This document shows positions 1 through 64,000 of a stretch of 64,000 bases of DNA, piece by piece; position 1 is the stretch's first letter, and each line of letters starts with the position of its first letter. The notes under the pieces were generated by a model that was not told the origin of the DNA, did not search any database, and was given only the letters and a program-made list of their open reading frames with translations. This DNA comes from Stictocephala bisonia (taxonomy: Eukaryota; Arthropoda; Insecta; Hemiptera; Membracidae). The stretch is taken from contig JAQJVL010002522.1 of NCBI GenBank assembly GCA_035578905.1, forward strand, positions 30,216-94,215, read 5' to 3'. A program made the translations under genes and the position numbers.

Positions 1-2389
1 AGCTCCAACTTACAAAGTATTGTCGAGCTATATTGAAAAAATGTCCAATTTAAAGAGTTGGATCTTCTTGTTAAAAGCCTATACTTTCTGAAACCGAATA
101 AAAATGTAATAAGAAAAATAAAATGTATAATAAAAACAAAATATATATGCTACCCCACAGCTTTTGCTTTGCTACGGGGGATTTTTTAACAATTATTTAC
201 CCTTTTCTCCGTGATTCTCTCTAAACCGTTCTCCTAAATAACAAGAGTTCGAGAGTTTAGAAATAGGGGTTTACTTTAAGTCTACATTACTTTGAGGGAT
301 TAAAATAAGTGCAATCATGTTAGAGTTAGTAGAAATTACCTTAAATATTTCACAATTAAAACCAAATTGGCCAAGCTTTTGTGTTATGTTTTTATATATT
401 TTTTTTTTTTTTTTTTTATTACCTATTTGAAATAAATTATTACTTAAAATTAAATGTCAATGTTACTCTTATGGAAAAAAGGAAAGGTTTACGATCTGTA
501 TTTACCCCATTGGAATGGAATTTAGATAAATCCTTGTAAGTGGGTCTTTATGATACAAAAGATAATTTTCCTAAAAATTTTATCAAAAGTCTCTTCAGTG
601 GATCTGGATATTTCGTGGTGAGATATTTTATCTTTTTTGTATTTTATATACGAGAGAACATAAAGAACTATTCAATAACTCCCTTTTAGTTTTTTATACA
701 AAACACTACATAAAAAAGCATAAATTTAAAATAGTAATGTTACGTAGGTACGTTAAGGCAGTACACAATAGAAGGCAGCTGGAAGGGGATAAGGGGTCTC
801 TAAGGGTCACATTCCCGGCTGTTAGGTCTTGTAAAAGGTCCCCAAGGGTCAAACCCTCGGAAGTTAGCTCATGTAAAAGGTCTCAGTTGTCTCAATTCTA
901 ATAAAAATACTAATCTAGGGACACTAACTGTATAATAAGATGCTATTATAATGGGCTGTAATCAAAATTATATTTTTAAAGGGTTTACAATATTATAGTG
1001 TGGAATTTTGAAACATAATACGAGTTTGGCAATCACATATTTGTATTGTTTTGATTATTGTTTTTTATTATTTTTAAAATAATTTATTGGCATGGATAAA
1101 AAAGTTATGAAATTGTTTTAATCGTGATTTAGAATGGTTATATAAAAATCTACTGAATGTTTAGTACTGCATTCTATTGAATGGTGTTGGTAGAGCACCG
1201 TTTTAAAACGTTTTAAAAGTTGGGTTTTAATAGGTTTTTTAAGAGATCAAGTTTAAAAGATTGTCTTAAAAATACCTCTCCAAGGTATAAAAAGGTACTT
1301 TTGTATATATGCTGAGTATACTGCTTTATTTAATTTTTATTTCGAAACAAACTTACAAGCTAAAAATTAAGAAGTCCTGTATATTTTTATTCTGAAATTC
1401 TATTTTGGCCCCTCTTTTGTTATATTCTGAAATGTCACTCGTAAATACGTATATGATTAAATGTTGACTTTACATCAACTGTTCAGGAAATGTTTAATGA
1501 AAATAATCCGTCTGCAGAGGCTGTTGGAGACTGTCGGCCATGTTGGTTTTAGTCCCATAAAAACATTGTTATTTTTGAAACGGACATACGATCACGCGTA
1601 TCCAAACCAAAATTTTATTTTTGAACAAATGTTTTCCAAGCAAATTGCATTTTATCAAGAATTAAATTGCACTTTGGAATTGTTTTGCGAATTTTTTATT
1701 AGTTTTAAAGAAAAATATGTGAAACATATTTAGTTTTGAAGTTTTTTTACCTATTTTTCAAAACTAGGCGTATACATTCAAAATATCACAAGTAAACCCA
1801 ATGTGCAATATGATAACGTTTGAAATGATATTTCATACACAACTTTTGGTAATTAAATAAAAAAAAATATGGTTTTGCAAATAAGATTGTTCTTATGGCA
1901 TTTGAACTAACATGGCCGACTGGGTCTGCAGACTCTTAAGAAAAATTAATATGGAAATAAGTAACATCTAAAGATCAAGAATTTTTATTTTCATGTAATC
2001 AATCTAAATTTTTATCATTTCTCAATTCAACTTTGACGTTTGAAAAATATAAGCTGTCGTCAACAGAAACAGTCTATTTCAAGTCCGAATTGTACTAAAG
2101 TTGTGTTAAAAGTTTAGATTGAGCAATTCGATTGAAGGCTTTTTTTTAAGTTGATAAATATTAGCATTGATGTCTAGCATTTAAAATTTCTTCATTAATA
2201 TATCCCTGCAGATAAGAAACTGTGCATCACAGGTGCTCTGGATTTGGTGGAACTCACTTTACTCAGAATCATTTTATCTATATCACCGAAAATATGTTAA
2301 GCTTATTAAATGCCATTAATTATAATGATCCTTAAATTAAGTTTTGGACAAAAGTTCGTTATTTTTTTCTAAAACCATCTGGTTAAATT
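1..2389. other. AT-rich intergenic DNA, no gene recognised
   Basis: No feature is supportable beyond a poly(T) run near 400 and two imperfect copies of a roughly 55-bp segment at about 795-895 (AAGGGTC and AAAGGTC words recur). A 90-codon ORF with an ATG at 1461 runs to 1733 and looks mildly protein-like, but I recognise no family or motif and there is an in-frame stop just upstream. It may be chance or a decayed fragment. Confidence 0.5.
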
Positions 2390-2731
2390 CATATTCAGCT
2401 ATCAGAATCAATAGCTGTATATTTTATTACTACCCACTGCGCCTAATCATACGAGTAGTGGCTCTCGCTTGTTATTCTGTGGTGAATTTATAGCAGTCTC
2501 CTAATTTTCAGACGCCTCGGGAGAGATCCTGTATGAATGTTATTGCTGTAGAAGAGTGTTTGTAGTGAATGAATGAACTCCCCCACTAAGCTTTGCTGAA
2601 ATTGTTATTATAGTAATTTTATCCCATCACTTAATGTATCATTAGTTGTATGATAAAATTACTAATAATATGACTTTTGCTATACAATATGTACATATTG
2701 TCAAAAAGCAATAAAAACTATTTCATTTCAT
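2390..2731 (+). mobile_element. probable 3' end of a retroelement (LINE/SINE-like tail)
   Basis: A block that is less AT-rich than its surroundings (TGCGCC, CTCGGGAGAG words) ends in a short AATAAA-like stretch followed by ATTTCATTTCATT, a tail type common in insect non-LTR elements and SINEs. There is no reverse transcriptase ORF, so only the 3' end would be present. The family cannot be named from sequence alone. Confidence 0.3.
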
Positions 2732-3015
2732 TACAAACAAGTATCTGGAAAACTCATGAGAATAGTTTATTAAAATTGCCTGAATCCTACAACTTGAAAA
2801 GCTTGGCATAAATCAACCAATTAGAGCTAGAACTGTGTTCTAATCTATTTCCAAAAATTCCTCTGCTGTATTCTGGTAATATTTTTCCTCAGTATGACAA
2901 ATACTGATAGTGTGTCATACAAAATTTATTACTTTCAAAATATAAAGATTTTTAAAACAATTACTTAAATTTTAGAACTTAGGCTTAAGTGGCCGTTGTC
3001 ATAGCTAGAATCTAC

Positions 3016-3177
3016 ATTTTCCGGAGACAACCACGTCAAGGTACTATCTACAATATTTACAAGATAAGCAGACCTCAGAGAAACCACTGAGGATGCCACA
3101 TCACAGTATGGTCGAAACGTCTGGTTATCTTGTAAATATTGTAGATAGTACCTTGACGCGGTTGTCACCAGAAAATG
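3016..3177 (+). repeat. 162-bp foldback element with a hammerhead-like apex (family 1)
   Basis: Inverted arms at 3016-3067 and 3125-3177 pair almost throughout (CAAGGTACTATCTACAATAT and its complement). The bases between the arms contain the hammerhead-like motif listed separately. Related sequence lies at 44.2 kb (minus) and, diverged, at 58.9-59.0 kb (plus). The inverted arms continue the ribozyme's stem I, so motif and arms look like one folding unit. Confidence 0.7.
3083..3125 (+). ncRNA. hammerhead-like ribozyme motif with diminished stem III, family 1
   Basis: Order along the strand: ACCA (stem I), CTGAGGA (matches the CUGANGA core), an imperfect hairpin GCCA...TGGT (stem II), GAA, ACGT (one or two A-U/C-G pairs in place of stem III), C at the cleavage position, TGGT (stem I partner). 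Stem I is a perfect 4 bp and is prolonged by the foldback arms. One extra base follows the first core box. Hammerhead variants with diminished stem III are known from Penelope-like retroelements. Activity is inferred. Confidence 0.55.
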
Positions 3178-3179
3178 AA

Positions 3180-4020
3180 AATTCTTCTAGCAATTACTTA
3201 AATTTATTTTTTCTGTACTAAAATGTTCTTTTGTTAACAATTTCTTTTGTGTTGTTTTACTTATATATTATTCATACAACAACACTGTTTTAGCAAACAA
3301 ATGTCTGTATTTAGTATACTGCGCATAACTCTACGAACCCTTTTTTGGCGAAATCTATAAATAGTCGAGGGATAAAGTTGCACTGTATCCCCCTTGTATA
3401 GTTTTTTTTTTATTTTTTTTTTTATTTTATTTATTTTTTTTTTTTTATAGACTACTAATAAATAATTTTTTCGTTGTTTATTTTGTATTCTGTTGTGTTA
3501 TTTATTATTTGTTAACTTATACTGTTACCATCTTTGTTCATATTTGAGATTCTATATTATTACTGTCGTTATTATTATTCAATTTTTACTAATCAATTTC
3601 CTTTGTGCCTATGTTAATGGGTTATTGAGTGCTTTTAAGTCAATAATTTTTCCCATAAAAGATGAATCGATGTAACTAAACAAACTTAACACAACTGTAG
3701 TGAAATGAGATCACGTAGAGATTGTTGGTGGTGGTAGCAGTGATTGTAAGGGTGGTGTATTGGTGATCAATAATCTCCATTTGGAATACAGTCCCCACCA
3801 TCCTGTCCATATCTCAGAAACCATTTCTATACAGACATGTGTCCAATATTTTTCTTGTACTTGAAGTGGTAAGAATCCATATTTCTTTGTGTAAAATAAA
3901 TTATGTATCTTTTTTAATAGTCTATATATGTGAGATGTTTTTATACTATGCAATGACAAATTAGATCTCTATCCACTCTCCATAAATATAGGCTGTGTCA
4001 TGTAGGAACCAACCGGACCC
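3180..4020. other. intergenic, poly(T)-rich; nothing recognised
   Basis: AT-rich sequence with long T runs at about 3400-3450. The short ORFs here have no recognisable content. Confidence 0.5.
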
Positions 4021-4030
4021 TATGATGCCT

Positions 4031-4115
4031 CGTATGAAATGAAATGAAAATTGTCTTTATTAGGCGGAGCTAGGACTATTAAGTCCTCTCTTCCACTCAA
4101 CCTTATTTCCAAAAA
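4031..4115. mobile_element. possible retroelement end fragment
   Basis: GAAATGAAATGAAAATTG is followed by a GC-richer block containing GGCGGAGCTAGGACT and AGTCCTCTCTTCCACTCAA. This looks like the simple tail and terminal part of an inverted non-LTR element or SINE. No coding part is visible, and the identification rests only on composition and the ATTTC-type tail on the complementary strand. Confidence 0.3.
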
Positions 4116-5160
4116 TATGTTGTTTTTTTCAACTATACAGTAAATTTTACAGTTTCTTAAATATCTACTTGTATATTCTTAAACAAAAACAATAACTTAT
4201 ATCTAACATTTTATTGATAAAAATAGCAAAAGAATATTACTGTTATTAAAATAATAAAGTCATAAATCAATATTCAGTATGATGGATATGAGATGGATAA
4301 TAACGGATATGGATGAAGGTAGGAAGATTTTTCACCAATCACTATCCGATAATGAGATAACGTTTTAATCTTTACACTGACAATTTTTTATGGTGATTAC
4401 CAGGAATTTTTATATTTCACCTAAGAGCAATATATGAAAGGTTTACAAGTTACCTATATTAAATGTATCTGTAATAACGTTAAAATCTTTCTTAATTGAT
4501 AAGCTTTACTAACCTAATATTTTTTACAAAATAGTTAACGTAGTTTTACAATCTTTTTTATTTATATGAAAATATATACGTAAACCACATGTGTTTACCT
4601 TCTACACTGTTACTAAAAAATATTTACTATTATTTAGTCTGATCTTGACAATAATGGCAAAGTATTAATAGATTTACTTACATTAACTAAGTATATGACA
4701 GTAATAAGAGTTTTGTTTGAAAAAAATCAAGTTGAATAAGATTCTAAAGTACCTTAAATTGAGAATCAATCACATTTAAAACGGTCTGGATAAGGAATTT
4801 TAATTTAAAAGTCATAATAAATTAATCATAATATAGTTTTTAGTAAAATTGAGTCTTATTGTTATTTTATAGCTTTATAATTTGTAATTTTATTGAAAAT
4901 TTTGACCAAGTGAACTCACAGAAGAGTCTATATAAATGATTTTCAATAACATTGAATATATGAAAAAACAACATGTAGCTAAAACATGACAATAGTTTTT
5001 TATTATTATTATTAATAACCAACCAGAAATAATTGGTTATTTAATATGTAATCATAATATTAATTGATAAGTGCCTAGTAAATCAAAACGTAATTCCATG
5101 TACTGTAAAAAAGTATCCATTCGAAGTTTTTTCAAATTTTTAAAAGTTATATATGTCTTA
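4116..5160. other. AT-rich intergenic, nothing recognised
   Basis: No ORF, RNA gene or clear repeat structure is visible. Confidence 0.5.
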
Positions 5161-5640
5161 CTTTGTGAGGGAATATTGTGGCTAAGTCGCCCTCTCTACA
5201 CTTAAAATGTACATCAATGGCAAAAAGGTGACTTCCAAACCACAATCAGTGTCGGGGAATGCAGGCTGGATCCAAGAACGGGATAAATCACCGGTCACCC
5301 ATCCAAGGAATAGTCACGCTCGATGTTGCTTGATACCGTTGTGCCAATAATTACACATCTATAAGAAGCGAAAAGAGTTGGGTATAGCCATATTTCCTGC
5401 AGCAGACGAAACGATCTTAGCGCGGTGCCGATACACAGCACCGGTTAAGAAATACCGTTACGTTCCCATCTCCCAATCCGATTCTCTGTCCACCGTTTCC
5501 TTTCTCTCTCATTATGTGGACATTTGTAATCTTTCCTTTCCCTCTAATCGGCTGCGCAGCCCGTCTTTTATTCTCTGTCTCACTCTAGGCTGCCGCGCAA
5601 CAAGCTCAACCTGGTGATGGCCGCTCTAAGATAGCAAAAT
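5161..5640. other. GC-richer block with a 5S/SINE-like segment
   Basis: At 5253-5340 the sequence GGTCACCCATCCAAGG followed by CACGCTCGATGTTGCTTGA resembles the 3' half of 5S rRNA-derived repeats read in reverse. The following 250 bp (5380-5630) is unusually GC-rich with pyrimidine tracts. It could be a 5S-derived SINE or part of a retroelement. The short ORF at 5378-5617 has no recognisable motif and is not called as a gene. Confidence 0.25.
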
Positions 5641-7330
5641 TTTAAAAAAGTTACCAAACATTTTCAGATTGGCTTTTTGTTACTTACAGATGTGTTTTAT
5701 TGATCATAGCTTGCAATAACATCTGAACCTTATGGTCAAGGCCATTGGCTATAACCCATATTTATGTTTTTGAGGGTCACCTTTTTTTTGGGGTGGCAGT
5801 AACTTTATCTTTTGCTGTTGGACATTATCTAATTAGACACTTATAAACAATACTAAAATTAATAGATTCATTTTACTCGATGAAATCATTTGAGTATTAT
5901 TCGGTATATCAATTTAATGATGTCTACGATTTCCACATTTTGAATGTAGAGTTTAGACGTATTGTGGGTACGACCCACCTACTCAACCATATAAGTAATG
6001 TGGTAATGACTTCCCCACTCACCCATACTCGCACGTTGACCTAACCTAGGAATGGATTATTTCTTGCCTACACAGCATTCAATCATCAGAACTCGTTTCT
6101 TATAAATTGAAAATAAATTGTTGAGTTATATTTTGTATGAACAATTTATAATTACTACATTTACATTGTGATTATAATAAATTGCAATTTTGCTTAGTTT
6201 TTTTTTTCTCCATGAGCCATTCATTTCTTGGTTACAAATCTTTTGCAGTTTATCAATTAGATAAGTGTAACTTGCTTAGCATGATCTGTACATTTATTTT
6301 ATATGTTGTTATTTGTGATCAACTTACTATTATTTGAATATATTATGTATATATTTATAATAAACACAAATAAACTTAAAACTATACTGCGCCCATGTTT
6401 TTTTATTGATTACTCTTTTATCCTTCCATATTATGATTGATAAACCATAACTGACTATAGTTGTTTCTTCAAATGTTATATATAAACAAACTAAATCAAT
6501 AAAAACTTTTAAATATCATTTTTGAAGCTATTCTTAAGGGAAACTATAGTTTAAATGCATGAAAGGAATTCAGAAATAATAGTTTATTTTTATTTTAACG
6601 CTTGTTTTTGTTTTTAATTTTTCTTTAGTGTTAAGTCGAATTGTACATTTCGATTTTAAATTTGTCATTATGTTTTTTTGTTTTTTTTTTTTTTTTACAA
6701 AAGGACTTTATAGAAAGTAAAACTTGGTCAGAAATTGTTGAATGAATTAATAAACACACAAAAAAGCCTTTAGAAAAAATATTAAACCTGTTGTTAATTT
6801 CTATTACATCACGCCATTATTTAAATTCCATGAAAGTAAAAGTATTCTACCTAATTTTTTATTCACAACACTAACACACTAAAATATTTCAATTTTATGT
6901 ACAACAGCAGGCCAAAAATTCAAACAGAAAATGTAAAATTTAGTATTTTGTCGCCATAAATTTGTAAAATAATAATGGCAAGGTATGAAATTCTGCTCGC
7001 TTTGAGGTATAAGGCATCCGGGTTATTGGAAAATGTGAGATATGAGGCGTTCTGTTCAATGGTCGGTCGTACCAGGATATATAACGGGGAATTCTTGACC
7101 AAGCAAGAGTTGGGTGTTTTTCGATAGTTTGTAAAAACATACAATTAAATCGATTTGGTATTTGCAAGAAATTAAACATACATTGTGTCGAATAAAATTA
7201 TAAGGGGGAACATATTAAAACAAAACAGCTATTGGACTACTTAATTCTAAATTTGTTTTATCTACGCTAGTGGCTTTTTTTAATTATCGTATTCCAAAGT
7301 TGCTGAGGGACAACGGTTCAAGCCCTTATA
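5641..7330. other. AT-rich intergenic, nothing recognised
   Basis: Contains scattered poly(T) and AATAAA-type tails (for example around 6350-6370), possibly old retroelement ends. The overlapping minus-strand ORFs at 6920-7179 have no recognisable motif. Confidence 0.45.
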
Positions 7331-7334
7331 GCAA

Positions 7335-7408
7335 ATAATTTCGAGATTGGAACCCGTGACTTATCTAGTAAATCAGTATAAGTACTAACCACTAGACAAG
7401 CACAGGAC
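7335..7408 (-). repeat. tRNA-like SINE head
   Basis: Read on the minus strand, CTAGTGGTTAGTACT fits a Pol III A box and GGGTTCCAATCTC fits a B box at tRNA-like spacing. Acceptor-stem pairing is not evident, so this is a tRNA-derived SINE fragment and not a tRNA gene. Confidence 0.4.
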
Positions 7409-7409
7409 T

Positions 7410-8705
7410 TGTATGTTTAGTTACATAATATTTATGTTTTAATTGATTAAATGTAGGTTAACCACTTAGCTTTTAACAATGAAAAATGCTTAAAACTTAT
7501 AATAACCTTGATGCTTATCTTTCATACTCAAACTCAATATTTACTTATCATTTTGTTGCATATAATATTCGGCTTGACATAAATGTCGGCAATAAAACTC
7601 AATTGATCAACTATTTTTAGAGATAGGTGTTTATTAAAGTAAAGATTTTAATGTAAGAAGCTTCTATATTTTTAAGTATTATAAGTTATAAGTCAAGTGT
7701 TAATGTGATTAAAACATTCTATCATTAAACTACATACCATACAGTCATATGGCACATTAATGTAAACAATAACATTAGAGAGAAATAATATTCAGGATTT
7801 TTTCATAAACAATTGTCCACGATTTTGTTTTTTGTCGATATAAACATTTGTTTTATTTTGCAATAATAGTATGATAATAATTTAATATAATTCTTTATCC
7901 TAGCAGTCGTAATAATTATGTATGATGATTTTTTAACAATTAAAATCAAGTTCGTAAATAAAGAACTCTAAATGTATAATTTTGTATGCTTACGTTGTAT
8001 AAAGTTAATTGGGTAGACATTTTTGTACTATATTGTCAAAACATTTTAAAATTGTAAAACTAAAACCTTTACATAATTAAATATACTTATTATTACAACA
8101 CTTTCTGAATTAATGAAATTAATTGAAAAATTATAACCACGTGAGGTTCAATGAATATTGAAAACTTAGTTAGCAGAAAAACTGGCCTTCTCTTTTTTTA
8201 TATTAAGTACCATAATACTACCAGCCAACTATGTAAACTACTTTAAAAACTAACTAAAAGCGAGTTATTTTAATTAATTTGTAACAATATCAAATGATTT
8301 AGCTTTGTTTCTTTCTTCATCCTGAATCAAGGCAGTCTTGAAAATTTGAATTAAAAATAACTTATTGATTTTTTGTTTTCATTTAAATCAGAGACACAGT
8401 AAATATATATGCTGATTTTAGGATAGCCTCTATTTTAAAAATATTTAACAGTACAGAAAAATTTTTAGTTTTAAAATTTCGTCTAATCTTATGTTTGTAT
8501 TTTCTATCTTTTTCCTTTACCTAAACTTAGCAGAATGAAAACTTATCTGACGTTATACAAAAAATAATAATTCACAAAAAGATAGCTTTTTACATTTTTA
8601 TCTTAATGAATCGCGTAGCAAAAATAAAACAAAACAAATTGTTGAATATAATGTTCAAATAGATAACTAATAGTAAATAAAAGTCAGATGTATATAGAGT
8701 ATGTT
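7410..8705. other. AT-rich intergenic, nothing recognised
   Basis: No ORF or repeat structure can be supported. Confidence 0.5.
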
Positions 8706-8714
8706 ATAAGCAAC

Positions 8715-8960
8715 GATAAACCTACCTTAAAGTTTGACCAACAATTCATAAACTACACCAAACACATCACAACCAATCACTCACGAACAATCAACCAAAA
8801 AAACGCACACAAGACGGAGGCGTGTGTACGATGATGTGGTAGCGTGTACGGCAGGGTGCGTCACGAGTACCGGCACAGCGTGTACTGACACTGTGCCACC
8901 CCTCGCAGCCACCCCCTAACAACTACTGGCCTACCGTGAAAGAAAGAGTCACTGCAGGAG
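8715..8960 (-). promoter_or_regulatory. possible promoter/first exon (GC-rich island with a donor-like site)
   Basis: A sharp GC-rich island (about 8806-8955, rich in CGTGTAC and CACTGTG words) stands in AT-rich DNA. On the minus strand it is followed at about 8725-8731 by TTAAGGTAGGT, a good 5' splice-donor match. This would suit the first noncoding exon of a host gene lying to the left. No start codon or coding exon is visible. Confidence 0.2.
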
Positions 8961-10215
8961 TTAGTAGGTCATGGTTGATGCTCACACAGTTTTTGTTTAC
9001 TGCCATAGAAAGTTACGTTTTTGTTTCTTTTCCTAGTGAATTTTTTTAATTCCCTTACAGAGTAAGGTTTCATTGTGGCTTGGCTAATTAGTGAGATATA
9101 TACTAATTACGTGCTGAGTTCACTAATGAGTATTCTTCTTTCGTATATTTTGTCTCTTTACACTATCGTTAAAACTGGTATTTATAATGCTACACTGAGA
9201 AATCAGTATAAATATTTAAGGGAAACTCAGAGCCGGTTTCATGACCGTTGTACAGGAGACAGCCTTCCCTAGCACTTAAACTTAAAAAAATACTCAATGG
9301 TGTTAGATAAAAATTATCATTTAAATTTTATTGATTAAAAGTGTTAGTTTTCTTATAAATAATACATTTTTCAGCAAAAGAATTTACAAAGCCCTTGTTC
9401 TATACAATTACCTCAAGTACATGTATTGCTATTTAAAATATGTTTACAATACTATTTTTGTACAGCACTAAATTTAATATATTTATCTTATTAGTAAATT
9501 AACTTTTATTACTTAAAAGTATACACGCGATAATTCACATGGGCCTGTATACTTTTTTGAAATGTGCATACAATGTATAAATTCAAAAATACAATGAATC
9601 TATTACTGATGTTAAAACGTAGCAAAATTTAAGATTCAGGAAATCTTTCAATTTATATTTCCATACAAACTCTATCTATTTTCAGTTGTGAACAATTCAT
9701 AATTTACTCTAAGTAAAAACAATTGTTAAATTAGTAAATATTTACAATACTATCACTCCTTTGTGAAATCATATGGGTGATTTTAATTTAAATGTCCACC
9801 TAGTGAAGAAGACATTCAAAGGACTGTTTGTTATGTGATACAGGCACATTATATCGAAAAGGTAGTTTTTGCATGTGAAACATTCGTTAAGTAAGGTATT
9901 TATATTATTAATATGTTATAATATTTCCACTTTTAAATTCTGTCATATCGATAACATTTCATTCAATAGTTTCATATTCTTTTAATTCATAAGTTATTAT
10001 AAAGATAATATTTACCATTGAAGAATTAACTATATCAATCGGACCTCCGAAAAGTGAATAATTAATTCTTTCACATATTTAAAACTGGACATTTGTTGAC
10101 GTATAGTATTTCTTCATTGACTATAGGAAGAAGTAGATTTCCCGAACCAATAGATTTTCTGAAGACGCGCTCACGTGCTACTATCTGACTGTGTTTTGTC
10201 TCAATAGTCACTGTG
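8961..10215. other. AT-rich intergenic, nothing recognised
   Basis: The 65-codon ORF at 9075-9272 starts at a non-ATG codon and has no recognisable motif. Confidence 0.5.
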
Positions 10216-10221
10216 TTTGCT

Positions 10222-10356
<135 letters not shown>

Positions 10357-11394
10357 AGACTGCTGGCGCTACCTGTGAAACACCTACCAGAACTAAATTC
10401 TCCGAAGAGAAAATCCGTCTTCACAGGTCTAGTAAGAATGGGAAGACTTCTTGTTTCTGTATAAATTTATTTTAGTACATATCGTAATGTAAAATGATTA
10501 GAAATATTTCAAACAATAATTAAGTAACTTTTATTATATTTTCTATATTACTTGTTAATACAACTTAGATTTATATTTAAATCAGCATTTTCAATTATAT
10601 GTTTCCCAACATTACGTTTACTAGGTGAAACCTCTGCACGCTTCGCGTACCAACCACGTTACTCGCTGTGCTCGTTACACCTCGATATTCGGCCTCGGCC
10701 TATACATTTTGATCTTCGGGGTGAAAATATTGAAGAATGAGGACCTTCTTGCAAAAAAGTACAGTGACAAATCTGTTGAAACTTCCAACGTTATTAAATT
10801 GGTCAAGAAATAAGTGAGGAGTTTCGTATCAAGATAAACAGCATCATATGATACGTATAAGGATATGAGTTTCTATATTACTTACTAATCCAATGAGAAT
10901 TTGTATTTGAATCATGATTTCCTATCATATGTTTTCTAAAATCATGTTCATATTTATAATATAAATTAGGACAGGCCTTTAGTTTCGATCTCTAATCAAC
11001 ATAAACGCTTGGATATTTTTTTATTTTTCTCCTCCATTACCTCTAAAGTGACAAATAACTTGGACCCTTGATCATAAGTTAAATCAAGTTCAGCCAATTT
11101 GATAAGTACATTGACCTAACTCAGGCATTCCCCGTAATGGATTTGACAACATTGGCTGTGGGTATTGAAAATCACACCCCTATGTACAAGGCAAACCTGT
11201 TGGTTATACATTTTTATCACTCATTGATCCAATTAATTTCTCTGATTTTTATACTTATTTATAGGCATAAAAAAACTTATTTTATGATTATTTATATATA
11301 TTTGAATTAGATAATTTATCTACAGATTAACCTCGGCCTGATATTAGATACTTTATTTTATTTTACCAATACTTTTACCACTATTAGCTAGCGC
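10357..11394. other. intergenic, nothing recognised
   Basis: The short overlapping ORFs at 10552-10813 have no recognisable motif. Confidence 0.45.
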
Positions 11395-11640
11395 TAACAA
11401 TGTCACAGTGCTGTAATCCAACTACTTCGGGACAGAGTGTTGTGGATATTGTAGGCAATAGGCTCTATGCTCAGTCCTCTTAATACAGAAACGGCGTCCG
11501 CTCATGGTTACCATCGAGGTGGACACTACTAGAGAGGTCTGGGGTGTATATGTTGGGTGGTATTCATAGTCAAAATTAAAATGTTGAGTAGGAAACAGAA
11601 CTGAGTTTAAAGCTTGTCAATTAGCTGAACATCAGACCAA
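11395..11640 (+). repeat. fragment of the 6.5 kb repeat family
   Basis: The segment with ATTGTAGGCAATAGGCTCTA and ATGCTCAGTCCTCTT is homologous to 31318-31560, 37910-38150 and 46185-46430 in the same orientation. It is more diverged than those are from each other, so it is an older copy. Confidence 0.7.
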
Positions 11641-12604
11641 TTCTAACATAAAGTAAACCAAATCTCTCTCTTAAAAAGTAAACCACAAATATAAAATTGG
11701 CATGTTTTAAGCCTAATTCCATTTATAAAAGGAGATAATATGCTAGATAAAAGTTTGTATTTATATAATTTGCTTCCGTTATTAGACAATCTTCAGATTT
11801 GTTCACATTGAATCTGAGAGTGAGGTACTATATAAAGATTAGATATTTCCAGCTATCTGTTAAGGTCATTTTTCACCGGATTTTAGTAGATATCCATGTG
11901 GATGATAAACTTGTGATGTAATTATTTTGATTAAATATTTATTAGAAAATAGAACTAAGGAATTTCCAGGGCTCATTGTTACCGGTTATAGATGATCCTG
12001 GCGGCCTGTGACCTTGACTCCTCCCCCCTATTTAATGAAAGCCTTATGCCTTCTACCATTAGGTTCAATATTACTCTCTCTCATCACCTTCATAGATTCT
12101 TACTGTTCATTGACAAATTGAACCCACGCACAGACAATTATGCCCATGTGGGTTCATTCCCATAACTTATAATCATTGTCATTTAAATGTATTATTAGTA
12201 AATAGACAATATATACTGTAATATTCTTTATATTGTTGTCATTATTATTATAACTGTCCTTAAAAGTACGATTTGTATCATATGCATTTTTGTTAATAAA
12301 CTTTATTTTTATTCTGATAAACATACCTAGTACTAAAAGCCAATCTAAATATCAAACAGGCATATGTATATTTGTGTAAAATACTCGTACATTTTATCTA
12401 TATAAACAAAATCAATATATGTCCAACGGTATGTATGCCCTTTATGGATTACTACACTATTCATGTGATCGTCATGAAATTTTTCAAATTTGTTAGGTAT
12501 ACCACTGAGAAAGACTCTGGCATGAGTGTACATAAACAATGCGACAACTAAAGGACCTACAGCTTTATGTGGAATCAGAATCACGTAGAATTCTTGAACA
12601 GATA
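11641..12604. other. intergenic, possibly decayed repeat
   Basis: Weak further resemblance to the 6.5 kb repeat family may continue near 11960. A TTAATAAACTTTATTT tail-like stretch lies at about 12293. No gene is visible. Confidence 0.35.
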
Positions 12605-12747
12605 TACATTCTGTCCTATAGAAATCTTTTAAAAGTACTATTAAGAAAATAATATTTTAAGGAAATGTCTGTAAAAGTGAAGTTGTCAATGTATTAAGGT
12701 GTGTACGACTCATAGTGATAGGATTCACATTGATATGATTTTTCGTA
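12605..12747 (+). repeat. left part of the repeat unit interrupted by the palindromic element
   Basis: Matches 36785-36925 and 43284-43427 (CTGTCCTA, GTGATAGGAT, CACATTGATATGATTTT) and stops exactly where the palindrome begins. The matching right part resumes at 30331. This shows that the element inserted into a pre-existing copy of the tandem unit. Confidence 0.85.
12742..12747. repeat. left 6-bp target-site duplication
   Basis: TTCGTA immediately precedes the element's AGTAGACATAAAGGG terminus. The same six bases follow the other terminus at 30325-30330. A 6-bp duplication is the size known for Polintons/Mavericks. Confidence 0.85.
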
Positions 12748-12775
12748 AGTAGACATAAAGGGACAGTTCTGGGCT

Positions 12776-12847
12776 CACCTTCGGGCATCTTCGGCTCTCG
12801 GATTCAAGATGGCGACCACCTTCGGGCATCTTCGGGTCACGTGACCC
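12776..12847. promoter_or_regulatory. terminal repeat pair with E-box palindrome and YY1-like site
   Basis: CACCTTCGGGCATCTTCGG occurs twice in direct orientation (12776-12794 and 12817-12835). Between them AAGATGGCG (12806-12814) matches the YY1/Pho core, and the second copy runs into GGGTCACGTGACCC (12834-12847), a perfect 14-bp palindrome with a CACGTG E-box. The mirror set lies at the right end of the element. Position near the terminus suggests a promoter or a replication/integration site. No function is shown. Confidence 0.45.
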
Positions 12848-12919
12848 AGTCCTACCAACCCCCGTGGGAAAATTCCCTCCCTAAATTTCCCTCAAATTCC
12901 TAAATTTCCCTCCAAATTC

Positions 12920-12990
12920 CCACATCATACTATATAACAAGCACTTTTTCCAAGATGGCGGCCTTTCCCACCTTATACTATATAAAATGC
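12920..12990 (+). promoter_or_regulatory. duplicated TATATAA-type sites with a second YY1-like site
   Basis: ACTATATAACA and ACTATATAAAATG occur about 45 bp apart, separated by CAAGATGGCGGCC (12951-12963). These could be core promoter elements for a transcript entering the arm. The PolB ORF starts 1.8 kb downstream, so a spliced leader would be needed. Confidence 0.25.
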
Positions 12991-13106
12991 TTTCGGGTAC
13001 TTCCGGCGACTGTCGGCTACCTTCGTACGCTCTTAGTCTACGATATACACGTCGGCTGCTGGTCTGGCGCGCATGTGCGGGGACTTGTGCTCGGTGGACA
13101 AGCGCG

Positions 13107-14371
13107 TTACGTCACCACTCATACAGCGGCTGCGAAACTCGGGTATAGGACTCCGGGCGTCAGACTGGTTTTCATGTCTGGACAGGCGTGTGACCCAAAT
13201 GCTACGCTCTGATTGGTTGCCTCCCTCCCTCCCTACTTTACAAGTAATCTTTCTCACACGCACTGTTAGCCTACCTATTTAAATGAATTTTGAATTTAAT
13301 TGTTCTGAATTTTTAATAAATACACTGTTAACCTAGCTTTCTTATATAACATGCGCTCTTAAGTTCGGGTACTCCCACTCATCTGCGGCTTCCTTTAACA
13401 AACATTGTTACCTACATACTTCCGTTAAAAATATCTAATCACAGTTGGGTACATACTTAACACTCTAGGCAACCCGCAATACACGTTTTATTTAAAAATT
13501 AAGGGACAGCTATTATTTATATTAATTATTTACTTATTTTTTATTTTTATTTAATACATTGTTAACTTTAGGGTCCTTCTACCCCCTCCCATCTACTTCC
13601 GGTTAAATTCGTATGGATACCTTCATATCAAACACACCCGACATCCTCTAAACTTAACACACTAGCTGAACACTCTTACCCTAGAGCCCTCATGCCTACC
13701 GGACTATCCAACCTAAATTACTTTAACTGTACTTACAAAGTCTACTGGTGGCCGGGCTTTACCACATCCGCTTCCGTTATTGGTCACAAGCTTCACATCT
13801 TAGTATAATATGTTTTCTTTCATTAACTATCATCATGTACTATAACAATTTCCTATTTTCGTCCACCTTTGCATGCGTGTACATGGTACCTAAGTTACAT
13901 TACTTATTTTCAGTCACTTTCATTATCAATTCTGTGGACTCCCCCCCTTTACCTCACTTCCTATCCACGTTCCTATCCAGAACCTATCAGTCCCCCTACA
14001 TAACGAAACTAGCACACCTAGCCTCACTTCCTTTCCTCAAAAATTCCTTCCTTTGTACTATAGCGACACTCAAGGACTAATTCACTACAATTTCACAAAC
14101 CGTATCCCACTACCTCTGCTCGGTGCACTGGCAGTCCAATAGTTCTCGCGCACTTTTCTTATCGAAACCACTTCCATTACCACAAGCAATATTTTACATC
14201 CCGTACGTTGTCTTTTATTTGCACAATCTCTTTTAATAATATCGAACACTTAATTAACATTGTATATGATTCCTTCTGAACATTTATTAAAACAGTACTA
14301 CACAGGATGACGTAATCAGAGTTTCAAGTCTGGACAGGCGCGTGATCCAAATGCTACGTTCTGATTGGTTG
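13107..14371 (+). repeat. two direct copies of a CRE/CCAAT-bearing 45-bp module
   Basis: The module with CTGGACAGGCG, CCAAATGCTACG and CTGATTGGTTG occurs at 13176-13219 and 14326-14371, each followed by a C-rich CTCCC tract and each preceded by a TGACGTAA-type site (13107-13114 inverted, 14307-14314). ATTGG is an inverted CCAAT box. The sequence between the copies is noncoding; the ORFs there lack recognisable content. It is mirrored in the right arm. Confidence 0.5.
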
Positions 14372-14758
14372 ACCCTCCCCCTCCCCTCCCCTCCCCCCCA
14401 TCCATCCCTACTTCACTGAACAACACAATCATTCTTTCTCACTTCTGCTCTTGCGCTCGTACTGATCAGACGTGTCTTCACTTTGCTCCTACTTGCAATC
14501 GATATCAGTAATAATACTCAATAATAAATACAATTATTCTCATCATAAATACTTTAACTTTATTCTTGTAATTTATATTTTGGACACCGTTCTCTGTACG
14601 GTATTTCGAAAGTGATATACCAAGAGTAAGTTTTGTATACAGTATCAATATTCCTTGCGTTTGATTTGATTGACTAGAGTTTGAATATCCTTGTTTTTGA
14701 GCTTTTAATTCGATTTGAATTACTATTAATATCATTTAATTTTATTTAATTACCAAAT

Positions 14759-17700
14759 ATGGAATCCTACGCCATAAACCACAACCTTGTCACAATTTCC
14801 CGCCGGTTTGATACCACAGGAACTGACCTCCTTACCGTTCTAACTGAACATAAAAATAAAATTTCGTCCGAAATAAATAACCACCTAAACAGGCTCGGGG
14901 GAGTTAAATGGTATATTTCCGTTCAAATTAAATTTTCCAAAATTGTTAATAACGAGGAAATCTCAACTACTCCATTCTTTCACGGCAAAACTCGTCCTTT
15001 GTTACCTTCCGATTCTCTAGATATTCAGTATTCCGAGGCTACAGACAAAATTTTAGAAAGCGTGGCTAAGTGGGTAAGTCAAGGTAGTGGGTGGGTAATA
15101 GAAAATGTTTTACGACTCGATCTGTTTATTGTTAAATTTCAACCTTTGTACGCCTCTTCTTTCATACCCACCCCCAAAAAAATCTCAAACCCCAAACAAG
15201 GAATTGTAAATATTAAAAATGACGATCAAAAATGTTTCCTATACTCTGTACTTGCCCATCTGTACCCTGACCGAAATCGGCGAATAACTTATTATAAATC
15301 CTTTGAATGTAATATAAATATGTCTGGGATTAGCTATCCTGTCAAAATTACCGATTTAGATAAATTTGAAAAATTGAACCCCGCTTTATCTGTAAATGTA
15401 TTTGGATTTGAAAACGATGAAATTTACCCCCTAAGAATAACCAAAGAAAAATTTAGAGCTCACCATGTAAACTTGTTACTACTGACTACTGACACCACCT
15501 CCCACTACTGTCTAATTACCAACTTATCCCGACTTTTAACCCACTTGACTAAACACGACGGTGTTAGGTTCTACTGTGACTACTGCCTACACAGATTTTC
15601 CTCCCAACTACGACTTACTAACCACTTACCTTTGTGTTCACCACACGGTGCACAAAAGACTAGACTTCCTACTGAAGACGAAAAACTTATGTATTTTAAA
15701 AACTACACACTTACTCACAAAGTCCCATTTACCATTTACTGTGACTTCGAGTCCTTTGTTGTTCCGATCGACACAGCACTGAACGACCCTACCACTTCAC
15801 ACACTACAAACACTGCCCACCACATCCCCTCTGGCTTTTGCTATGTAATCATTGACAGTGATGGCAAACCAGTAAAACAACCCAAAGTCTATAGCGGCCC
15901 CGACGTTGTAGATACTTTTCTAAATTGTTTGATTGAGGAGTCTAAAGAGCTCTTACCAATTATTAAAAAGAATATTCCTATTAATATGTCTCCACAAGAC
16001 AAAATTGTTTTCAAAAATGCTACCACCTGTCACCTTTGTCAAAAACCTTTAGACGGAGACAAAGTGGCCAACCATAATCATTTAACGGGTGAGTTCTTGG
16101 GACCCGCCCACAATTCATGTAACTTAAACTACCAAGTTCCCGATCACATTCCAGTCTTTTTCCATAACCTCAGAGGTTATGACTGCCACCACTTGATCCA
16201 AGGGCTAGGCAAATTCAAAAAAGAAAAACTGTCATGTATCGCTACAACTAGTGAGCGGTACATTTCAGTCACCCTTGAGTCACTTCGTTTCCTGGATTCT
16301 TTACAGTTCCTAAACACCTCTTTGGACACACTCGTGTCCAACCTAGTTTCTGACGGGGCTTCCAAATTTAAAATTTTAGGGCAGTGTATGTCCAACACAG
16401 ACTTACTCTTACGAAAAGGCGTCTTTCCCTACACTTACATGACCAATCAATCAAAATTTAATGATACTGAACTACCTCCCAAGGAGGCGTTCTACAACGA
16501 CCTGACCAAAACACCTATATCCGACGAAGACTACACACACGCACAGACTGTGTGGAATACTTTTGACATGACTTCAATGAAACAGTACCACGACCTTTAC
16601 TTACTCACAGACGTGTTATTACTTGCCGATGTGTTTGAAAATTTTAGGACGACAAGTATGACTTACTACGGGATTGACCCCTGTAACGTCTACTCTGCCC
16701 CCGGACTGGCATGGAATTCCATGCTCAAAATGACAGACGTACGTCTTGAACTACTTACTGACATAGACCAACACTTGTTTGTTGAGTCTGGGATCCGGGG
16801 CGGTGTCTCCATGATACCTAACCGGCACGCCCAGGCCAACAATCCCTACTTACCCGACTTTGACAACACAAAACCAACCAATTACTTACTTTACCTCGAT
16901 TGTAACAATTTATACGGAACCAGTATGTCAGATAGACTCCCAGAGTCTGATTTTAAGTGGATCGACCCACAGGACATTGACATTACAAACGTACCCGACG
17001 ACTCTGACATTGGTTACATTTTAGAGGTTGACTTACACTACCCAGACCATTTACACGACTTACATTCTGACTTTCCACTGGCCCCCGAACGAAAAGTGGT
17101 GACATACGACATGCTATCGACATACTGTAGGGACTTGCTAGACGAACTCGACTATAAACCTCCCAAGACTGAAAAACTACTGACTACTCTATGTGACAAA
17201 ACAAAATACGTTGTACACTACAGGACTCTAAAACTATACTTACAACTGGGACTTGTACTGACTAAAATCCACAGAGTTCTTAGCTTTAAACAGTCTGCCT
17301 GGTTAGCCCCATTTATTAACTTTAACACAGAAAAAAGAAAAGAAGCTAAAAACAATTTCGAAAAAGATTTTTTTAAGTTAATGAACAACGCCACATATGG
17401 TAAATCTTTGGAAAATGTTAGGTCACGTATTGATTTTAAACTTGTAAATAACGAGAAACAATTGGTAAAATGGACAGCTAGTCCCAGACTCAAGACTTTC
17501 TTTGCTTACAATAAAGATATCGCGGGATTGGCTTTAAAAAAACAAACCATCTTCTTAAACAGACCCATTTATGTTGGATTTACAGTTTTAGAAATTTCGA
17601 AATTAATAATGTACAATTTTCATTACAACTGGGCAATTGCAAAGTACGGGAAGAATATAAAGCTTTGCATGACCGATACCGATTCATTATTTTACAATGT

Positions 17701-18202
17701 TTACACACCAGACGTTTACGCTGACATTAAAAACGAACTTCATCTTTTCGACACATCAGACTACCCACCCAGCCACCCATGTTATAGTGTAGAAAACAAA
17801 AAAGTGTTAGGAAAATTTAAAGACGAGTTAAATTCAAATCCAGCTAGGGAAATAATTGGCTTGAGAGCGAAATGCTACTCTATTCTAAATTCAGATCTAG
17901 AGGAAAAGAAGGTGGCTAAAGGCGTCCCCCGAGTAGCGATAAAAAAACAACTAAAACATGAAATGTACAAAAACTGCTTGCTTAAACATTCGTTAAAAAC
18001 AACATCAGCTCTAAATATCCGCAGTGACAAACATAACATTTACACGCAACACATTTCAAAATTATCACTATCTCCCTTTGACGATAAAAGATACATTTTG
18101 GAAAATGGCATAGATACTTTAGCCTACGGACACTATTTAATTAACAAAAAACGAGCTTTAGAACACGACCATGATTACGTAACTAAAAGAATTAAAACTT
18201 GA
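14759..18202 (+). CDS. polB: protein-primed-type family B DNA polymerase with HNH-like zinc motif, left copy
   Basis: 1147 residues, ATG to TGA, uninterrupted. Exonuclease motifs: ExoI D329-F-E331, ExoII N470-LRGYD475, ExoIII Y614-LLTD618. Polymerase motifs: A (D714-CNNLYG720), B (K873 to YG881, K-x3-N-x2-YG), C (DTDS 973-976), and KxY (K1038-C-Y1040). The long stretch between A and B has room for the TPR insertions of protein-primed enzymes. A C2H2/C-type finger (C273, C276, H289, C293) lies before the exonuclease. Between ExoI and ExoII is an endonuclease VII-like HNH pattern (CHLC 424-427, NHNH 438-441, HNSC 451-454). This is the Polinton/bidnavirus-related PolB family. It would copy the element's linear DNA, probably primed by a terminal protein. 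The best-supported gene in the window. Confidence 0.96.
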   Translation: MESYAINHNLVTISRRFDTTGTDLLTVLTEHKNKISSEINNHLNRLGGVKWYISVQIKFSKIVNNEEISTTPFFHGKTRPLLPSDSLDIQYSEATDKILESVAKWVSQGSGWVIENVLRLDLFIVKFQPLYASSFIPTPKKISNPKQGIVNIKNDDQKCFLYSVLAHLYPDRNRRITYYKSFECNINMSGISYPVKITDLDKFEKLNPALSVNVFGFENDEIYPLRITKEKFRAHHVNLLLLTTDTTSHYCLITNLSRLLTHLTKHDGVRFYCDYCLHRFSSQLRLTNHLPLCSPHGAQKTRLPTEDEKLMYFKNYTLTHKVPFTIYCDFESFVVPIDTALNDPTTSHTTNTAHHIPSGFCYVIIDSDGKPVKQPKVYSGPDVVDTFLNCLIEESKELLPIIKKNIPINMSPQDKIVFKNATTCHLCQKPLDGDKVANHNHLTGEFLGPAHNSCNLNYQVPDHIPVFFHNLRGYDCHHLIQGLGKFKKEKLSCIATTSERYISVTLESLRFLDSLQFLNTSLDTLVSNLVSDGASKFKILGQCMSNTDLLLRKGVFPYTYMTNQSKFNDTELPPKEAFYNDLTKTPISDEDYTHAQTVWNTFDMTSMKQYHDLYLLTDVLLLADVFENFRTTSMTYYGIDPCNVYSAPGLAWNSMLKMTDVRLELLTDIDQHLFVESGIRGGVSMIPNRHAQANNPYLPDFDNTKPTNYLLYLDCNNLYGTSMSDRLPESDFKWIDPQDIDITNVPDDSDIGYILEVDLHYPDHLHDLHSDFPLAPERKVVTYDMLSTYCRDLLDELDYKPPKTEKLLTTLCDKTKYVVHYRTLKLYLQLGLVLTKIHRVLSFKQSAWLAPFINFNTEKRKEAKNNFEKDFFKLMNNATYGKSLENVRSRIDFKLVNNEKQLVKWTASPRLKTFFAYNKDIAGLALKKQTIFLNRPIYVGFTVLEISKLIMYNFHYNWAIAKYGKNIKLCMTDTDSLFYNVYTPDVYADIKNELHLFDTSDYPPSHPCYSVENKKVLGKFKDELNSNPAREIIGLRAKCYSILNSDLEEKKVAKGVPRVAIKKQLKHEMYKNCLLKHSLKTTSALNIRSDKHNIYTQHISKLSLSPFDDKRYILENGIDTLAYGHYLINKKRALEHDHDYVTKRIKT

Positions 18203-18221
18203 GTAAAAACGTACCTTACAA

Positions 18222-18227
18222 AATAAA
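18222..18227 (+). terminator. PolB poly(A) signal, left copy
   Basis: AATAAA 20 bases after the PolB stop codon, the canonical polyadenylation hexamer at a plausible distance. Its mirror is on the minus strand at about 24846-24851. Confidence 0.6.
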
Positions 18228-18622
18228 CACAACGTTCCTCAATATATCCTCTCCATAACTGAATACCGCCACTCCCTTCCCCCACCACTCCTTCCTTTCC
18301 CACATCCTGTTCAACTTGCACTAATGGCGCCAATCCCACTAAATCGGAACCTTTCTAAAAATATTGGACAGTTTCTTTGTATATATGAGGATTTGTACAT
18401 AACTTATCCGTAAATTTGTAATATTTGTAAATAACCGGGTCCTTTAGCAGTTTCAATGTACATGCAAAGTCTACGAGTAATACTTTTACACACTGTTACA
18501 GGATGTGGCTCACCACATCAATCTTATCGCTTGTGTCACAAAGGCGAAATATCAACTTGCTTTAATATAAAGATTATATACTTCCAACTACTAAAAAAAG
18601 CGATGGAATGAGATTGTAACCC
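18228..18622. other. spacer between PolB and the small spliced gene
   Basis: C-rich noncoding sequence, nothing recognised. The next gene may have its promoter here. Confidence 0.4.
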
Positions 18623-19033
18623 ATGGTTACTAACATGTCCGTAGAAACCCAATTTACGGCATTGGATGGGCTCAATCCAACCGTAGTGCAGACACCGTAC
18701 TGGGCGAACCTTCTTCTTGATTACGGTAACTCCTACGCCAGGTAAGTAATGTTAAGTTAGTTTTGAGTAAACTCTTTTACCGTCAACCTTTAAAAACAAT
18801 CTGTAAAGTAAATTCTGTTATAATATTGACACTTTTGTGAGTTTACATAACTACAATTTATTAACGGATATCTTCAGCTCTGTGTGAATTTCTATAGAAT
18901 ACCGTACCATCGAGGTGAGGGCGGCCCAAATTCAATAAAAAAAGCCCGACTGTTTTCCAAGGCAGCCGTAAAACGCATAAGACCTGAATCAGTCCTGCAG
19001 CTTGGGGCTGGATTAATCTCCGTAAGACCTTGA
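18623..19033 (+). CDS. probable two-exon small protein of the element, left copy
   Basis: Exon 1 at 18623-18741 has an in-frame stop just upstream of its ATG and ends CCAG|GTAAGT, a near-ideal donor. A 156-bp intron ends TTTCTATAG at 18897. Exon 2 (18898-19033) joins in frame and ends in TGA, giving 84 residues. Without splicing the frame ends at once after exon 1. The C-terminal half contains IPYHRGEGG followed by a basic stretch (IKKARLFSKAAVKRI). Small basic proteins with a PYxRGxG-like segment occur next to PolB in Polinton and adintovirus relatives, where they may be minor virion proteins. That link is from memory of the pattern and tentative. The gene model is inference. Confidence 0.4.
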
Positions 19034-19930
19034 GTCGCAGTCCGGGCCCTCGTAAGGTACGTGTATGATTGAATGTTACACTCTATGGCTGGACAGTATC
19101 CGTAGGTCCCGTGTGTGAGGGAGAGTAACCTACAAAAAAAGAGAAAAAAAAACACAAAAACCTACTATAAAAAAACAGTATCAAAAATAATAAAAACAAA
19201 TTTATAAATAAAAACCCCTTTGTAAGTCTATACGTCACATTGAAAGGCTTCTCTAAGTAAAGTGATGTCTTTACTTACAGAGGGACCCAAAAATACAAAA
19301 AATAAATACAAAAATTATAAAAAAACAATAACTAAATAATACTGAGAGGTAGCATTTTGTTGGTTGGCTACCATCGTAGTGAGCGAGGTTGGGGCTCATT
19401 ACATTAAAATACCCGTGGGGGATACCAGTCCTCTATCGGGCGCGTCCCATGGGAATTGGGCAATGCCCTTCAGTTTTGCCTTCAGCTTACTTGAGGGTAG
19501 TGAGGAATTAAATACTCACCGTGAAAAAAACTGGTTAAATCAAAAACATTAATAAAATCTGCGAGAAAGATCATGGTATAGTACAGAATCAGGAAGTGAT
19601 CTTAGTACGATATGGTAAAACTTTATATAAAAAGAGTAAATCCCATCCAAAAGTAAGAAAAAAATCAAAGATACATACAAATTTCAGAAAAAGAGTCATT
19701 TTACATAAAAAATGTGTTGAAAAATGTTTCAAATCAAGGAAGAAATACCATCATAGTACTCTCCAAACCCCTTAAAATTTAGTTAAAATGTCAATAAATA
19801 GGGTTATTTTTGTACAAAATATGTTATAATTCCCTAAAAGCATTAAAATTCAGTGTCATAACAATGATATTTGTTCTAAACATTAAAAAACCTTTAAAAT
19901 TATCTAATAGACTCTTTATAAACTTAGTTT
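19034..19930. other. low-complexity noncoding part of left arm with a weak 62-codon ORF
   Basis: The ORF at 19364-19552 begins with TTG rather than ATG and has no known motif. It is preserved in both arms, but so is everything else. An acceptor-like CTTTACTTACAG precedes it at about 19280, so it could be a further exon. Evidence is too thin for a CDS call. Confidence 0.25.
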
Positions 19931-19934
19931 GTGC

Positions 19935-21140
19935 TCAAATCAACACACAAAAGACCAAACACAAACTCTACATATAAGACTCTTGGTTGGCCACCCACCT
20001 ACTCAACATACAACAACTCTGATAGATCATCCACCTAACCATTACATAAAACCTTTGATAGACCACCAACACACATGAACAACCTACCTACAAACATTCA
20101 TCACTCTTGACTTACCGCCCACCTACTCAACACACAGAGAGACTACGTAACTAACCATTACATAAAACCTCAGATTGACACCCAACATTCATGGAAGACC
20201 TACCTACCAATCATACAACTTGATTGACCATCCACCTACACACCACACATTCATCTTGATAATCCAATCACCCTCCCATAAAAAGACTCTTGTCAGACTA
20301 TTTACTTAACATACAAGACACCACACACTCTACATCAACCATCTACCTACTCAACACACAAAGACCAAACACACACTCTACATATAAGACTCTTGGTTGG
20401 TCACTCACCAACTCAACATATAACACCTCTGATACACCATTCACTTGAACATAACATAAAACCTTAGATTGACACACATCATTCATGGTAGACCTACCTA
20501 CCAAACATACAACTTGACCGTCCACACATCACACACAGTACTCTCGATAGATCACTTAACTACCTATTACATAAAGCCTCCGATTGACTCACAGTCCTAA
20601 CATTCATAAACAACTAACCTCCCAAACATACGACTCAACCACCAACAAAAAACAAGACTTCACGTATAACCACCCATTTAACATACAAGACCAACCACAC
20701 ACCATACAATCATGACTTAACATGAACAACCCACCTACCACCTACTCAACATTCTACACTCTTGACTAACCACCCACCTACTCAACACACAGATAGACTA
20801 CGTAACCATCCATTACATAAAACCGTAGATCAACACCCATCATTCATGGATGACCTACCTACCAAACACACGACTTGACCACCTTCCCAAAGCATAAGAC
20901 TTTTGAAGGACCACCTACCAAACATACAAGAACAACCACACACCTTACAGGCATGACCTAACAGTCCACCCACCTACTCAACATATAACACCTCTGATAC
21001 ACCATCCACTTGAACATTACATAAAACTTGTGATATTCCACACAATCACCAAACACACATGACTCTTAATAGACCAATCCACCTACCTTTGCACACACGA
21101 TTCCTTAGGACACACCCTACACCCACCACTCATCCTACAG
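19935..21140 (+). repeat. A/C-rich degenerate tandem repeat tract, left arm
   Basis: About 1.2 kb with very few G bases on this strand. Phrases such as ACCATTACATAAAACC, CCACCTACTCAACA, GACCTACCTACCAA and ACATATAAGACTCTTGG recur in shuffled order at roughly 60-200 bp spacing. It is a degenerate higher-order repeat with no ORF. The mirror tract is G/T-rich on the + strand (about 21935-23140). Confidence 0.8.
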
Positions 21141-21471
21141 ACAAAACTCCTAGAGAACTACCCATCCACCATAAAAACACTATTTCTTCATATAATCATG
21201 TTTTAAAATAACATTATTACACTGTAAGATAGGTTTAATATAGCTAAAGACCTAAAGTGTTACCTAAAATTCTGTTTTCTCTAGAAATATGAGAGCCGTT
21301 GGTGGAAAACATCCAAACTAAATATAGAAAATAAGAATTAGCTAGTAGTTTCATATAAATTCTGCTATACAACTAAAAAAATATGAGAAAAAGTTGGGTT
21401 AAAAAACAATGAACATAGAAAAAGTTGGGTTTAAAAACAATGAACACAGAAAAAGTTAGGTTAGCAAACAT

Positions 21472-21600
21472 CCGAAAAGTTCAGTTAAAATTACCAAAAC
21501 TCAAAAAATGGGACATTTTTTGACTCTTGTTAATTTTAACAACTTTTCGGAAAAGTAAGGCTAGCAATCATCCTTTCGGTTGTTTGCTAGCCTTACTTTT
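21472..21600. repeat. apex of the palindrome: two adjacent hairpins (T-shaped centre)
   Basis: Hairpin 1 (21472-21550): CCGAAAAGTT pairs with AACTTTTCGG, GTTAAAATTA with TAATTTTAAC, and CAAAAAATG with CATTTTTTG, leaving a 3-base GGA loop, a 2-base bulge and a few mismatches. Hairpin 2 (21551-21600): AAAAGTAAGGCTAGCAA pairs perfectly over 17 bp with its complement around a 16-base loop. The main arms end immediately outside (21471 and 21604). Main stem plus two side arms gives a three-way T shape like the terminal hairpins of AAV-type parvoviruses. Any role as replication origin or telomere is inference. Confidence 0.85.
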
Positions 21601-21934
21601 CGGATGTTTGCTAACCTAACTTTTTCTGTGTTCATTGTTTTTAAACCCAACTTTTTCTATGTTCATTGTTTTTTAACCCAACTTTTTCTCATATTTTTTT
21701 AGTTGTATAGCAGAATTTATATGAAACTACTAGCTAATTCTTATTTTCTATATTTAGTTTGGATGTTTTCCACCAACGGCTCTCATATTTCTAGAGAAAA
21801 CAGAATTTTAGGTAACACTTTAGGTCTTTAGCTATATTAAACCTATCTTACAGTGTAATAATGTTATTTTAAAACATGATTATATGAAGAAATAGTGTTT
21901 TTATGGTGGATGGGTAGTTCTCTAGGAGTTTTGT

Positions 21935-23140
21935 CTGTAGGATGAGTGGTGGGTGTAGGGTGTGTCCTAAGGAATCGTGTGTGCAAAGGTAGGTGGATTG
22001 GTCTATTAAGAGTCATGTGTGTTTGGTGATTGTGTGGAATATCACAAGTTTTATGTAATGTTCAAGTGGATGGTGTATCAGAGGTGTTATATGTTGAGTA
22101 GGTGGGTGGACTGTTAGGTCATGCCTGTAAGGTGTGTGGTTGTTCTTGTATGTTTGGTAGGTGGTCCTTCAAAAGTCTTATGCTTTGGGAAGGTGGTCAA
22201 GTCGTGTGTTTGGTAGGTAGGTCATCCATGAATGTTGGGTGTTGATCTACGGTTTTATGTAATGGATGGTTACGTAGTCTATCTGTGTGTTGAGTAGGTG
22301 GGTGGTTAGTCAAGAGTGTAGAATGTTGAGTAGGTGGTAGGTGGGTTGTTCATGTTAAGTCATGATTGTATGGTGTGTGGTTGGTCTTGTATGTTAAATG
22401 GGTGGTTATACGTGAAGTCTTGTTTTTTGTTGGTGGTTGAGTCGTATGTTTGGGAGGTTAGTTGTTTATGAATGTTAGGACTGTGAGTCAATCGGAGGCT
22501 TTATGTAATAGGTAGTTAAGTGATCTATCGAGAGTACTGTGTGTGATGTGTGGACGGTCAAGTTGTATGTTTGGTAGGTAGGTCTACCATGAATGATGTG
22601 TGTCAATCTAAGGTTTTATGTTATGTTCAAGTGAATGGTGTATCAGAGGTGTTATATGTTGAGTTGGTGAGTGACCAACCAAGAGTCTTATATGTAGAGT
22701 GTGTGTTTGGTCTTTGTGTGTTGAGTAGGTAGATGGTTGATGTAGAGTGTGTGGTGTCTTGTATGTTAAGTAAATAGTCTGACAAGAGTCTTTTTATGGG
22801 AGGGTGATTGGATTATCAAGATGAATGTGTGGTGTGTAGGTGGATGGTCAATCAAGTTGTATGATTGGTAGGTAGGTCTTCCATGAATGTTGGGTGTCAA
22901 TCTGAGGTTTTATGTAATGGTTAGTTACGTAGTCTCTCTGTGTGTTGAGTAGGTGGGCGGTAAGTCAAGAGTGATGAATGTTTGTAGGTAGGTTGTTCAT
23001 GTGTGTTGGTGGTCTATCAAAGGTTTTATGTAATGGTTAGGTGGATGATCTATCAGAGTTGTTGTATGTTGAGTAGGTGGGTGGCCAACCAAGAGTCTTA
23101 TATGTAGAGTTTGTGTTTGGTCTTTTGTGTGTTGATTTGA
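21935..23140 (-). repeat. A/C-rich degenerate tandem repeat tract, right arm
   Basis: Inverted copy of the left-arm tract; the + strand here is G/T-rich (GTAGGTGG-type words). It holds no ORF. The short ORF at 22550-22732 is a by-product of the repeat. Confidence 0.8.
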
Positions 23141-24039
23141 GCACAAACTAAGTTTATAAAGAGTCTATTAGATAATTTTAAAGGTTTTTTAATGTTTAGA
23201 ACAAATATCATTGTTATGACACTGAATTTTAATGCTTTTAGGGAATTATAACATATTTTGTACAAAAATAACCCTATTTATTGACATTTTAACTAAATTT
23301 TAAGGGGTTTGGAGAGTACTATGATGGTATTTCTTCCTTGATTTGAAACATTTTTCAACACATTTTTTATGTAAAATGACTCTTTTTCTGAAATTTGTAT
23401 GTATCTTTGATTTTTTTCTTACTTTTGGATGGAATTTACTCTTTTTATATAAAGTTTTACCATATCGTACTAAGATCACTTCCTGATTCTGTACTATACC
23501 ATGATCTTTCTCGCAGATTTTATTAATGTTTTTGATTTAACCAGTTTTTTTCACGGTGAGTATTTAATTCCTCACTACCCTCAAGTAAGCTGAAGGCAAA
23601 ACTGAAGGGCATTGCCCAATTCCCATGGGACGCGCCCGATAGAGGACTGGTATCCCCCACGGGTATTTTAATGTAATGAGCCCCAACCTCGCTCACTACG
23701 ATGGTAGCCAACCAACAAAATGCTACCTCTCAGTATTATTTAGTTATTGTTTTTTTATAATTTTTGTATTTATTTTTTGTATTTTTGGGTCCCTCTGTAA
23801 GTAAAGACATCACTTTACTTAGAGAAGCCTTTCAATGTGACGTATAGACTTACAAAGGGGTTTTTATTTATAAATTTGTTTTTATTATTTTTGATACTGT
23901 TTTTTATAGTAGGTTTTTGTGTTTTTTTTCTCTTTTTTTGTAGGTTACTCTCCCTCACACACGGGACCTACGGATACTGTCCAGCCATAGAGTGTAACAT
24001 TCAATCATACACGTACCTTACGAGGGCCCGGACTGCGAC
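23141..24039. other. low-complexity noncoding part of right arm
   Basis: Mirror of 19034-19930, including the weak TTG-initiated 62-codon ORF (23523-23711, minus). The longer + strand ORF at 23837-24181 is antisense to exon 2 of the small gene and is not called. Confidence 0.3.
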
Positions 24040-24450
24040 TCAAGGTCTTACGGAGATTAATCCAGCCCCAAGCTGCAGGACTGATTCAGGTCTTATGCGT
24101 TTTACGGCTGCCTTGGAAAACAGTCGGGCTTTTTTTATTGAATTTGGGCCGCCCTCACCTCGATGGTACGGTATTCTATAGAAATTCACACAGAGCTGAA
24201 GATATCCGTTAATAAATTGTAGTTATGTAAACTCACAAAAGTGTCAATATTATAACAGAATTTACTTTACAGATTGTTTTTAAAGGTTGACGGTAAAAGA
24301 GTTTACTCAAAACTAACTTAACATTACTTACCTGGCGTAGGAGTTACCGTAATCAAGAAGAAGGTTCGCCCAGTACGGTGTCTGCACTACGGTTGGATTG
24401 AGCCCATCCAATGCCGTAAATTGGGTTTCTACGGACATGTTAGTAACCAT
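24040..24450 (-). CDS. probable two-exon small protein of the element, right copy
   Basis: Mirror of the left-arm gene: exon 1 24450-24332, intron 24331-24176, exon 2 24175-24040, with the same donor, acceptor and stop. No disabling change is seen relative to the left copy. Function is uncertain, as for the left copy; it may be a small basic virion-type protein. Confidence 0.4.
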
Positions 24451-24870
24451 GGGTTACAATCTCATTCCATCGCTTTTTTTAGTAGTTGGAAGTATATAAT
24501 CTTTATATTAAAGCAAGTTGATATTTCGCCTTTGTGACACAAGCGATAAGATTGATGTGGTGAGCCACATCCTGTAACAGTGTGTAAAAGTATTACTCGT
24601 AGACTTTGCATGTACATTGAAACTGCTAAAGGACCCGGTTATTTACAAATATTACAAATTTACGGATAAGTTATGTACAAATCCTCATATATACAAAGAA
24701 ACTGTCCAATATTTTTAGAAAGGTTCCGATTTAGTGGGATTGGCGCCATTAGTGCAAGTTGAACAGGATGTGGGAAAGGAAGGAGTGGTGGGGGAAGGGA
24801 GTGGCGGTATTCAGTTATGGAGAGGATATATTGAGGAACGTTGTGTTTATTTTGTAAGGTACGTTTTTAC

Positions 24871-27800
24871 TCAAGTTTTAATTCTTTTAGTTACGTAATC
24901 ATGGTCGTGTTCTAAAGCTCGTTTTTTGTTAATTAAATAGTGTCCGTAGGCTAAAGTATCTATGCCATTTTCCAAAATGTATCTTTTATCGTCAAAGGGA
25001 GATAGTGATAATTTTGAAATGTGTTGCGTGTAAATGTTATGTTTGTCACTGCGGATATTTAGAGCTGATGTTGTTTTTAACGAATGTTTAAGCAAGCAGT
25101 TTTTGTACATTTCATGTTTTAGTTGTTTTTTTATCGCTACTCGGGGGACGCCTTTAGCCACCTTCTTTTCCTCTAGATCTGAATTTAGAATAGAGTAGCA
25201 TTTCGCTCTCAAGCCAATTATTTCCCTAGCTGGATTTGAATTTAACTCGTCTTTAAATTTTCCTAACACTTTTTTGTTTTCTACACTATAACATGGGTGG
25301 CTGGGTGGGTAGTCTGATGTGTCGAAAAGATGAAGTTCGTTTTTAATGTCAGCGTAAACGTCTGGTGTGTAAACATTGTAAAATAATGAATCGGTATCGG
25401 TCATGCAAAGCTTTATATTCTTCCCGTACTTTGCAATTGCCCAGTTGTAATGAAAATTGTACATTATTAATTTCGAAATTTCTAAAACTGTAAATCCAAC
25501 ATAAATGGGTCTGTTTAAGAAGATGGTTTGTTTTTTTAAAGCCAATCCCGCGATATCTTTATTGTAAGCAAAGAAAGTCTTGAGTCTGGGACTAGCTGTC
25601 CATTTTACCAATTGTTTCTCGTTATTTACAAGTTTAAAATCAATACGTGACCTAACATTTTCCAAAGATTTACCATATGTGGCGTTGTTCATTAACTTAA
25701 AAAAATCTTTTTCGAAATTGTTTTTAGCTTCTTTTCTTTTTTCTGTGTTAAAGTTAATAAATGGGGCTAACCAGGCAGACTGTTTAAAGCTAAGAACTCT
25801 GTGGATTTTAGTCAGTACAAGTCCCAGTTGTAAGTATAGTTTTAGAGTCCTGTAGTGTACAACGTATTTTGTTTTGTCACATAGAGTAGTCAGTAGTTTT
25901 TCAGTCTTGGGAGGTTTATAGTCGAGTTCGTCTAGCAAGTCCCTACAGTATGTCGATAGCATGTCGTATGTCACCACTTTTCGTTCGGGGGCCAGTGGAA
26001 AGTCAGAATGTAAGTCGTGTAAATGGTCTGGGTAGTGTAAGTCAACCTCTAAAATGTAACCAATGTCAGAGTCGTCGGGTACGTTTGTAATGTCAATGTC
26101 CTGTGGGTCGATCCACTTAAAATCAGACTCTGGGAGTCTATCTGACATACTGGTTCCGTATAAATTGTTACAATCGAGGTAAAGTAAGTAATTGGTTGGT
26201 TTTGTGTTGTCAAAGTCGGGTAAGTAGGGATTGTTGGCCTGGGCGTGCCGGTTAGGTATCATGGAGACACCGCCCCGGATCCCAGACTCAACAAACAAGT
26301 GTTGGTCTATGTCAGTAAGTAGTTCAAGACGTACGTCTGTCATTTTGAGCATGGAATTCCATGCCAGTCCGGGGGCAGAGTAGACGTTACAGGGGTCAAT
26401 CCCGTAGTAAGTCATACTTGTCGTCCTAAAATTTTCAAACACATCGGCAAGTAATAACACGTCTGTGAGTAAGTAAAGGTCGTGGTACTGTTTCATTGAA
26501 GTCATGTCAAAAGTATTCCACACAGTCTGTGCGTGTGTGTAGTCTTCGTCGGATATAGGTGTTTTGGTCAGGTCGTTGTAGAACGCCTCCTTGGGAGGTA
26601 GTTCAGTATCATTAAATTTTGATTGATTGGTCATGTAAGTGTAGGGAAAGACGCCTTTTCGTAAGAGTAAGTCTGTGTTGGACATACACTGCCCTAAAAT
26701 TTTAAATTTGGAAGCCCCGTCAGAAACTAGGTTGGACACGAGTGTGTCCAAAGAGGTGTTTAGGAACTGTAAAGAATCCAGGAAACGAAGTGACTCAAGG
26801 GTGACTGAAATGTACCGCTCACTAGTTGTAGCGATACATGACAGTTTTTCTTTTTTGAATTTGCCTAGCCCTTGGATCAAGTGGTGGCAGTCATAACCTC
26901 TGAGGTTATGGAAAAAGACTGGAATGTGATCGGGAACTTGGTAGTTTAAGTTACATGAATTGTGGGCGGGTCCCAAGAACTCACCCGTTAAATGATTATG
27001 GTTGGCCACTTTGTCTCCGTCTAAAGGTTTTTGACAAAGGTGACAGGTGGTAGCATTTTTGAAAACAATTTTGTCTTGTGGAGACATATTAATAGGAATA
27101 TTCTTTTTAATAATTGGTAAGAGCTCTTTAGACTCCTCAATCAAACAATTTAGAAAAGTATCTACAACGTCGGGACCACTATAGACTTTGGGTTGTTTTA
27201 CTGGTTTGCCATCACTGTCAATGATTACATAGCAAAAGCCAGAGGGGATGTGGTGGGCAGTGTTTGTAGTGTGTGAAGTGGTAGGGTCGTTCAGTGCTGT
27301 GTCGATCGGAACAACAAAGGACTCGAAGTCACAGTAAATGGTAAATGGGACTTTGTGAGTAAGTGTGTAGTTTTTAAAATACATAAGTTTTTCGTCTTCA
27401 GTAGGAAGTCTGGTCTTTTGTGCACCGTGTGGTGAACACAAAGGTAAGTGGTTAGTAAGTCGTAGTTGGGAGGAAAATCTGTGTAGGCAGTAGTCACAGT
27501 AGAACCTAACACCGTCGTGTTTAGTCAAGTGGGTTAAAAGTCGGGACATGTTGGTAATCAGACAGTAGTGGGAGGTGGTGTCAGTAGTCAGTAGTAACAA
27601 GTTTACATGGTGAGCTCTAAATTTTTCTTTGGTTATTCTTAGGGGGTAAATTTCATCGTTTTCAAATCCAAATACATTTACAGATAAAGCGGGGTTCAAT
27701 TTTTCAAATTTATCTAAATCGGTAATTTTGACAGGATAGCTAATCCCAGACATATTTATATTACATTCAAAGGATTTATAATAAGTTATTCGCCGATTTC

Positions 27801-28314
27801 GGTCAGGGTACAGATGGGCAAGTACAGAGTATAGGAAACATTTTTGATCGTCATTTTTAATATTTACAATTCCTTGTTTGGGGTTTGAGATTTTTTTGGG
27901 GGTGGGTATGAAAGAAGAGGCGTACAAAGGTTGAAATTTAACAATAAACAGATCGAGTCGTAAAACATTTTCTATTACCCACCCACTACCTTGACTTACC
28001 CACTTAGCCACGCTTTCTAAAATTTTGTCTGTAGCCTCGGAATACTGAATATCTAGAGAATCGGAAGGTAACAAAGGACGAGTTTTGCCGTGAAAGAATG
28101 GAGTAGTTGAGATTTCCTCGTTATTAACAATTTTGGAAAATTTAATTTGAACGGAAATATACCATTTAACTCCCCCGAGCCTGTTTAGGTGGTTATTTAT
28201 TTCGGACGAAATTTTATTTTTATGTTCAGTTAGAACGGTAAGGAGGTCAGTTCCTGTGGTATCAAACCGGCGGGAAATTGTGACAAGGTTGTGGTTTATG
28301 GCGTAGGATTCCAT
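24871..28314 (-). CDS. polB: protein-primed-type family B DNA polymerase, right copy
   Basis: 1147 residues, intact, in opposite orientation to the left copy. All catalytic motifs are identical: ExoI DFE 329-331, ExoII N470...YD475, ExoIII Y614...D618, PolA D714, PolB K873...YG881, PolC DTDS 973-976, KxY 1038-1040 and the HNH-like zinc pattern 424-454. The only residue difference seen is Met256 in place of Leu256. The two genes converge towards the apex, about 6.7 kb apart. Near-identity of two intact copies implies recent formation of the dimer or ongoing homogenisation between arms. Confidence 0.96.
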   Translation of the reverse strand: MESYAINHNLVTISRRFDTTGTDLLTVLTEHKNKISSEINNHLNRLGGVKWYISVQIKFSKIVNNEEISTTPFFHGKTRPLLPSDSLDIQYSEATDKILESVAKWVSQGSGWVIENVLRLDLFIVKFQPLYASSFIPTPKKISNPKQGIVNIKNDDQKCFLYSVLAHLYPDRNRRITYYKSFECNINMSGISYPVKITDLDKFEKLNPALSVNVFGFENDEIYPLRITKEKFRAHHVNLLLLTTDTTSHYCLITNMSRLLTHLTKHDGVRFYCDYCLHRFSSQLRLTNHLPLCSPHGAQKTRLPTEDEKLMYFKNYTLTHKVPFTIYCDFESFVVPIDTALNDPTTSHTTNTAHHIPSGFCYVIIDSDGKPVKQPKVYSGPDVVDTFLNCLIEESKELLPIIKKNIPINMSPQDKIVFKNATTCHLCQKPLDGDKVANHNHLTGEFLGPAHNSCNLNYQVPDHIPVFFHNLRGYDCHHLIQGLGKFKKEKLSCIATTSERYISVTLESLRFLDSLQFLNTSLDTLVSNLVSDGASKFKILGQCMSNTDLLLRKGVFPYTYMTNQSKFNDTELPPKEAFYNDLTKTPISDEDYTHAQTVWNTFDMTSMKQYHDLYLLTDVLLLADVFENFRTTSMTYYGIDPCNVYSAPGLAWNSMLKMTDVRLELLTDIDQHLFVESGIRGGVSMIPNRHAQANNPYLPDFDNTKPTNYLLYLDCNNLYGTSMSDRLPESDFKWIDPQDIDITNVPDDSDIGYILEVDLHYPDHLHDLHSDFPLAPERKVVTYDMLSTYCRDLLDELDYKPPKTEKLLTTLCDKTKYVVHYRTLKLYLQLGLVLTKIHRVLSFKQSAWLAPFINFNTEKRKEAKNNFEKDFFKLMNNATYGKSLENVRSRIDFKLVNNEKQLVKWTASPRLKTFFAYNKDIAGLALKKQTIFLNRPIYVGFTVLEISKLIMYNFHYNWAIAKYGKNIKLCMTDTDSLFYNVYTPDVYADIKNELHLFDTSDYPPSHPCYSVENKKVLGKFKDELNSNPAREIIGLRAKCYSILNSDLEEKKVAKGVPRVAIKKQLKHEMYKNCLLKHSLKTTSALNIRSDKHNIYTQHISKLSLSPFDDKRYILENGIDTLAYGHYLINKKRALEHDHDYVTKRIKT

Positions 28315-30324
28315 ATTTGGTAATTAAATAAAATTAAATGATATTAATAGTAATTCAAATCGAATTAAAAGCTCAAAAACAAGGATATTCAAACTCTAGT
28401 CAATCAAATCAAACGCAAGGAATATTGATACTGTATACAAAACTTACTCTTGGTATATCACTTTCGAAATACCGTACAGAGAACGGTGTCCAAAATATAA
28501 ATTACAAGAATAAAGTTAAAGTATTTATGATGAGAATAATTGTATTTATTATTGAGTATTATTACTGATATCGATTGCAAGTAGGAGCAAAGTGAAGACA
28601 CGTCTGATCAGTACGAGCGCAAGAGCAGAAGTGAGAAAGAATGATTGTGTTGTTCAGTGAAGTAGGGATGGATGGGGGGAGGGGAGGGGAGGGGGAGGGT
28701 CAACCAATCAGAACGTAGCATTTGGATCACGCGCCTGTCCAGACTTGAAACTCTGATTACGTCATCCTGTGTAGTACTGTTTTAATAAATGTTCAGAAGG
28801 AATCATATACAATGTTAATTAAGTGTTCGATATTATTAAAAGAGATTGTGCAAATAAAAGACAACGTACGGGATGTAAAATATTGCTTGTGGTAATGGAA
28901 GTGGTTTCGATAAGAAAAGTGCGCGAGAACTATTGGACTGCCAGTGCACCGAGCAGAGGTAGTGGGATACGGTTTGTGAAATTGTAGTGAATTAGTCCTT
29001 GAGTGTCGCTATAGTACAAAGGAAGGAATTTTTGAGGAAAGGAAGTGAGGCTAGGTGTGCTAGTTTCGTTATGTAGGGGGACTGATAGGTTCTGGATAGG
29101 AACGTGGATAGGAAGTGAGGTAAAGGGGGGGAGTCCACAGAATTGATAATGAAAGTGACTGAAAATAAGTAATGTAACTTAGGTACCATGTACACGCATG
29201 CAAAGGTGGACGAAAATAGGAAATTGTTATAGTACATGATGATAGTTAATGAAAGAAAACATATTATACTAAGATGTGAAGCTTGTGACCAATAACGGAA
29301 GCGGATGTGGTAAAGCCCGGCCACCAGTAGACTTTGTAAGTACAGTTAAAGTAATTTAGGTTGGATAGTCCGGTAGGCATGAGGGCTCTAGGGTAAGAGT
29401 GTTCAGCTAGTGTGTTAAGTTTAGAGGATGTCGGGTGTGTTTGATATGAAGGTATCCATACGAATTTAACCGGAAGTAGATGGGAGGGGGTAGAAGGACC
29501 CTAAAGTTAACAATGTATTAAATAAAAATAAAAAATAAGTAAATAATTAATATAAATAATAGCTGTCCCTTAATTTTTAAATAAAACGTGTATTGCGGGT
29601 TGCCTAGAGTGTTAAGTATGTACCCAACTGTGATTAGATATTTTTAACGGAAGTATGTAGGTAACAATGTTTGTTAAAGGAAGCCGCAGATGAGTGGGAG
29701 TACCCGAACTTAAGAGCGCATGTTATATAAGAAAGCTAGGTTAACAGTGTATTTATTAAAAATTCAGAACAATTAAATTCAAAATTCATTTAAATAGGTA
29801 GGCTAACAGTGCGTGTGAGAAAGATTACTTGTAAAGTAGGGAGGGAGGGAGGCAACCAATCAGAGCGTAGCATTTGGGTCACACGCCTGTCCAGACATGA
29901 AAACCAGTCTGACGCCCGGAGTCCTATACCCGAGTTTCGCAGCCGCTGTATGAGTGGTGACGTAACGCGCTTGTCCACCGAGCACAAGTCCCCGCACATG
30001 CGCGCCAGACCAGCAGCCGACGTGTATATCGTAGACTAAGAGCGTACGAAGGTAGCCGACAGTCGCCGGAAGTACCCGAAAGCATTTTATATAGTATAAG
30101 GTGGGAAAGGCCGCCATCTTGGAAAAAGTGCTTGTTATATAGTATGATGTGGGAATTTGGAGGGAAATTTAGGAATTTGAGGGAAATTTAGGGAGGGAAT
30201 TTTCCCACGGGGGTTGGTAGGACTGGGTCACGTGACCCGAAGATGCCCGAAGGTGGTCGCCATCTTGAATCCGAGAGCCGAAGATGCCCGAAGGTGAGCC
30301 CAGAACTGTCCCTTTATGTCTACT
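28315..30324. other. outer noncoding part of right arm (terminal region)
   Basis: Mirror of 12748-14758, carrying the duplicated CCAAT/CRE module, TATATAA-type sites, YY1-like AAGATGGCG sites, the CACGTG palindrome and the TTCGGGCATCTTCGG repeats (here in complement). The small ORFs in this region are mirrored in both arms and have no recognisable content. Confidence 0.7.
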
Positions 30325-30330
30325 TTCGTA
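30325..30330. repeat. right 6-bp target-site duplication
   Basis: TTCGTA directly after the GTCTACT terminus, matching 12742-12747. Confidence 0.85.
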
Positions 30331-32410
30331 AATATGTTTAATATTTTAGCTATCATAAATAAAATGATAAGTTAAAAACAAATATAAGGTAAAAATATGT
30401 CTGGTGAGGGGGGGAGGAGTTTCTCGTTGGTTTATTCAAACGCAAATGCTGGTTGAAAGGCATTTGCTTCTCAAAAACGTAGAAATTGGCGTGGTTCGTG
30501 TCTGAAGGTATACAATGGATATTCGCTTGAGTGGTGAAGACACCATCGTTTTGTACATCCTTTACACGAAACCGAACTAAGACGGTTCGTTGTCTCTTGT
30601 ATTTTCCTTAATACAAAGCTTCTGAACGTTAAATAACAAATCTTAGCATCCAGAAAATTGCACATTTCAGTTTTATTTTTTAATTGTAGTACTATTAATT
30701 CAACTGAATATAATATGATATTATTTGAAATTAAGAAGTTTCTTCGTATATGCATTTATACGTAAGTGAAATAATTCTTTTTGTAGGACTAATTTCTCAT
30801 TTCGGTTCTGCAATTTCAAGCGCTGTAGTCATTTAAAAATATTTTATCTACCAGATCTAATATGTTAGAGTTAGGTTTGAATTTAAACTTGTTAACCCTA
30901 TATAACTAACTAAGCTCTTTTTTATTTGCATATACATCATTATATTTTTTTAATTTGTTTAAGCTGTTTCACAAACAGTCATGTTCATCATGGTCAGATT
31001 GTAATTCTTTTTTTAGCTTTTGTGTAATTTTGTGTATCATTTAATATTATGTACAATGTACTGTATTATGTATGTAAAAAGAGAAAAAAATATCATTATT
31101 ATTAAAATAACTATGTTACCGACCAACTAAATGTTACAAAGTTTATATACATAATGCGGTTATCTTTAATCAGGCCCTATTTGACACTAACGCAATATGG
31201 AAAATTAGATAAAAGCACAGCAATTAAACTGTATCATTACAATAACATAAGGAAATACAATACAATAAATAATATAGAACTATAAAATAGGTTACAGATA
31301 AGTTATTAAGTGCATGTTTGGAAATGGTGGCGCAGTGCTGTAACCCAGCTGCTTGGGGAAAAGTGTTGTGGAGATTGTAGGCGATAGGTTCTATGCTCAG
31401 TCCTCTTGTTAACCAACATGGCGTCCGCTTAATGGTTGCCTTCGTCGTAAACATTACTTGAGAAAACTTGTCCATTTTTTGTGGTAGTCAAGGTTCAGAT
31501 GTTGTTTAGGTAAGAGAACTGATTGTCCGGATTGTCAGTTACCTGAAAATCAGAAAATACTACGTGGTTCGGATTCCACGTAAATCTGTAGGTTTCTTAG
31601 TTTCCCAGGCTACTTGGCTATTAATAAATAGTACTTCTTAACAACAGTCGTCTTTCATTAGTAACACTGACTACATTCGTTCATCTACACTAATCACACC
31701 CATTCGCCCATCATATTCGCCCATATCTCTTCGATCAGTGTATTGCTAATAAACAATGCTTAATCCGTTTAAAAGGCAATAATTGGGCTTCAAGTCTCTT
31801 AGCTACCATAATGTGTACTTACCACAAAATAGCGCTGATGACTGCACTCTCATTCAAAGCGTGAAGTACTTCGCCCACATAGTACTTAGAGAATAGGTTC
31901 GAAGGAATCTATTGCGACCAAGGACCCATTGTTACAGACGATCTGATTGTTAAATAATTTATAAGAATAAAAATACTTTAAGACACTGGTAATATACTTA
32001 AAAAGGAATCAACTATTCATCGACTATAATCTAATTTATAATGTTTAGGGGAAATATATGATTATACATTTTTAGAGACCCAAATCGATATTACCAATAC
32101 TAAGAATTAAAAAAAAATGGTACAGCTCAAATGTATATACTCCAACAACTGTTAAGAATCTACCATTGGAGTATATTATTACATTTAAATCGACAATAAT
32201 TAATTATATATTGTATTATTTACTTGTATTTGGAATAATTAATCATCATTAACTAAAAACAACAATATTCAGACCAATTATATTTCATGCATCGTTTTTA
32301 TATGATTGTGCAATACCTAATCAATTTGATAACTAGTTTAAATTTTTTAGCAAGTTAATTTGCAAATAAATAATGATTACATAACTGTTTAAGGTAAAAT
32401 ATTAATGTTT

Positions 32411-32718
32411 TATAGGTTAATTACCTTCAATCTGCCAGTGTTTCTAAAAATCCATTTGGATTACACGTTTCAGCTTTTTATTCCATCATCATATTCTTAA
32501 GAAATTAAAACAATGTTCTATTTTTGTTCTTGATGGTCTTGACAATTTTTTTTAAAAATAAGACTGAAAATCAAAGAAGTTTTTTAAAATTTTGACAAGA
32601 CCATCAAGAATAAAATTAGAAAAATCTTTTAAGGATCTGATGACGGCTCAAAAAGCCGGAACGCGTAATCCAAGAGGATTTACAGAATTACTGACAGATT
32701 GAAGGTAATTAACCTATA
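32411..32718 (+). repeat. 308-bp foldback with hammerhead-like core (family 2), copy 1
   Basis: Termini TATAGGTTAATTACCTTCAA and its complement form inverted ends. A second inverted pair (CTTGATGGTCTTG / CAAGACCATCAAG) lies inside. The hammerhead-like motif near the right end (32633-32671) has GGA in place of GAA in its core, so this copy should be inactive. A decayed mirror of the motif lies near the left end. Confidence 0.75.
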
Positions 32719-33639
32719 ATATATTAATGAAAAATGATTCCAAAAAACAACACCAAAATGACAAATATTAATGATCAGATTTGTTTGAAAGTAGCTTTAC
32801 TTTCAGTAAAATTAAAGTATCCAAATTAAAATGTTTGTTCATAAAAAATAGTGATACATTTAATTATTTAAAATATAAAGATTTTTTTTTTTTTTGTAAC
32901 TACAAAAAATTATGAACTTTTAATAATTGTCAACAAAGATGATATTAGTACAGTTATAAAATATTTAATACTTTGAGAGTTTTATGTTTGCTGAGAATGT
33001 TATCGTGTTTTCAGTTACCAAATTAATCACATACCGTACAAAAGAATAATTTAATAATACGGAAATTATTTTCTAATATTGTCTCTATTTTAATTACGTC
33101 ATTTTGCATAACCAGTAACTTGATTATCTTGTCAATAACAATTCCATTTTAGCACCACCCTTTAAGTGTCAGCATAGTAAATTCAATCACTCAATTTTAA
33201 CTTTCGCTAGATATTTCTCGTAAACTTCACATTAATTTTCTATGTTGAAGGTAGAGCTGTATTGGTTTTTTTGAATATAATTGTTAAAAATAACACAATT
33301 TAAACCAATAAAAACTATATTTATTTTACTAATAAAGTTTTTATCCGTTTAATTTGTTATTATTATTAATTTGTAACAATTATACACATTCATTGTTTCT
33401 GTATGTTTGTGGTCTGTTTACTTTTCTAAAGTTACATAGCAAACTTAAAAGTTACTTACTTAATACAGTTCACTTACATAATTAACAAGAAAAGAACGCT
33501 TCATACATAAAAAAAAACTATCTTGACATTGAAACGCATGTTAAGATACCATTAAGTATTAGTTGTTTGGAGCCTATCATCATATTATCGTATTGTTCAA
33601 AACTCCTGGAATGATAACTTTAATGTTAATACTTATACA

Positions 33640-33840
33640 AGAAACTAGCTTCTCATGACTAAATAATACAACATTTTGGGATATATTTTGATTTGATATT
33701 AAAAATCATTTTCGAACCCTTCTTCAAAAATCAACAAATTTGAAGAAGGTATTGAACATTATTTTTGAAATTACGTTGAAATACATCGAAGAAAGTTGTA
33801 TTGTTTAGTGTTGAGAAGCTAATTTAATTTTAATGCTTAC
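33640..33840. repeat. foldback repeat, copy 1
   Basis: Inverted arms containing AGCTTCTCAT / ATGAGAAGCT surround an inner inverted pair (CTTCTTCAAA / TTTGAAGAAGG). Counterpart in unit 2 at 40279-40490. The left arm here is partly rearranged. Confidence 0.6.
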
Positions 33841-34379
33841 AATTATCAACATCACAAAGAATGACATATCGTAATGAACTTTCTTGTATGTTGACATCGT
33901 AACAATTATAAGATATTAAAAGTTTATATATCTATAAAAGTACTTATAAAAAGTGTTATAGTTACACTTTTACATAAAACAATAATAATAACTAGGATAC
34001 TTGGAGTTTGTAGTACGGTGAAATGTAGTTAAACGCATAAAATAATTCTACAACAAAATATAATTTTCACGTTTAATTATAACGGTTTTTTATGCTCGTT
34101 GTGAAAGATACGACAAAAAGATACACGCAGTTATAACAAATCAAATGTTTTTATTAAGATTAGGTTAACTTTAGTAAAAATTTTTAATTTTAAATAAATA
34201 TTATTTTTTTCATCACTATTTATTTTATTACTTCATACACATATTTATCACGCTGTATTATTTCCTGAATAGTTTAATAAATAATCAGTTATGTACATTG
34301 ATTCTTGTCCTTTTTAATGTTTGCGGTAACTGATTACAATACAAATATTAGTGTTTTAATTGGCATAATACGTGTTGGT

Positions 34380-34645
34380 ACATATACAATACAAGTAAAC
34401 GTCACACAATACACATTTTTATAATATAAGCACAAAATGCACAAATATATTACAATACAAGTACAAAATGCACAAATACTATGGTGATCGATTTCGGTGG
34501 ACCACACTCACCTTCCTCAGATCAGAGGGATTCACAAAAGATTCTCGTAATATTTGTGCATTTTGAACTTGTATTGTAATATATTTGTGCATTTTGTGCT
34601 TATATAGTAATAAATTTGTGTTGTGGGACGTTTACTTGTACTGAA
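34380..34645 (-). repeat. foldback with hammerhead-like apex (family 3), copy in unit 1
   Basis: Inverted arms are built of 31-bp repeats (GCACAAAATGCACAAATAT and complement) around the apex. The minus-strand hammerhead-like motif at 34482-34524 has a mismatch in stem I (TGAT opposite ACCA), so it is probably weak. Confidence 0.7.
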
Positions 34646-36736
34646 TACAAATATTACGCCAGTTTAAAATAAATTATACATTTCGATCAAACTTACAAAG
34701 TATACAAAGAATGTATAATTTCAATTAATAGGTTCACTGTGACAGAATTTTATTTCAAATATTCAGTGAGTATGAAGTTCATGTTCAAAGCACAATTAGT
34801 CGCAGTGGGAGACCATTAGTTAATAATTACGTTTATAACACAATATGGGAAGCCTACAGTCATTACACACTTCTTAACAGGATGTTAAGTCATGTAAGTT
34901 ATAGGTTATAGTGGTTTTTTTACCACAGAGAAAAAGATAACTGGGGTCGCCTCCTTATCCTTATGTTATATTTAGTGCATATATGGATTTCAGGAGCGGA
35001 GGGGAATCATTCTACTACAACTCCGCTGTACATACGGGCGTAATTAACTTACGTCCGCAAAATCGTTTAGTTTAAAAAAAAAAATAACTTTGCGAACTGT
35101 AAAATATGTATTGTTTTCATTATTATTCTTATTTGGAGAGGAGTAAGGGGAAAGCCGCAGACAAATTATAATCCCCTCTCCTTCCCTATCTTGTTTCTAG
35201 AGAGTTTATCATTGTATGGTTTTGATATTGAACAAATAGTTTATCTCTGTAGTGTCTTTTTTCACCAAAAGAATTGTTATAAATCACTTTCTCTAGGCAG
35301 CAGTGAATGGTTCACAAGCAGTTACCACATATAAATTTGTAATAAAAATTACTAAGTTTATGCTTCAGAATTTGGATGGAAATAAGAGGAAGGGCTGACA
35401 ACAGTGCTAGCCCTGCTATCCGTACGGTGCACAGGAGAATTACTCGAAACACATTCGATAAATTATTTAATACGATCTCTTTTTTTCTTCTCTGTGATAT
35501 TGTTAATCCACTAGATGTATAACCATGCTTTTAAAATATAATCATTTTAAAATTCTAAAATTTTGTTTTGTTCAATGAGAGGATTTATTTTCAATTACCA
35601 CTTGATAAAATGTAAAAAACTGCTAATCTGACAAAGAAAATAAATCTTTCTCTCGAAGCACTTGGCACAGATGGCACATAAATATTTAATTTATATAGCT
35701 GCTCACCTTCTGTTGAAATATTGTTATTGCTTTCCCGAAACTGACGATTGCCTTAAGGTAGTCACGTGGAACTTATCATTGCCTTAATCATATTATTGTA
35801 TAAGAGTTATAGTTAAGACCAGAGAAAACCTCTAGGAACAATGTGAAAAATATAAAAAAATGTTCGATTGATAATTATAAAATTTAATCAATATAACATA
35901 ATCAAGTACTTAAATTGACAGAGATTAAGTGGAGTTCATATTGAAAATAGAACAGTCATTTTTTGTATTGCTATTCTACATTGCTTAAAACAATAATGGT
36001 TGTTTTAATAGTTAATGAATACTTTTTTGATGGCAGCTTTTTGATGAAAACAGTTTGATGGCAGCTTAATGTGCCAGGGATTATGTAACTAGGGATTTCA
36101 AGATTCACCTTTTCTAAGACGTGCAGGTCAAAAGAACTTGAAGAATTATTTAATTGAAGAAGTTGATGAACAGTTTACTATTCTTTATTTAATAAAGAAT
36201 AGTAAACTAATACTATTCTTTACTTTATAAATAGAATAGAAGAATAGAAAAAGAAAAATACTATTCTTTATTTTATAAAGAAGAATAATCTTAATTATTC
36301 TTTATTTAAACATGAATTGAACTTGACATAAGCGCACTTTATTGGCATGTCGGTGTAACAAATAAAATACATTAAAAATCATGTGGAATGTGCCTTATTC
36401 ATGTTTAATGTATTATTAAAAATAAAAAGGCATAATATTTCAATAAATAAAATTAAATTTCAATATATCAAATTCAATTTTATATATTTTTCCGTGGGTG
36501 TACTTTATTAATATCCTCACCTCCGTATTGGTGGTAGTGAGGGTCCTTACCACTGTTCTTGTATAGGTGAAAGAGATATCACTACTGAACGTGTATCGAT
36601 GGGTAGTAATACCATTTTAATAAATGACGTCTTTCTTAATCACTTATACACCTTAAGAAAGTTAAATAGGGGTTTTAAAAAGGCTGAATTAATGTTTTAA
36701 GTACATACTAAACCATTTAAAGGAAGGGCTCTTTAA

Positions 36737-36738
<2 letters not shown>

Positions 36739-36781
<43 letters not shown>
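36739..36781. repeat. poly(A) run at unit boundary
   Basis: About 43 bases of almost pure A, between AAGGAAGGGCTCTT and CAGTCTGTCCTACAG. The same boundary context recurs at 43236-43283. Confidence 0.95.
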
Positions 36782-36783
<2 letters not shown>

Positions 36784-39003
36784 AGTCTGTCCTACAGTAA
36801 ATTTTTTAATTACTATTAGAAAAATAATATTTTTATTAAATTTATGAAAAATGAGAGTTATCATTGTATTTAGGTGTATACGATTCTTAGTGATAGGATG
36901 CACATTGATATGATTTTCCCACAAATAATTTCAATATTTTAGTTGCCACAAATAAAATGATAAGTTGAAAACAAATATAAGGAAAAAATATGTCTGGTGA
37001 AGGGGGAGGAGTTTCTCGTTGGTTTATTCAAACGCAAATGCTGGTTGAAAGGCATTTGCTTCTCAAAGACGTAGAAATTGGCGTGTTTCGTGTCTGAAGG
37101 TATACAATGGATATTCGCTTGAGTGGTGAAAACACCTTCGTTTTGAACATCCTTTACACGAAACTGAACTGAAGACGGTTCGTTGTCTGTTGAATTTTCC
37201 TTAATACAAAGTTTCTGAACGTTAAATAACAAATCTTAGCATCCAGAAAATTGCACATTTCAGTTTTATTTTTTAATTGTAGTACTATTAATTCAACTGA
37301 ATATAATATGATATTATTTAAATTAACAAGTTTCTTGTATATTTATTTATACGTATTTGAAATAAATCTTTTTGTAGGACTAATTTCTTATTTCGGTTGT
37401 GCAATTTAAAACGCTAGAGTCATTTAAAAATATTTCATGTACCAGATCCAATATATTAGAGTTGGGTTTGAATTTAAACTTGTTAGCCCTATATAACTAT
37501 GCTCTTTTTTATTTGCATATGCATCATTATATTTTTTTAATTTGTTTAAGCTGTTTCACAAACAGTCAGATTCATTATGGTCAGACTGTAATTCTTTTTT
37601 TACCTTTTGTGTAGTTTAGTATATCATTTAATATTATGTACAATGTACTGTATTATGTATGTAAAAATAGGAAACAAATATTACTATTATTAAAATAACT
37701 ATGTTACCAACCAATTAAATGTTACAAAGTTTGTATACATAATGCGGTTATCTTAAATCAGGACCTATTTTACACTAGTGCAATAGGGAAAATTAGATAA
37801 AATCATGGCAATTAAACCGTATCATTACAATAATATAAAGCAATACAATACAAGGAACAATATAGAACTATAAAATAGGTTATAGATAAGTTATTAAGTG
37901 CATGTTTGGAAATAGTGGCGCAGTGCTGTAACCCAGCTACTTGTGAAAAAGTGTTGTGGAGATTGTAGGCGATAGGTTCTATGCTCAGTCCTCTTGATAA
38001 CCACATGGCGTCCGCTTAATGATTGCCTTTGTCGTAAACATTACTTGAGAAAACTTGTCCACTTTTTGGTGGTAGTCAAGGTTCAGATGTTGTGTAGGGA
38101 AGAGAACTGATTGTCCGGATTGTCAGTTACCTGAAAATCAGAAAATACTACGTGGTTCGGATTCCACGTAAATCTGTAGGTTCCTTAGTTTCCCAGGCTA
38201 CTTGCCTATTAATAAATAGTACTTCTTAACAACAGTCGTCTTTCATTAGTAACACTGACTACATTCGTTCATCTACACTAATCACACCCATTCGCCCATC
38301 ATATTCGCCCATATCTCTTCGATAAGTGTATTGCTAATAAACAATGCTTAATCCATTTGAAAGGCAATAATTGGGCTTCAAGTCTCTTAGCTACCATAAT
38401 GTGTACTTACCACAAAATACTGCTGATGACTGCACTCTCGTTCAAATCATGAAGTACTTCGCCCACATAGTACTTAGAGAATAGGTTCGAAGGAATCTAC
38501 AGTATTGCGACCAAGGACCCATTGTTACAGACGATCTGATTGTTAAATAATTTATAAGAATAAAAATACTTTAAGACACTGGTAATATACTTAAAAAGGA
38601 ATCAACTATTCATCGACTATAATCTAATTTATAATGTTTAGGGGAAATATATGATTATACATTTTTAGAGACCCAAATAGATATTACCAATACTAAGAAT
38701 TAAAAAAAAATGGTACAGCTCAAATGTATATACTCCAACAACTGTTAAGAATCTACCATTGGAGCATATTATAATATTTAAATCGACAATAATTAATTAT
38801 ATATTGTATTATTTACTTGAATTTGGAATAATTAATCATCATTAACTAAAAACAACAATATTCAGACCAATTATATTTCATGCATCGTTTTTATATGATT
38901 GTGCAATACCTAATCAATTTGATAACTAATTTACATTTTTTAGCAAGTTAATTTGCAAATAAATAATGATTACATAACTGTTTAAGGTAAAATATTAATG
39001 TTT

Positions 39004-39311
39004 TATAGGTTAATTACCTTCAATCTGCCAGTGGTTCTGGAAATCCTTTTGGATTACACGTTTCAGCTTTTTATTCCATCATCATATTCTTAAGACATTA
39101 AAACAATGTTCTATTTTTGTTCTTGATGGTCTTGTCAATTTTTTTTTTAAATAAGACTGAAAATCAAAGAAGTTTTTTAAAATTTTGACAAGACCATCAA
39201 GAATAAAATTAGAAAAATCTTTTAAGGATCTGATGATGGCTCAAAAAGCCGAAACGCGTAATCCAAGAGGATTTACAGAATTACTGACAGATTGAAGGTA
39301 ATTAACCTATA
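39004..39311 (+). repeat. foldback with hammerhead-like core (family 2), copy 2
   Basis: Same 308-bp structure as 32411-32718. Here the core is intact (see 39226-39264). Confidence 0.75.
39226..39264 (+). ncRNA. minimal hammerhead-like ribozyme motif, family 2
   Basis: 39 nt: GGAT (stem I), CTGATGA core, one extra T, GGCT-CAAAA-AGCC (perfect 4-bp stem II), GAA, ACGCGT (A-U and C-G pairs with a GC dinucleotide as stem III), A at the cleavage position, ATCC (perfect 4-bp stem I partner). All core positions fit the hammerhead consensus apart from the extra base. Stem III is only 2 bp. Such forms are thought to cleave as dimers. Activity is inferred. Confidence 0.6.
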
Positions 39312-39489
39312 ATATATTAATGAAAAATGATTCCAAAAAACAACACCAAAATGACAAATATTAATGATCAGATTTGTTTGAAAGTAGCTTTACTTTCAGT
39401 AAAATTAAAGTATCCAAATTAAAATGTTTGTTCATAAAAAATAGTGATATTTTTAATTATTTAAAATAAAATTTTTTTTATTTTATTTA

Positions 39490-39494
39490 TATTT

Positions 39495-39542
<48 letters not shown>
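39490..39542. repeat. poly(T) run
   Basis: About 45 uninterrupted T bases. The same place in unit 1 (about 32882) has only about 14 T, so the tract expanded after duplication or by assembly slippage. Confidence 0.9.
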
Positions 39543-39543
<1 letters not shown>

Positions 39544-40278
39544 TTATTGTAACTACAAAAAATTATGAACTTTTAATAATTGTCAATAAAGATGATATTA
39601 GTACAGTTATGAAATATTTAATACTTTGAGAGTTTTATGTTTTCTGAGAATGTTATCGTGTTTTCAGTTACAAAATTAATCACATACCGTACAAAAGAAT
39701 AATTTAATAATACGGAAATTATTTTCTAATATTGTCTCTATTTTAATTACGTCATTTTGCATAACCTGTAACTTGATTATCTTGTCAATAACAACTCCAT
39801 TTTAGCACCACCCTTTAAGTGTCAGCATAGTAAATTCAATCACTCAATTTTCACTTTCGCTAGATATTTCTCGTAAACTTCACATTAATTTTCTATGTTG
39901 AAGGTAGAGTTGTATTGGTTTTTTTGAATATAATTGTTAAAAATAACACAATTTAAACCAATAAAAACTATATTTATTTTACTAATAAAGTTTTTATTGG
40001 TTTAATTTGTTATTATTAATTTGTAACAATTATACACATTCATTGTTTCTGTATGTTTGTGGTCTGTTTACTTTTCTAAAGTTACATAGCAAACTTAAAA
40101 GTTACTTACTAAATACAGTTCGCTTACATAATTAAGAAGAAAATAACGCTTCATACATAAAAAAAAAACTATCTTGACGTTGAAACGCATGTTAAGATAC
40201 CATAAAGTATTAGTTGTTTGCAGCCTATCATCATATTCTCTTATCATTCAAAACTCCTGGAATGATAACTTTCTTGTA

Positions 40279-40490
40279 TAAGCATTAACATTAAATTAGC
40301 TTCTCATCACTAAATAATACACCATTTTGTGATATATTTCGATTTGATATTAAAAATCATTTACAATCCCTTCTTCAAATATCAACAAATTTGAAGAAGG
40401 AATTGAAAATAATTTTTGAAATTACATCGAAATACATCGAAGAAAGTTGTACTGTTTAGTGATGAGAAGCTAATTTAATTTTAATGCTTA
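40279..40490. repeat. 212-bp foldback repeat, copy 2
   Basis: TAAGCATTAACATTAAATTA at the left pairs with TAATTTAATTTTAATGCTTA at the right; AGCTTCTCATCACTAAA pairs with TTTAGTGATGAGAAGCT. An inner inverted pair of CTTCTTCAAAT type is also present. Confidence 0.75.
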
Positions 40491-41029
40491 CGATTATCAA
40501 CATCACAAAGAATGACATATCGTAATGAACTTTCTTGTATGTTGACATCGTGAAAATTATAAGATATTAAAAGTTTATATATCTATAAAAGTACTTATAA
40601 AAAGTGTTATAGTTACACTTTTACATAAAACAATAATAATAACTAGGATACTTGGAGTTTGTAGTACGGTGAAATGTAGTTAAACGCATAAAATAATTCT
40701 ACAACAAAATATAATTTTCACGTTTAATTATAACGGTTTTTTATGCTCGTTGTGAAAGATACGACAAAAAGATACACGCAGTTATAACAAATCAAATGTT
40801 TTTATTAAGATTAGGTTAACATTAGTAAAAATTTTTAATTTTAAATAAATATTATTTGTTTCGTCACTATTTATTTTATTACTTCATACAAATATTTATC
40901 ACGCTGTATTATTTCCTGAATAATTTAATAAATAATCAGTTATGTACATTGATTCTTGTCCTTTTTAATGTTTCCGGTAACTGATTACAATACAAATATT
41001 AGTTTTTTTAATTGGCATAATACGTGTTG

Positions 41030-41290
41030 GTACATATACAATAGAAGTAAAGGTCACACAATACATATTTTTTATAATATAAGCACAAAATGCACAAATA
41101 TATTACAATACAAGTACAAAATACACAAATATTATGGTGATCGATTTCGGTGGACCACACTCACCTTCCTCAGACCAGAGGGATTCACAAAAGATTCTCG
41201 TAATATTTGTGCATTTTGTACTTGTATTGTAATATATTTGTGCATTTTGTGCTTATATAGTAATGAATTTGTGTTGTAGGACGTTTACTT
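41030..41290 (-). repeat. foldback with hammerhead-like apex (family 3), copy in unit 2
   Basis: Arms of GCACAAAATGCACAAATAT repeats and their complement flank the apex. The minus-strand motif at 41135-41177 has intact core boxes. Confidence 0.75.
41135..41177 (-). ncRNA. hammerhead-like ribozyme motif, family 3 (unit 2)
   Basis: On the minus strand: TGGT (stem I), CTGAGGA, one extra A, stem II (GGTG...CACC), GAA, ATCGAT (A-U and U-A pairs with a CG loop as stem III), C at the cleavage position, ACCA (perfect stem I partner). Same layout as families 1 and 2, with different stem sequences. Confidence 0.55.
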
Positions 41291-43231
41291 TTACTGAATA
41301 CAAATATTACGCCAGTTTAAAATAAATTATACATTTCGATCAAACTTACAAAGTATACAAAGAATGTATAGTTTCAATTAATAGGTTCACCGTGACAGAA
41401 TTTTATTTCAAATATTCAGTGAGTATGAAGTTCATGTTCAAAGCACAATTAGTCGCAGTGGGAGACCATTAGTTAATAATTACGTTTATAACACAATATG
41501 GGAGGCCTACAGTCATTACACACTTCTTAACAGGATGTTAAGTCATGTAAGTTATAGGTTATAGTGGTTCTTTTACCACAGAGAAAAAGATAACTGGGGT
41601 CGCCTCCTTATCCTTATGTTATATTTAGTGCATATATGGATTTCAGGAGCGGAGGGGAATCATTCTACTACAACTCCGCTGTACATACGGGCGTAATTAA
41701 CTTACGTCCGCAACATCGTTTAGTTTAAAAAAAAATGACTTTGCCGAACTGTAAAATATGTATTGTTTTCATTATTATTCTTATTTGGAGAGGAGTAAGG
41801 GGAAAGCCGCTGACAAATTATAATCCCCTCTCCTTCCCTATCTTGTTTCTAGAGAGTTTATCATTGTGTGGTTTTGATATTGAACATGTAGTTTATCTCT
41901 GTAGTGTCTTTTTTCACCAAAAGAATTGTTATAAATCGCTTTCTCTAGGCAGCATTCAATGGTTCACGAGCAGTTACCACATATAAATTTGTAATAAAAA
42001 TTACTAAGTTTATGCTTCAGAATTTGGATGGAAATTAGAGGAAGGGCTGACAACAGTGCTGGCCCTGCCATCCATACGGTGCACAGGAGAACTAACTACT
42101 CGTTACACATTCGATGAATTATTTAATACGATCTCTTTTTTCTTCTCTGTGATATTGCTAATCCACTAGATGTATAACCGTACTTTTAAAATATAATCAT
42201 TTTAAAATTCTAAAATTTTGTTTTGTTCAATGAGAGGATTTATTTTCAATTACCGCTTGATAAAATGTAAAAAATTGCTAATCTGACAAAGAAAATAAAT
42301 CTTTCTCTCGAAGCACTTGGCACAGATGGCACACAAATGTCTAATTTATATAGCTGCTCACCTTCTGTTGAAATATTGTTATTGCTTTCCCGAAACTGAA
42401 AATCACCTTAAGGTAGTCACGTGGAACTTATCATTGTCTAATCATATTATTCTATAACAGTTTGAGTCTGAACCGGGGAAAACCTCTAGGACAGTGTGAA
42501 AAATATAAAAAAAGTTTGATTGATAATTATCAAATCTAATCAAGATATCACAATCAAGTACTTAAATTGACAGAGATAAAGTGAAGTTCATATTGAAAAT
42601 AGAACAGTCATTTTTGAATTGCTATTCTACATTGCTTAAAACAATAATGGTTGTTTGAATAGTTAATGAATACTTTTTTGATGGCAGCTTTTTGATGAAA
42701 ACAGTTTGATGGCAGCTTATGTAACTAGGGATTCCAAGATTCACCTTTTCTAAGAAGTGCAGGTCAAAATAACTTGAAGAAGTTGATGAACAGTTTACTA
42801 TTCTTTATTTAATGAATGTCTCGACTTGACATGAGCTAATTTACTGGCATGTCGGAGTAACAAATAAAATACATTAAAAATCATGTGGAATGTGCCTTAT
42901 TCATGTTTAATGTATTATTAAAAATAAAAAGGCATAATATTTCAATAAATAAAATTAAATTTCAATATATCAAATTTAATTTTATATATTTTTCCGTGGG
43001 TGTACTTTATTAATATCCTCACCTCCGTATTGGTGGTAGAGAGGGTCCTTACCACTGTTCTTGTATAGGTGAAAGAGACATCACTACTGAACGTGTATCG
43101 ATTGGTAGTAGTACAATTCTAATAAATGACGTCTTTCTTAATCACTTATACACCTTAAGAAAGTTAAATAGGGTTTTAATAAAGGCTGAATTAATGTTTA
43201 AAGTACATACTAAACCATTTAAAGGAAGGGC

Positions 43232-43283
<52 letters not shown>

Positions 43284-43288
<5 letters not shown>

Positions 43289-44010
43289 TCCTACAGTAAA
43301 TTTTTAAATTAATATTAGAAAAATAATATTTTTAGTAAATTTATGTAAAATGAGAGTTATCATTGTATTTAGGTGTATACGATTCTTAGTGATAGGATGC
43401 ATATTGATATAATTTTCCCACAAATACTTTCAATACTTTAGCTGTCATAATTAAAATGATAAGTTGAAAACAAATAAAAGGTAAAAATTTGTCTGGTAAG
43501 GCGAAGAGGAGTTTCTCATTGGTTTATTCAAACGCAAATGCTGGTTGAAAGGCATTTGCTTCTCAAAGACTTAGAAATTGGAGTGGTTCGTGTCTGAAGG
43601 TATACAATAGATATTCGTTTGAGTGGTGAAAACACCTTCGTTTTGAACATCCTTTACTCGAAACTGAACTGAAGACGGTTCGTTGTCTGTTTTATTTTCC
43701 TTAATACAAAGCTTCTGAACGTTAAATAACAAATCTTAGCATCCAGAAAATTGCACATTTCAGTTTTATTTTTTAATTGTAGTACTATTAATTCAACTGA
43801 ATATAATATGATATTATTTGAAATTTACAAGTTTCTTCATATATTTATTTATACGTATTTGAAATAAATCTTTTTGTAGGACTAATTTCTTATTTCGGTT
43901 GTGCAATTTAAAACGCTATAGTCATTTTATAATATTTCATCTACCAGATCCAATATATTAGAGTTGGGTTTGAATTTAAACTTGTTAACCCTATATAACT
44001 ATGTTCTTTT
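43284..44010 (+). repeat. tandem unit copy 3, truncated
   Basis: Begins CAGTCTGTCC-like sequence as in copy 2 and follows it to about 44010, then diverges. It includes a second uninterrupted counterpart of the palindrome target (43390-43440). Confidence 0.85.
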
Positions 44011-44236
44011 TTATATACTGTAATCCTTTTTTAATTAACATTTTATTATAAATGTTTGTAATTACGAGGGAAATCTTTTGCCATCTAGTGTTTCGGTTAA
44101 ATAAATCTGAAAGGTTTACAACACCGTAGACGATTTAACACTTCTTTAAACATAGATAATAAAACCTTTTCAGTATTATATATATATATGTGATAGTTCT
44201 TTATTTAAAAATGCTATCTAAATTATTTACAAGATA

Positions 44237-44279
44237 ACCAGACGTTTCGATCATACTGTGATGTGGCATCCTCAGTGGT
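44237..44279 (-). ncRNA. hammerhead-like ribozyme motif, family 1 (second copy)
   Basis: On the minus strand: ACCA, CTGAGGA, a weak stem II (GCCA opposite TGAT), GAA, ACGT, C, TGGT. The core is intact but stem II has an extra mismatch compared with 3083-3125, so it is probably decaying. Confidence 0.4.
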
Positions 44280-45357
44280 ATATCTGAGACTAGTAATGTG
44301 GTATACCACTTAGGATGCTACATCTTCAATAAAAAATATTAAAGATCCGTTGTGAAAGAGAACTTTACAGACATATTGTTTTATTAATATTATAATGGTG
44401 ATTAAATTTGGAAGAAATGTGACCGTCTCAAAAAGTAGAAGTAAACATTTCAGGAACTACGCATAATATTTAAAAAACCAATATTCTTAATACGTAGTTG
44501 AATTTTCACTGTTTTAAGCTTAATAGTTGTTTTTTGCATAATTTAAAGTAGATCACTGCTTATAAACTAATAAATATTGGTATTTTTTTTCTTTCTTGGA
44601 ACCAAAATAAATTTAATAATATAAATGAATAAAATTAAAATTGGTATTATAAGGTTAGACACAAGATTAAATGAGCTAAATATTTCTATAAAGTTACAAA
44701 ATTGGAAGTAATATTAGATTTATACCAGAGTTGGAACATGAGAACATTGAATTTTGAAACCGTCAGAAGTCACAATAGATTTCATTTGCAAATACTGACT
44801 GTGACATGTGCAAGTTTAATACGACTCCAATCATCAGATCCATTGTGTGGTTAGTTTACATAATGGGAGACAGTACATGGAGTATACAACCAGGTCTGAT
44901 TGTTCATTCAGATACGAACTACATAATTGTTGTCATGGTTTTATCTCATTTTCAACAAGTATTATATAATCTTTAAATAAGAATTTGACTTATAAAGATT
45001 AATAATTGCTTTAGAAACATGAGATAGTATGTTATAAGAACTTTAAAGTTAACAAATAAAAGAAATGGGCTTGGTTTGGTACGAGTAAGATACCTAAGTT
45101 CATATCATGGTTCATGAAAACAATCTATATATTACTTGGTCTTAAACCGTTTGTATAACAAACTATGATTAATTCTTTAAAATGTAATAGTCCAAGAATG
45201 TTTAATGAAAGAAATAGTAAGTCTTTATGCTGTGCAGTTTGTAGTTATTTTATGATAAAACCACAGTTTAATAGTAAAATATAGTAACGAAGCTCAGCCG
45301 GCAAGCAAATAAACGATTTGATTACACTCAATTAATCGTATTGCAGGATAAGTAAAC

Positions 45358-45440
45358 TGCCATGCTATCTAGTGGTTAGATGCCGTAGCTCTGCGTTACG
45401 ACCACTAGGATCGCTAGTTTCTGCCAGTTGGTATTTTTCT
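45358..45440 (+). repeat. tRNA-like SINE head
   Basis: TCTAGTGGTTAGATGCC resembles an A box, and the later GGATCGCTAGTTTCTGCC could be a degraded B box. An inverted partner lies at about 57785-57868. It has no acceptor-stem pairing, so it is not a tRNA gene. Confidence 0.35.
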
Positions 45441-45827
45441 CAAGAGTAAGTTTCACTACTGTGTATATTAGACTGTGATAAAACCTCTGTATGCAGTTAC
45501 TTAAGGGTGCGGGGTTACTGTTAAGTGAGTTCAATAAACATTTCAAATTAAAACAGGATTATATATATAAAAAACCATAAGTGCAAATAAAGGAGATGGC
45601 TTGTGAAAAAAAGATTATAATGTTACCAACCAATTAAATGTTACAAAGTTTATACATAAAGCGGTTATCTTTAATCATGACCTATTTGACACTAACACAA
45701 TATGAACAATTATATAAAATCATGGCAATTAAACCGTGATACTGCAAAAACACCAATAAATACAACATCAAATAATATAAAAGTAGTTTTTTAATTAGCA
45801 TAATACGTGTTGGTACATATACAGTAC

Positions 45828-46137
45828 AAGTAAACGTCACACAACACAAATTTATTACAATATAAGCACAAAATGCACAAATATACTACAATACAAGCAC
45901 AAAATGCACAAATATTATGGTGATCGATTTCGGTGAACCACGCTCACCTTCCTCAGACCAGAGGGATTCACAAAAGAATCTGATTATTTTGTGAATCCCT
46001 CTGGTGTGAGGAAGGTGAGCGTGGTTCACCGAAATCGATCACCATAATATTTGTGCATTTTGTGCTTGTATTGTAGTATATTTGTGCATTTTGTGCTTAT
46101 ATTGTAATAAATTTGTGTTGTGTGACGTTTACTTGTA
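45828..46137. repeat. 310-bp near-perfect foldback, family 3
   Basis: TACAAGTAAACGTCACACAA at the left and its complement at the right end enclose inverted GCACAAAATGCACAAATAT repeats and an apex where each arm holds a hammerhead-like motif. The minus-strand motif (45918-45960) is intact. The plus-strand motif (about 46002-46044) has GTGAGGA for CTGAGGA and should be dead. Confidence 0.85.
45918..45960 (-). ncRNA. hammerhead-like ribozyme motif, family 3
   Basis: TGGT, CTGAGGA, A, stem II GGTGA/TCACC, GAA, ATCGAT, C, ACCA on the minus strand, with all core positions intact. Confidence 0.55.
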
Positions 46138-47759
46138 CTGAATATAAAAGTATATAATAGGATACAGATAAATTATAAGTGCATGTTTGGCAATAGTTGC
46201 GCAGTGTTGTGACTCAGCTACTTGCAGACTGTGTTGTGGATATTGTAGGCGATAGGTTCTATGCTCAGTCCTCATGATAACATGGCGTTTGCTCAATGGT
46301 TACCATCGTCGTGGACAGTACTAGAAAAGACTTGTCCATTTTAGGTAGTAGTCAATGTTCGGATGTTGTGTAGGGAAGAGAACTAAGTGTCAGGCTTGAC
46401 AGTTACCTGAAAATCAGAACAATACTACGTGGTTTAGATTCCACGTAAAGCTAAAATTCCTTATTTGGCCTGGCCACTTGGCTATTAATAAATACCTCTT
46501 CCGTAGTCCTTAGTTGGTAACAATGACTACATTCGTTCATCTATACTCATCACACTCATTCGCCCGTCATACTTGGCCATATACCTACGATGAACGTCTT
46601 ACTAATGAATAATACAACCAGTTAATCCATTATCATGCAATAATTGGGCTTCATGTCTCTTAGCTACCATAATGTGTACTTACCACAAAATACTGCTGAT
46701 GACTGCACTCTCATTCAAATCGTGAAGTACTCAACCCACACAGTACTTAGAGAATAAGTACGAAGGAGTCTATTGTGACTGAGGGCCCATTGTGACAGAC
46801 GATCTTACTGTGAAATATGTTATAAGAATACAAATATTTTCAAAAGCTTAACACTGGTAATGTACTTAAAAAGGAATCTACTAATACAATCTAATTTAAA
46901 ATGTATAGGGGAAATATAACATTGAAAATTTATGCACCCAAATCGATCTTACCTATGCTAAGAAAATGTTTTAAAACTTGTACATTTTAAATGTACATAC
47001 TCAAACAACTATTAAGAATCTACCATTGGACTGTACTGTTATAATGAAATAGACAATACTTTTATATTTTATTATGTACTTGTATTTGGAATAATTAATT
47101 ATAACCAGCTAAATACAACAATATTCAAACCAATGATATTTAATGTACCTATAGCATTTGATGGCGCAGTACCAAATCAATTTGACAATTAATGTACATA
47201 GTTTTAGCAAGTTAATTTGTTTGCACCTGTAATGAGTACATAACTGTTTTATGTAAAATATTAATTATTAAATTTGTTTTAAAGTAGCTTTTCTTTTAGT
47301 AACATTAAAGTGTTCAGATTAAAAAGTTTGTTCATGAACTGAAATAGCAAAATTTTAATAATTTAAAATTTATTGAAACAATTTTATTGCAACTACTCAA
47401 GATTATGAACTGTCAATCATTGTCTATAAAGATGATATAAGTAAATTTGTAAAATATTTATTACTATGATATTTTTATGTTATCTTGTTTTAAATTACCA
47501 AATTAATCACATAAAGTACAACAAAATTAATTAAAAATACGGAAATTATTTTGTAACATTGAACTTTGTTTTCTATTTTAATTACGTAATTTCTCATGAT
47601 GAGTAACGTAATTATCTTGTCAATAACAACTCCATTCCAGCGCCTCCCTTAAAGTGTCAGCATAATAAATTGAATTATTCAATTTTCACTTCCACTATAT
47701 ATTTCTCATGAACTTCACATTCATTGTTTCTGTCTGTTTATGGTCTGTTACTGATTACT

Positions 47760-48095
47760 TGCCCATGACCCATAGGGTCATTCATTCATGGTTCCTTCAT
47801 GCGAGTGCCTCGAAGCATACGCCGTATGTTAGACGGCGAGCATAAATAAATTAATTATTATCAATCATTATTTATTTTTAATCTCATTACAGCTAATCTA
47901 ATTATTTATTTTATATCTTATCTATTTATATCTTATCTTTTATATCCTATCTTTTTATTTTTTATTAATAAATTTATTAATATATTTTTAATAATCCGTT
48001 AGCTTCGTAATTGTTTATTATATAGCGTGATCAGTTGTTACGTCACGAAATATGCGAGAGGCAAGCGAGCATGAGGGAACCATGAATGAATGACC
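47760..48095. repeat. terminal repeat R1 (densovirus telomere-like)
   Basis: Begins TGCCCATGACCCATAGGGTC, contains the small hairpin CGCCGTatgttagACGGCG and the conserved GCGTGATCAGTTGTTACG segment, and breaks off in GAATGAATGACC, where NS1 coding sequence starts. It lacks the last bases present in R2 and R5. Confidence 0.8.
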
Positions 48096-48388
48096 GTATT
48101 TTAGACATTATGCAAGGCAAAACAATCGAAGTAAACGTTAAGTTCAAGGCTCCAAAAAATGTAGATAAAACCCCTCTTATAGTTCTTAGCAATAACGATG
48201 TATTTCCTAACACAGATAGATTTAATATTAGATACTTAAGATACGAGTGGCAGACTTGTGACTTGTTAGTCGATTATACAAGTCAAGTGCCACTCCCAAG
48301 GGTGTATGGATATTTAATGTGTTGGGCATCTGAAGTGGATGATTACGATTACTCATTTATTGATAACCTTATCGCTAGCCTTAATTAG
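48086..48388 (+). pseudogene. NS1: densovirus NS1, C-terminal fragment (helicase motif C onward)
   Basis: 100 codons. The apparent ATG lies in the R1 repeat; viral homology begins a few codons later. TPLIVLSNND at residues 29-38 fits motif C (sensor 1) of the parvoviral SF3 helicase, and the rest is the domain's C-terminal part. The Walker A/B half lies elsewhere (51068-51398 and inverted at 51940-52176), separated by a terminal repeat. NS1 is the replication initiator/helicase of parvoviruses; this piece alone cannot act as one. The stop at 48386-48388 looks like the natural NS1 end, with AATAAA 20 bases later. Confidence 0.75.
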
Positions 48389-48407
48389 ATTTGTACTTGA
48401 ATAGGAA

Positions 48408-48443
48408 AATAAAAAACAATATATTTTAACCACAATGAATGTT
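48408..48443. terminator. overlapping poly(A) signals for the convergent NS and VP units
   Basis: AATAAA on + at 48408-48413, just after the NS1 stop; AATAAA on - at about 48438-48443, inside the last codons of the minus-strand ORF. The 3' ends of the two units overlap here, as in ambisense densoviruses. Confidence 0.6.
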
Positions 48444-48785
48444 TTTATTTATAACATACCATCCTTTTTGCCTTACAAAGGCGTTATAACCATTATATTG
48501 AAGGTCTGAAAGACCAGGTATCCCAGATACCAATAAATATACAATAGTATTTTTGTTATAATCAGAAAGTTCATCATTATTAACATGATTTTGCTGAAGA
48601 TATGGCATTATAATTGATTTAACTTTTTGTGAATACATTGACCAAATAATGTCAGCAACATTGTCACAATTTAAACAGTCTTTTAATATTAACTCAGACA
48701 TAATTTCTTCATGCATTTGGGTTTTAATATAACTCTCAGTAGTAGTTGTTGTTGTTGTGCTAGTTGAAGGTGTTGGCTCCACCAC
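48426..48785 (-). CDS. 119-codon ORF downstream of VP, unrecognised
   Basis: Directly follows the VP stop in the +1 frame. The first candidate start is GTG, and the frame is open further back across TTATTTAAAAAAGTG, so there is no ATG near its start. It has a Ser/Thr-rich N-terminus (STSTTTTTTTE) followed by an ordinary folded-looking sequence. Options: a C-terminal capsid extension reached by a frameshift or splice at the A-run; a separate capsid-side gene; or part of VP cut off by a one-base indel. I recognise no family. Conceptually intact. Confidence 0.45.
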   Translation of the reverse strand: MVEPTPSTSTTTTTTTESYIKTQMHEEIMSELILKDCLNCDNVADIIWSMYSQKVKSIIMPYLQQNHVNNDELSDYNKNTIVYLLVSGIPGLSDLQYNGYNAFVRQKGWYVINKNIHCG

Positions 48786-48789
48786 TTTT

Positions 48790-50601
48790 TTAAATAACTT
48801 TGTCTGAACAGATGGCTTGCCAATATCCTATTTTTACGTTTACACTTGTTGACGTAGTTTGTCCAGGATTAATGGGCACATAACTCTTGTAGCCGTAGGC
48901 AAAATTTCCATAATAGTCAATATGGGCCAAATCAGTAGGTGACGTAACTCCCATCACTTTCATTGATGGATGTACATATGACGTATTTGGATGTGTAAAA
49001 TTATATGAATATTCTAATTCACAGAGTGTTGTAATTTTGTACATTGCAATGACTTCTTGAACTTTACTATCAATTGCGTCAGTACTATACGCATTAACTG
49101 GTAAAACACCCACGTGTAGTGTTGGAGGTTGTAAACCACCGCCATATTCATTAAGTCCATGCATAATGGTTCCACTCTGTTCAATACACTGTGTATAATT
49201 AAGGTCCACAGATGATTTAGTGAATTGTTGTACAGTCGGAATCATTGTAATCTGTTGGTGGTCGTCTGCTATATTTAATATTGCAGCAGTAGCGAACGGC
49301 ACCTTAGTGCCGTAAACAATATTAGTAGTGGTACCAGTGGTACCACTACGTTGTGATCTGAAATATGGATACGGTTCACTAAATTTTAGTTCACATACCT
49401 GTGGTCTGTATTCCCAATCTATTATAGGATTGCCAGCACCGTTGACCATAGTATATATATTCATGTCTTGCATAATGTCCGGTAAACTGTCTACCGAATC
49501 ACCAATGTCTATATTTTGAACGTAATAAGCCCTGAGAGGCTTTTTATTGCCAAAGCATGCAGGTATGTCGTCGAACGACAGTGTAGTATCATCTTTTTTC
49601 ATGACACGTCCCCACAAATCATTTATATTTACACCGTCCAATGTTGGACGTGATGTTCCAGTCACTATCATAGGATCAGCGGCTGTAGACGTATATGACA
49701 TATTTGAACCGCCAAATTTATTGTTCAGACCATGTGCATGTATTCCGTGTACCATTAAACTGCTATTAACACTATTAATACATGCACTATTTGTTATGAA
49801 AGGTGTTCTAAAGTCCAATGGCATGACTTGACACATGAACATTTTACCTCTAGTGCCTATTGGTAAATTTGAGAATTCTGCTTTAGTAATATAAAAAGGA
49901 AGGCCATGACATGGTACACGAGCAAAGGGTGTACAGACTATTAATTGTTTTCCACTACTCTCTAACGGCTTGACTGCTGCCATAGTTTTAAACTGATAGC
50001 CATAGGAATACATAATACGACTGTGTGTAAACACTATTTTGCCTGTATTGAATGAGGATATGGGCCGGTGTACTGTGCCAGCGACGGCCGTGGTGGATCC
50101 GCCTGCACCGGACTCTCCTCCTGTGGCGGTGGCTCCTACAGCCTGGTCTTGCGCCATCGGTTCGTCTGTAGCGTTGGCGTCGTCCATCTTCCTACGTTTG
50201 ACTGGCGTGGCAGGTGGTGTGTCCAGCGTTGATGGTTTCTGTGGAGATGTAGTGGATCCTGTGGCTAGTAGGTTCCTGTATTGCTCACCTGTAGACTCGT
50301 GGTAGGCTCCTGGTCCCTTGTAGTCTCCACCAGGGTACTGCACGCCCAAAACAGATTCAGCAAGGTATTTTGCACCAAGTCCCAATGCACCAACAGCTGA
50401 ATGCCAGTTAGAAGTAGTAGCGAATTCAGAACTAAACAGTCCAATAGCCTCGCGGTCTGCTGCACGTATAACACTGTCACTGCACGCGTTGTGATATCGG
50501 ATGTCGTGTAACGCCGCGATTCTATCATCTGTGTCGACTGGTATACCGTGGTCTATGGGATTGCCAGGTCCTATGTAACGGTGAAAAGGTAACTGAGGCA
50601 T
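48790..50601 (-). CDS. VP: densovirus capsid protein VP with phospholipase A2 domain
   Basis: 603 codons, ATG at 50601, no interruption. The N-terminus is the parvoviral PLA2 domain: calcium loop Y9-IGPGN14 and catalytic H32-D33 with Y36, used by incoming virions to leave the endosome. A proline/serine linker with a basic PVKRRKMD (133-140, NLS-like) and a Gly-rich stretch (160-170) precedes the Denso_VP4-type jelly-roll capsid region from about residue 178 to the end. It starts right at the PLA2 motif, shorter at the N-terminus than many densovirus VP1 proteins, so an upstream exon may be missing. TATA and initiator elements lie just upstream. The long open frame in an integrated copy suggests recent integration or retention. 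Confidence 0.9.
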   Translation of the reverse strand: MPQLPFHRYIGPGNPIDHGIPVDTDDRIAALHDIRYHNACSDSVIRAADREAIGLFSSEFATTSNWHSAVGALGLGAKYLAESVLGVQYPGGDYKGPGAYHESTGEQYRNLLATGSTTSPQKPSTLDTPPATPVKRRKMDDANATDEPMAQDQAVGATATGGESGAGGSTTAVAGTVHRPISSFNTGKIVFTHSRIMYSYGYQFKTMAAVKPLESSGKQLIVCTPFARVPCHGLPFYITKAEFSNLPIGTRGKMFMCQVMPLDFRTPFITNSACINSVNSSLMVHGIHAHGLNNKFGGSNMSYTSTAADPMIVTGTSRPTLDGVNINDLWGRVMKKDDTTLSFDDIPACFGNKKPLRAYYVQNIDIGDSVDSLPDIMQDMNIYTMVNGAGNPIIDWEYRPQVCELKFSEPYPYFRSQRSGTTGTTTNIVYGTKVPFATAAILNIADDHQQITMIPTVQQFTKSSVDLNYTQCIEQSGTIMHGLNEYGGGLQPPTLHVGVLPVNAYSTDAIDSKVQEVIAMYKITTLCELEYSYNFTHPNTSYVHPSMKVMGVTSPTDLAHIDYYGNFAYGYKSYVPINPGQTTSTSVNVKIGYWQAICSDKVI

Positions 50602-50626
50602 AACTGAGTTGACAGCGAATTTATAC
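50602..50626 (-). promoter_or_regulatory. VP core promoter
   Basis: On the minus strand TATAAAT (50625-50619) is followed about 20 bases later by TCAGTT, an arthropod initiator (TCAGT), directly abutting the VP ATG. A second AT-rich box (ATATATATATATAACC) lies at about 50650-50668. A short TATA-Inr-ATG layout is typical of densovirus promoters. Confidence 0.6.
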
Positions 50627-50668
50627 CATTTTATTTAACATTTCAAGGTTATATATATATATATTACA

Positions 50669-51066
50669 ATGAACATGCACGCTGTCATGTACGCTGAACA
50701 GGGACTGCACTGATTACTTGCCCATGGCCCATAGGGTCATTCATTCATGGTTCCTTCATGCGAGTGCCTCGAAGCATACGCCGTATGTTAGACAGCGAGC
50801 ATAAATAAATTAATTATCAATCATTATTTATTTTTAATCTCATTACAGCTAATATAATTATTTATTTTATATCTTATCTATTTATATCTTATTTTTATAT
50901 CTTATCTTTTTATTTTTTATTACTAAATTTATTAATACATTTTTAATAATCCGTTAGCTTCGTAATTGTTGATTATATAGCGTGATCAGTTGTTACGTCA
51001 CGAAATATGCGAGAGGCAAGCAAGCATGAAGGAACCATGAATGAATGACCCTATGGGTCATGGGCA
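50669..51066. repeat. densovirus terminal repeat: stem plus R2
   Basis: 50669-50718 (GTACGCTGAACAGGGACTGC...) is the outer stem sequence also found beside R5. R2 proper is 50719-51066, running from TGCCCATGG to GGTCATGGGCA. Its ends are inverted (about 43 bp); the centre (GAGTGCCTCGAAG ... GCGAGAGGCAAGC) is asymmetric and lies in the opposite orientation to that in R5. NS1 sequence follows directly on the right, not the expected second stem. Confidence 0.8.
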
Positions 51067-51067
51067 A

Positions 51068-51398
51068 GAACTAAATATCTCAGTGAGGCAGATTCAATTA
51101 CTGCAATAATACGCATGTTACTTTTTCACTTTGTTACTGTTGATAATGTTAAATTGTTTTTGAATAACTTGTACTTAATTTGTAATAGATCTTTTAATAA
51201 TAATAAGATTAATACTGTTTTTGTGAAAGGTGCCCCTAACTCTGGAAAAAACTTTTTCTTCGAATCGTTTTGCGAATTTTTCATTAACTATGGCAAAATT
51301 TCATCTCCCAGTAGATCTAACAATTTTAGTTTTATGTCAGCGCAAAAAAGGCGCATCATTTTATGGAATGAAGCAAAATTGGACCCTTTTTTTGAAGA
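51068..51398 (+). pseudogene. NS1: densovirus NS1, helicase middle fragment
   Basis: Open from the R2 edge. It contains the SF3 helicase Walker A GAPNSGK (about 51229-51249) and the Walker B-like RRIILWNE (about 51352-51375). At 51398 coding sequence stops at FFEE and runs into R3 at GCCGTATGTTAGAC. The HUH nuclease part and motif C are absent, so it is an isolated helicase core fragment. Its inverted twin lies at 51940-52176. Confidence 0.8.
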
Positions 51399-51686
51399 GC
51401 CGTATGTTAGACGGCGAGCATAAATAAATTAATTATCAATCATTATTTATTTTTAATCTCATTACAGCTAATCTAATTATTAATTTTATATCTTATCTAT
51501 TTATATCTTATCTCTTATATCTTATCTTTTTATTTTTTATTAATAAATTTATTAATAGATTTTTAATAATCCGTTAGCTTCGTAATTGTTGATTATATAG
51601 CGTGATCAGTTGTTACGTCACGAAATATGCGAGAGGCAAGCGAGCATGAAGGAACTATGAATGAATGACCCTATGGGTCATGGGCA
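51399..51686. repeat. terminal repeat R3 (truncated at NS1 junction)
   Basis: Starts inside R at GCCGTATGTTAGACGGC and continues to GGTCATGGGCA. Forms a palindrome with R4. Confidence 0.8.
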
Positions 51687-51690
51687 GGTA

Positions 51691-51939
51691 ATTCATGGTT
51701 CCTTCATGCTCGCTTGCCTCTCGCATATTTCGTGACGTAACAACTGATCACGCTATATAATCAACAATTACGAAGCTAACGGATTATTAAAAATCTATTA
51801 ATAAAGTTACTATTAAAAATTAAAAAGATAAGATATAAAAGATAAGATATAAAATAAATAATTAGATTAGCTGTAATGAGATTAAAAATAAATAATGATT
51901 GATAATTAATTTATTTATGCTCGCCGTCTAACATACGGC
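51691..51939. repeat. terminal repeat R4, inverted relative to R3
   Basis: From TTCATGGTTCC to TAACATACGGC, then NS1 on the minus strand. R3 and R4 are separated by about 28 bases (51663-51690). A TAATAAAGTTACTATTAAAA variation near 51795 and small indels distinguish it from R3. Confidence 0.8.
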
Positions 51940-52665
51940 TCTTCAAAAAAAGGGTCCAATTTTGCTTCATTCCATAAAATGATGCGCCTTTTTTGCGCTG
52001 ACATAAAACTAAAATTGTTAGATCTACTGGGAGATGAAATTTTGCCATAGTTAATGAAAAATTCGCAAAACGAATCGAAGAAATAGTTTTTTCCAGAGTT
52101 AGGGGCACCTTTCACAAAAACATTATTAATCTTATTATTATTAAAAGATCTATTACAAATTAAGTACAAGTTATTCCACACCGGTACCGGTGATGGAAGG
52201 GTGGTACGCAGCAACGGCGACTGTTCTTGGGAAGCGTTTGTTGGAGGTGCGGGAAGCGGTTCCTCGCTGTATTTCCTCAGCCAGTCCGATAGCATCTTGC
52301 ACTTCCGTATAGGGAATAGAATCGTGGATAAGTGTTTTCTTGTAGAGTCGCAGTCGCACAAATCCATCAACGAGTCTACGGACGTCATCCCCTGGGCCAA
52401 AAATTTTCCCCATACTGACAGGATCTTGTGTAGGACCGCCTTCGTCTTCATGTCCATCATGTTGGCCGTGATCGTTGCGTATTCCCTGTAGGCGATGGAA
52501 TAATTCGACATCGGCAGTGTCAAACATTGCATGAGAAGTAGAATTAGAGCTGAACAGTTGTTCATCTTCCTGTTGGCTACAGTCCCAATGTGTTCTTTCG
52601 TCCAATTGATCGAGGTCACATTGTCGTCCTCCGCTGGTTCCTGACGAAGTGCATGACGAATCCAT
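51940..52665 (-). pseudogene. NS1: densovirus NS1, N-terminal part fused to helicase core by deletion
   Basis: NS1 start (MDSSC...) at 52665. The frame is open to about 52180, then jumps at ACCGGT|GTGGAATAAC into the helicase fragment with Walker A, changing frame. The HUH motif and the following 100 or more codons present in the right copy (from 54433) are deleted here. Unlike the right copy, codon 14 is CGA and not a stop. The locus therefore carries an internally deleted, defective NS1, and the join ends in R4. Confidence 0.75.
52177..52565 (-). pseudogene. NS2: NS2-like overlapping frame, left copy
   Basis: A second long frame overlaps NS1 from an ATG at 52565 (MNNCSALILLL), as expected for densovirus NS2, which starts just inside NS1. 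After the deletion point it reads through into the helicase fragment, an accidental fusion. Assignment as NS2 rests on position; the sequence itself is not recognised. Confidence 0.45.
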
Positions 52666-52981
52666 GTGTCGTATTCGGTATCCCCAGTGGTGGGAAATCC
52701 TCTTCCTTGGTAACAGGAGGACTGTCGTTAGAGGAATCAGAAAGTTCAATCTGTTGGGCAAACACGTCCTCTGTTTCCTGAGCGATGGTCGGCAGTGGTG
52801 CACGCTTCTTGGATGTTCCAGCAGCGCTTACAGTAGACTTGCGCTTGGCCGAAGTCTTCTTAACAATTAAGTCAGACAATGGCATGTTACGAGCGGCAAT
52901 GTAAGTCTGAGGTGTACTGGTCAAACGGAAGTCGTCGGTAATAAAGAGCTGTCTACTATGTTGGTAAGGTTTACGAGGCAT
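52616..52981 (-). CDS. 121-codon leader ORF (NS3 position), left copy
   Basis: ATG immediately after a TATA/TCAGT promoter. The product is small with a basic middle (KKTSAKRKSTV) and an acidic Ser-rich part (ELSDSSNDSPP). Its end overlaps the NS1 start by about 50 bases. Ambisense densoviruses have NS3 in this place, but I see no zinc motif or other NS3 hallmark, so the name is by position only. The right copy differs at a few residues (for example Arg3 against Cys3). Confidence 0.55.
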   Translation of the reverse strand: MPRKPYQHSRQLFITDDFRLTSTPQTYIAARNMPLSDLIVKKTSAKRKSTVSAAGTSKKRAPLPTIAQETEDVFAQQIELSDSSNDSPPVTKEEDFPPLGIPNTTHGFVMHFVRNQRRTTM

Positions 52982-53013
52982 ACTGAAGATGTTGTTTGGC
53001 GACAGTTTATATA
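52982..53013 (-). promoter_or_regulatory. NS promoter, left copy
   Basis: TATATAAA (53013-53006) and TCAGT initiator (52986-52982) about 28 bases apart, directly before the leader-ORF ATG. Confidence 0.7.
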
Positions 53014-53100
53014 GGTGGTGACAATCACTTGAGTGTTTTGTTTACCACTCACAGTTGGTCGGGTGATTAACGTTAAATGTTTTACAGACATTCTCTTTCC

Positions 53101-53527
53101 TCATGCACGCAGTCATGTACGCTGAACAGGGACTGCACTGATTACTTGCCCATGACCTATAGGGTCATTCATTCATGGTTCCTTCATGCTCGCTTGCCTC
53201 TCGCATATTTCGTGACGTAACAACTGATCACGCTATATAATCAACAATTACGAAGCTAACGGATTATTAAAAATCTATTAATAAATTTATTAATAAAAAA
53301 TAAAAAGATAAGATATAAATAGATAAGATATAAAATAAATAATTAGATTAGCTGTAATGAGATTAAAAATAAATAATGATTGATAATTAATTTATTTATG
53401 CTCGCCGTCTAACATACGGCGTATGCTTCGAGGCACTCGCATGAAGGAACCATGAATGAATGACCCTATGGGTCATGGGCAAGTAATCAGTGCAGTCCCT
53501 GTTCAGCGTACATGACAGCGTGCATGA
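53101..53527. repeat. complete densovirus terminal palindrome with R5 (head-to-head junction)
   Basis: Outer stem 53101-53146 pairs with 53482-53527. R5 is 53147-53481 (TGCCCATGACC ... GGTCATGGGCA). The palindrome continues outward through both promoters and leader ORFs to about 52190 and 54438, so two NS regions diverge from one shared telomere. The roughly 250-bp asymmetric centre has opposite orientation to R2 (flip/flop). Confidence 0.85.
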
Positions 53528-53613
53528 GGAAAGAGAATGTCTGTCAACACTTAACGTTAATCACCCGACCAACTGTGAGTGGTAAACAAAACACTCAAGT
53601 GATTGTCACCACC

Positions 53614-53645
53614 TATATAAACCGTCGCCACACAACATCTTCAGT
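53614..53645 (+). promoter_or_regulatory. NS promoter, right copy
   Basis: TATATAAA at 53614-53621 and TCAGT at 53641-53645, 29 bases from the TATA start to the initiator A, immediately followed by the leader-ORF ATG at 53646. Confidence 0.7.
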
Positions 53646-54011
53646 ATGCCTTGTAAACCTTACCAACATAGTAGACAGCTCTTTATTACCGACGACTTCC
53701 GTTTGACCAGTACACCTCAGACTTACATAGCCGCTCGTAACATGTCATTGTCTGACTTAATTGTTAAGAAGACTTCGGCCAAGCGCAAGTCTACTGTAAG
53801 CGCTGCTGGAACATCCAAGAAGCGTGCACCACTGCCGACCATCGCTCAGGAAACAGAGGACGTGTTTGCCCAACAGATTGAACTTTCTGATTCCTCTAAC
53901 GACAGTCCTCCTGTTACCAAGGAAGAGGATTTCCCACCACTTGCGATACCGAATACGACACATGGATTCGTCATGCACTTCGTCAGGAACCAGCGGAGGA
54001 TGACAATGTGA
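53646..54011 (+). CDS. 121-codon leader ORF (NS3 position), right copy
   Basis: Mirror of the left leader ORF, open throughout. Basic and acidic Ser-rich segments as described there. It overlaps the NS1 start (53962) by 50 bases. Family not recognised. Confidence 0.55.
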   Translation: MPCKPYQHSRQLFITDDFRLTSTPQTYIAARNMSLSDLIVKKTSAKRKSTVSAAGTSKKRAPLPTIAQETEDVFAQQIELSDSSNDSPPVTKEEDFPPLAIPNTTHGFVMHFVRNQRRMTM

Positions 54012-54786
54012 CCTCGATCAATTGGACGAAAGAACACATCGGGACAAAGATGAACAACTCTTCAGCTCTAATTCTACTTCTCATGCAATGTTTGACACTG
54101 CCGATGTCGAATTATTCCATCGCCTACAGGGAATACGCAACGATCACGGCCAACATGATGGACATGAAGACGAAGGCGGTCCTACACAAGATCCTGTCAG
54201 TATGGGGAAAATGTTTGGCCCAGGGGATGACGTCCGTAGATCCGTTGATGGATTTGTGCGACTGCGACTCTACAAGAAAACACTTATCCACGATTCTATT
54301 CCCTGTACGGATGTGCAAGACGCTATCGGACTGGCTGAGGAAATACAGCGAGGAACCACTGCCCGCACCTCCAACAAACGCTTCCCAAGAACAGTCGCCG
54401 TTGCTGCGTACCACCCTTCCATCACCGGTACCGGTTTCATCCACGTCCATGTCCTGCACGCCTGTACCTGGACCCAATCGTTCTGTCGATGCTCAGGCTT
54501 CAAACACCTGTGACGGAAAGGTTGGAAAAGGTACAGTCGTAGACTTGAGTCGCTATCGCGTTAAGACCTCGAAAACATTGTCTTCTATCTCCTTCAATCA
54601 GGGAGAGTACCGTTGTTTGCTCAGGTCGCCGAACAACAATGGCGACCTAGCAATCAAATTAGAAACCTACCTGTGGAAGGATATCAGGAGCAAGTCGGCC
54701 TCGGAATACTGGAAGAATGTGCAAACCAAAGGATTTGTACTAGCTTCCATGACCAGCCGGCTAGCGAACCTAGCGACCCAACTCGT
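53962..54786 (+). pseudogene. NS1: densovirus NS1, N-terminal (HUH nuclease) part with three stops
   Basis: Frame from ATG 53962. It contains the HUH nickase motif HVH (codons at 54442-54450) followed by LHAC and CRC, the pattern of densovirus NS1 initiator domains. Stops at 54001 (TGA where the left copy has CGA), 54511 (TGA) and 54562 (TAA); coding character nevertheless continues to about 54786, where host repeat (AAATTATTTAATACGAT) begins. The tyrosine and helicase parts are not reached. Clearly dead as a protein. Confidence 0.75.
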
Positions 54787-54862
54787 AAATTATTTAATAC
54801 GATTTCTTTCTTTCTTCTCTGAAATATTGTTAATCCACAAGAAGTATAACCATGGTTTGTGA
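54050..54862 (+). pseudogene. NS2: NS2-like overlapping frame, right copy
   Basis: Second frame over NS1 from ATG 54050 (MNNSSALILLL). It is open through the NS1 region and reads about 25 codons into host repeat before a stop at 54862. Position and overlap fit densovirus NS2; sequence not recognised. Confidence 0.4.
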
Positions 54863-56640
54863 TGCTTCTAACATATAATCATTTCAAAATTTAAAATTGT
54901 GTTTTGTTCAATAAGAGGATTTATTTTCAATTACCACTTGATAAAATGTAAAAACCATTCCATATAATTGGGAGTCCAGGTAGTACGTATCTCTCTACAC
55001 TATTACATTGGTAAATACTCATAATAAATATAAAGCACCAATGACTCATTACTACTTGGTTTTACTCCGTAGATGCTTACATTTTATCATTATTCTGTTA
55101 TTTTTTTGTCTCATAATTTATAGTATGTCAAAAAAAGCTGTTGCTATTACTAAGCGATTGATTCAGATAGAATGCCCACCCTAGTTACGCTCAAAATGTA
55201 ATATTTAACCTTTAAAGTTTTAAGTCTTTCACTATTCAACCAATTATTGAGTAAGTTTTTTTTCATTTATTCATCTACCTTTTTTTGATTTGTAAATTAC
55301 CTAATATTTCAACCTTTGTAAGTAAACTAATATTTCATACAAAGTACCCTTCTTAAACCAACAATACTCTAGTAGTTTCTAAATAGGAATCTTATTAAGG
55401 GTTATATGTTTATTCTGTACGCTATAATGGCTGAATCTAAAATGAAGCTTTTTAAACTATCCTCTACGTTAAGCAGTAGCGTAAAAATCAATTTTAAACT
55501 AAGAATTTAAGGAACACATATTTCTAAATAAAACGCAAAATATGTAATAAGAAAATGTTTCAGTAAACATATTTCACAATTTAAATTTAGATAATTTTGA
55601 ATATGTTGTAGAAACTAATCTATAAATTAAATAAACTTTCATCCCATTTCATAAAATTTTTAATGATTTATTTATTTTCAATATAAAGGATTTAAACAAA
55701 CTTATTTCAAATATATTATTCATATTTCTTCTTAAATCTATGATTCCTTAAAATAAACCAAAACTCTGTTATGTTATCATCCGGAGTGAAACGTGAAGGT
55801 CATATCTTTTATAGTATTTGTTAAAAATCTAAACAGACGGTCCGGAAATATTTAATCTGTGTAGAAGCTTCGTTTCTGATTAAATGTCAACATTGGTTTT
55901 CCATATCTGAGACAGTCTATGTCAATAAGGATCTTTTTATAGATTAAGGAGAAGAGATTTGTAAATAGAAGAAATGTTTTCTCTCTTAAAACTCTCACTG
56001 TAACAATACGTGAATATTCATCTGTACATACATTGACTGCACCTAAATTGATTATTTAAACTAGATTTAATTAATAAATAAAGCATATTGCGTGATATTT
56101 AAGTCTTAATGTTCCCATTTTAAATTAAAAATCACTTATTTTTCATAACTTTTGTCAAATAATTCTGTTCATTAACTCTCAAAAACTCACATTTTTTACC
56201 AGCCAAAATTACCTTCATTTGTCTTCAGCCACTCCAGAATTCCTAATCTGACAAAGAAAAGAAATATTTCTCTTGAAGCACTTGGCACAGATGGCACAGA
56301 AATGTCTAATTTATAAAGCTGCTCACCTTCTGATGAAATATTGTTATTGCTTTCCCAAATCTGAAGATCGCTTTAAGGTAGTCACATGGAACTTATAATT
56401 GCCTTAATCATATTATTGTATAAGAGTTATAGTTAAGACCAGAGAAAAACTCTAGGAACAATGTGAAAAATATAAAAAAATGTTCGATTGATAATTATCA
56501 AATTTAATCAAGATAGCATAATCAAGTACTTAAATTGACAGAGCTAAAGTGAAGTTCATATTGAAAATAGAACAAATTCACTCACTGTATTGCTATTCTA
56601 CACTGCTTAAAACAATAATGGTTGTTTTAAACTAGAATAA
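54788..56640 (+). repeat. host repeat right of the virus (left arm of an inverted pair)
   Basis: Starts with sequence matching unit 1 at 35460 (TTTAATACGATCTC) and reaches the CGAAGCACTTGGCACAGATGG-like block at about 56275 that corresponds to unit 1 near 35660. Large parts are inverted at 60480-62810. No gene is seen. Confidence 0.65.
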
Positions 56641-57624
56641 ATTCCACACAACATTTGTTAGTTCACTTAAATACTTCAACTGTATCAATATTTCACCTCT
56701 AGAAAAAGGCCATTCGGACCATTTTCTGCTTCATAAAGAGAAAATCCTGTAAGTCAACCTTTCACCATCATTCTTACTTTTCCTTGTTTGTATACATTTC
56801 AGGCTTATGTAATTTTCGAGAAGAGTGTTTTGGAATTTTTTCTGCATTATCTTCCGTTGCTTCACCACTGTCTCTCACTATTATTGAACTTCCCTTTGTC
56901 AAAACACATACTATCTTTCTACAATGTAACATTTCCTATAACTGCATTAAGATTTTCAATGTCTTGCATGTTGAATTCAAATTGGAAATGTCATTCAATA
57001 AATTTTAAAAAAAGCCTAAAAGAATTGCTTGCTGACAAGGATTTTTACAGCGTTCGCTCTTTTGACCTTAAACACCAGTATACGATTTAACACTTCTTCA
57101 TACATAGACAATAAAACATTTTCAGTATTATATATATAATACTGATTTAATACTGGTACAAATTATATATATATTTCATGGTTATTTATGTGAAGATGAT
57201 TAAAAATCTTGTTTTAATTGTTCATTTTAGATTGTAACTCTTTCCATGTATTTTGACGTTTGCCAATGCACGTACTGTCAGTATTCTGTGAGGAATTGAA
57301 AAACATTTTGATTCGATTTGAGCTATGAAGTAGTACAGAGAAATTGCTGACAATAATTTAATTAATTGTAAAATGACTGTTCTTTTATAGTATCCAATAT
57401 CAATGATCAAAAATAGTTGAACATAGTTCAATTCATTTCCATGCAGTTTTATTCCCAAATATATGAGAGTTTTTAATTAATTTAAAATGTTCCTATATAA
57501 AACGACCACATTTTTATACAACGCCACTCAGTTTTGATTTTTCAACATTTTAAATCACTTTATTTCATACCTAATCCATTGTATCTAAATGTATATTATA
57601 ATTTCTAGATTTAAGTTTTTTTAC
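56641..57624. other. AT-rich host DNA, nothing recognised as a gene
   Basis: Includes a block at about 57005-57150 (TTGCTGACAAGGATTTTTAC) that is inverted at about 59010-59170, and a TATATATAA tract near 57130. Short ORFs have no recognisable content. Confidence 0.45.
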
Positions 57625-59115
57625 CAGCCATCTACTTTATTTACACTTATGTTTTTTTATATATAATCCTGTTGTAATTTGAAATGTTTATTGAACTCAC
57701 TTGACAGTAACCCCACATCCTTAACTAACTGTACATAGAGGTATTATCACAGTCTAATATACACAGTAGTGAAACTTACTCTAGAAAATAATACCAACTG
57801 GCAGACACTAGCGATCCTAGTGGTCGTAACGCAGAGCTACGGCATCTCACCACTAGATAGCATGGCAGTTTACTTATGTTGCAATACGATTAATTGAATG
57901 TACATATTTAAATAAAATATTTTATTTACTTACTGGCTGAGCTTCGCTACTGTATTATAATATTAAACTGTGGTTTATCATAAAATAACTACAAACTGCA
58001 CAGCATGAAGACTTATTGTTTCTTTCATCAAACATTCTTGGATTAGTACATTTTGAAGAATTAAACATAGTTTATTATTCATTATATAAATGGTTAAAGA
58101 CCAATTAAAATAGAGATAGTTTTCATGAACCACGATATAAACTTAGGTGTCTTATTCGTACTAAACCAAACCCATATCTTATATTAGTTAACTTTAAACT
58201 TCTTATAACATACTATCTCATGTTTCTTAAACAATTTTCAATGTTTATAGGTCAAACTCTTATTTAAAGATTATATAATACTTGTTGAAAATGAGATAAA
58301 ACCATGACAACAATTATGTAGTTCGTATCTGAATGAACAATCAGACCTGGTTGTATACTCCATGTACTGTCTCCCATTATGTACATTAACCACACAATGG
58401 ATCTGATGATTGGAGTTGTATTAAACTTGCACACGTCACAGTCAGTATTTGCCAATGAAATCTATTGTGACTTCTGACGGTTTCAAAACTCAATATTCTC
58501 ATGTTCCAACTTTAGTATCTAATATTACTTCCAATGCTGTAACCTTACATAAATATTTAGTTTATTATAATCTTGTATCTAATCTTATAATACCAATTTT
58601 AATTTTATTCATATGTATTATTTTTTTTTTTTTTTTTAACGCTCATATTTATTAACTGATAAGCAGGTATCTACTTGAAATGTTGAAAAAACGACTATTA
58701 AGTTAAAACAGTCAAAATTCAACTACGTATTAAGAATATAGGTTTTTTTAAATATTATGCGTAGCTCCTGAAATGTTTACTTCTATTTTTTGAGACGGTC
58801 ACATTTCTTCCAATTTTAATCACCATTCTAATATTAATAATAAAATATGTATATGATGTTCTCTTTAACAACGGATATTTACTATTTTTTACTGAAGATG
58901 TGGCATCCTAAGTTGTATACCACATTACTAGTCATAGAGATACCACTTAGAATTCCACATCACAGCATGGTCGAAACGTCTGGTTATCTTGAATATAATG
59001 TAGATAGCATCTTTACATAAAAAAACAAATATCTATATAATACTGAAAATATTTTATTATCTATGTTTAAAGAAGTGCTAAATCATCTACTGGTGTTTAA
59101 GGTCAAAGAATCTAA
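57625..59115 (-). repeat. right arm of the 1.5 kb host inverted repeat
   Basis: Inverted copy of 44090-45612. It includes a tRNA-like SINE head (about 57785-57868, minus) and, near 58950-59000, a decayed family-1 hammerhead block whose first core box has mutated (CTTAGAA). Confidence 0.75.
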
Positions 59116-59599
59116 CGCTGTAAAAAGCCTTGTCAGCAAGGAATTCTTTTAGGATTTTTTTTAATTTATTAAAGTACGTTTATAATTTGAGGCCGATTTA
59201 CACATTAGCGAGCATTTTATTAATAATCTTGATGCAGTTATGGAAAATGATACGGTGGAGAAAAATAGTTTGTGTTTTGAAACAGGGAAGATCAATCATG
59301 GTTGGTTTTTAGTGGTGACGAAAGGTAAGATAGTGTAGAAAAATTCCAACAAATTCTTCTCGAAAATTACAAGGGTCTGAAATATATAGAAACAAAAAAA
59401 TATATATAAAGAAATATATAGAAAGTAAGGTTTTTTATTGTGCGGGGTTAACTTACAGAATGTTCTCATTTTGAGGCTAAAAATAGTCCAGATGGCCGTT
59501 TTCTAGAGGCGAAAGATTAATATGGTAAGTCAACTAAGAAATGTTGTATGTAATTTATTCCAGTTTATTTTGTACTAATTACTTATCAAACAATCATCA
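59116..59599. other. AT-rich host DNA, nothing recognised
   Basis: No gene or clear repeat, apart from the small inverted match to 57005-57150 at its start. Confidence 0.45.
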
Positions 59600-61438
59600 T
59601 TGTTTTAAGCAGTGTAGAATAGCAATACAGTGAGTGACTTTCTTCTATTTTCAATATGAACTCCACTTTAGCTCTGTTGTAAGTACTTGATTATGTTATC
59701 TTGATTAGATTTGATAATTATCAACCGAACATTTTTTTATATTTTTCACATTGTTTCTAGGGTTTTTCTCTGGTCCTAACTCTAACTGTTATACAATAAT
59801 ATGATTAAGGCAATGATGAGTTCCATGTGACTACCTTAAGTATATAGGTAGGACCTTAAAAACTTACCGTAGGACTGACTGTTTTCTTGTTAAAGAACCG
59901 TACCTTTAAATGGTTTAGTATTTACTTTAAACATTAATTCAGCCTTCATTAAAAACCCATTAAATTTTCTTAAGGTGTATAAGTGATTAAGAAAGACGTC
60001 ATTGAATAAAATGGTACTACTACCAATCGATACACGTTCAGTAGTGATATCTCTTTCACCTATTCAAGAAAAGTGGAGAGGACCCTCTCTACCACCAATA
60101 CGGAGGTGAGGATATTAATAAAGTACACTCATGGAAAATATATACAATTGCATTTGATATATTGAAATTTTATTTATTTTACTTACTAAAATATTTTGCC
60201 AATTTATTTTTAAAATTACAATAAACATGAATAAGGTACATCCCACATGATTTGTAATGTATTTTATAAGGTTACACTCATGTAGACTATTTAGTGCGTC
60301 AGAATTGCATCGACATGCCAATAAAGTAGCTCATGTCAAGTCGAGACATTCATTAAATAAAGAATAGTATACTGTTCATCAACTTCTTCAAGTTCTGTTG
60401 ACCTGCAATTCTTAGAAGAGATAACTCTTAAAATCCCTAGTTACATAATCCCTGACTCATTAAGCTACCATCAAACTGTTTATTTTGTACTCAAACAACC
60501 ATTATTGTTTTAAACAATGTAGAATAGCAATACAAAAAATTACTTTGTTCTATTTTCAATATGAACTCCACATTAGCTCTGTCGTAAGTACTTGACTATG
60601 TTATCTTGATTAGATTTGATAATTACCAATCGAGTATTTTTTTACATTCTTCACATTGTTCCTAAGGGTTTTCTCTGGTCCTTAACTATAACTCTTATAC
60701 AATAATACGATTAAGGCAATGATATGTTCCATGTAAGGTGATCTTCAGATTCGGGAAAGCAATAACAATATTTAAACAAAAGGTGAGCAGCTATATAAAT
60801 TAAATATTTCTGTGCCATCTGTGCCAAGTGCTTCGAGAGAGAGATTTCTTTTCTTTGTCAGATTAGCAATTTAGGAGTGGCTGAAGACAAACGAAGGTGA
60901 TTTTGACTTGTAACAAATTTTTTTGAGTTTTTGAAGATAATTAATAGAAATATATAACGTAAGTTATAAACAATTTGTAACTTTTTAATTTAAATTATGA
61001 ATATTGAGACTCTTAAAGCTCACACAGTGTGGTTTATTTATTATTAAATTAAATTTTATTTGCTAATATACAAATTACTTATTCACATAGACAAAATTTA
61101 AATGATCTACTTAGTTTCAGTCAATTTCAGTAAAGATGAATATTCTCGTATTGTTATACTGAGGTTTTTGAGAGAGAAAAATAACTATGTTCTATTCGTA
61201 AATCTCCATTCCTTAAGCTATAAAAGGATCTAAAACTTCCTTCAATACATAGGCTGGCCTCAGATATGGAAAACCAATGTTGACATTTAATCATAAAGTG
61301 AGCTTATACATAGATTAGATATTTCCGGGCTGTCAGTTTATATTTTTACCAAATACTATAAAGAAATGACCTTCTAGTTTTACTCCGGATGATAAAAATT
61401 AAAGGGTTTTGGTTATTTTAACAAAACATAGATTATTT

Positions 61439-61852
61439 CCGATTTTTTTTTTTCGGAACTAAATTCCGAAATAGTTTTTTCGGAACTCTCCGGAATAGTT
61501 TTGTTTAAAATACATTATTAAACAAAACTATTCCGAAATAGTTTTTAATAATGTATTTTCAGCGAATAAAAGAAGAGAAGTAACAGACAATAGGAATTAA
61601 CCAATAATATCACAGCAGCCGCCATTTTGACGATTCCAGGCAATGGGGTCACGTGATCATAGGCCTATAAATTGAGTTGTTGAACACCGTTCTCCATTCT
61701 TTTGTGAATCCCTCTGGTCTGAGGAAGGTGAGCGTGGTTCACCGAAATCGATCACCATAATATTTGTGCATTTTGTGCTTGTATTGTAGTATATTTGTGC
61801 ATTTTGTGCTTATATTGTAATAAATTTGTGTTGTGTGACGTTTACTTGTACT
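61439..61852 (+). mobile_element. 414-bp hammerhead-bearing insertion with 11-bp target duplication
   Basis: ATAGATTATTT occurs at 61428-61438 and 61853-61863, and the inverted paralogue near 55745 lacks the insert. The insert begins with local inverted repeats (CGGAACTAAATTCCG), has a CCTATAAATTGAG TATA-like site (about 61665), then the family-3 hammerhead motif, two 31-bp GTGCATTTTGTGCTT repeats and a terminal AATAAA. It looks like a noncoding retroelement derivative, possibly Penelope-related. No ORF is present. Confidence 0.6.
61715..61757 (+). ncRNA. hammerhead-like ribozyme motif, family 3 (inside defined insertion)
   Basis: TGGT, CTGAGGA, A, stem II GGTGA/TCACC, GAA, ATCGAT (2-bp stem III), C, ACCA. 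All core boxes are intact. Stem I is 4 bp. This copy is not in a full foldback, so it shows the motif in what is probably its ancestral element. Confidence 0.6.
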
Positions 61853-62830
61853 ATAGATTATTTATAAAGAAAATATGAATATCATATTTGAAATAAGTTT
61901 GTTTAAATATTTTATATTGAAAATATGTGATACATTAAAAGTTGAATATGGGAACTGTAAGTTTATTTAATTTATGGATTATTTTTCACAAAATATTCCA
62001 AATGATCTAAATTTTAATTGTGAAATATATTTAGTGACAAATTTTTTTATTACATACTTTGCATTTTATTTAGAAATATCTGTTCCTTAAATTCTTAGTT
62101 CAAAATTGATTTGTATGCTACTGCTTAACGTAGAGGATAGTTTAAAAAGCTTCATTTTAGATTCAGCCATTATAGAGTACATAGAAAACACATAACTCTT
62201 AATAAGAATCTTATTTAGAAACTACTAGAGTATTGTTGGTTTAAGAAGGGTACTTTGTATGAAATATTAGTTTACTTACAAAGGTTGAAATATTAGGTAA
62301 TTTACAAATCAAGGCTTACATGTATAAATGAAAAAACTTACTCGATAATTGGTTGAATAGTGACAGACATAAAATTTTAAAGGTTAAATATTACATTTTG
62401 AGCGTAAGTAGGGTGGACATTCTATCTGAATCAATAGCTTAGTAATAGTAATAGTATTTTTGACATACTATAAATTATGAGACAAAACTTAACAGAATCA
62501 TGATAAAAATGTAAGCATCTACGGAGTAAAACCAAGTAGTAATGAGTCATTGGTACTTTATATTTACTATCAGTATTTACCAATGTAATAGTGTAAAGAG
62601 ATATGTACTACCTGGACTCGCAATTACATGGAATGGTTTTTACATTTTATCAAGCGGCAATTGAAAATAAATCCTCTCATTGAACAAAACACAATTTTAA
62701 ATTTTGAAATGATTATATTTTAGAAGCATCACAAACCATTGTTATACTTCTTTTGGATTAACAATATTTCAGATATGAAAGAAACAAATCGTATTAAATA
62801 ATTTAACGAATGTGTTTCGATTAGTTAATT

Positions 62831-63180
62831 CTCCTGTGCAACGTGCGGATGGCAGGGTCAGCACTGTTGTCAGCCACTCTTATTCCTACCCAAGTCCTGA
62901 AGGATAAACATAGCAATTTTTATTACAAATTTACAAATTCATATGTGGGAACTGCCTTGTGAATCATTGCTGCCTGGAGAAAGCGATCTATAATACTGTA
63001 ATACTGTTTTCTCTGTGGTGGGTCCCAGAATGATCAACTCTCTAGAAACAAGATAGGGAAGGAGAGGGGATTTTAATTTGTCAGTGGCTTTCCCATTCAT
63101 ACTCTTCAAATAAGAATTATAATGAAAACTATACATTTTTTACAGTTCAATACATTTTTTTTTTTTTAACTAAACGATGT
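62831..63180. other. host repeat remnant, nothing recognised
   Basis: Reverse-complement match to the unit-1 region around 35100-35400 (TAGAAACAAGATAGGGAAGG). Short ORF without recognisable content. Confidence 0.5.
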
Positions 63181-63253
63181 TAGTAGTGTAGTATGCCGGT
63201 TCTGGGACAACCTTGGACTTTGTACCCGACCTTATCAGCAAGGTTGCCGACCT

Positions 63254-63361
63254 TATCACCACGTGTTGACCCCAGAGGTCAACTTTACTATTGTTTACTA
63301 GTAAGGTCGTTGACCTTTCATTGATAATCACCACGTGGTGACCTTGAAGGTCAAGTTTACT
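63254..63361. repeat. 72-bp-spaced duplication with AGGTCA and CACGTG sites
   Basis: ATCACCACGTGTTGACC ... AGGTCAACTTTACTA (63254-63289) is repeated with variation at 63326-63361. Each copy has an E-box CACGTG and nuclear-receptor-type half sites, the second as the everted pair TGACCTTGAAGGTCA. Could be regulatory or just part of a repeat. Confidence 0.4.
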
Positions 63362-63508
63362 ACGAGCACGTGGACCCCCCGCGACGTTGTCCTAGGTCAG
63401 TGTTGTTTTGGTGTGACGTCACGCCGTTTTCGCGCTCTTTCATCTGACGACGTCACGGCGTATTTATTTAATTAATTGTATTTATTTAATGCTGTGGCAA
63501 AAAGTGTT

Positions 63509-63585
63509 GGTGGTCGGTGCCGGGATCGATCTGAGAACCTTTCGTTTGTGAGACGAAGTCGATACCACTGCGACACAGTGACACA
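63509..63585 (-). repeat. tRNA-Val(CAC)-like SINE head
   Basis: Minus strand: A box GTCGCAGTGGTATCG; anticodon arm TTCGT-CTCACAA-ACGAA with U33 and anticodon CAC; B box like GATCGATCCCGG. Acceptor ends do not pair, so it is a SINE head and not a functional tRNA gene. The body may extend leftward over the GC-rich 63370-63480 segment. Confidence 0.5.
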
Positions 63586-63859
63586 CCCGAGAGGGTAACG
63601 TAAGTAGCGGCAGAAGAACGTGTGTGGCTTCGCTCGCTTCGCTCGAGCCACGTTATACTACATGAAATGTATTTTTAATTCGTATTTAATATAGTATTAA
63701 TTTGTTCAGGTGTGAAAAAAAAAATCCGTTGGTTTGTCGTCTGCTCCTCAGCTGATGTACTGCCATATGAAAGATGCAAAAAAAGTCTGTTTTTCTTTAT
63801 ACTATATAAAATGTACCAACTGTTTTTTCGCAGTGTTACCAACTCACACGATTAATTGC

Positions 63860-63860
<1 letters not shown>

Positions 63861-63917
<57 letters not shown>
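63861..63917. repeat. poly(A) plus (AT)n microsatellite between direct repeats
   Basis: Fourteen A then about 22 AT dinucleotides, flanked by 23-bp direct repeats with two mismatches (CAGTGTTACCAACTCACACG at 63832 and CAGTGCTGCCAACTCACACG at 63922). The rest to 64000 is AT-rich with nothing recognised. Confidence 0.8.
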
Positions 63918-63920
<3 letters not shown>

Positions 63921-64000
63921 AGTGCTGCCAACTCACACGATTTTATAAATTATACTATAGTAAATACATATACGATTATTAAATTATACTATATTAAATA

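Follow-up and report, generated by a model that had tools for sequence, protein, structure and literature searches.

A palindromic Polinton derivative with PolB as its only recognised Polinton gene has multiplied in the genome of Stictocephala bisonia and probably arose as a snap-back inverted dimer

Inverted dimers that keep one protein-primed end are known as the palindromic derivatives of pGKL1 (the yeast hairpin plasmids) and as the symmetrical defective DNAs of adenovirus; these are cytoplasmic or found in virions, and are not inserted into genomes as many-copy mobile elements. Very long inverted repeats are also found in Foldback transposons, which have no PolB and have other ends and duplications, and the terminal hairpins of parvoviruses are T-shaped. 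Murthy and co-workers reportedly described, in 1998, subgenomic DNAs of phi29 that arise by template switching. Polintons are called self-synthesizing, yet to our knowledge their replication has never been observed directly. Here we describe an element, in a window of 64,000 nucleotides from Stictocephala bisonia (GCA_035578905.1, contig JAQJVL010002522.1, positions 30,216 to 94,215 of the forward strand), which shares with Polintons (Mavericks) the AG..CT ends, the 6-bp duplication and a long PolB of the Polinton kind, but which, unlike them, is palindromic over its full length, carries PolB twice and is missing the other genes.

A sequence-only reading of the window had proposed a 17.6 kb palindrome that behaves as one insertion, and the palindrome holds now that both arms, the ends and the TTCGTA copies have been re-measured. 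The left arm (12748-21480, forward strand, 8733 bp) begins with AGTAGAC and the right arm (21595-30324, reverse strand, 8730 bp) ends with GTCTACT, the termini of the element being AGTAGACA..TGTCTACT; between the arms lies a single-copy central spacer of 114 bp (21481-21594, forward strand), outside the palindrome proper. Arm aligns to arm with 8722 identities, 8 mismatches and 3 single-base indels (99.85% over 8741 aligned columns by BLAST, with 48 bp of flank included), and six of the eight mismatches fall in a cluster at 15514-15898. The TTCGTA on each side and the unlike flanks are as that reading gave them: the target-site duplication lies at 12742-12747 on the left and at 30325-30330 on the right, and paralogous repeats in the window show the empty site. 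These repeats form a direct array, of about 6.6 kb per unit, 3′ of the element. When the flanks are joined at a single TTCGTA they are collinear with one unit at about 36782-37082 (forward strand, outside the element, with one target copy; 265 identities, 33 mismatches and 7 gap positions) and with another at about 43285-43581 (256 identities, 38 mismatches and 6 gap positions). Thus the whole 17.6 kb palindrome entered as one insertion.

Each arm carries, as had been claimed, one intact open frame for a PolB of 1147 residues (14759-18202, forward strand; 24871-28314, reverse strand), with what we take to be its DFE, KLMNNATYG and DTD motifs. No DNA polymerase model in Pfam matches the window PolB at E-values up to 1, and its Pfam match to Endonuclease_7 is under the cut-off only; PF03175 is precomputed for some of its relatives. 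In 50 aligned PolB proteins the polymerase and exonuclease residues are invariant, as are D156, C159 and H249 (C159 and H249 being a candidate vOTU pair), a zinc-finger-like set (C273, C276, H289 and C293) and an Endonuclease VII-like set (C424, C427, H439, H441, C454 and N455). A modelling study argues that terminal-protein and vOTU domains come first in Polinton PolBs (PMC11071308), and the window PolB probably carries its own terminal-protein primer. If this domain model applies here, one gene would combine primer, protease and polymerase, which would in principle be enough for replication from an end. Relatives of this PolB are widespread in animals, with the planthopper Lycorma, corals and other cnidarians, bivalves and a spider among the matches listed (120 of 545); two loci in IMG/VR are also related to the window element (PolB 39%), and both are non-palindromic.

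The 3.3 kb of the arm between PolB and the spacer (18203-21480) hold no unspliced ORF longer than 87 aa. Searches of the window by tblastn gave no capsid, protease or packaging ATPase with 12 proteins of the related element C1652, and no RVE integrase with the integrase of the complete Polinton C5138, for which the positive control was recovered; the BIR protein of C5138 likewise had no match in the window. PolB was therefore rightly named as the sole Polinton gene of the element, in that none of the other Polinton proteins tried gave a match.

The window palindrome is real and is repeated in the genome, further copies being present throughout our searches of the host assembly (1.68 Gb in 11105 contigs). 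The COX1 of this assembly is 99% identical to a single Membracidae entry and no more than 88% identical to the other 119 listed, which makes the host a treehopper. With the whole PolB, 28 of the best 40 of 6674 candidates form 14 inward-facing pairs by hand count; with a 247-aa piece of it, at least 84 of the best 150 of 3495 hits lie in 42 inward-facing pairs. When the centre was used, a mirror half adjoined the spacer in 38 of the best 40 of 761 matches (the window included), and the centres in C148 and C623 were without one. Merging the 42 pairs and the 38 centres gives at least 58 distinct loci at which either the gene order or a mirrored centre shows a palindrome, 22 of which were detected in both ways; loci known solely as PolB pairs count as palindromic by gene order. 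The copies are palindromic only in part, as at least 31 of the same best 150 PolB hits are followed on their own strand, 1.5-3 kb further downstream, by an ATPase gene; two of these are the arms of the palindrome C4438, leaving 29 of the 150 scored hits collinear. A further 37 have neither a pair nor an ATPase among the matches listed, and seven of these sit on contigs that have a palindromic centre. No palindromes of the right-hand end were seen among the best 105 capsid hits, where just two contigs have two hits, neither of them a close pair.

Palindrome length was read in 13 cases (C3925 excluded), of which ten measure 17.6-18.3 kb, and C22, C3046 and C4438 measure 13.5, 14.4 and 19.1 kb; the lengths of C22, C2651 and C157 are those given by their coordinates. 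Fifteen palindromes were tried for their ends. For C3124 and C958 one end or its flank was not found in the sequence read; both ends were legible in the other 13, and in 12 of these the 6-bp duplication is perfect (TTCGTA, CAGTGG, TTCATA, GTCATA, TGTGTT, TTTACA, CACGAA, TGGGTG, ATCAAT, GATAGA, TATTGT and CAAGTA). Flanking by 6-bp duplications therefore holds for the palindromic copies with the exception of C3925, in which the centre is palindromic, the ends are unlike (90-96% in pieces) and there is no duplication. AG..CT termini with a 6-bp duplication are found in the window, in 11 of 12 further palindromes (C3925 being the one that fails), in C5138 and in C1652, which has no PolB.

Complete Polintons occur in the same genome. 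One of 17.2 kb (C5138:3725-20958, target-site duplication TGTACG) has, in the parts read, genes for PolB, a BIR-domain ORF, integrase, ATPase and capsid; its integrase is an open frame of 309 aa with an rve match (1.4e-9) and a chromodomain, in which D36, D96 and E130 were assigned by eye. The element at C1652:11364-24957 has ends similar to those of the window element, a 482-bp TIR (99.8%) and the duplication TGTATA, and encodes a double-jelly-roll capsid (PF21738, 1.5e-105), a PLA2-like protein (PF08398) and an integrase chromodomain, together with a weak adenoviral-protease match (0.083) and a Pox_A32-like ATPase under the cut-off (0.00026); no PolB frame was seen in it. That last observation had led to the idea of a bipartite genome, with PolB and capsids on separate elements, which was dropped after complete elements were mapped. 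The ATPase gave 150 scored matches among 2262 candidates, and the capsid 105 among 2702. A capsid gene too accompanies at least 22 of the 29 collinear PolB-ATPase copies (C4438 excluded), and the integrase gene was read in one collinear element, C5138. Possible helpers with termini similar to those of the palindrome are thus present, with the integrase frame open in C5138.

The arm itself has patchy matches (79-96%) to the PolB-side end of C5138, and further patchy matches to the end of C1652. Its likeness to C5138 spans PolB and then about 130 bp beyond; within a non-coding stretch at 18910-19319 (forward strand), two matches, at 18910-19040 and about 19210-19319, are to the right-hand non-coding side of both C5138 and C1652 (88.6-90.4%). 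This jump from the flank of PolB to the right-hand side suggests that the arm is a Polinton which may have undergone internal deletion of the integrase-to-capsid genes. For positions 19320-21480 no counterpart was seen in those parts of C5138 and C1652 that were read. Both ends of the window element are homologous to Polinton ends, and PolB reads inward from each. Since complete Polintons with similar ends are found in the same genome, we class the window element as a derivative of a Polinton and not as a new kind of replicon. The integrated inverted dimer of the sequence-only reading is upheld by the Polinton-type ends, the 6-bp duplication and the presence of PolB only, but its suggestion of a replicon lineage apart from Polintons is not supported, in view of the collinear PolB-ATPase copies, 22 of them with a capsid gene, and of the integrase in C5138. 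Non-palindromic copies with integrase and capsid genes had been named beforehand as evidence against such a lineage; they exist, and so the window element is a rearranged Polinton product. This rearranged form is no one-off, and has multiplied to at least 58 loci.

We consider it probable that the palindrome is a snap-back, defective-interfering-like inverted dimer, generated by strand-displacing and probably protein-primed replication and inserted by a Polinton integrase acting in trans. The PolB encoded by a linear Polinton DNA would begin to copy that DNA at the PolB-side end; either the polymerase or the displaced strand would then fold back and copy itself, giving a hairpin that has this end as its sole free end. 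Synthesis through the loop of the hairpin would yield the full palindrome, with the PolB-side end at both sides, and integrase from complete Polintons, supplied in trans, could insert the palindrome and so duplicate 6 bp of the target. In this scheme we infer the protein priming, the hairpin intermediate and the supply of integrase in trans. The snap-back reading is consistent with the presence of the parental end on both sides of the palindrome and of parent-type elements (C5138 and 28 others) in the host. Polymerases of the protein-primed kind carry out strand displacement. The phi29 polymerase is reported to switch onto the displaced strand, in work whose authors do not exclude a hairpin route (PMC4176320), and the subgenomic molecules in phi29-infected cells are attributed to template switching (PMC4974454).

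Turn points were read at base level in four further palindromes, C4438, C22, C3046 and C2581. The first of these, each arm of which contains both PolB and ATPase, has ends identical over 173 bp and the duplication CAAGTA, and it turns at a native 5-bp inverted repeat (AAACA..TGTTT) with a 7-nt loop, inside a 259-aa ORF that lies in C1652 between the ATPase and capsid genes. In C22 the turn is at a native repeat of 9 bp, so that short native inverted repeats mark two of the four junctions; in C3046 and C2581 the loop is single-copy arm sequence, of 265 and 252 bp, to which about 5 and about 48 bases are added. Of the four, only C4438 clearly derives from an element with complete-Polinton gene order; the turn points of C3046, C22 and C2581 may be secondary, since they fall in sequence shared with the window-type arm. 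Three other centres, in C765, C6447 and C4267, resemble that of the window. Several points sit awkwardly with a snap-back: the lack of a duplication at C3925, the position of two of the four junctions away from short repeats, the stretch 19320-21480 for which no match was seen, the cluster of arm mismatches at 15514-15898, a weak contrast between and within copies near the centre, and a spacer whose covariation does not exceed that of shuffles.

Within a copy the two arms are far more alike than are different copies. Across the 6.4 kb that surround PolB, identity is 99.84-99.95% between the arms of each of four copies, against 92.1-95.5% between copies. In the 3′ 400 bp of PolB the two arms are identical in all five copies read on both sides, and palindromes are 1.3-12.8% apart, complete elements being 0.2-11.2% apart among themselves; a small tree of this piece (16 sequences from 11 copies) has the palindromes intermixed with the complete elements. 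Divergence among three copies, taken in 500-bp stretches along the arm, ranges from 0.2 to 13%, and this unevenness suggests that segments have been exchanged, in both arms alike. Near-identical arms in copies that are mosaic and differ by 1-13% point to one template for both arms. Beside the centre the arms of one copy are 0-0.67% apart in 27 of 30 copies, two of the 30 are one-sided, and in C1587 the arms are 5.4% apart; the contrast within and between copies is weak there, as three copies differ near the centre by only about 1%.

A different origin for such arms, which we hold to be possible yet rather unlikely, is a self-standing lineage of PolB-only hairpin replicons, related to Polintons and evolving alone, with an 8.8 kb hairpin as its real genome. 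The same spacer with mirror halves at 38 of the 40 scored centres would suit this lineage, as would the many copies with open PolB frames in both arms and a centre that can, by prediction, fold as a T. With the arm ends included, the window centre is predicted to fold as DNA into three stems (21441-21472 with 21603-21634, 21473-21510 with 21514-21549, and 21550-21573 with 21578-21601); the fold of 21440-21634 has -77.1 kcal/mol against -17.7 +/- 3.3 for shuffles (z -17.9), much of which is due to the palindrome itself. Across 17 distinct spacers the two inner stem-loops are paired in 96.5% of cells, against 28-51% in slid controls. A T-shaped hairpin at the centre is thus possible. Covariation gives no support for a conserved structure, the score of the 17 distinct spacers being reached by 114 of 500 shuffles. 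The independent lineage is, however, hard to square with PolBs that intermix with those of complete elements (16 sequences, 400 bp), with mosaic arms, with C4438, where it is the PolB-to-ATPase half of a Polinton that forms the palindrome, or with the absence of a detectable integrase from the window.

One palindrome type, with a centre predicted to be able to fold into a T, has multiplied. We tentatively suggest, as a doubtful extension, that the window-type palindrome could be a stable Polinton satellite, with a genome that is an 8.8 kb hairpin having one protein-primed and one T-shaped end: every cycle would pass through the hairpin, so giving identical arms, and the Polinton integrase would insert the dimer. 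If true, this would be a halfway house between terminal-protein and hairpin-ended genomes, and possibly a candidate genome-encoded interfering element against active Polintons.

Improbable, in our view, is a chromosomal inverted duplication of a Polinton end with arms homogenised by gene conversion. Arms just 114 bp apart would convert easily, and the clustering of the window mismatches means that conversion in place may have acted later on the arms; but such conversion does not hold every copy (the C1587 arms, one copy of 30), and it cannot explain why, in 12 of 13 copies, a single 6-bp duplication encloses Polinton ends at both outer sides, or the matching empty site in the window. Assembly artefact, from hairpin reads or mis-joined copies, is very unlikely: palindromes are prone to misassembly and are judged here from the assembly alone, but against this stand the duplications next to otherwise unlike flanks (12 of 13 palindromes), the empty site, several distinct turn points, small differences between arms, and contigs of up to 14.3 Mb among those used.

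Under the snap-back reading, integrated palindromes with identical arms and varied turns would be a genomic record of strand-displacing fold-back copying, which fits the expectation for a protein-primed linear DNA and is testable in the living insect. A Polinton fragment with only PolB and one end can, it appears, reach dozens of copies, and this bears on the origin of satellites and interfering genomes of Polinton-like viruses. Within the titles and abstract starts searched, which covered few subscription papers, none describes palindromic Polintons or multiplied integrated inverted dimers.

The pGKL1 derivatives and defective adenovirus DNAs are, like the window element, inverted dimers with one protein-primed end kept, but the window palindromes differ from them in being inserted in many genomic copies. 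Long inverted repeats are common to Foldback transposons and the window element, whereas PolB, ends and duplications set the two apart; the likeness to parvovirus hairpins lies in a centre that can fold into a T by prediction only. Bidnaviridae encode a protein-primed PolB (PMC4061559) and share PolB with the window element, which in contrast has no capsid gene. The phi29 DNAs, as described in PMC4974454, are comparable in being subgenomic, in representing mainly one end of a protein-primed genome and in coming from template switching by the polymerase; unlike the palindromes of S. bisonia, these molecules are neither integrated nor inherited.

The 17.6 kb palindrome (window 12748-30324) is inserted close to the start of the first unit of a direct repeat, which runs in tandem over window 30330-44014 with a unit of ~6.6 kb and an identity of 94-95%. 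Between its two arms, six of the eight mismatches are clustered within 385 bp of PolB (window 15514-15898). Across the element ends compared from the host assembly (pieces L009-L038 and L081/L082), the first 6-7 bases are almost invariant and the following ~17 bases split into several types; in C210, another palindrome of this genome (L081/L082), the end types differ on the two sides of a single element.

Further along the window, an intact densovirus-type capsid frame of 603 aa (48790-50601, minus strand; Denso_VP4, 6.1e-24, with a PLA2 motif) and a weakly matching Parvo_NS1-like frame (51915-52619, minus strand; 7.8e-4) are both surrounded by numerous inverted and direct repeats, and by its sequence features we identify the region at ~45.8-54.4 kb as an endogenous densovirus cluster.

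Elsewhere in the host genome, the complete Polinton C5138 carries, between PolB and integrase, an ORF with a BIR (inhibitor-of-apoptosis) domain (L092:262-678; PF00653, 1.5e-21). A 74-bp piece of PolB (~90%; L089:761-834 and L093:3016-3089) sits close to the right end in both of the non-palindromic elements read. A second inward-facing pair of ATPase genes, spaced 6.8 kb apart, occurs on contig C540 (558872, plus strand; 566451, minus strand), and is perhaps another large inverted dimer, similar to C4438, the 19.1 kb palindrome with PolB and ATPase in each arm.
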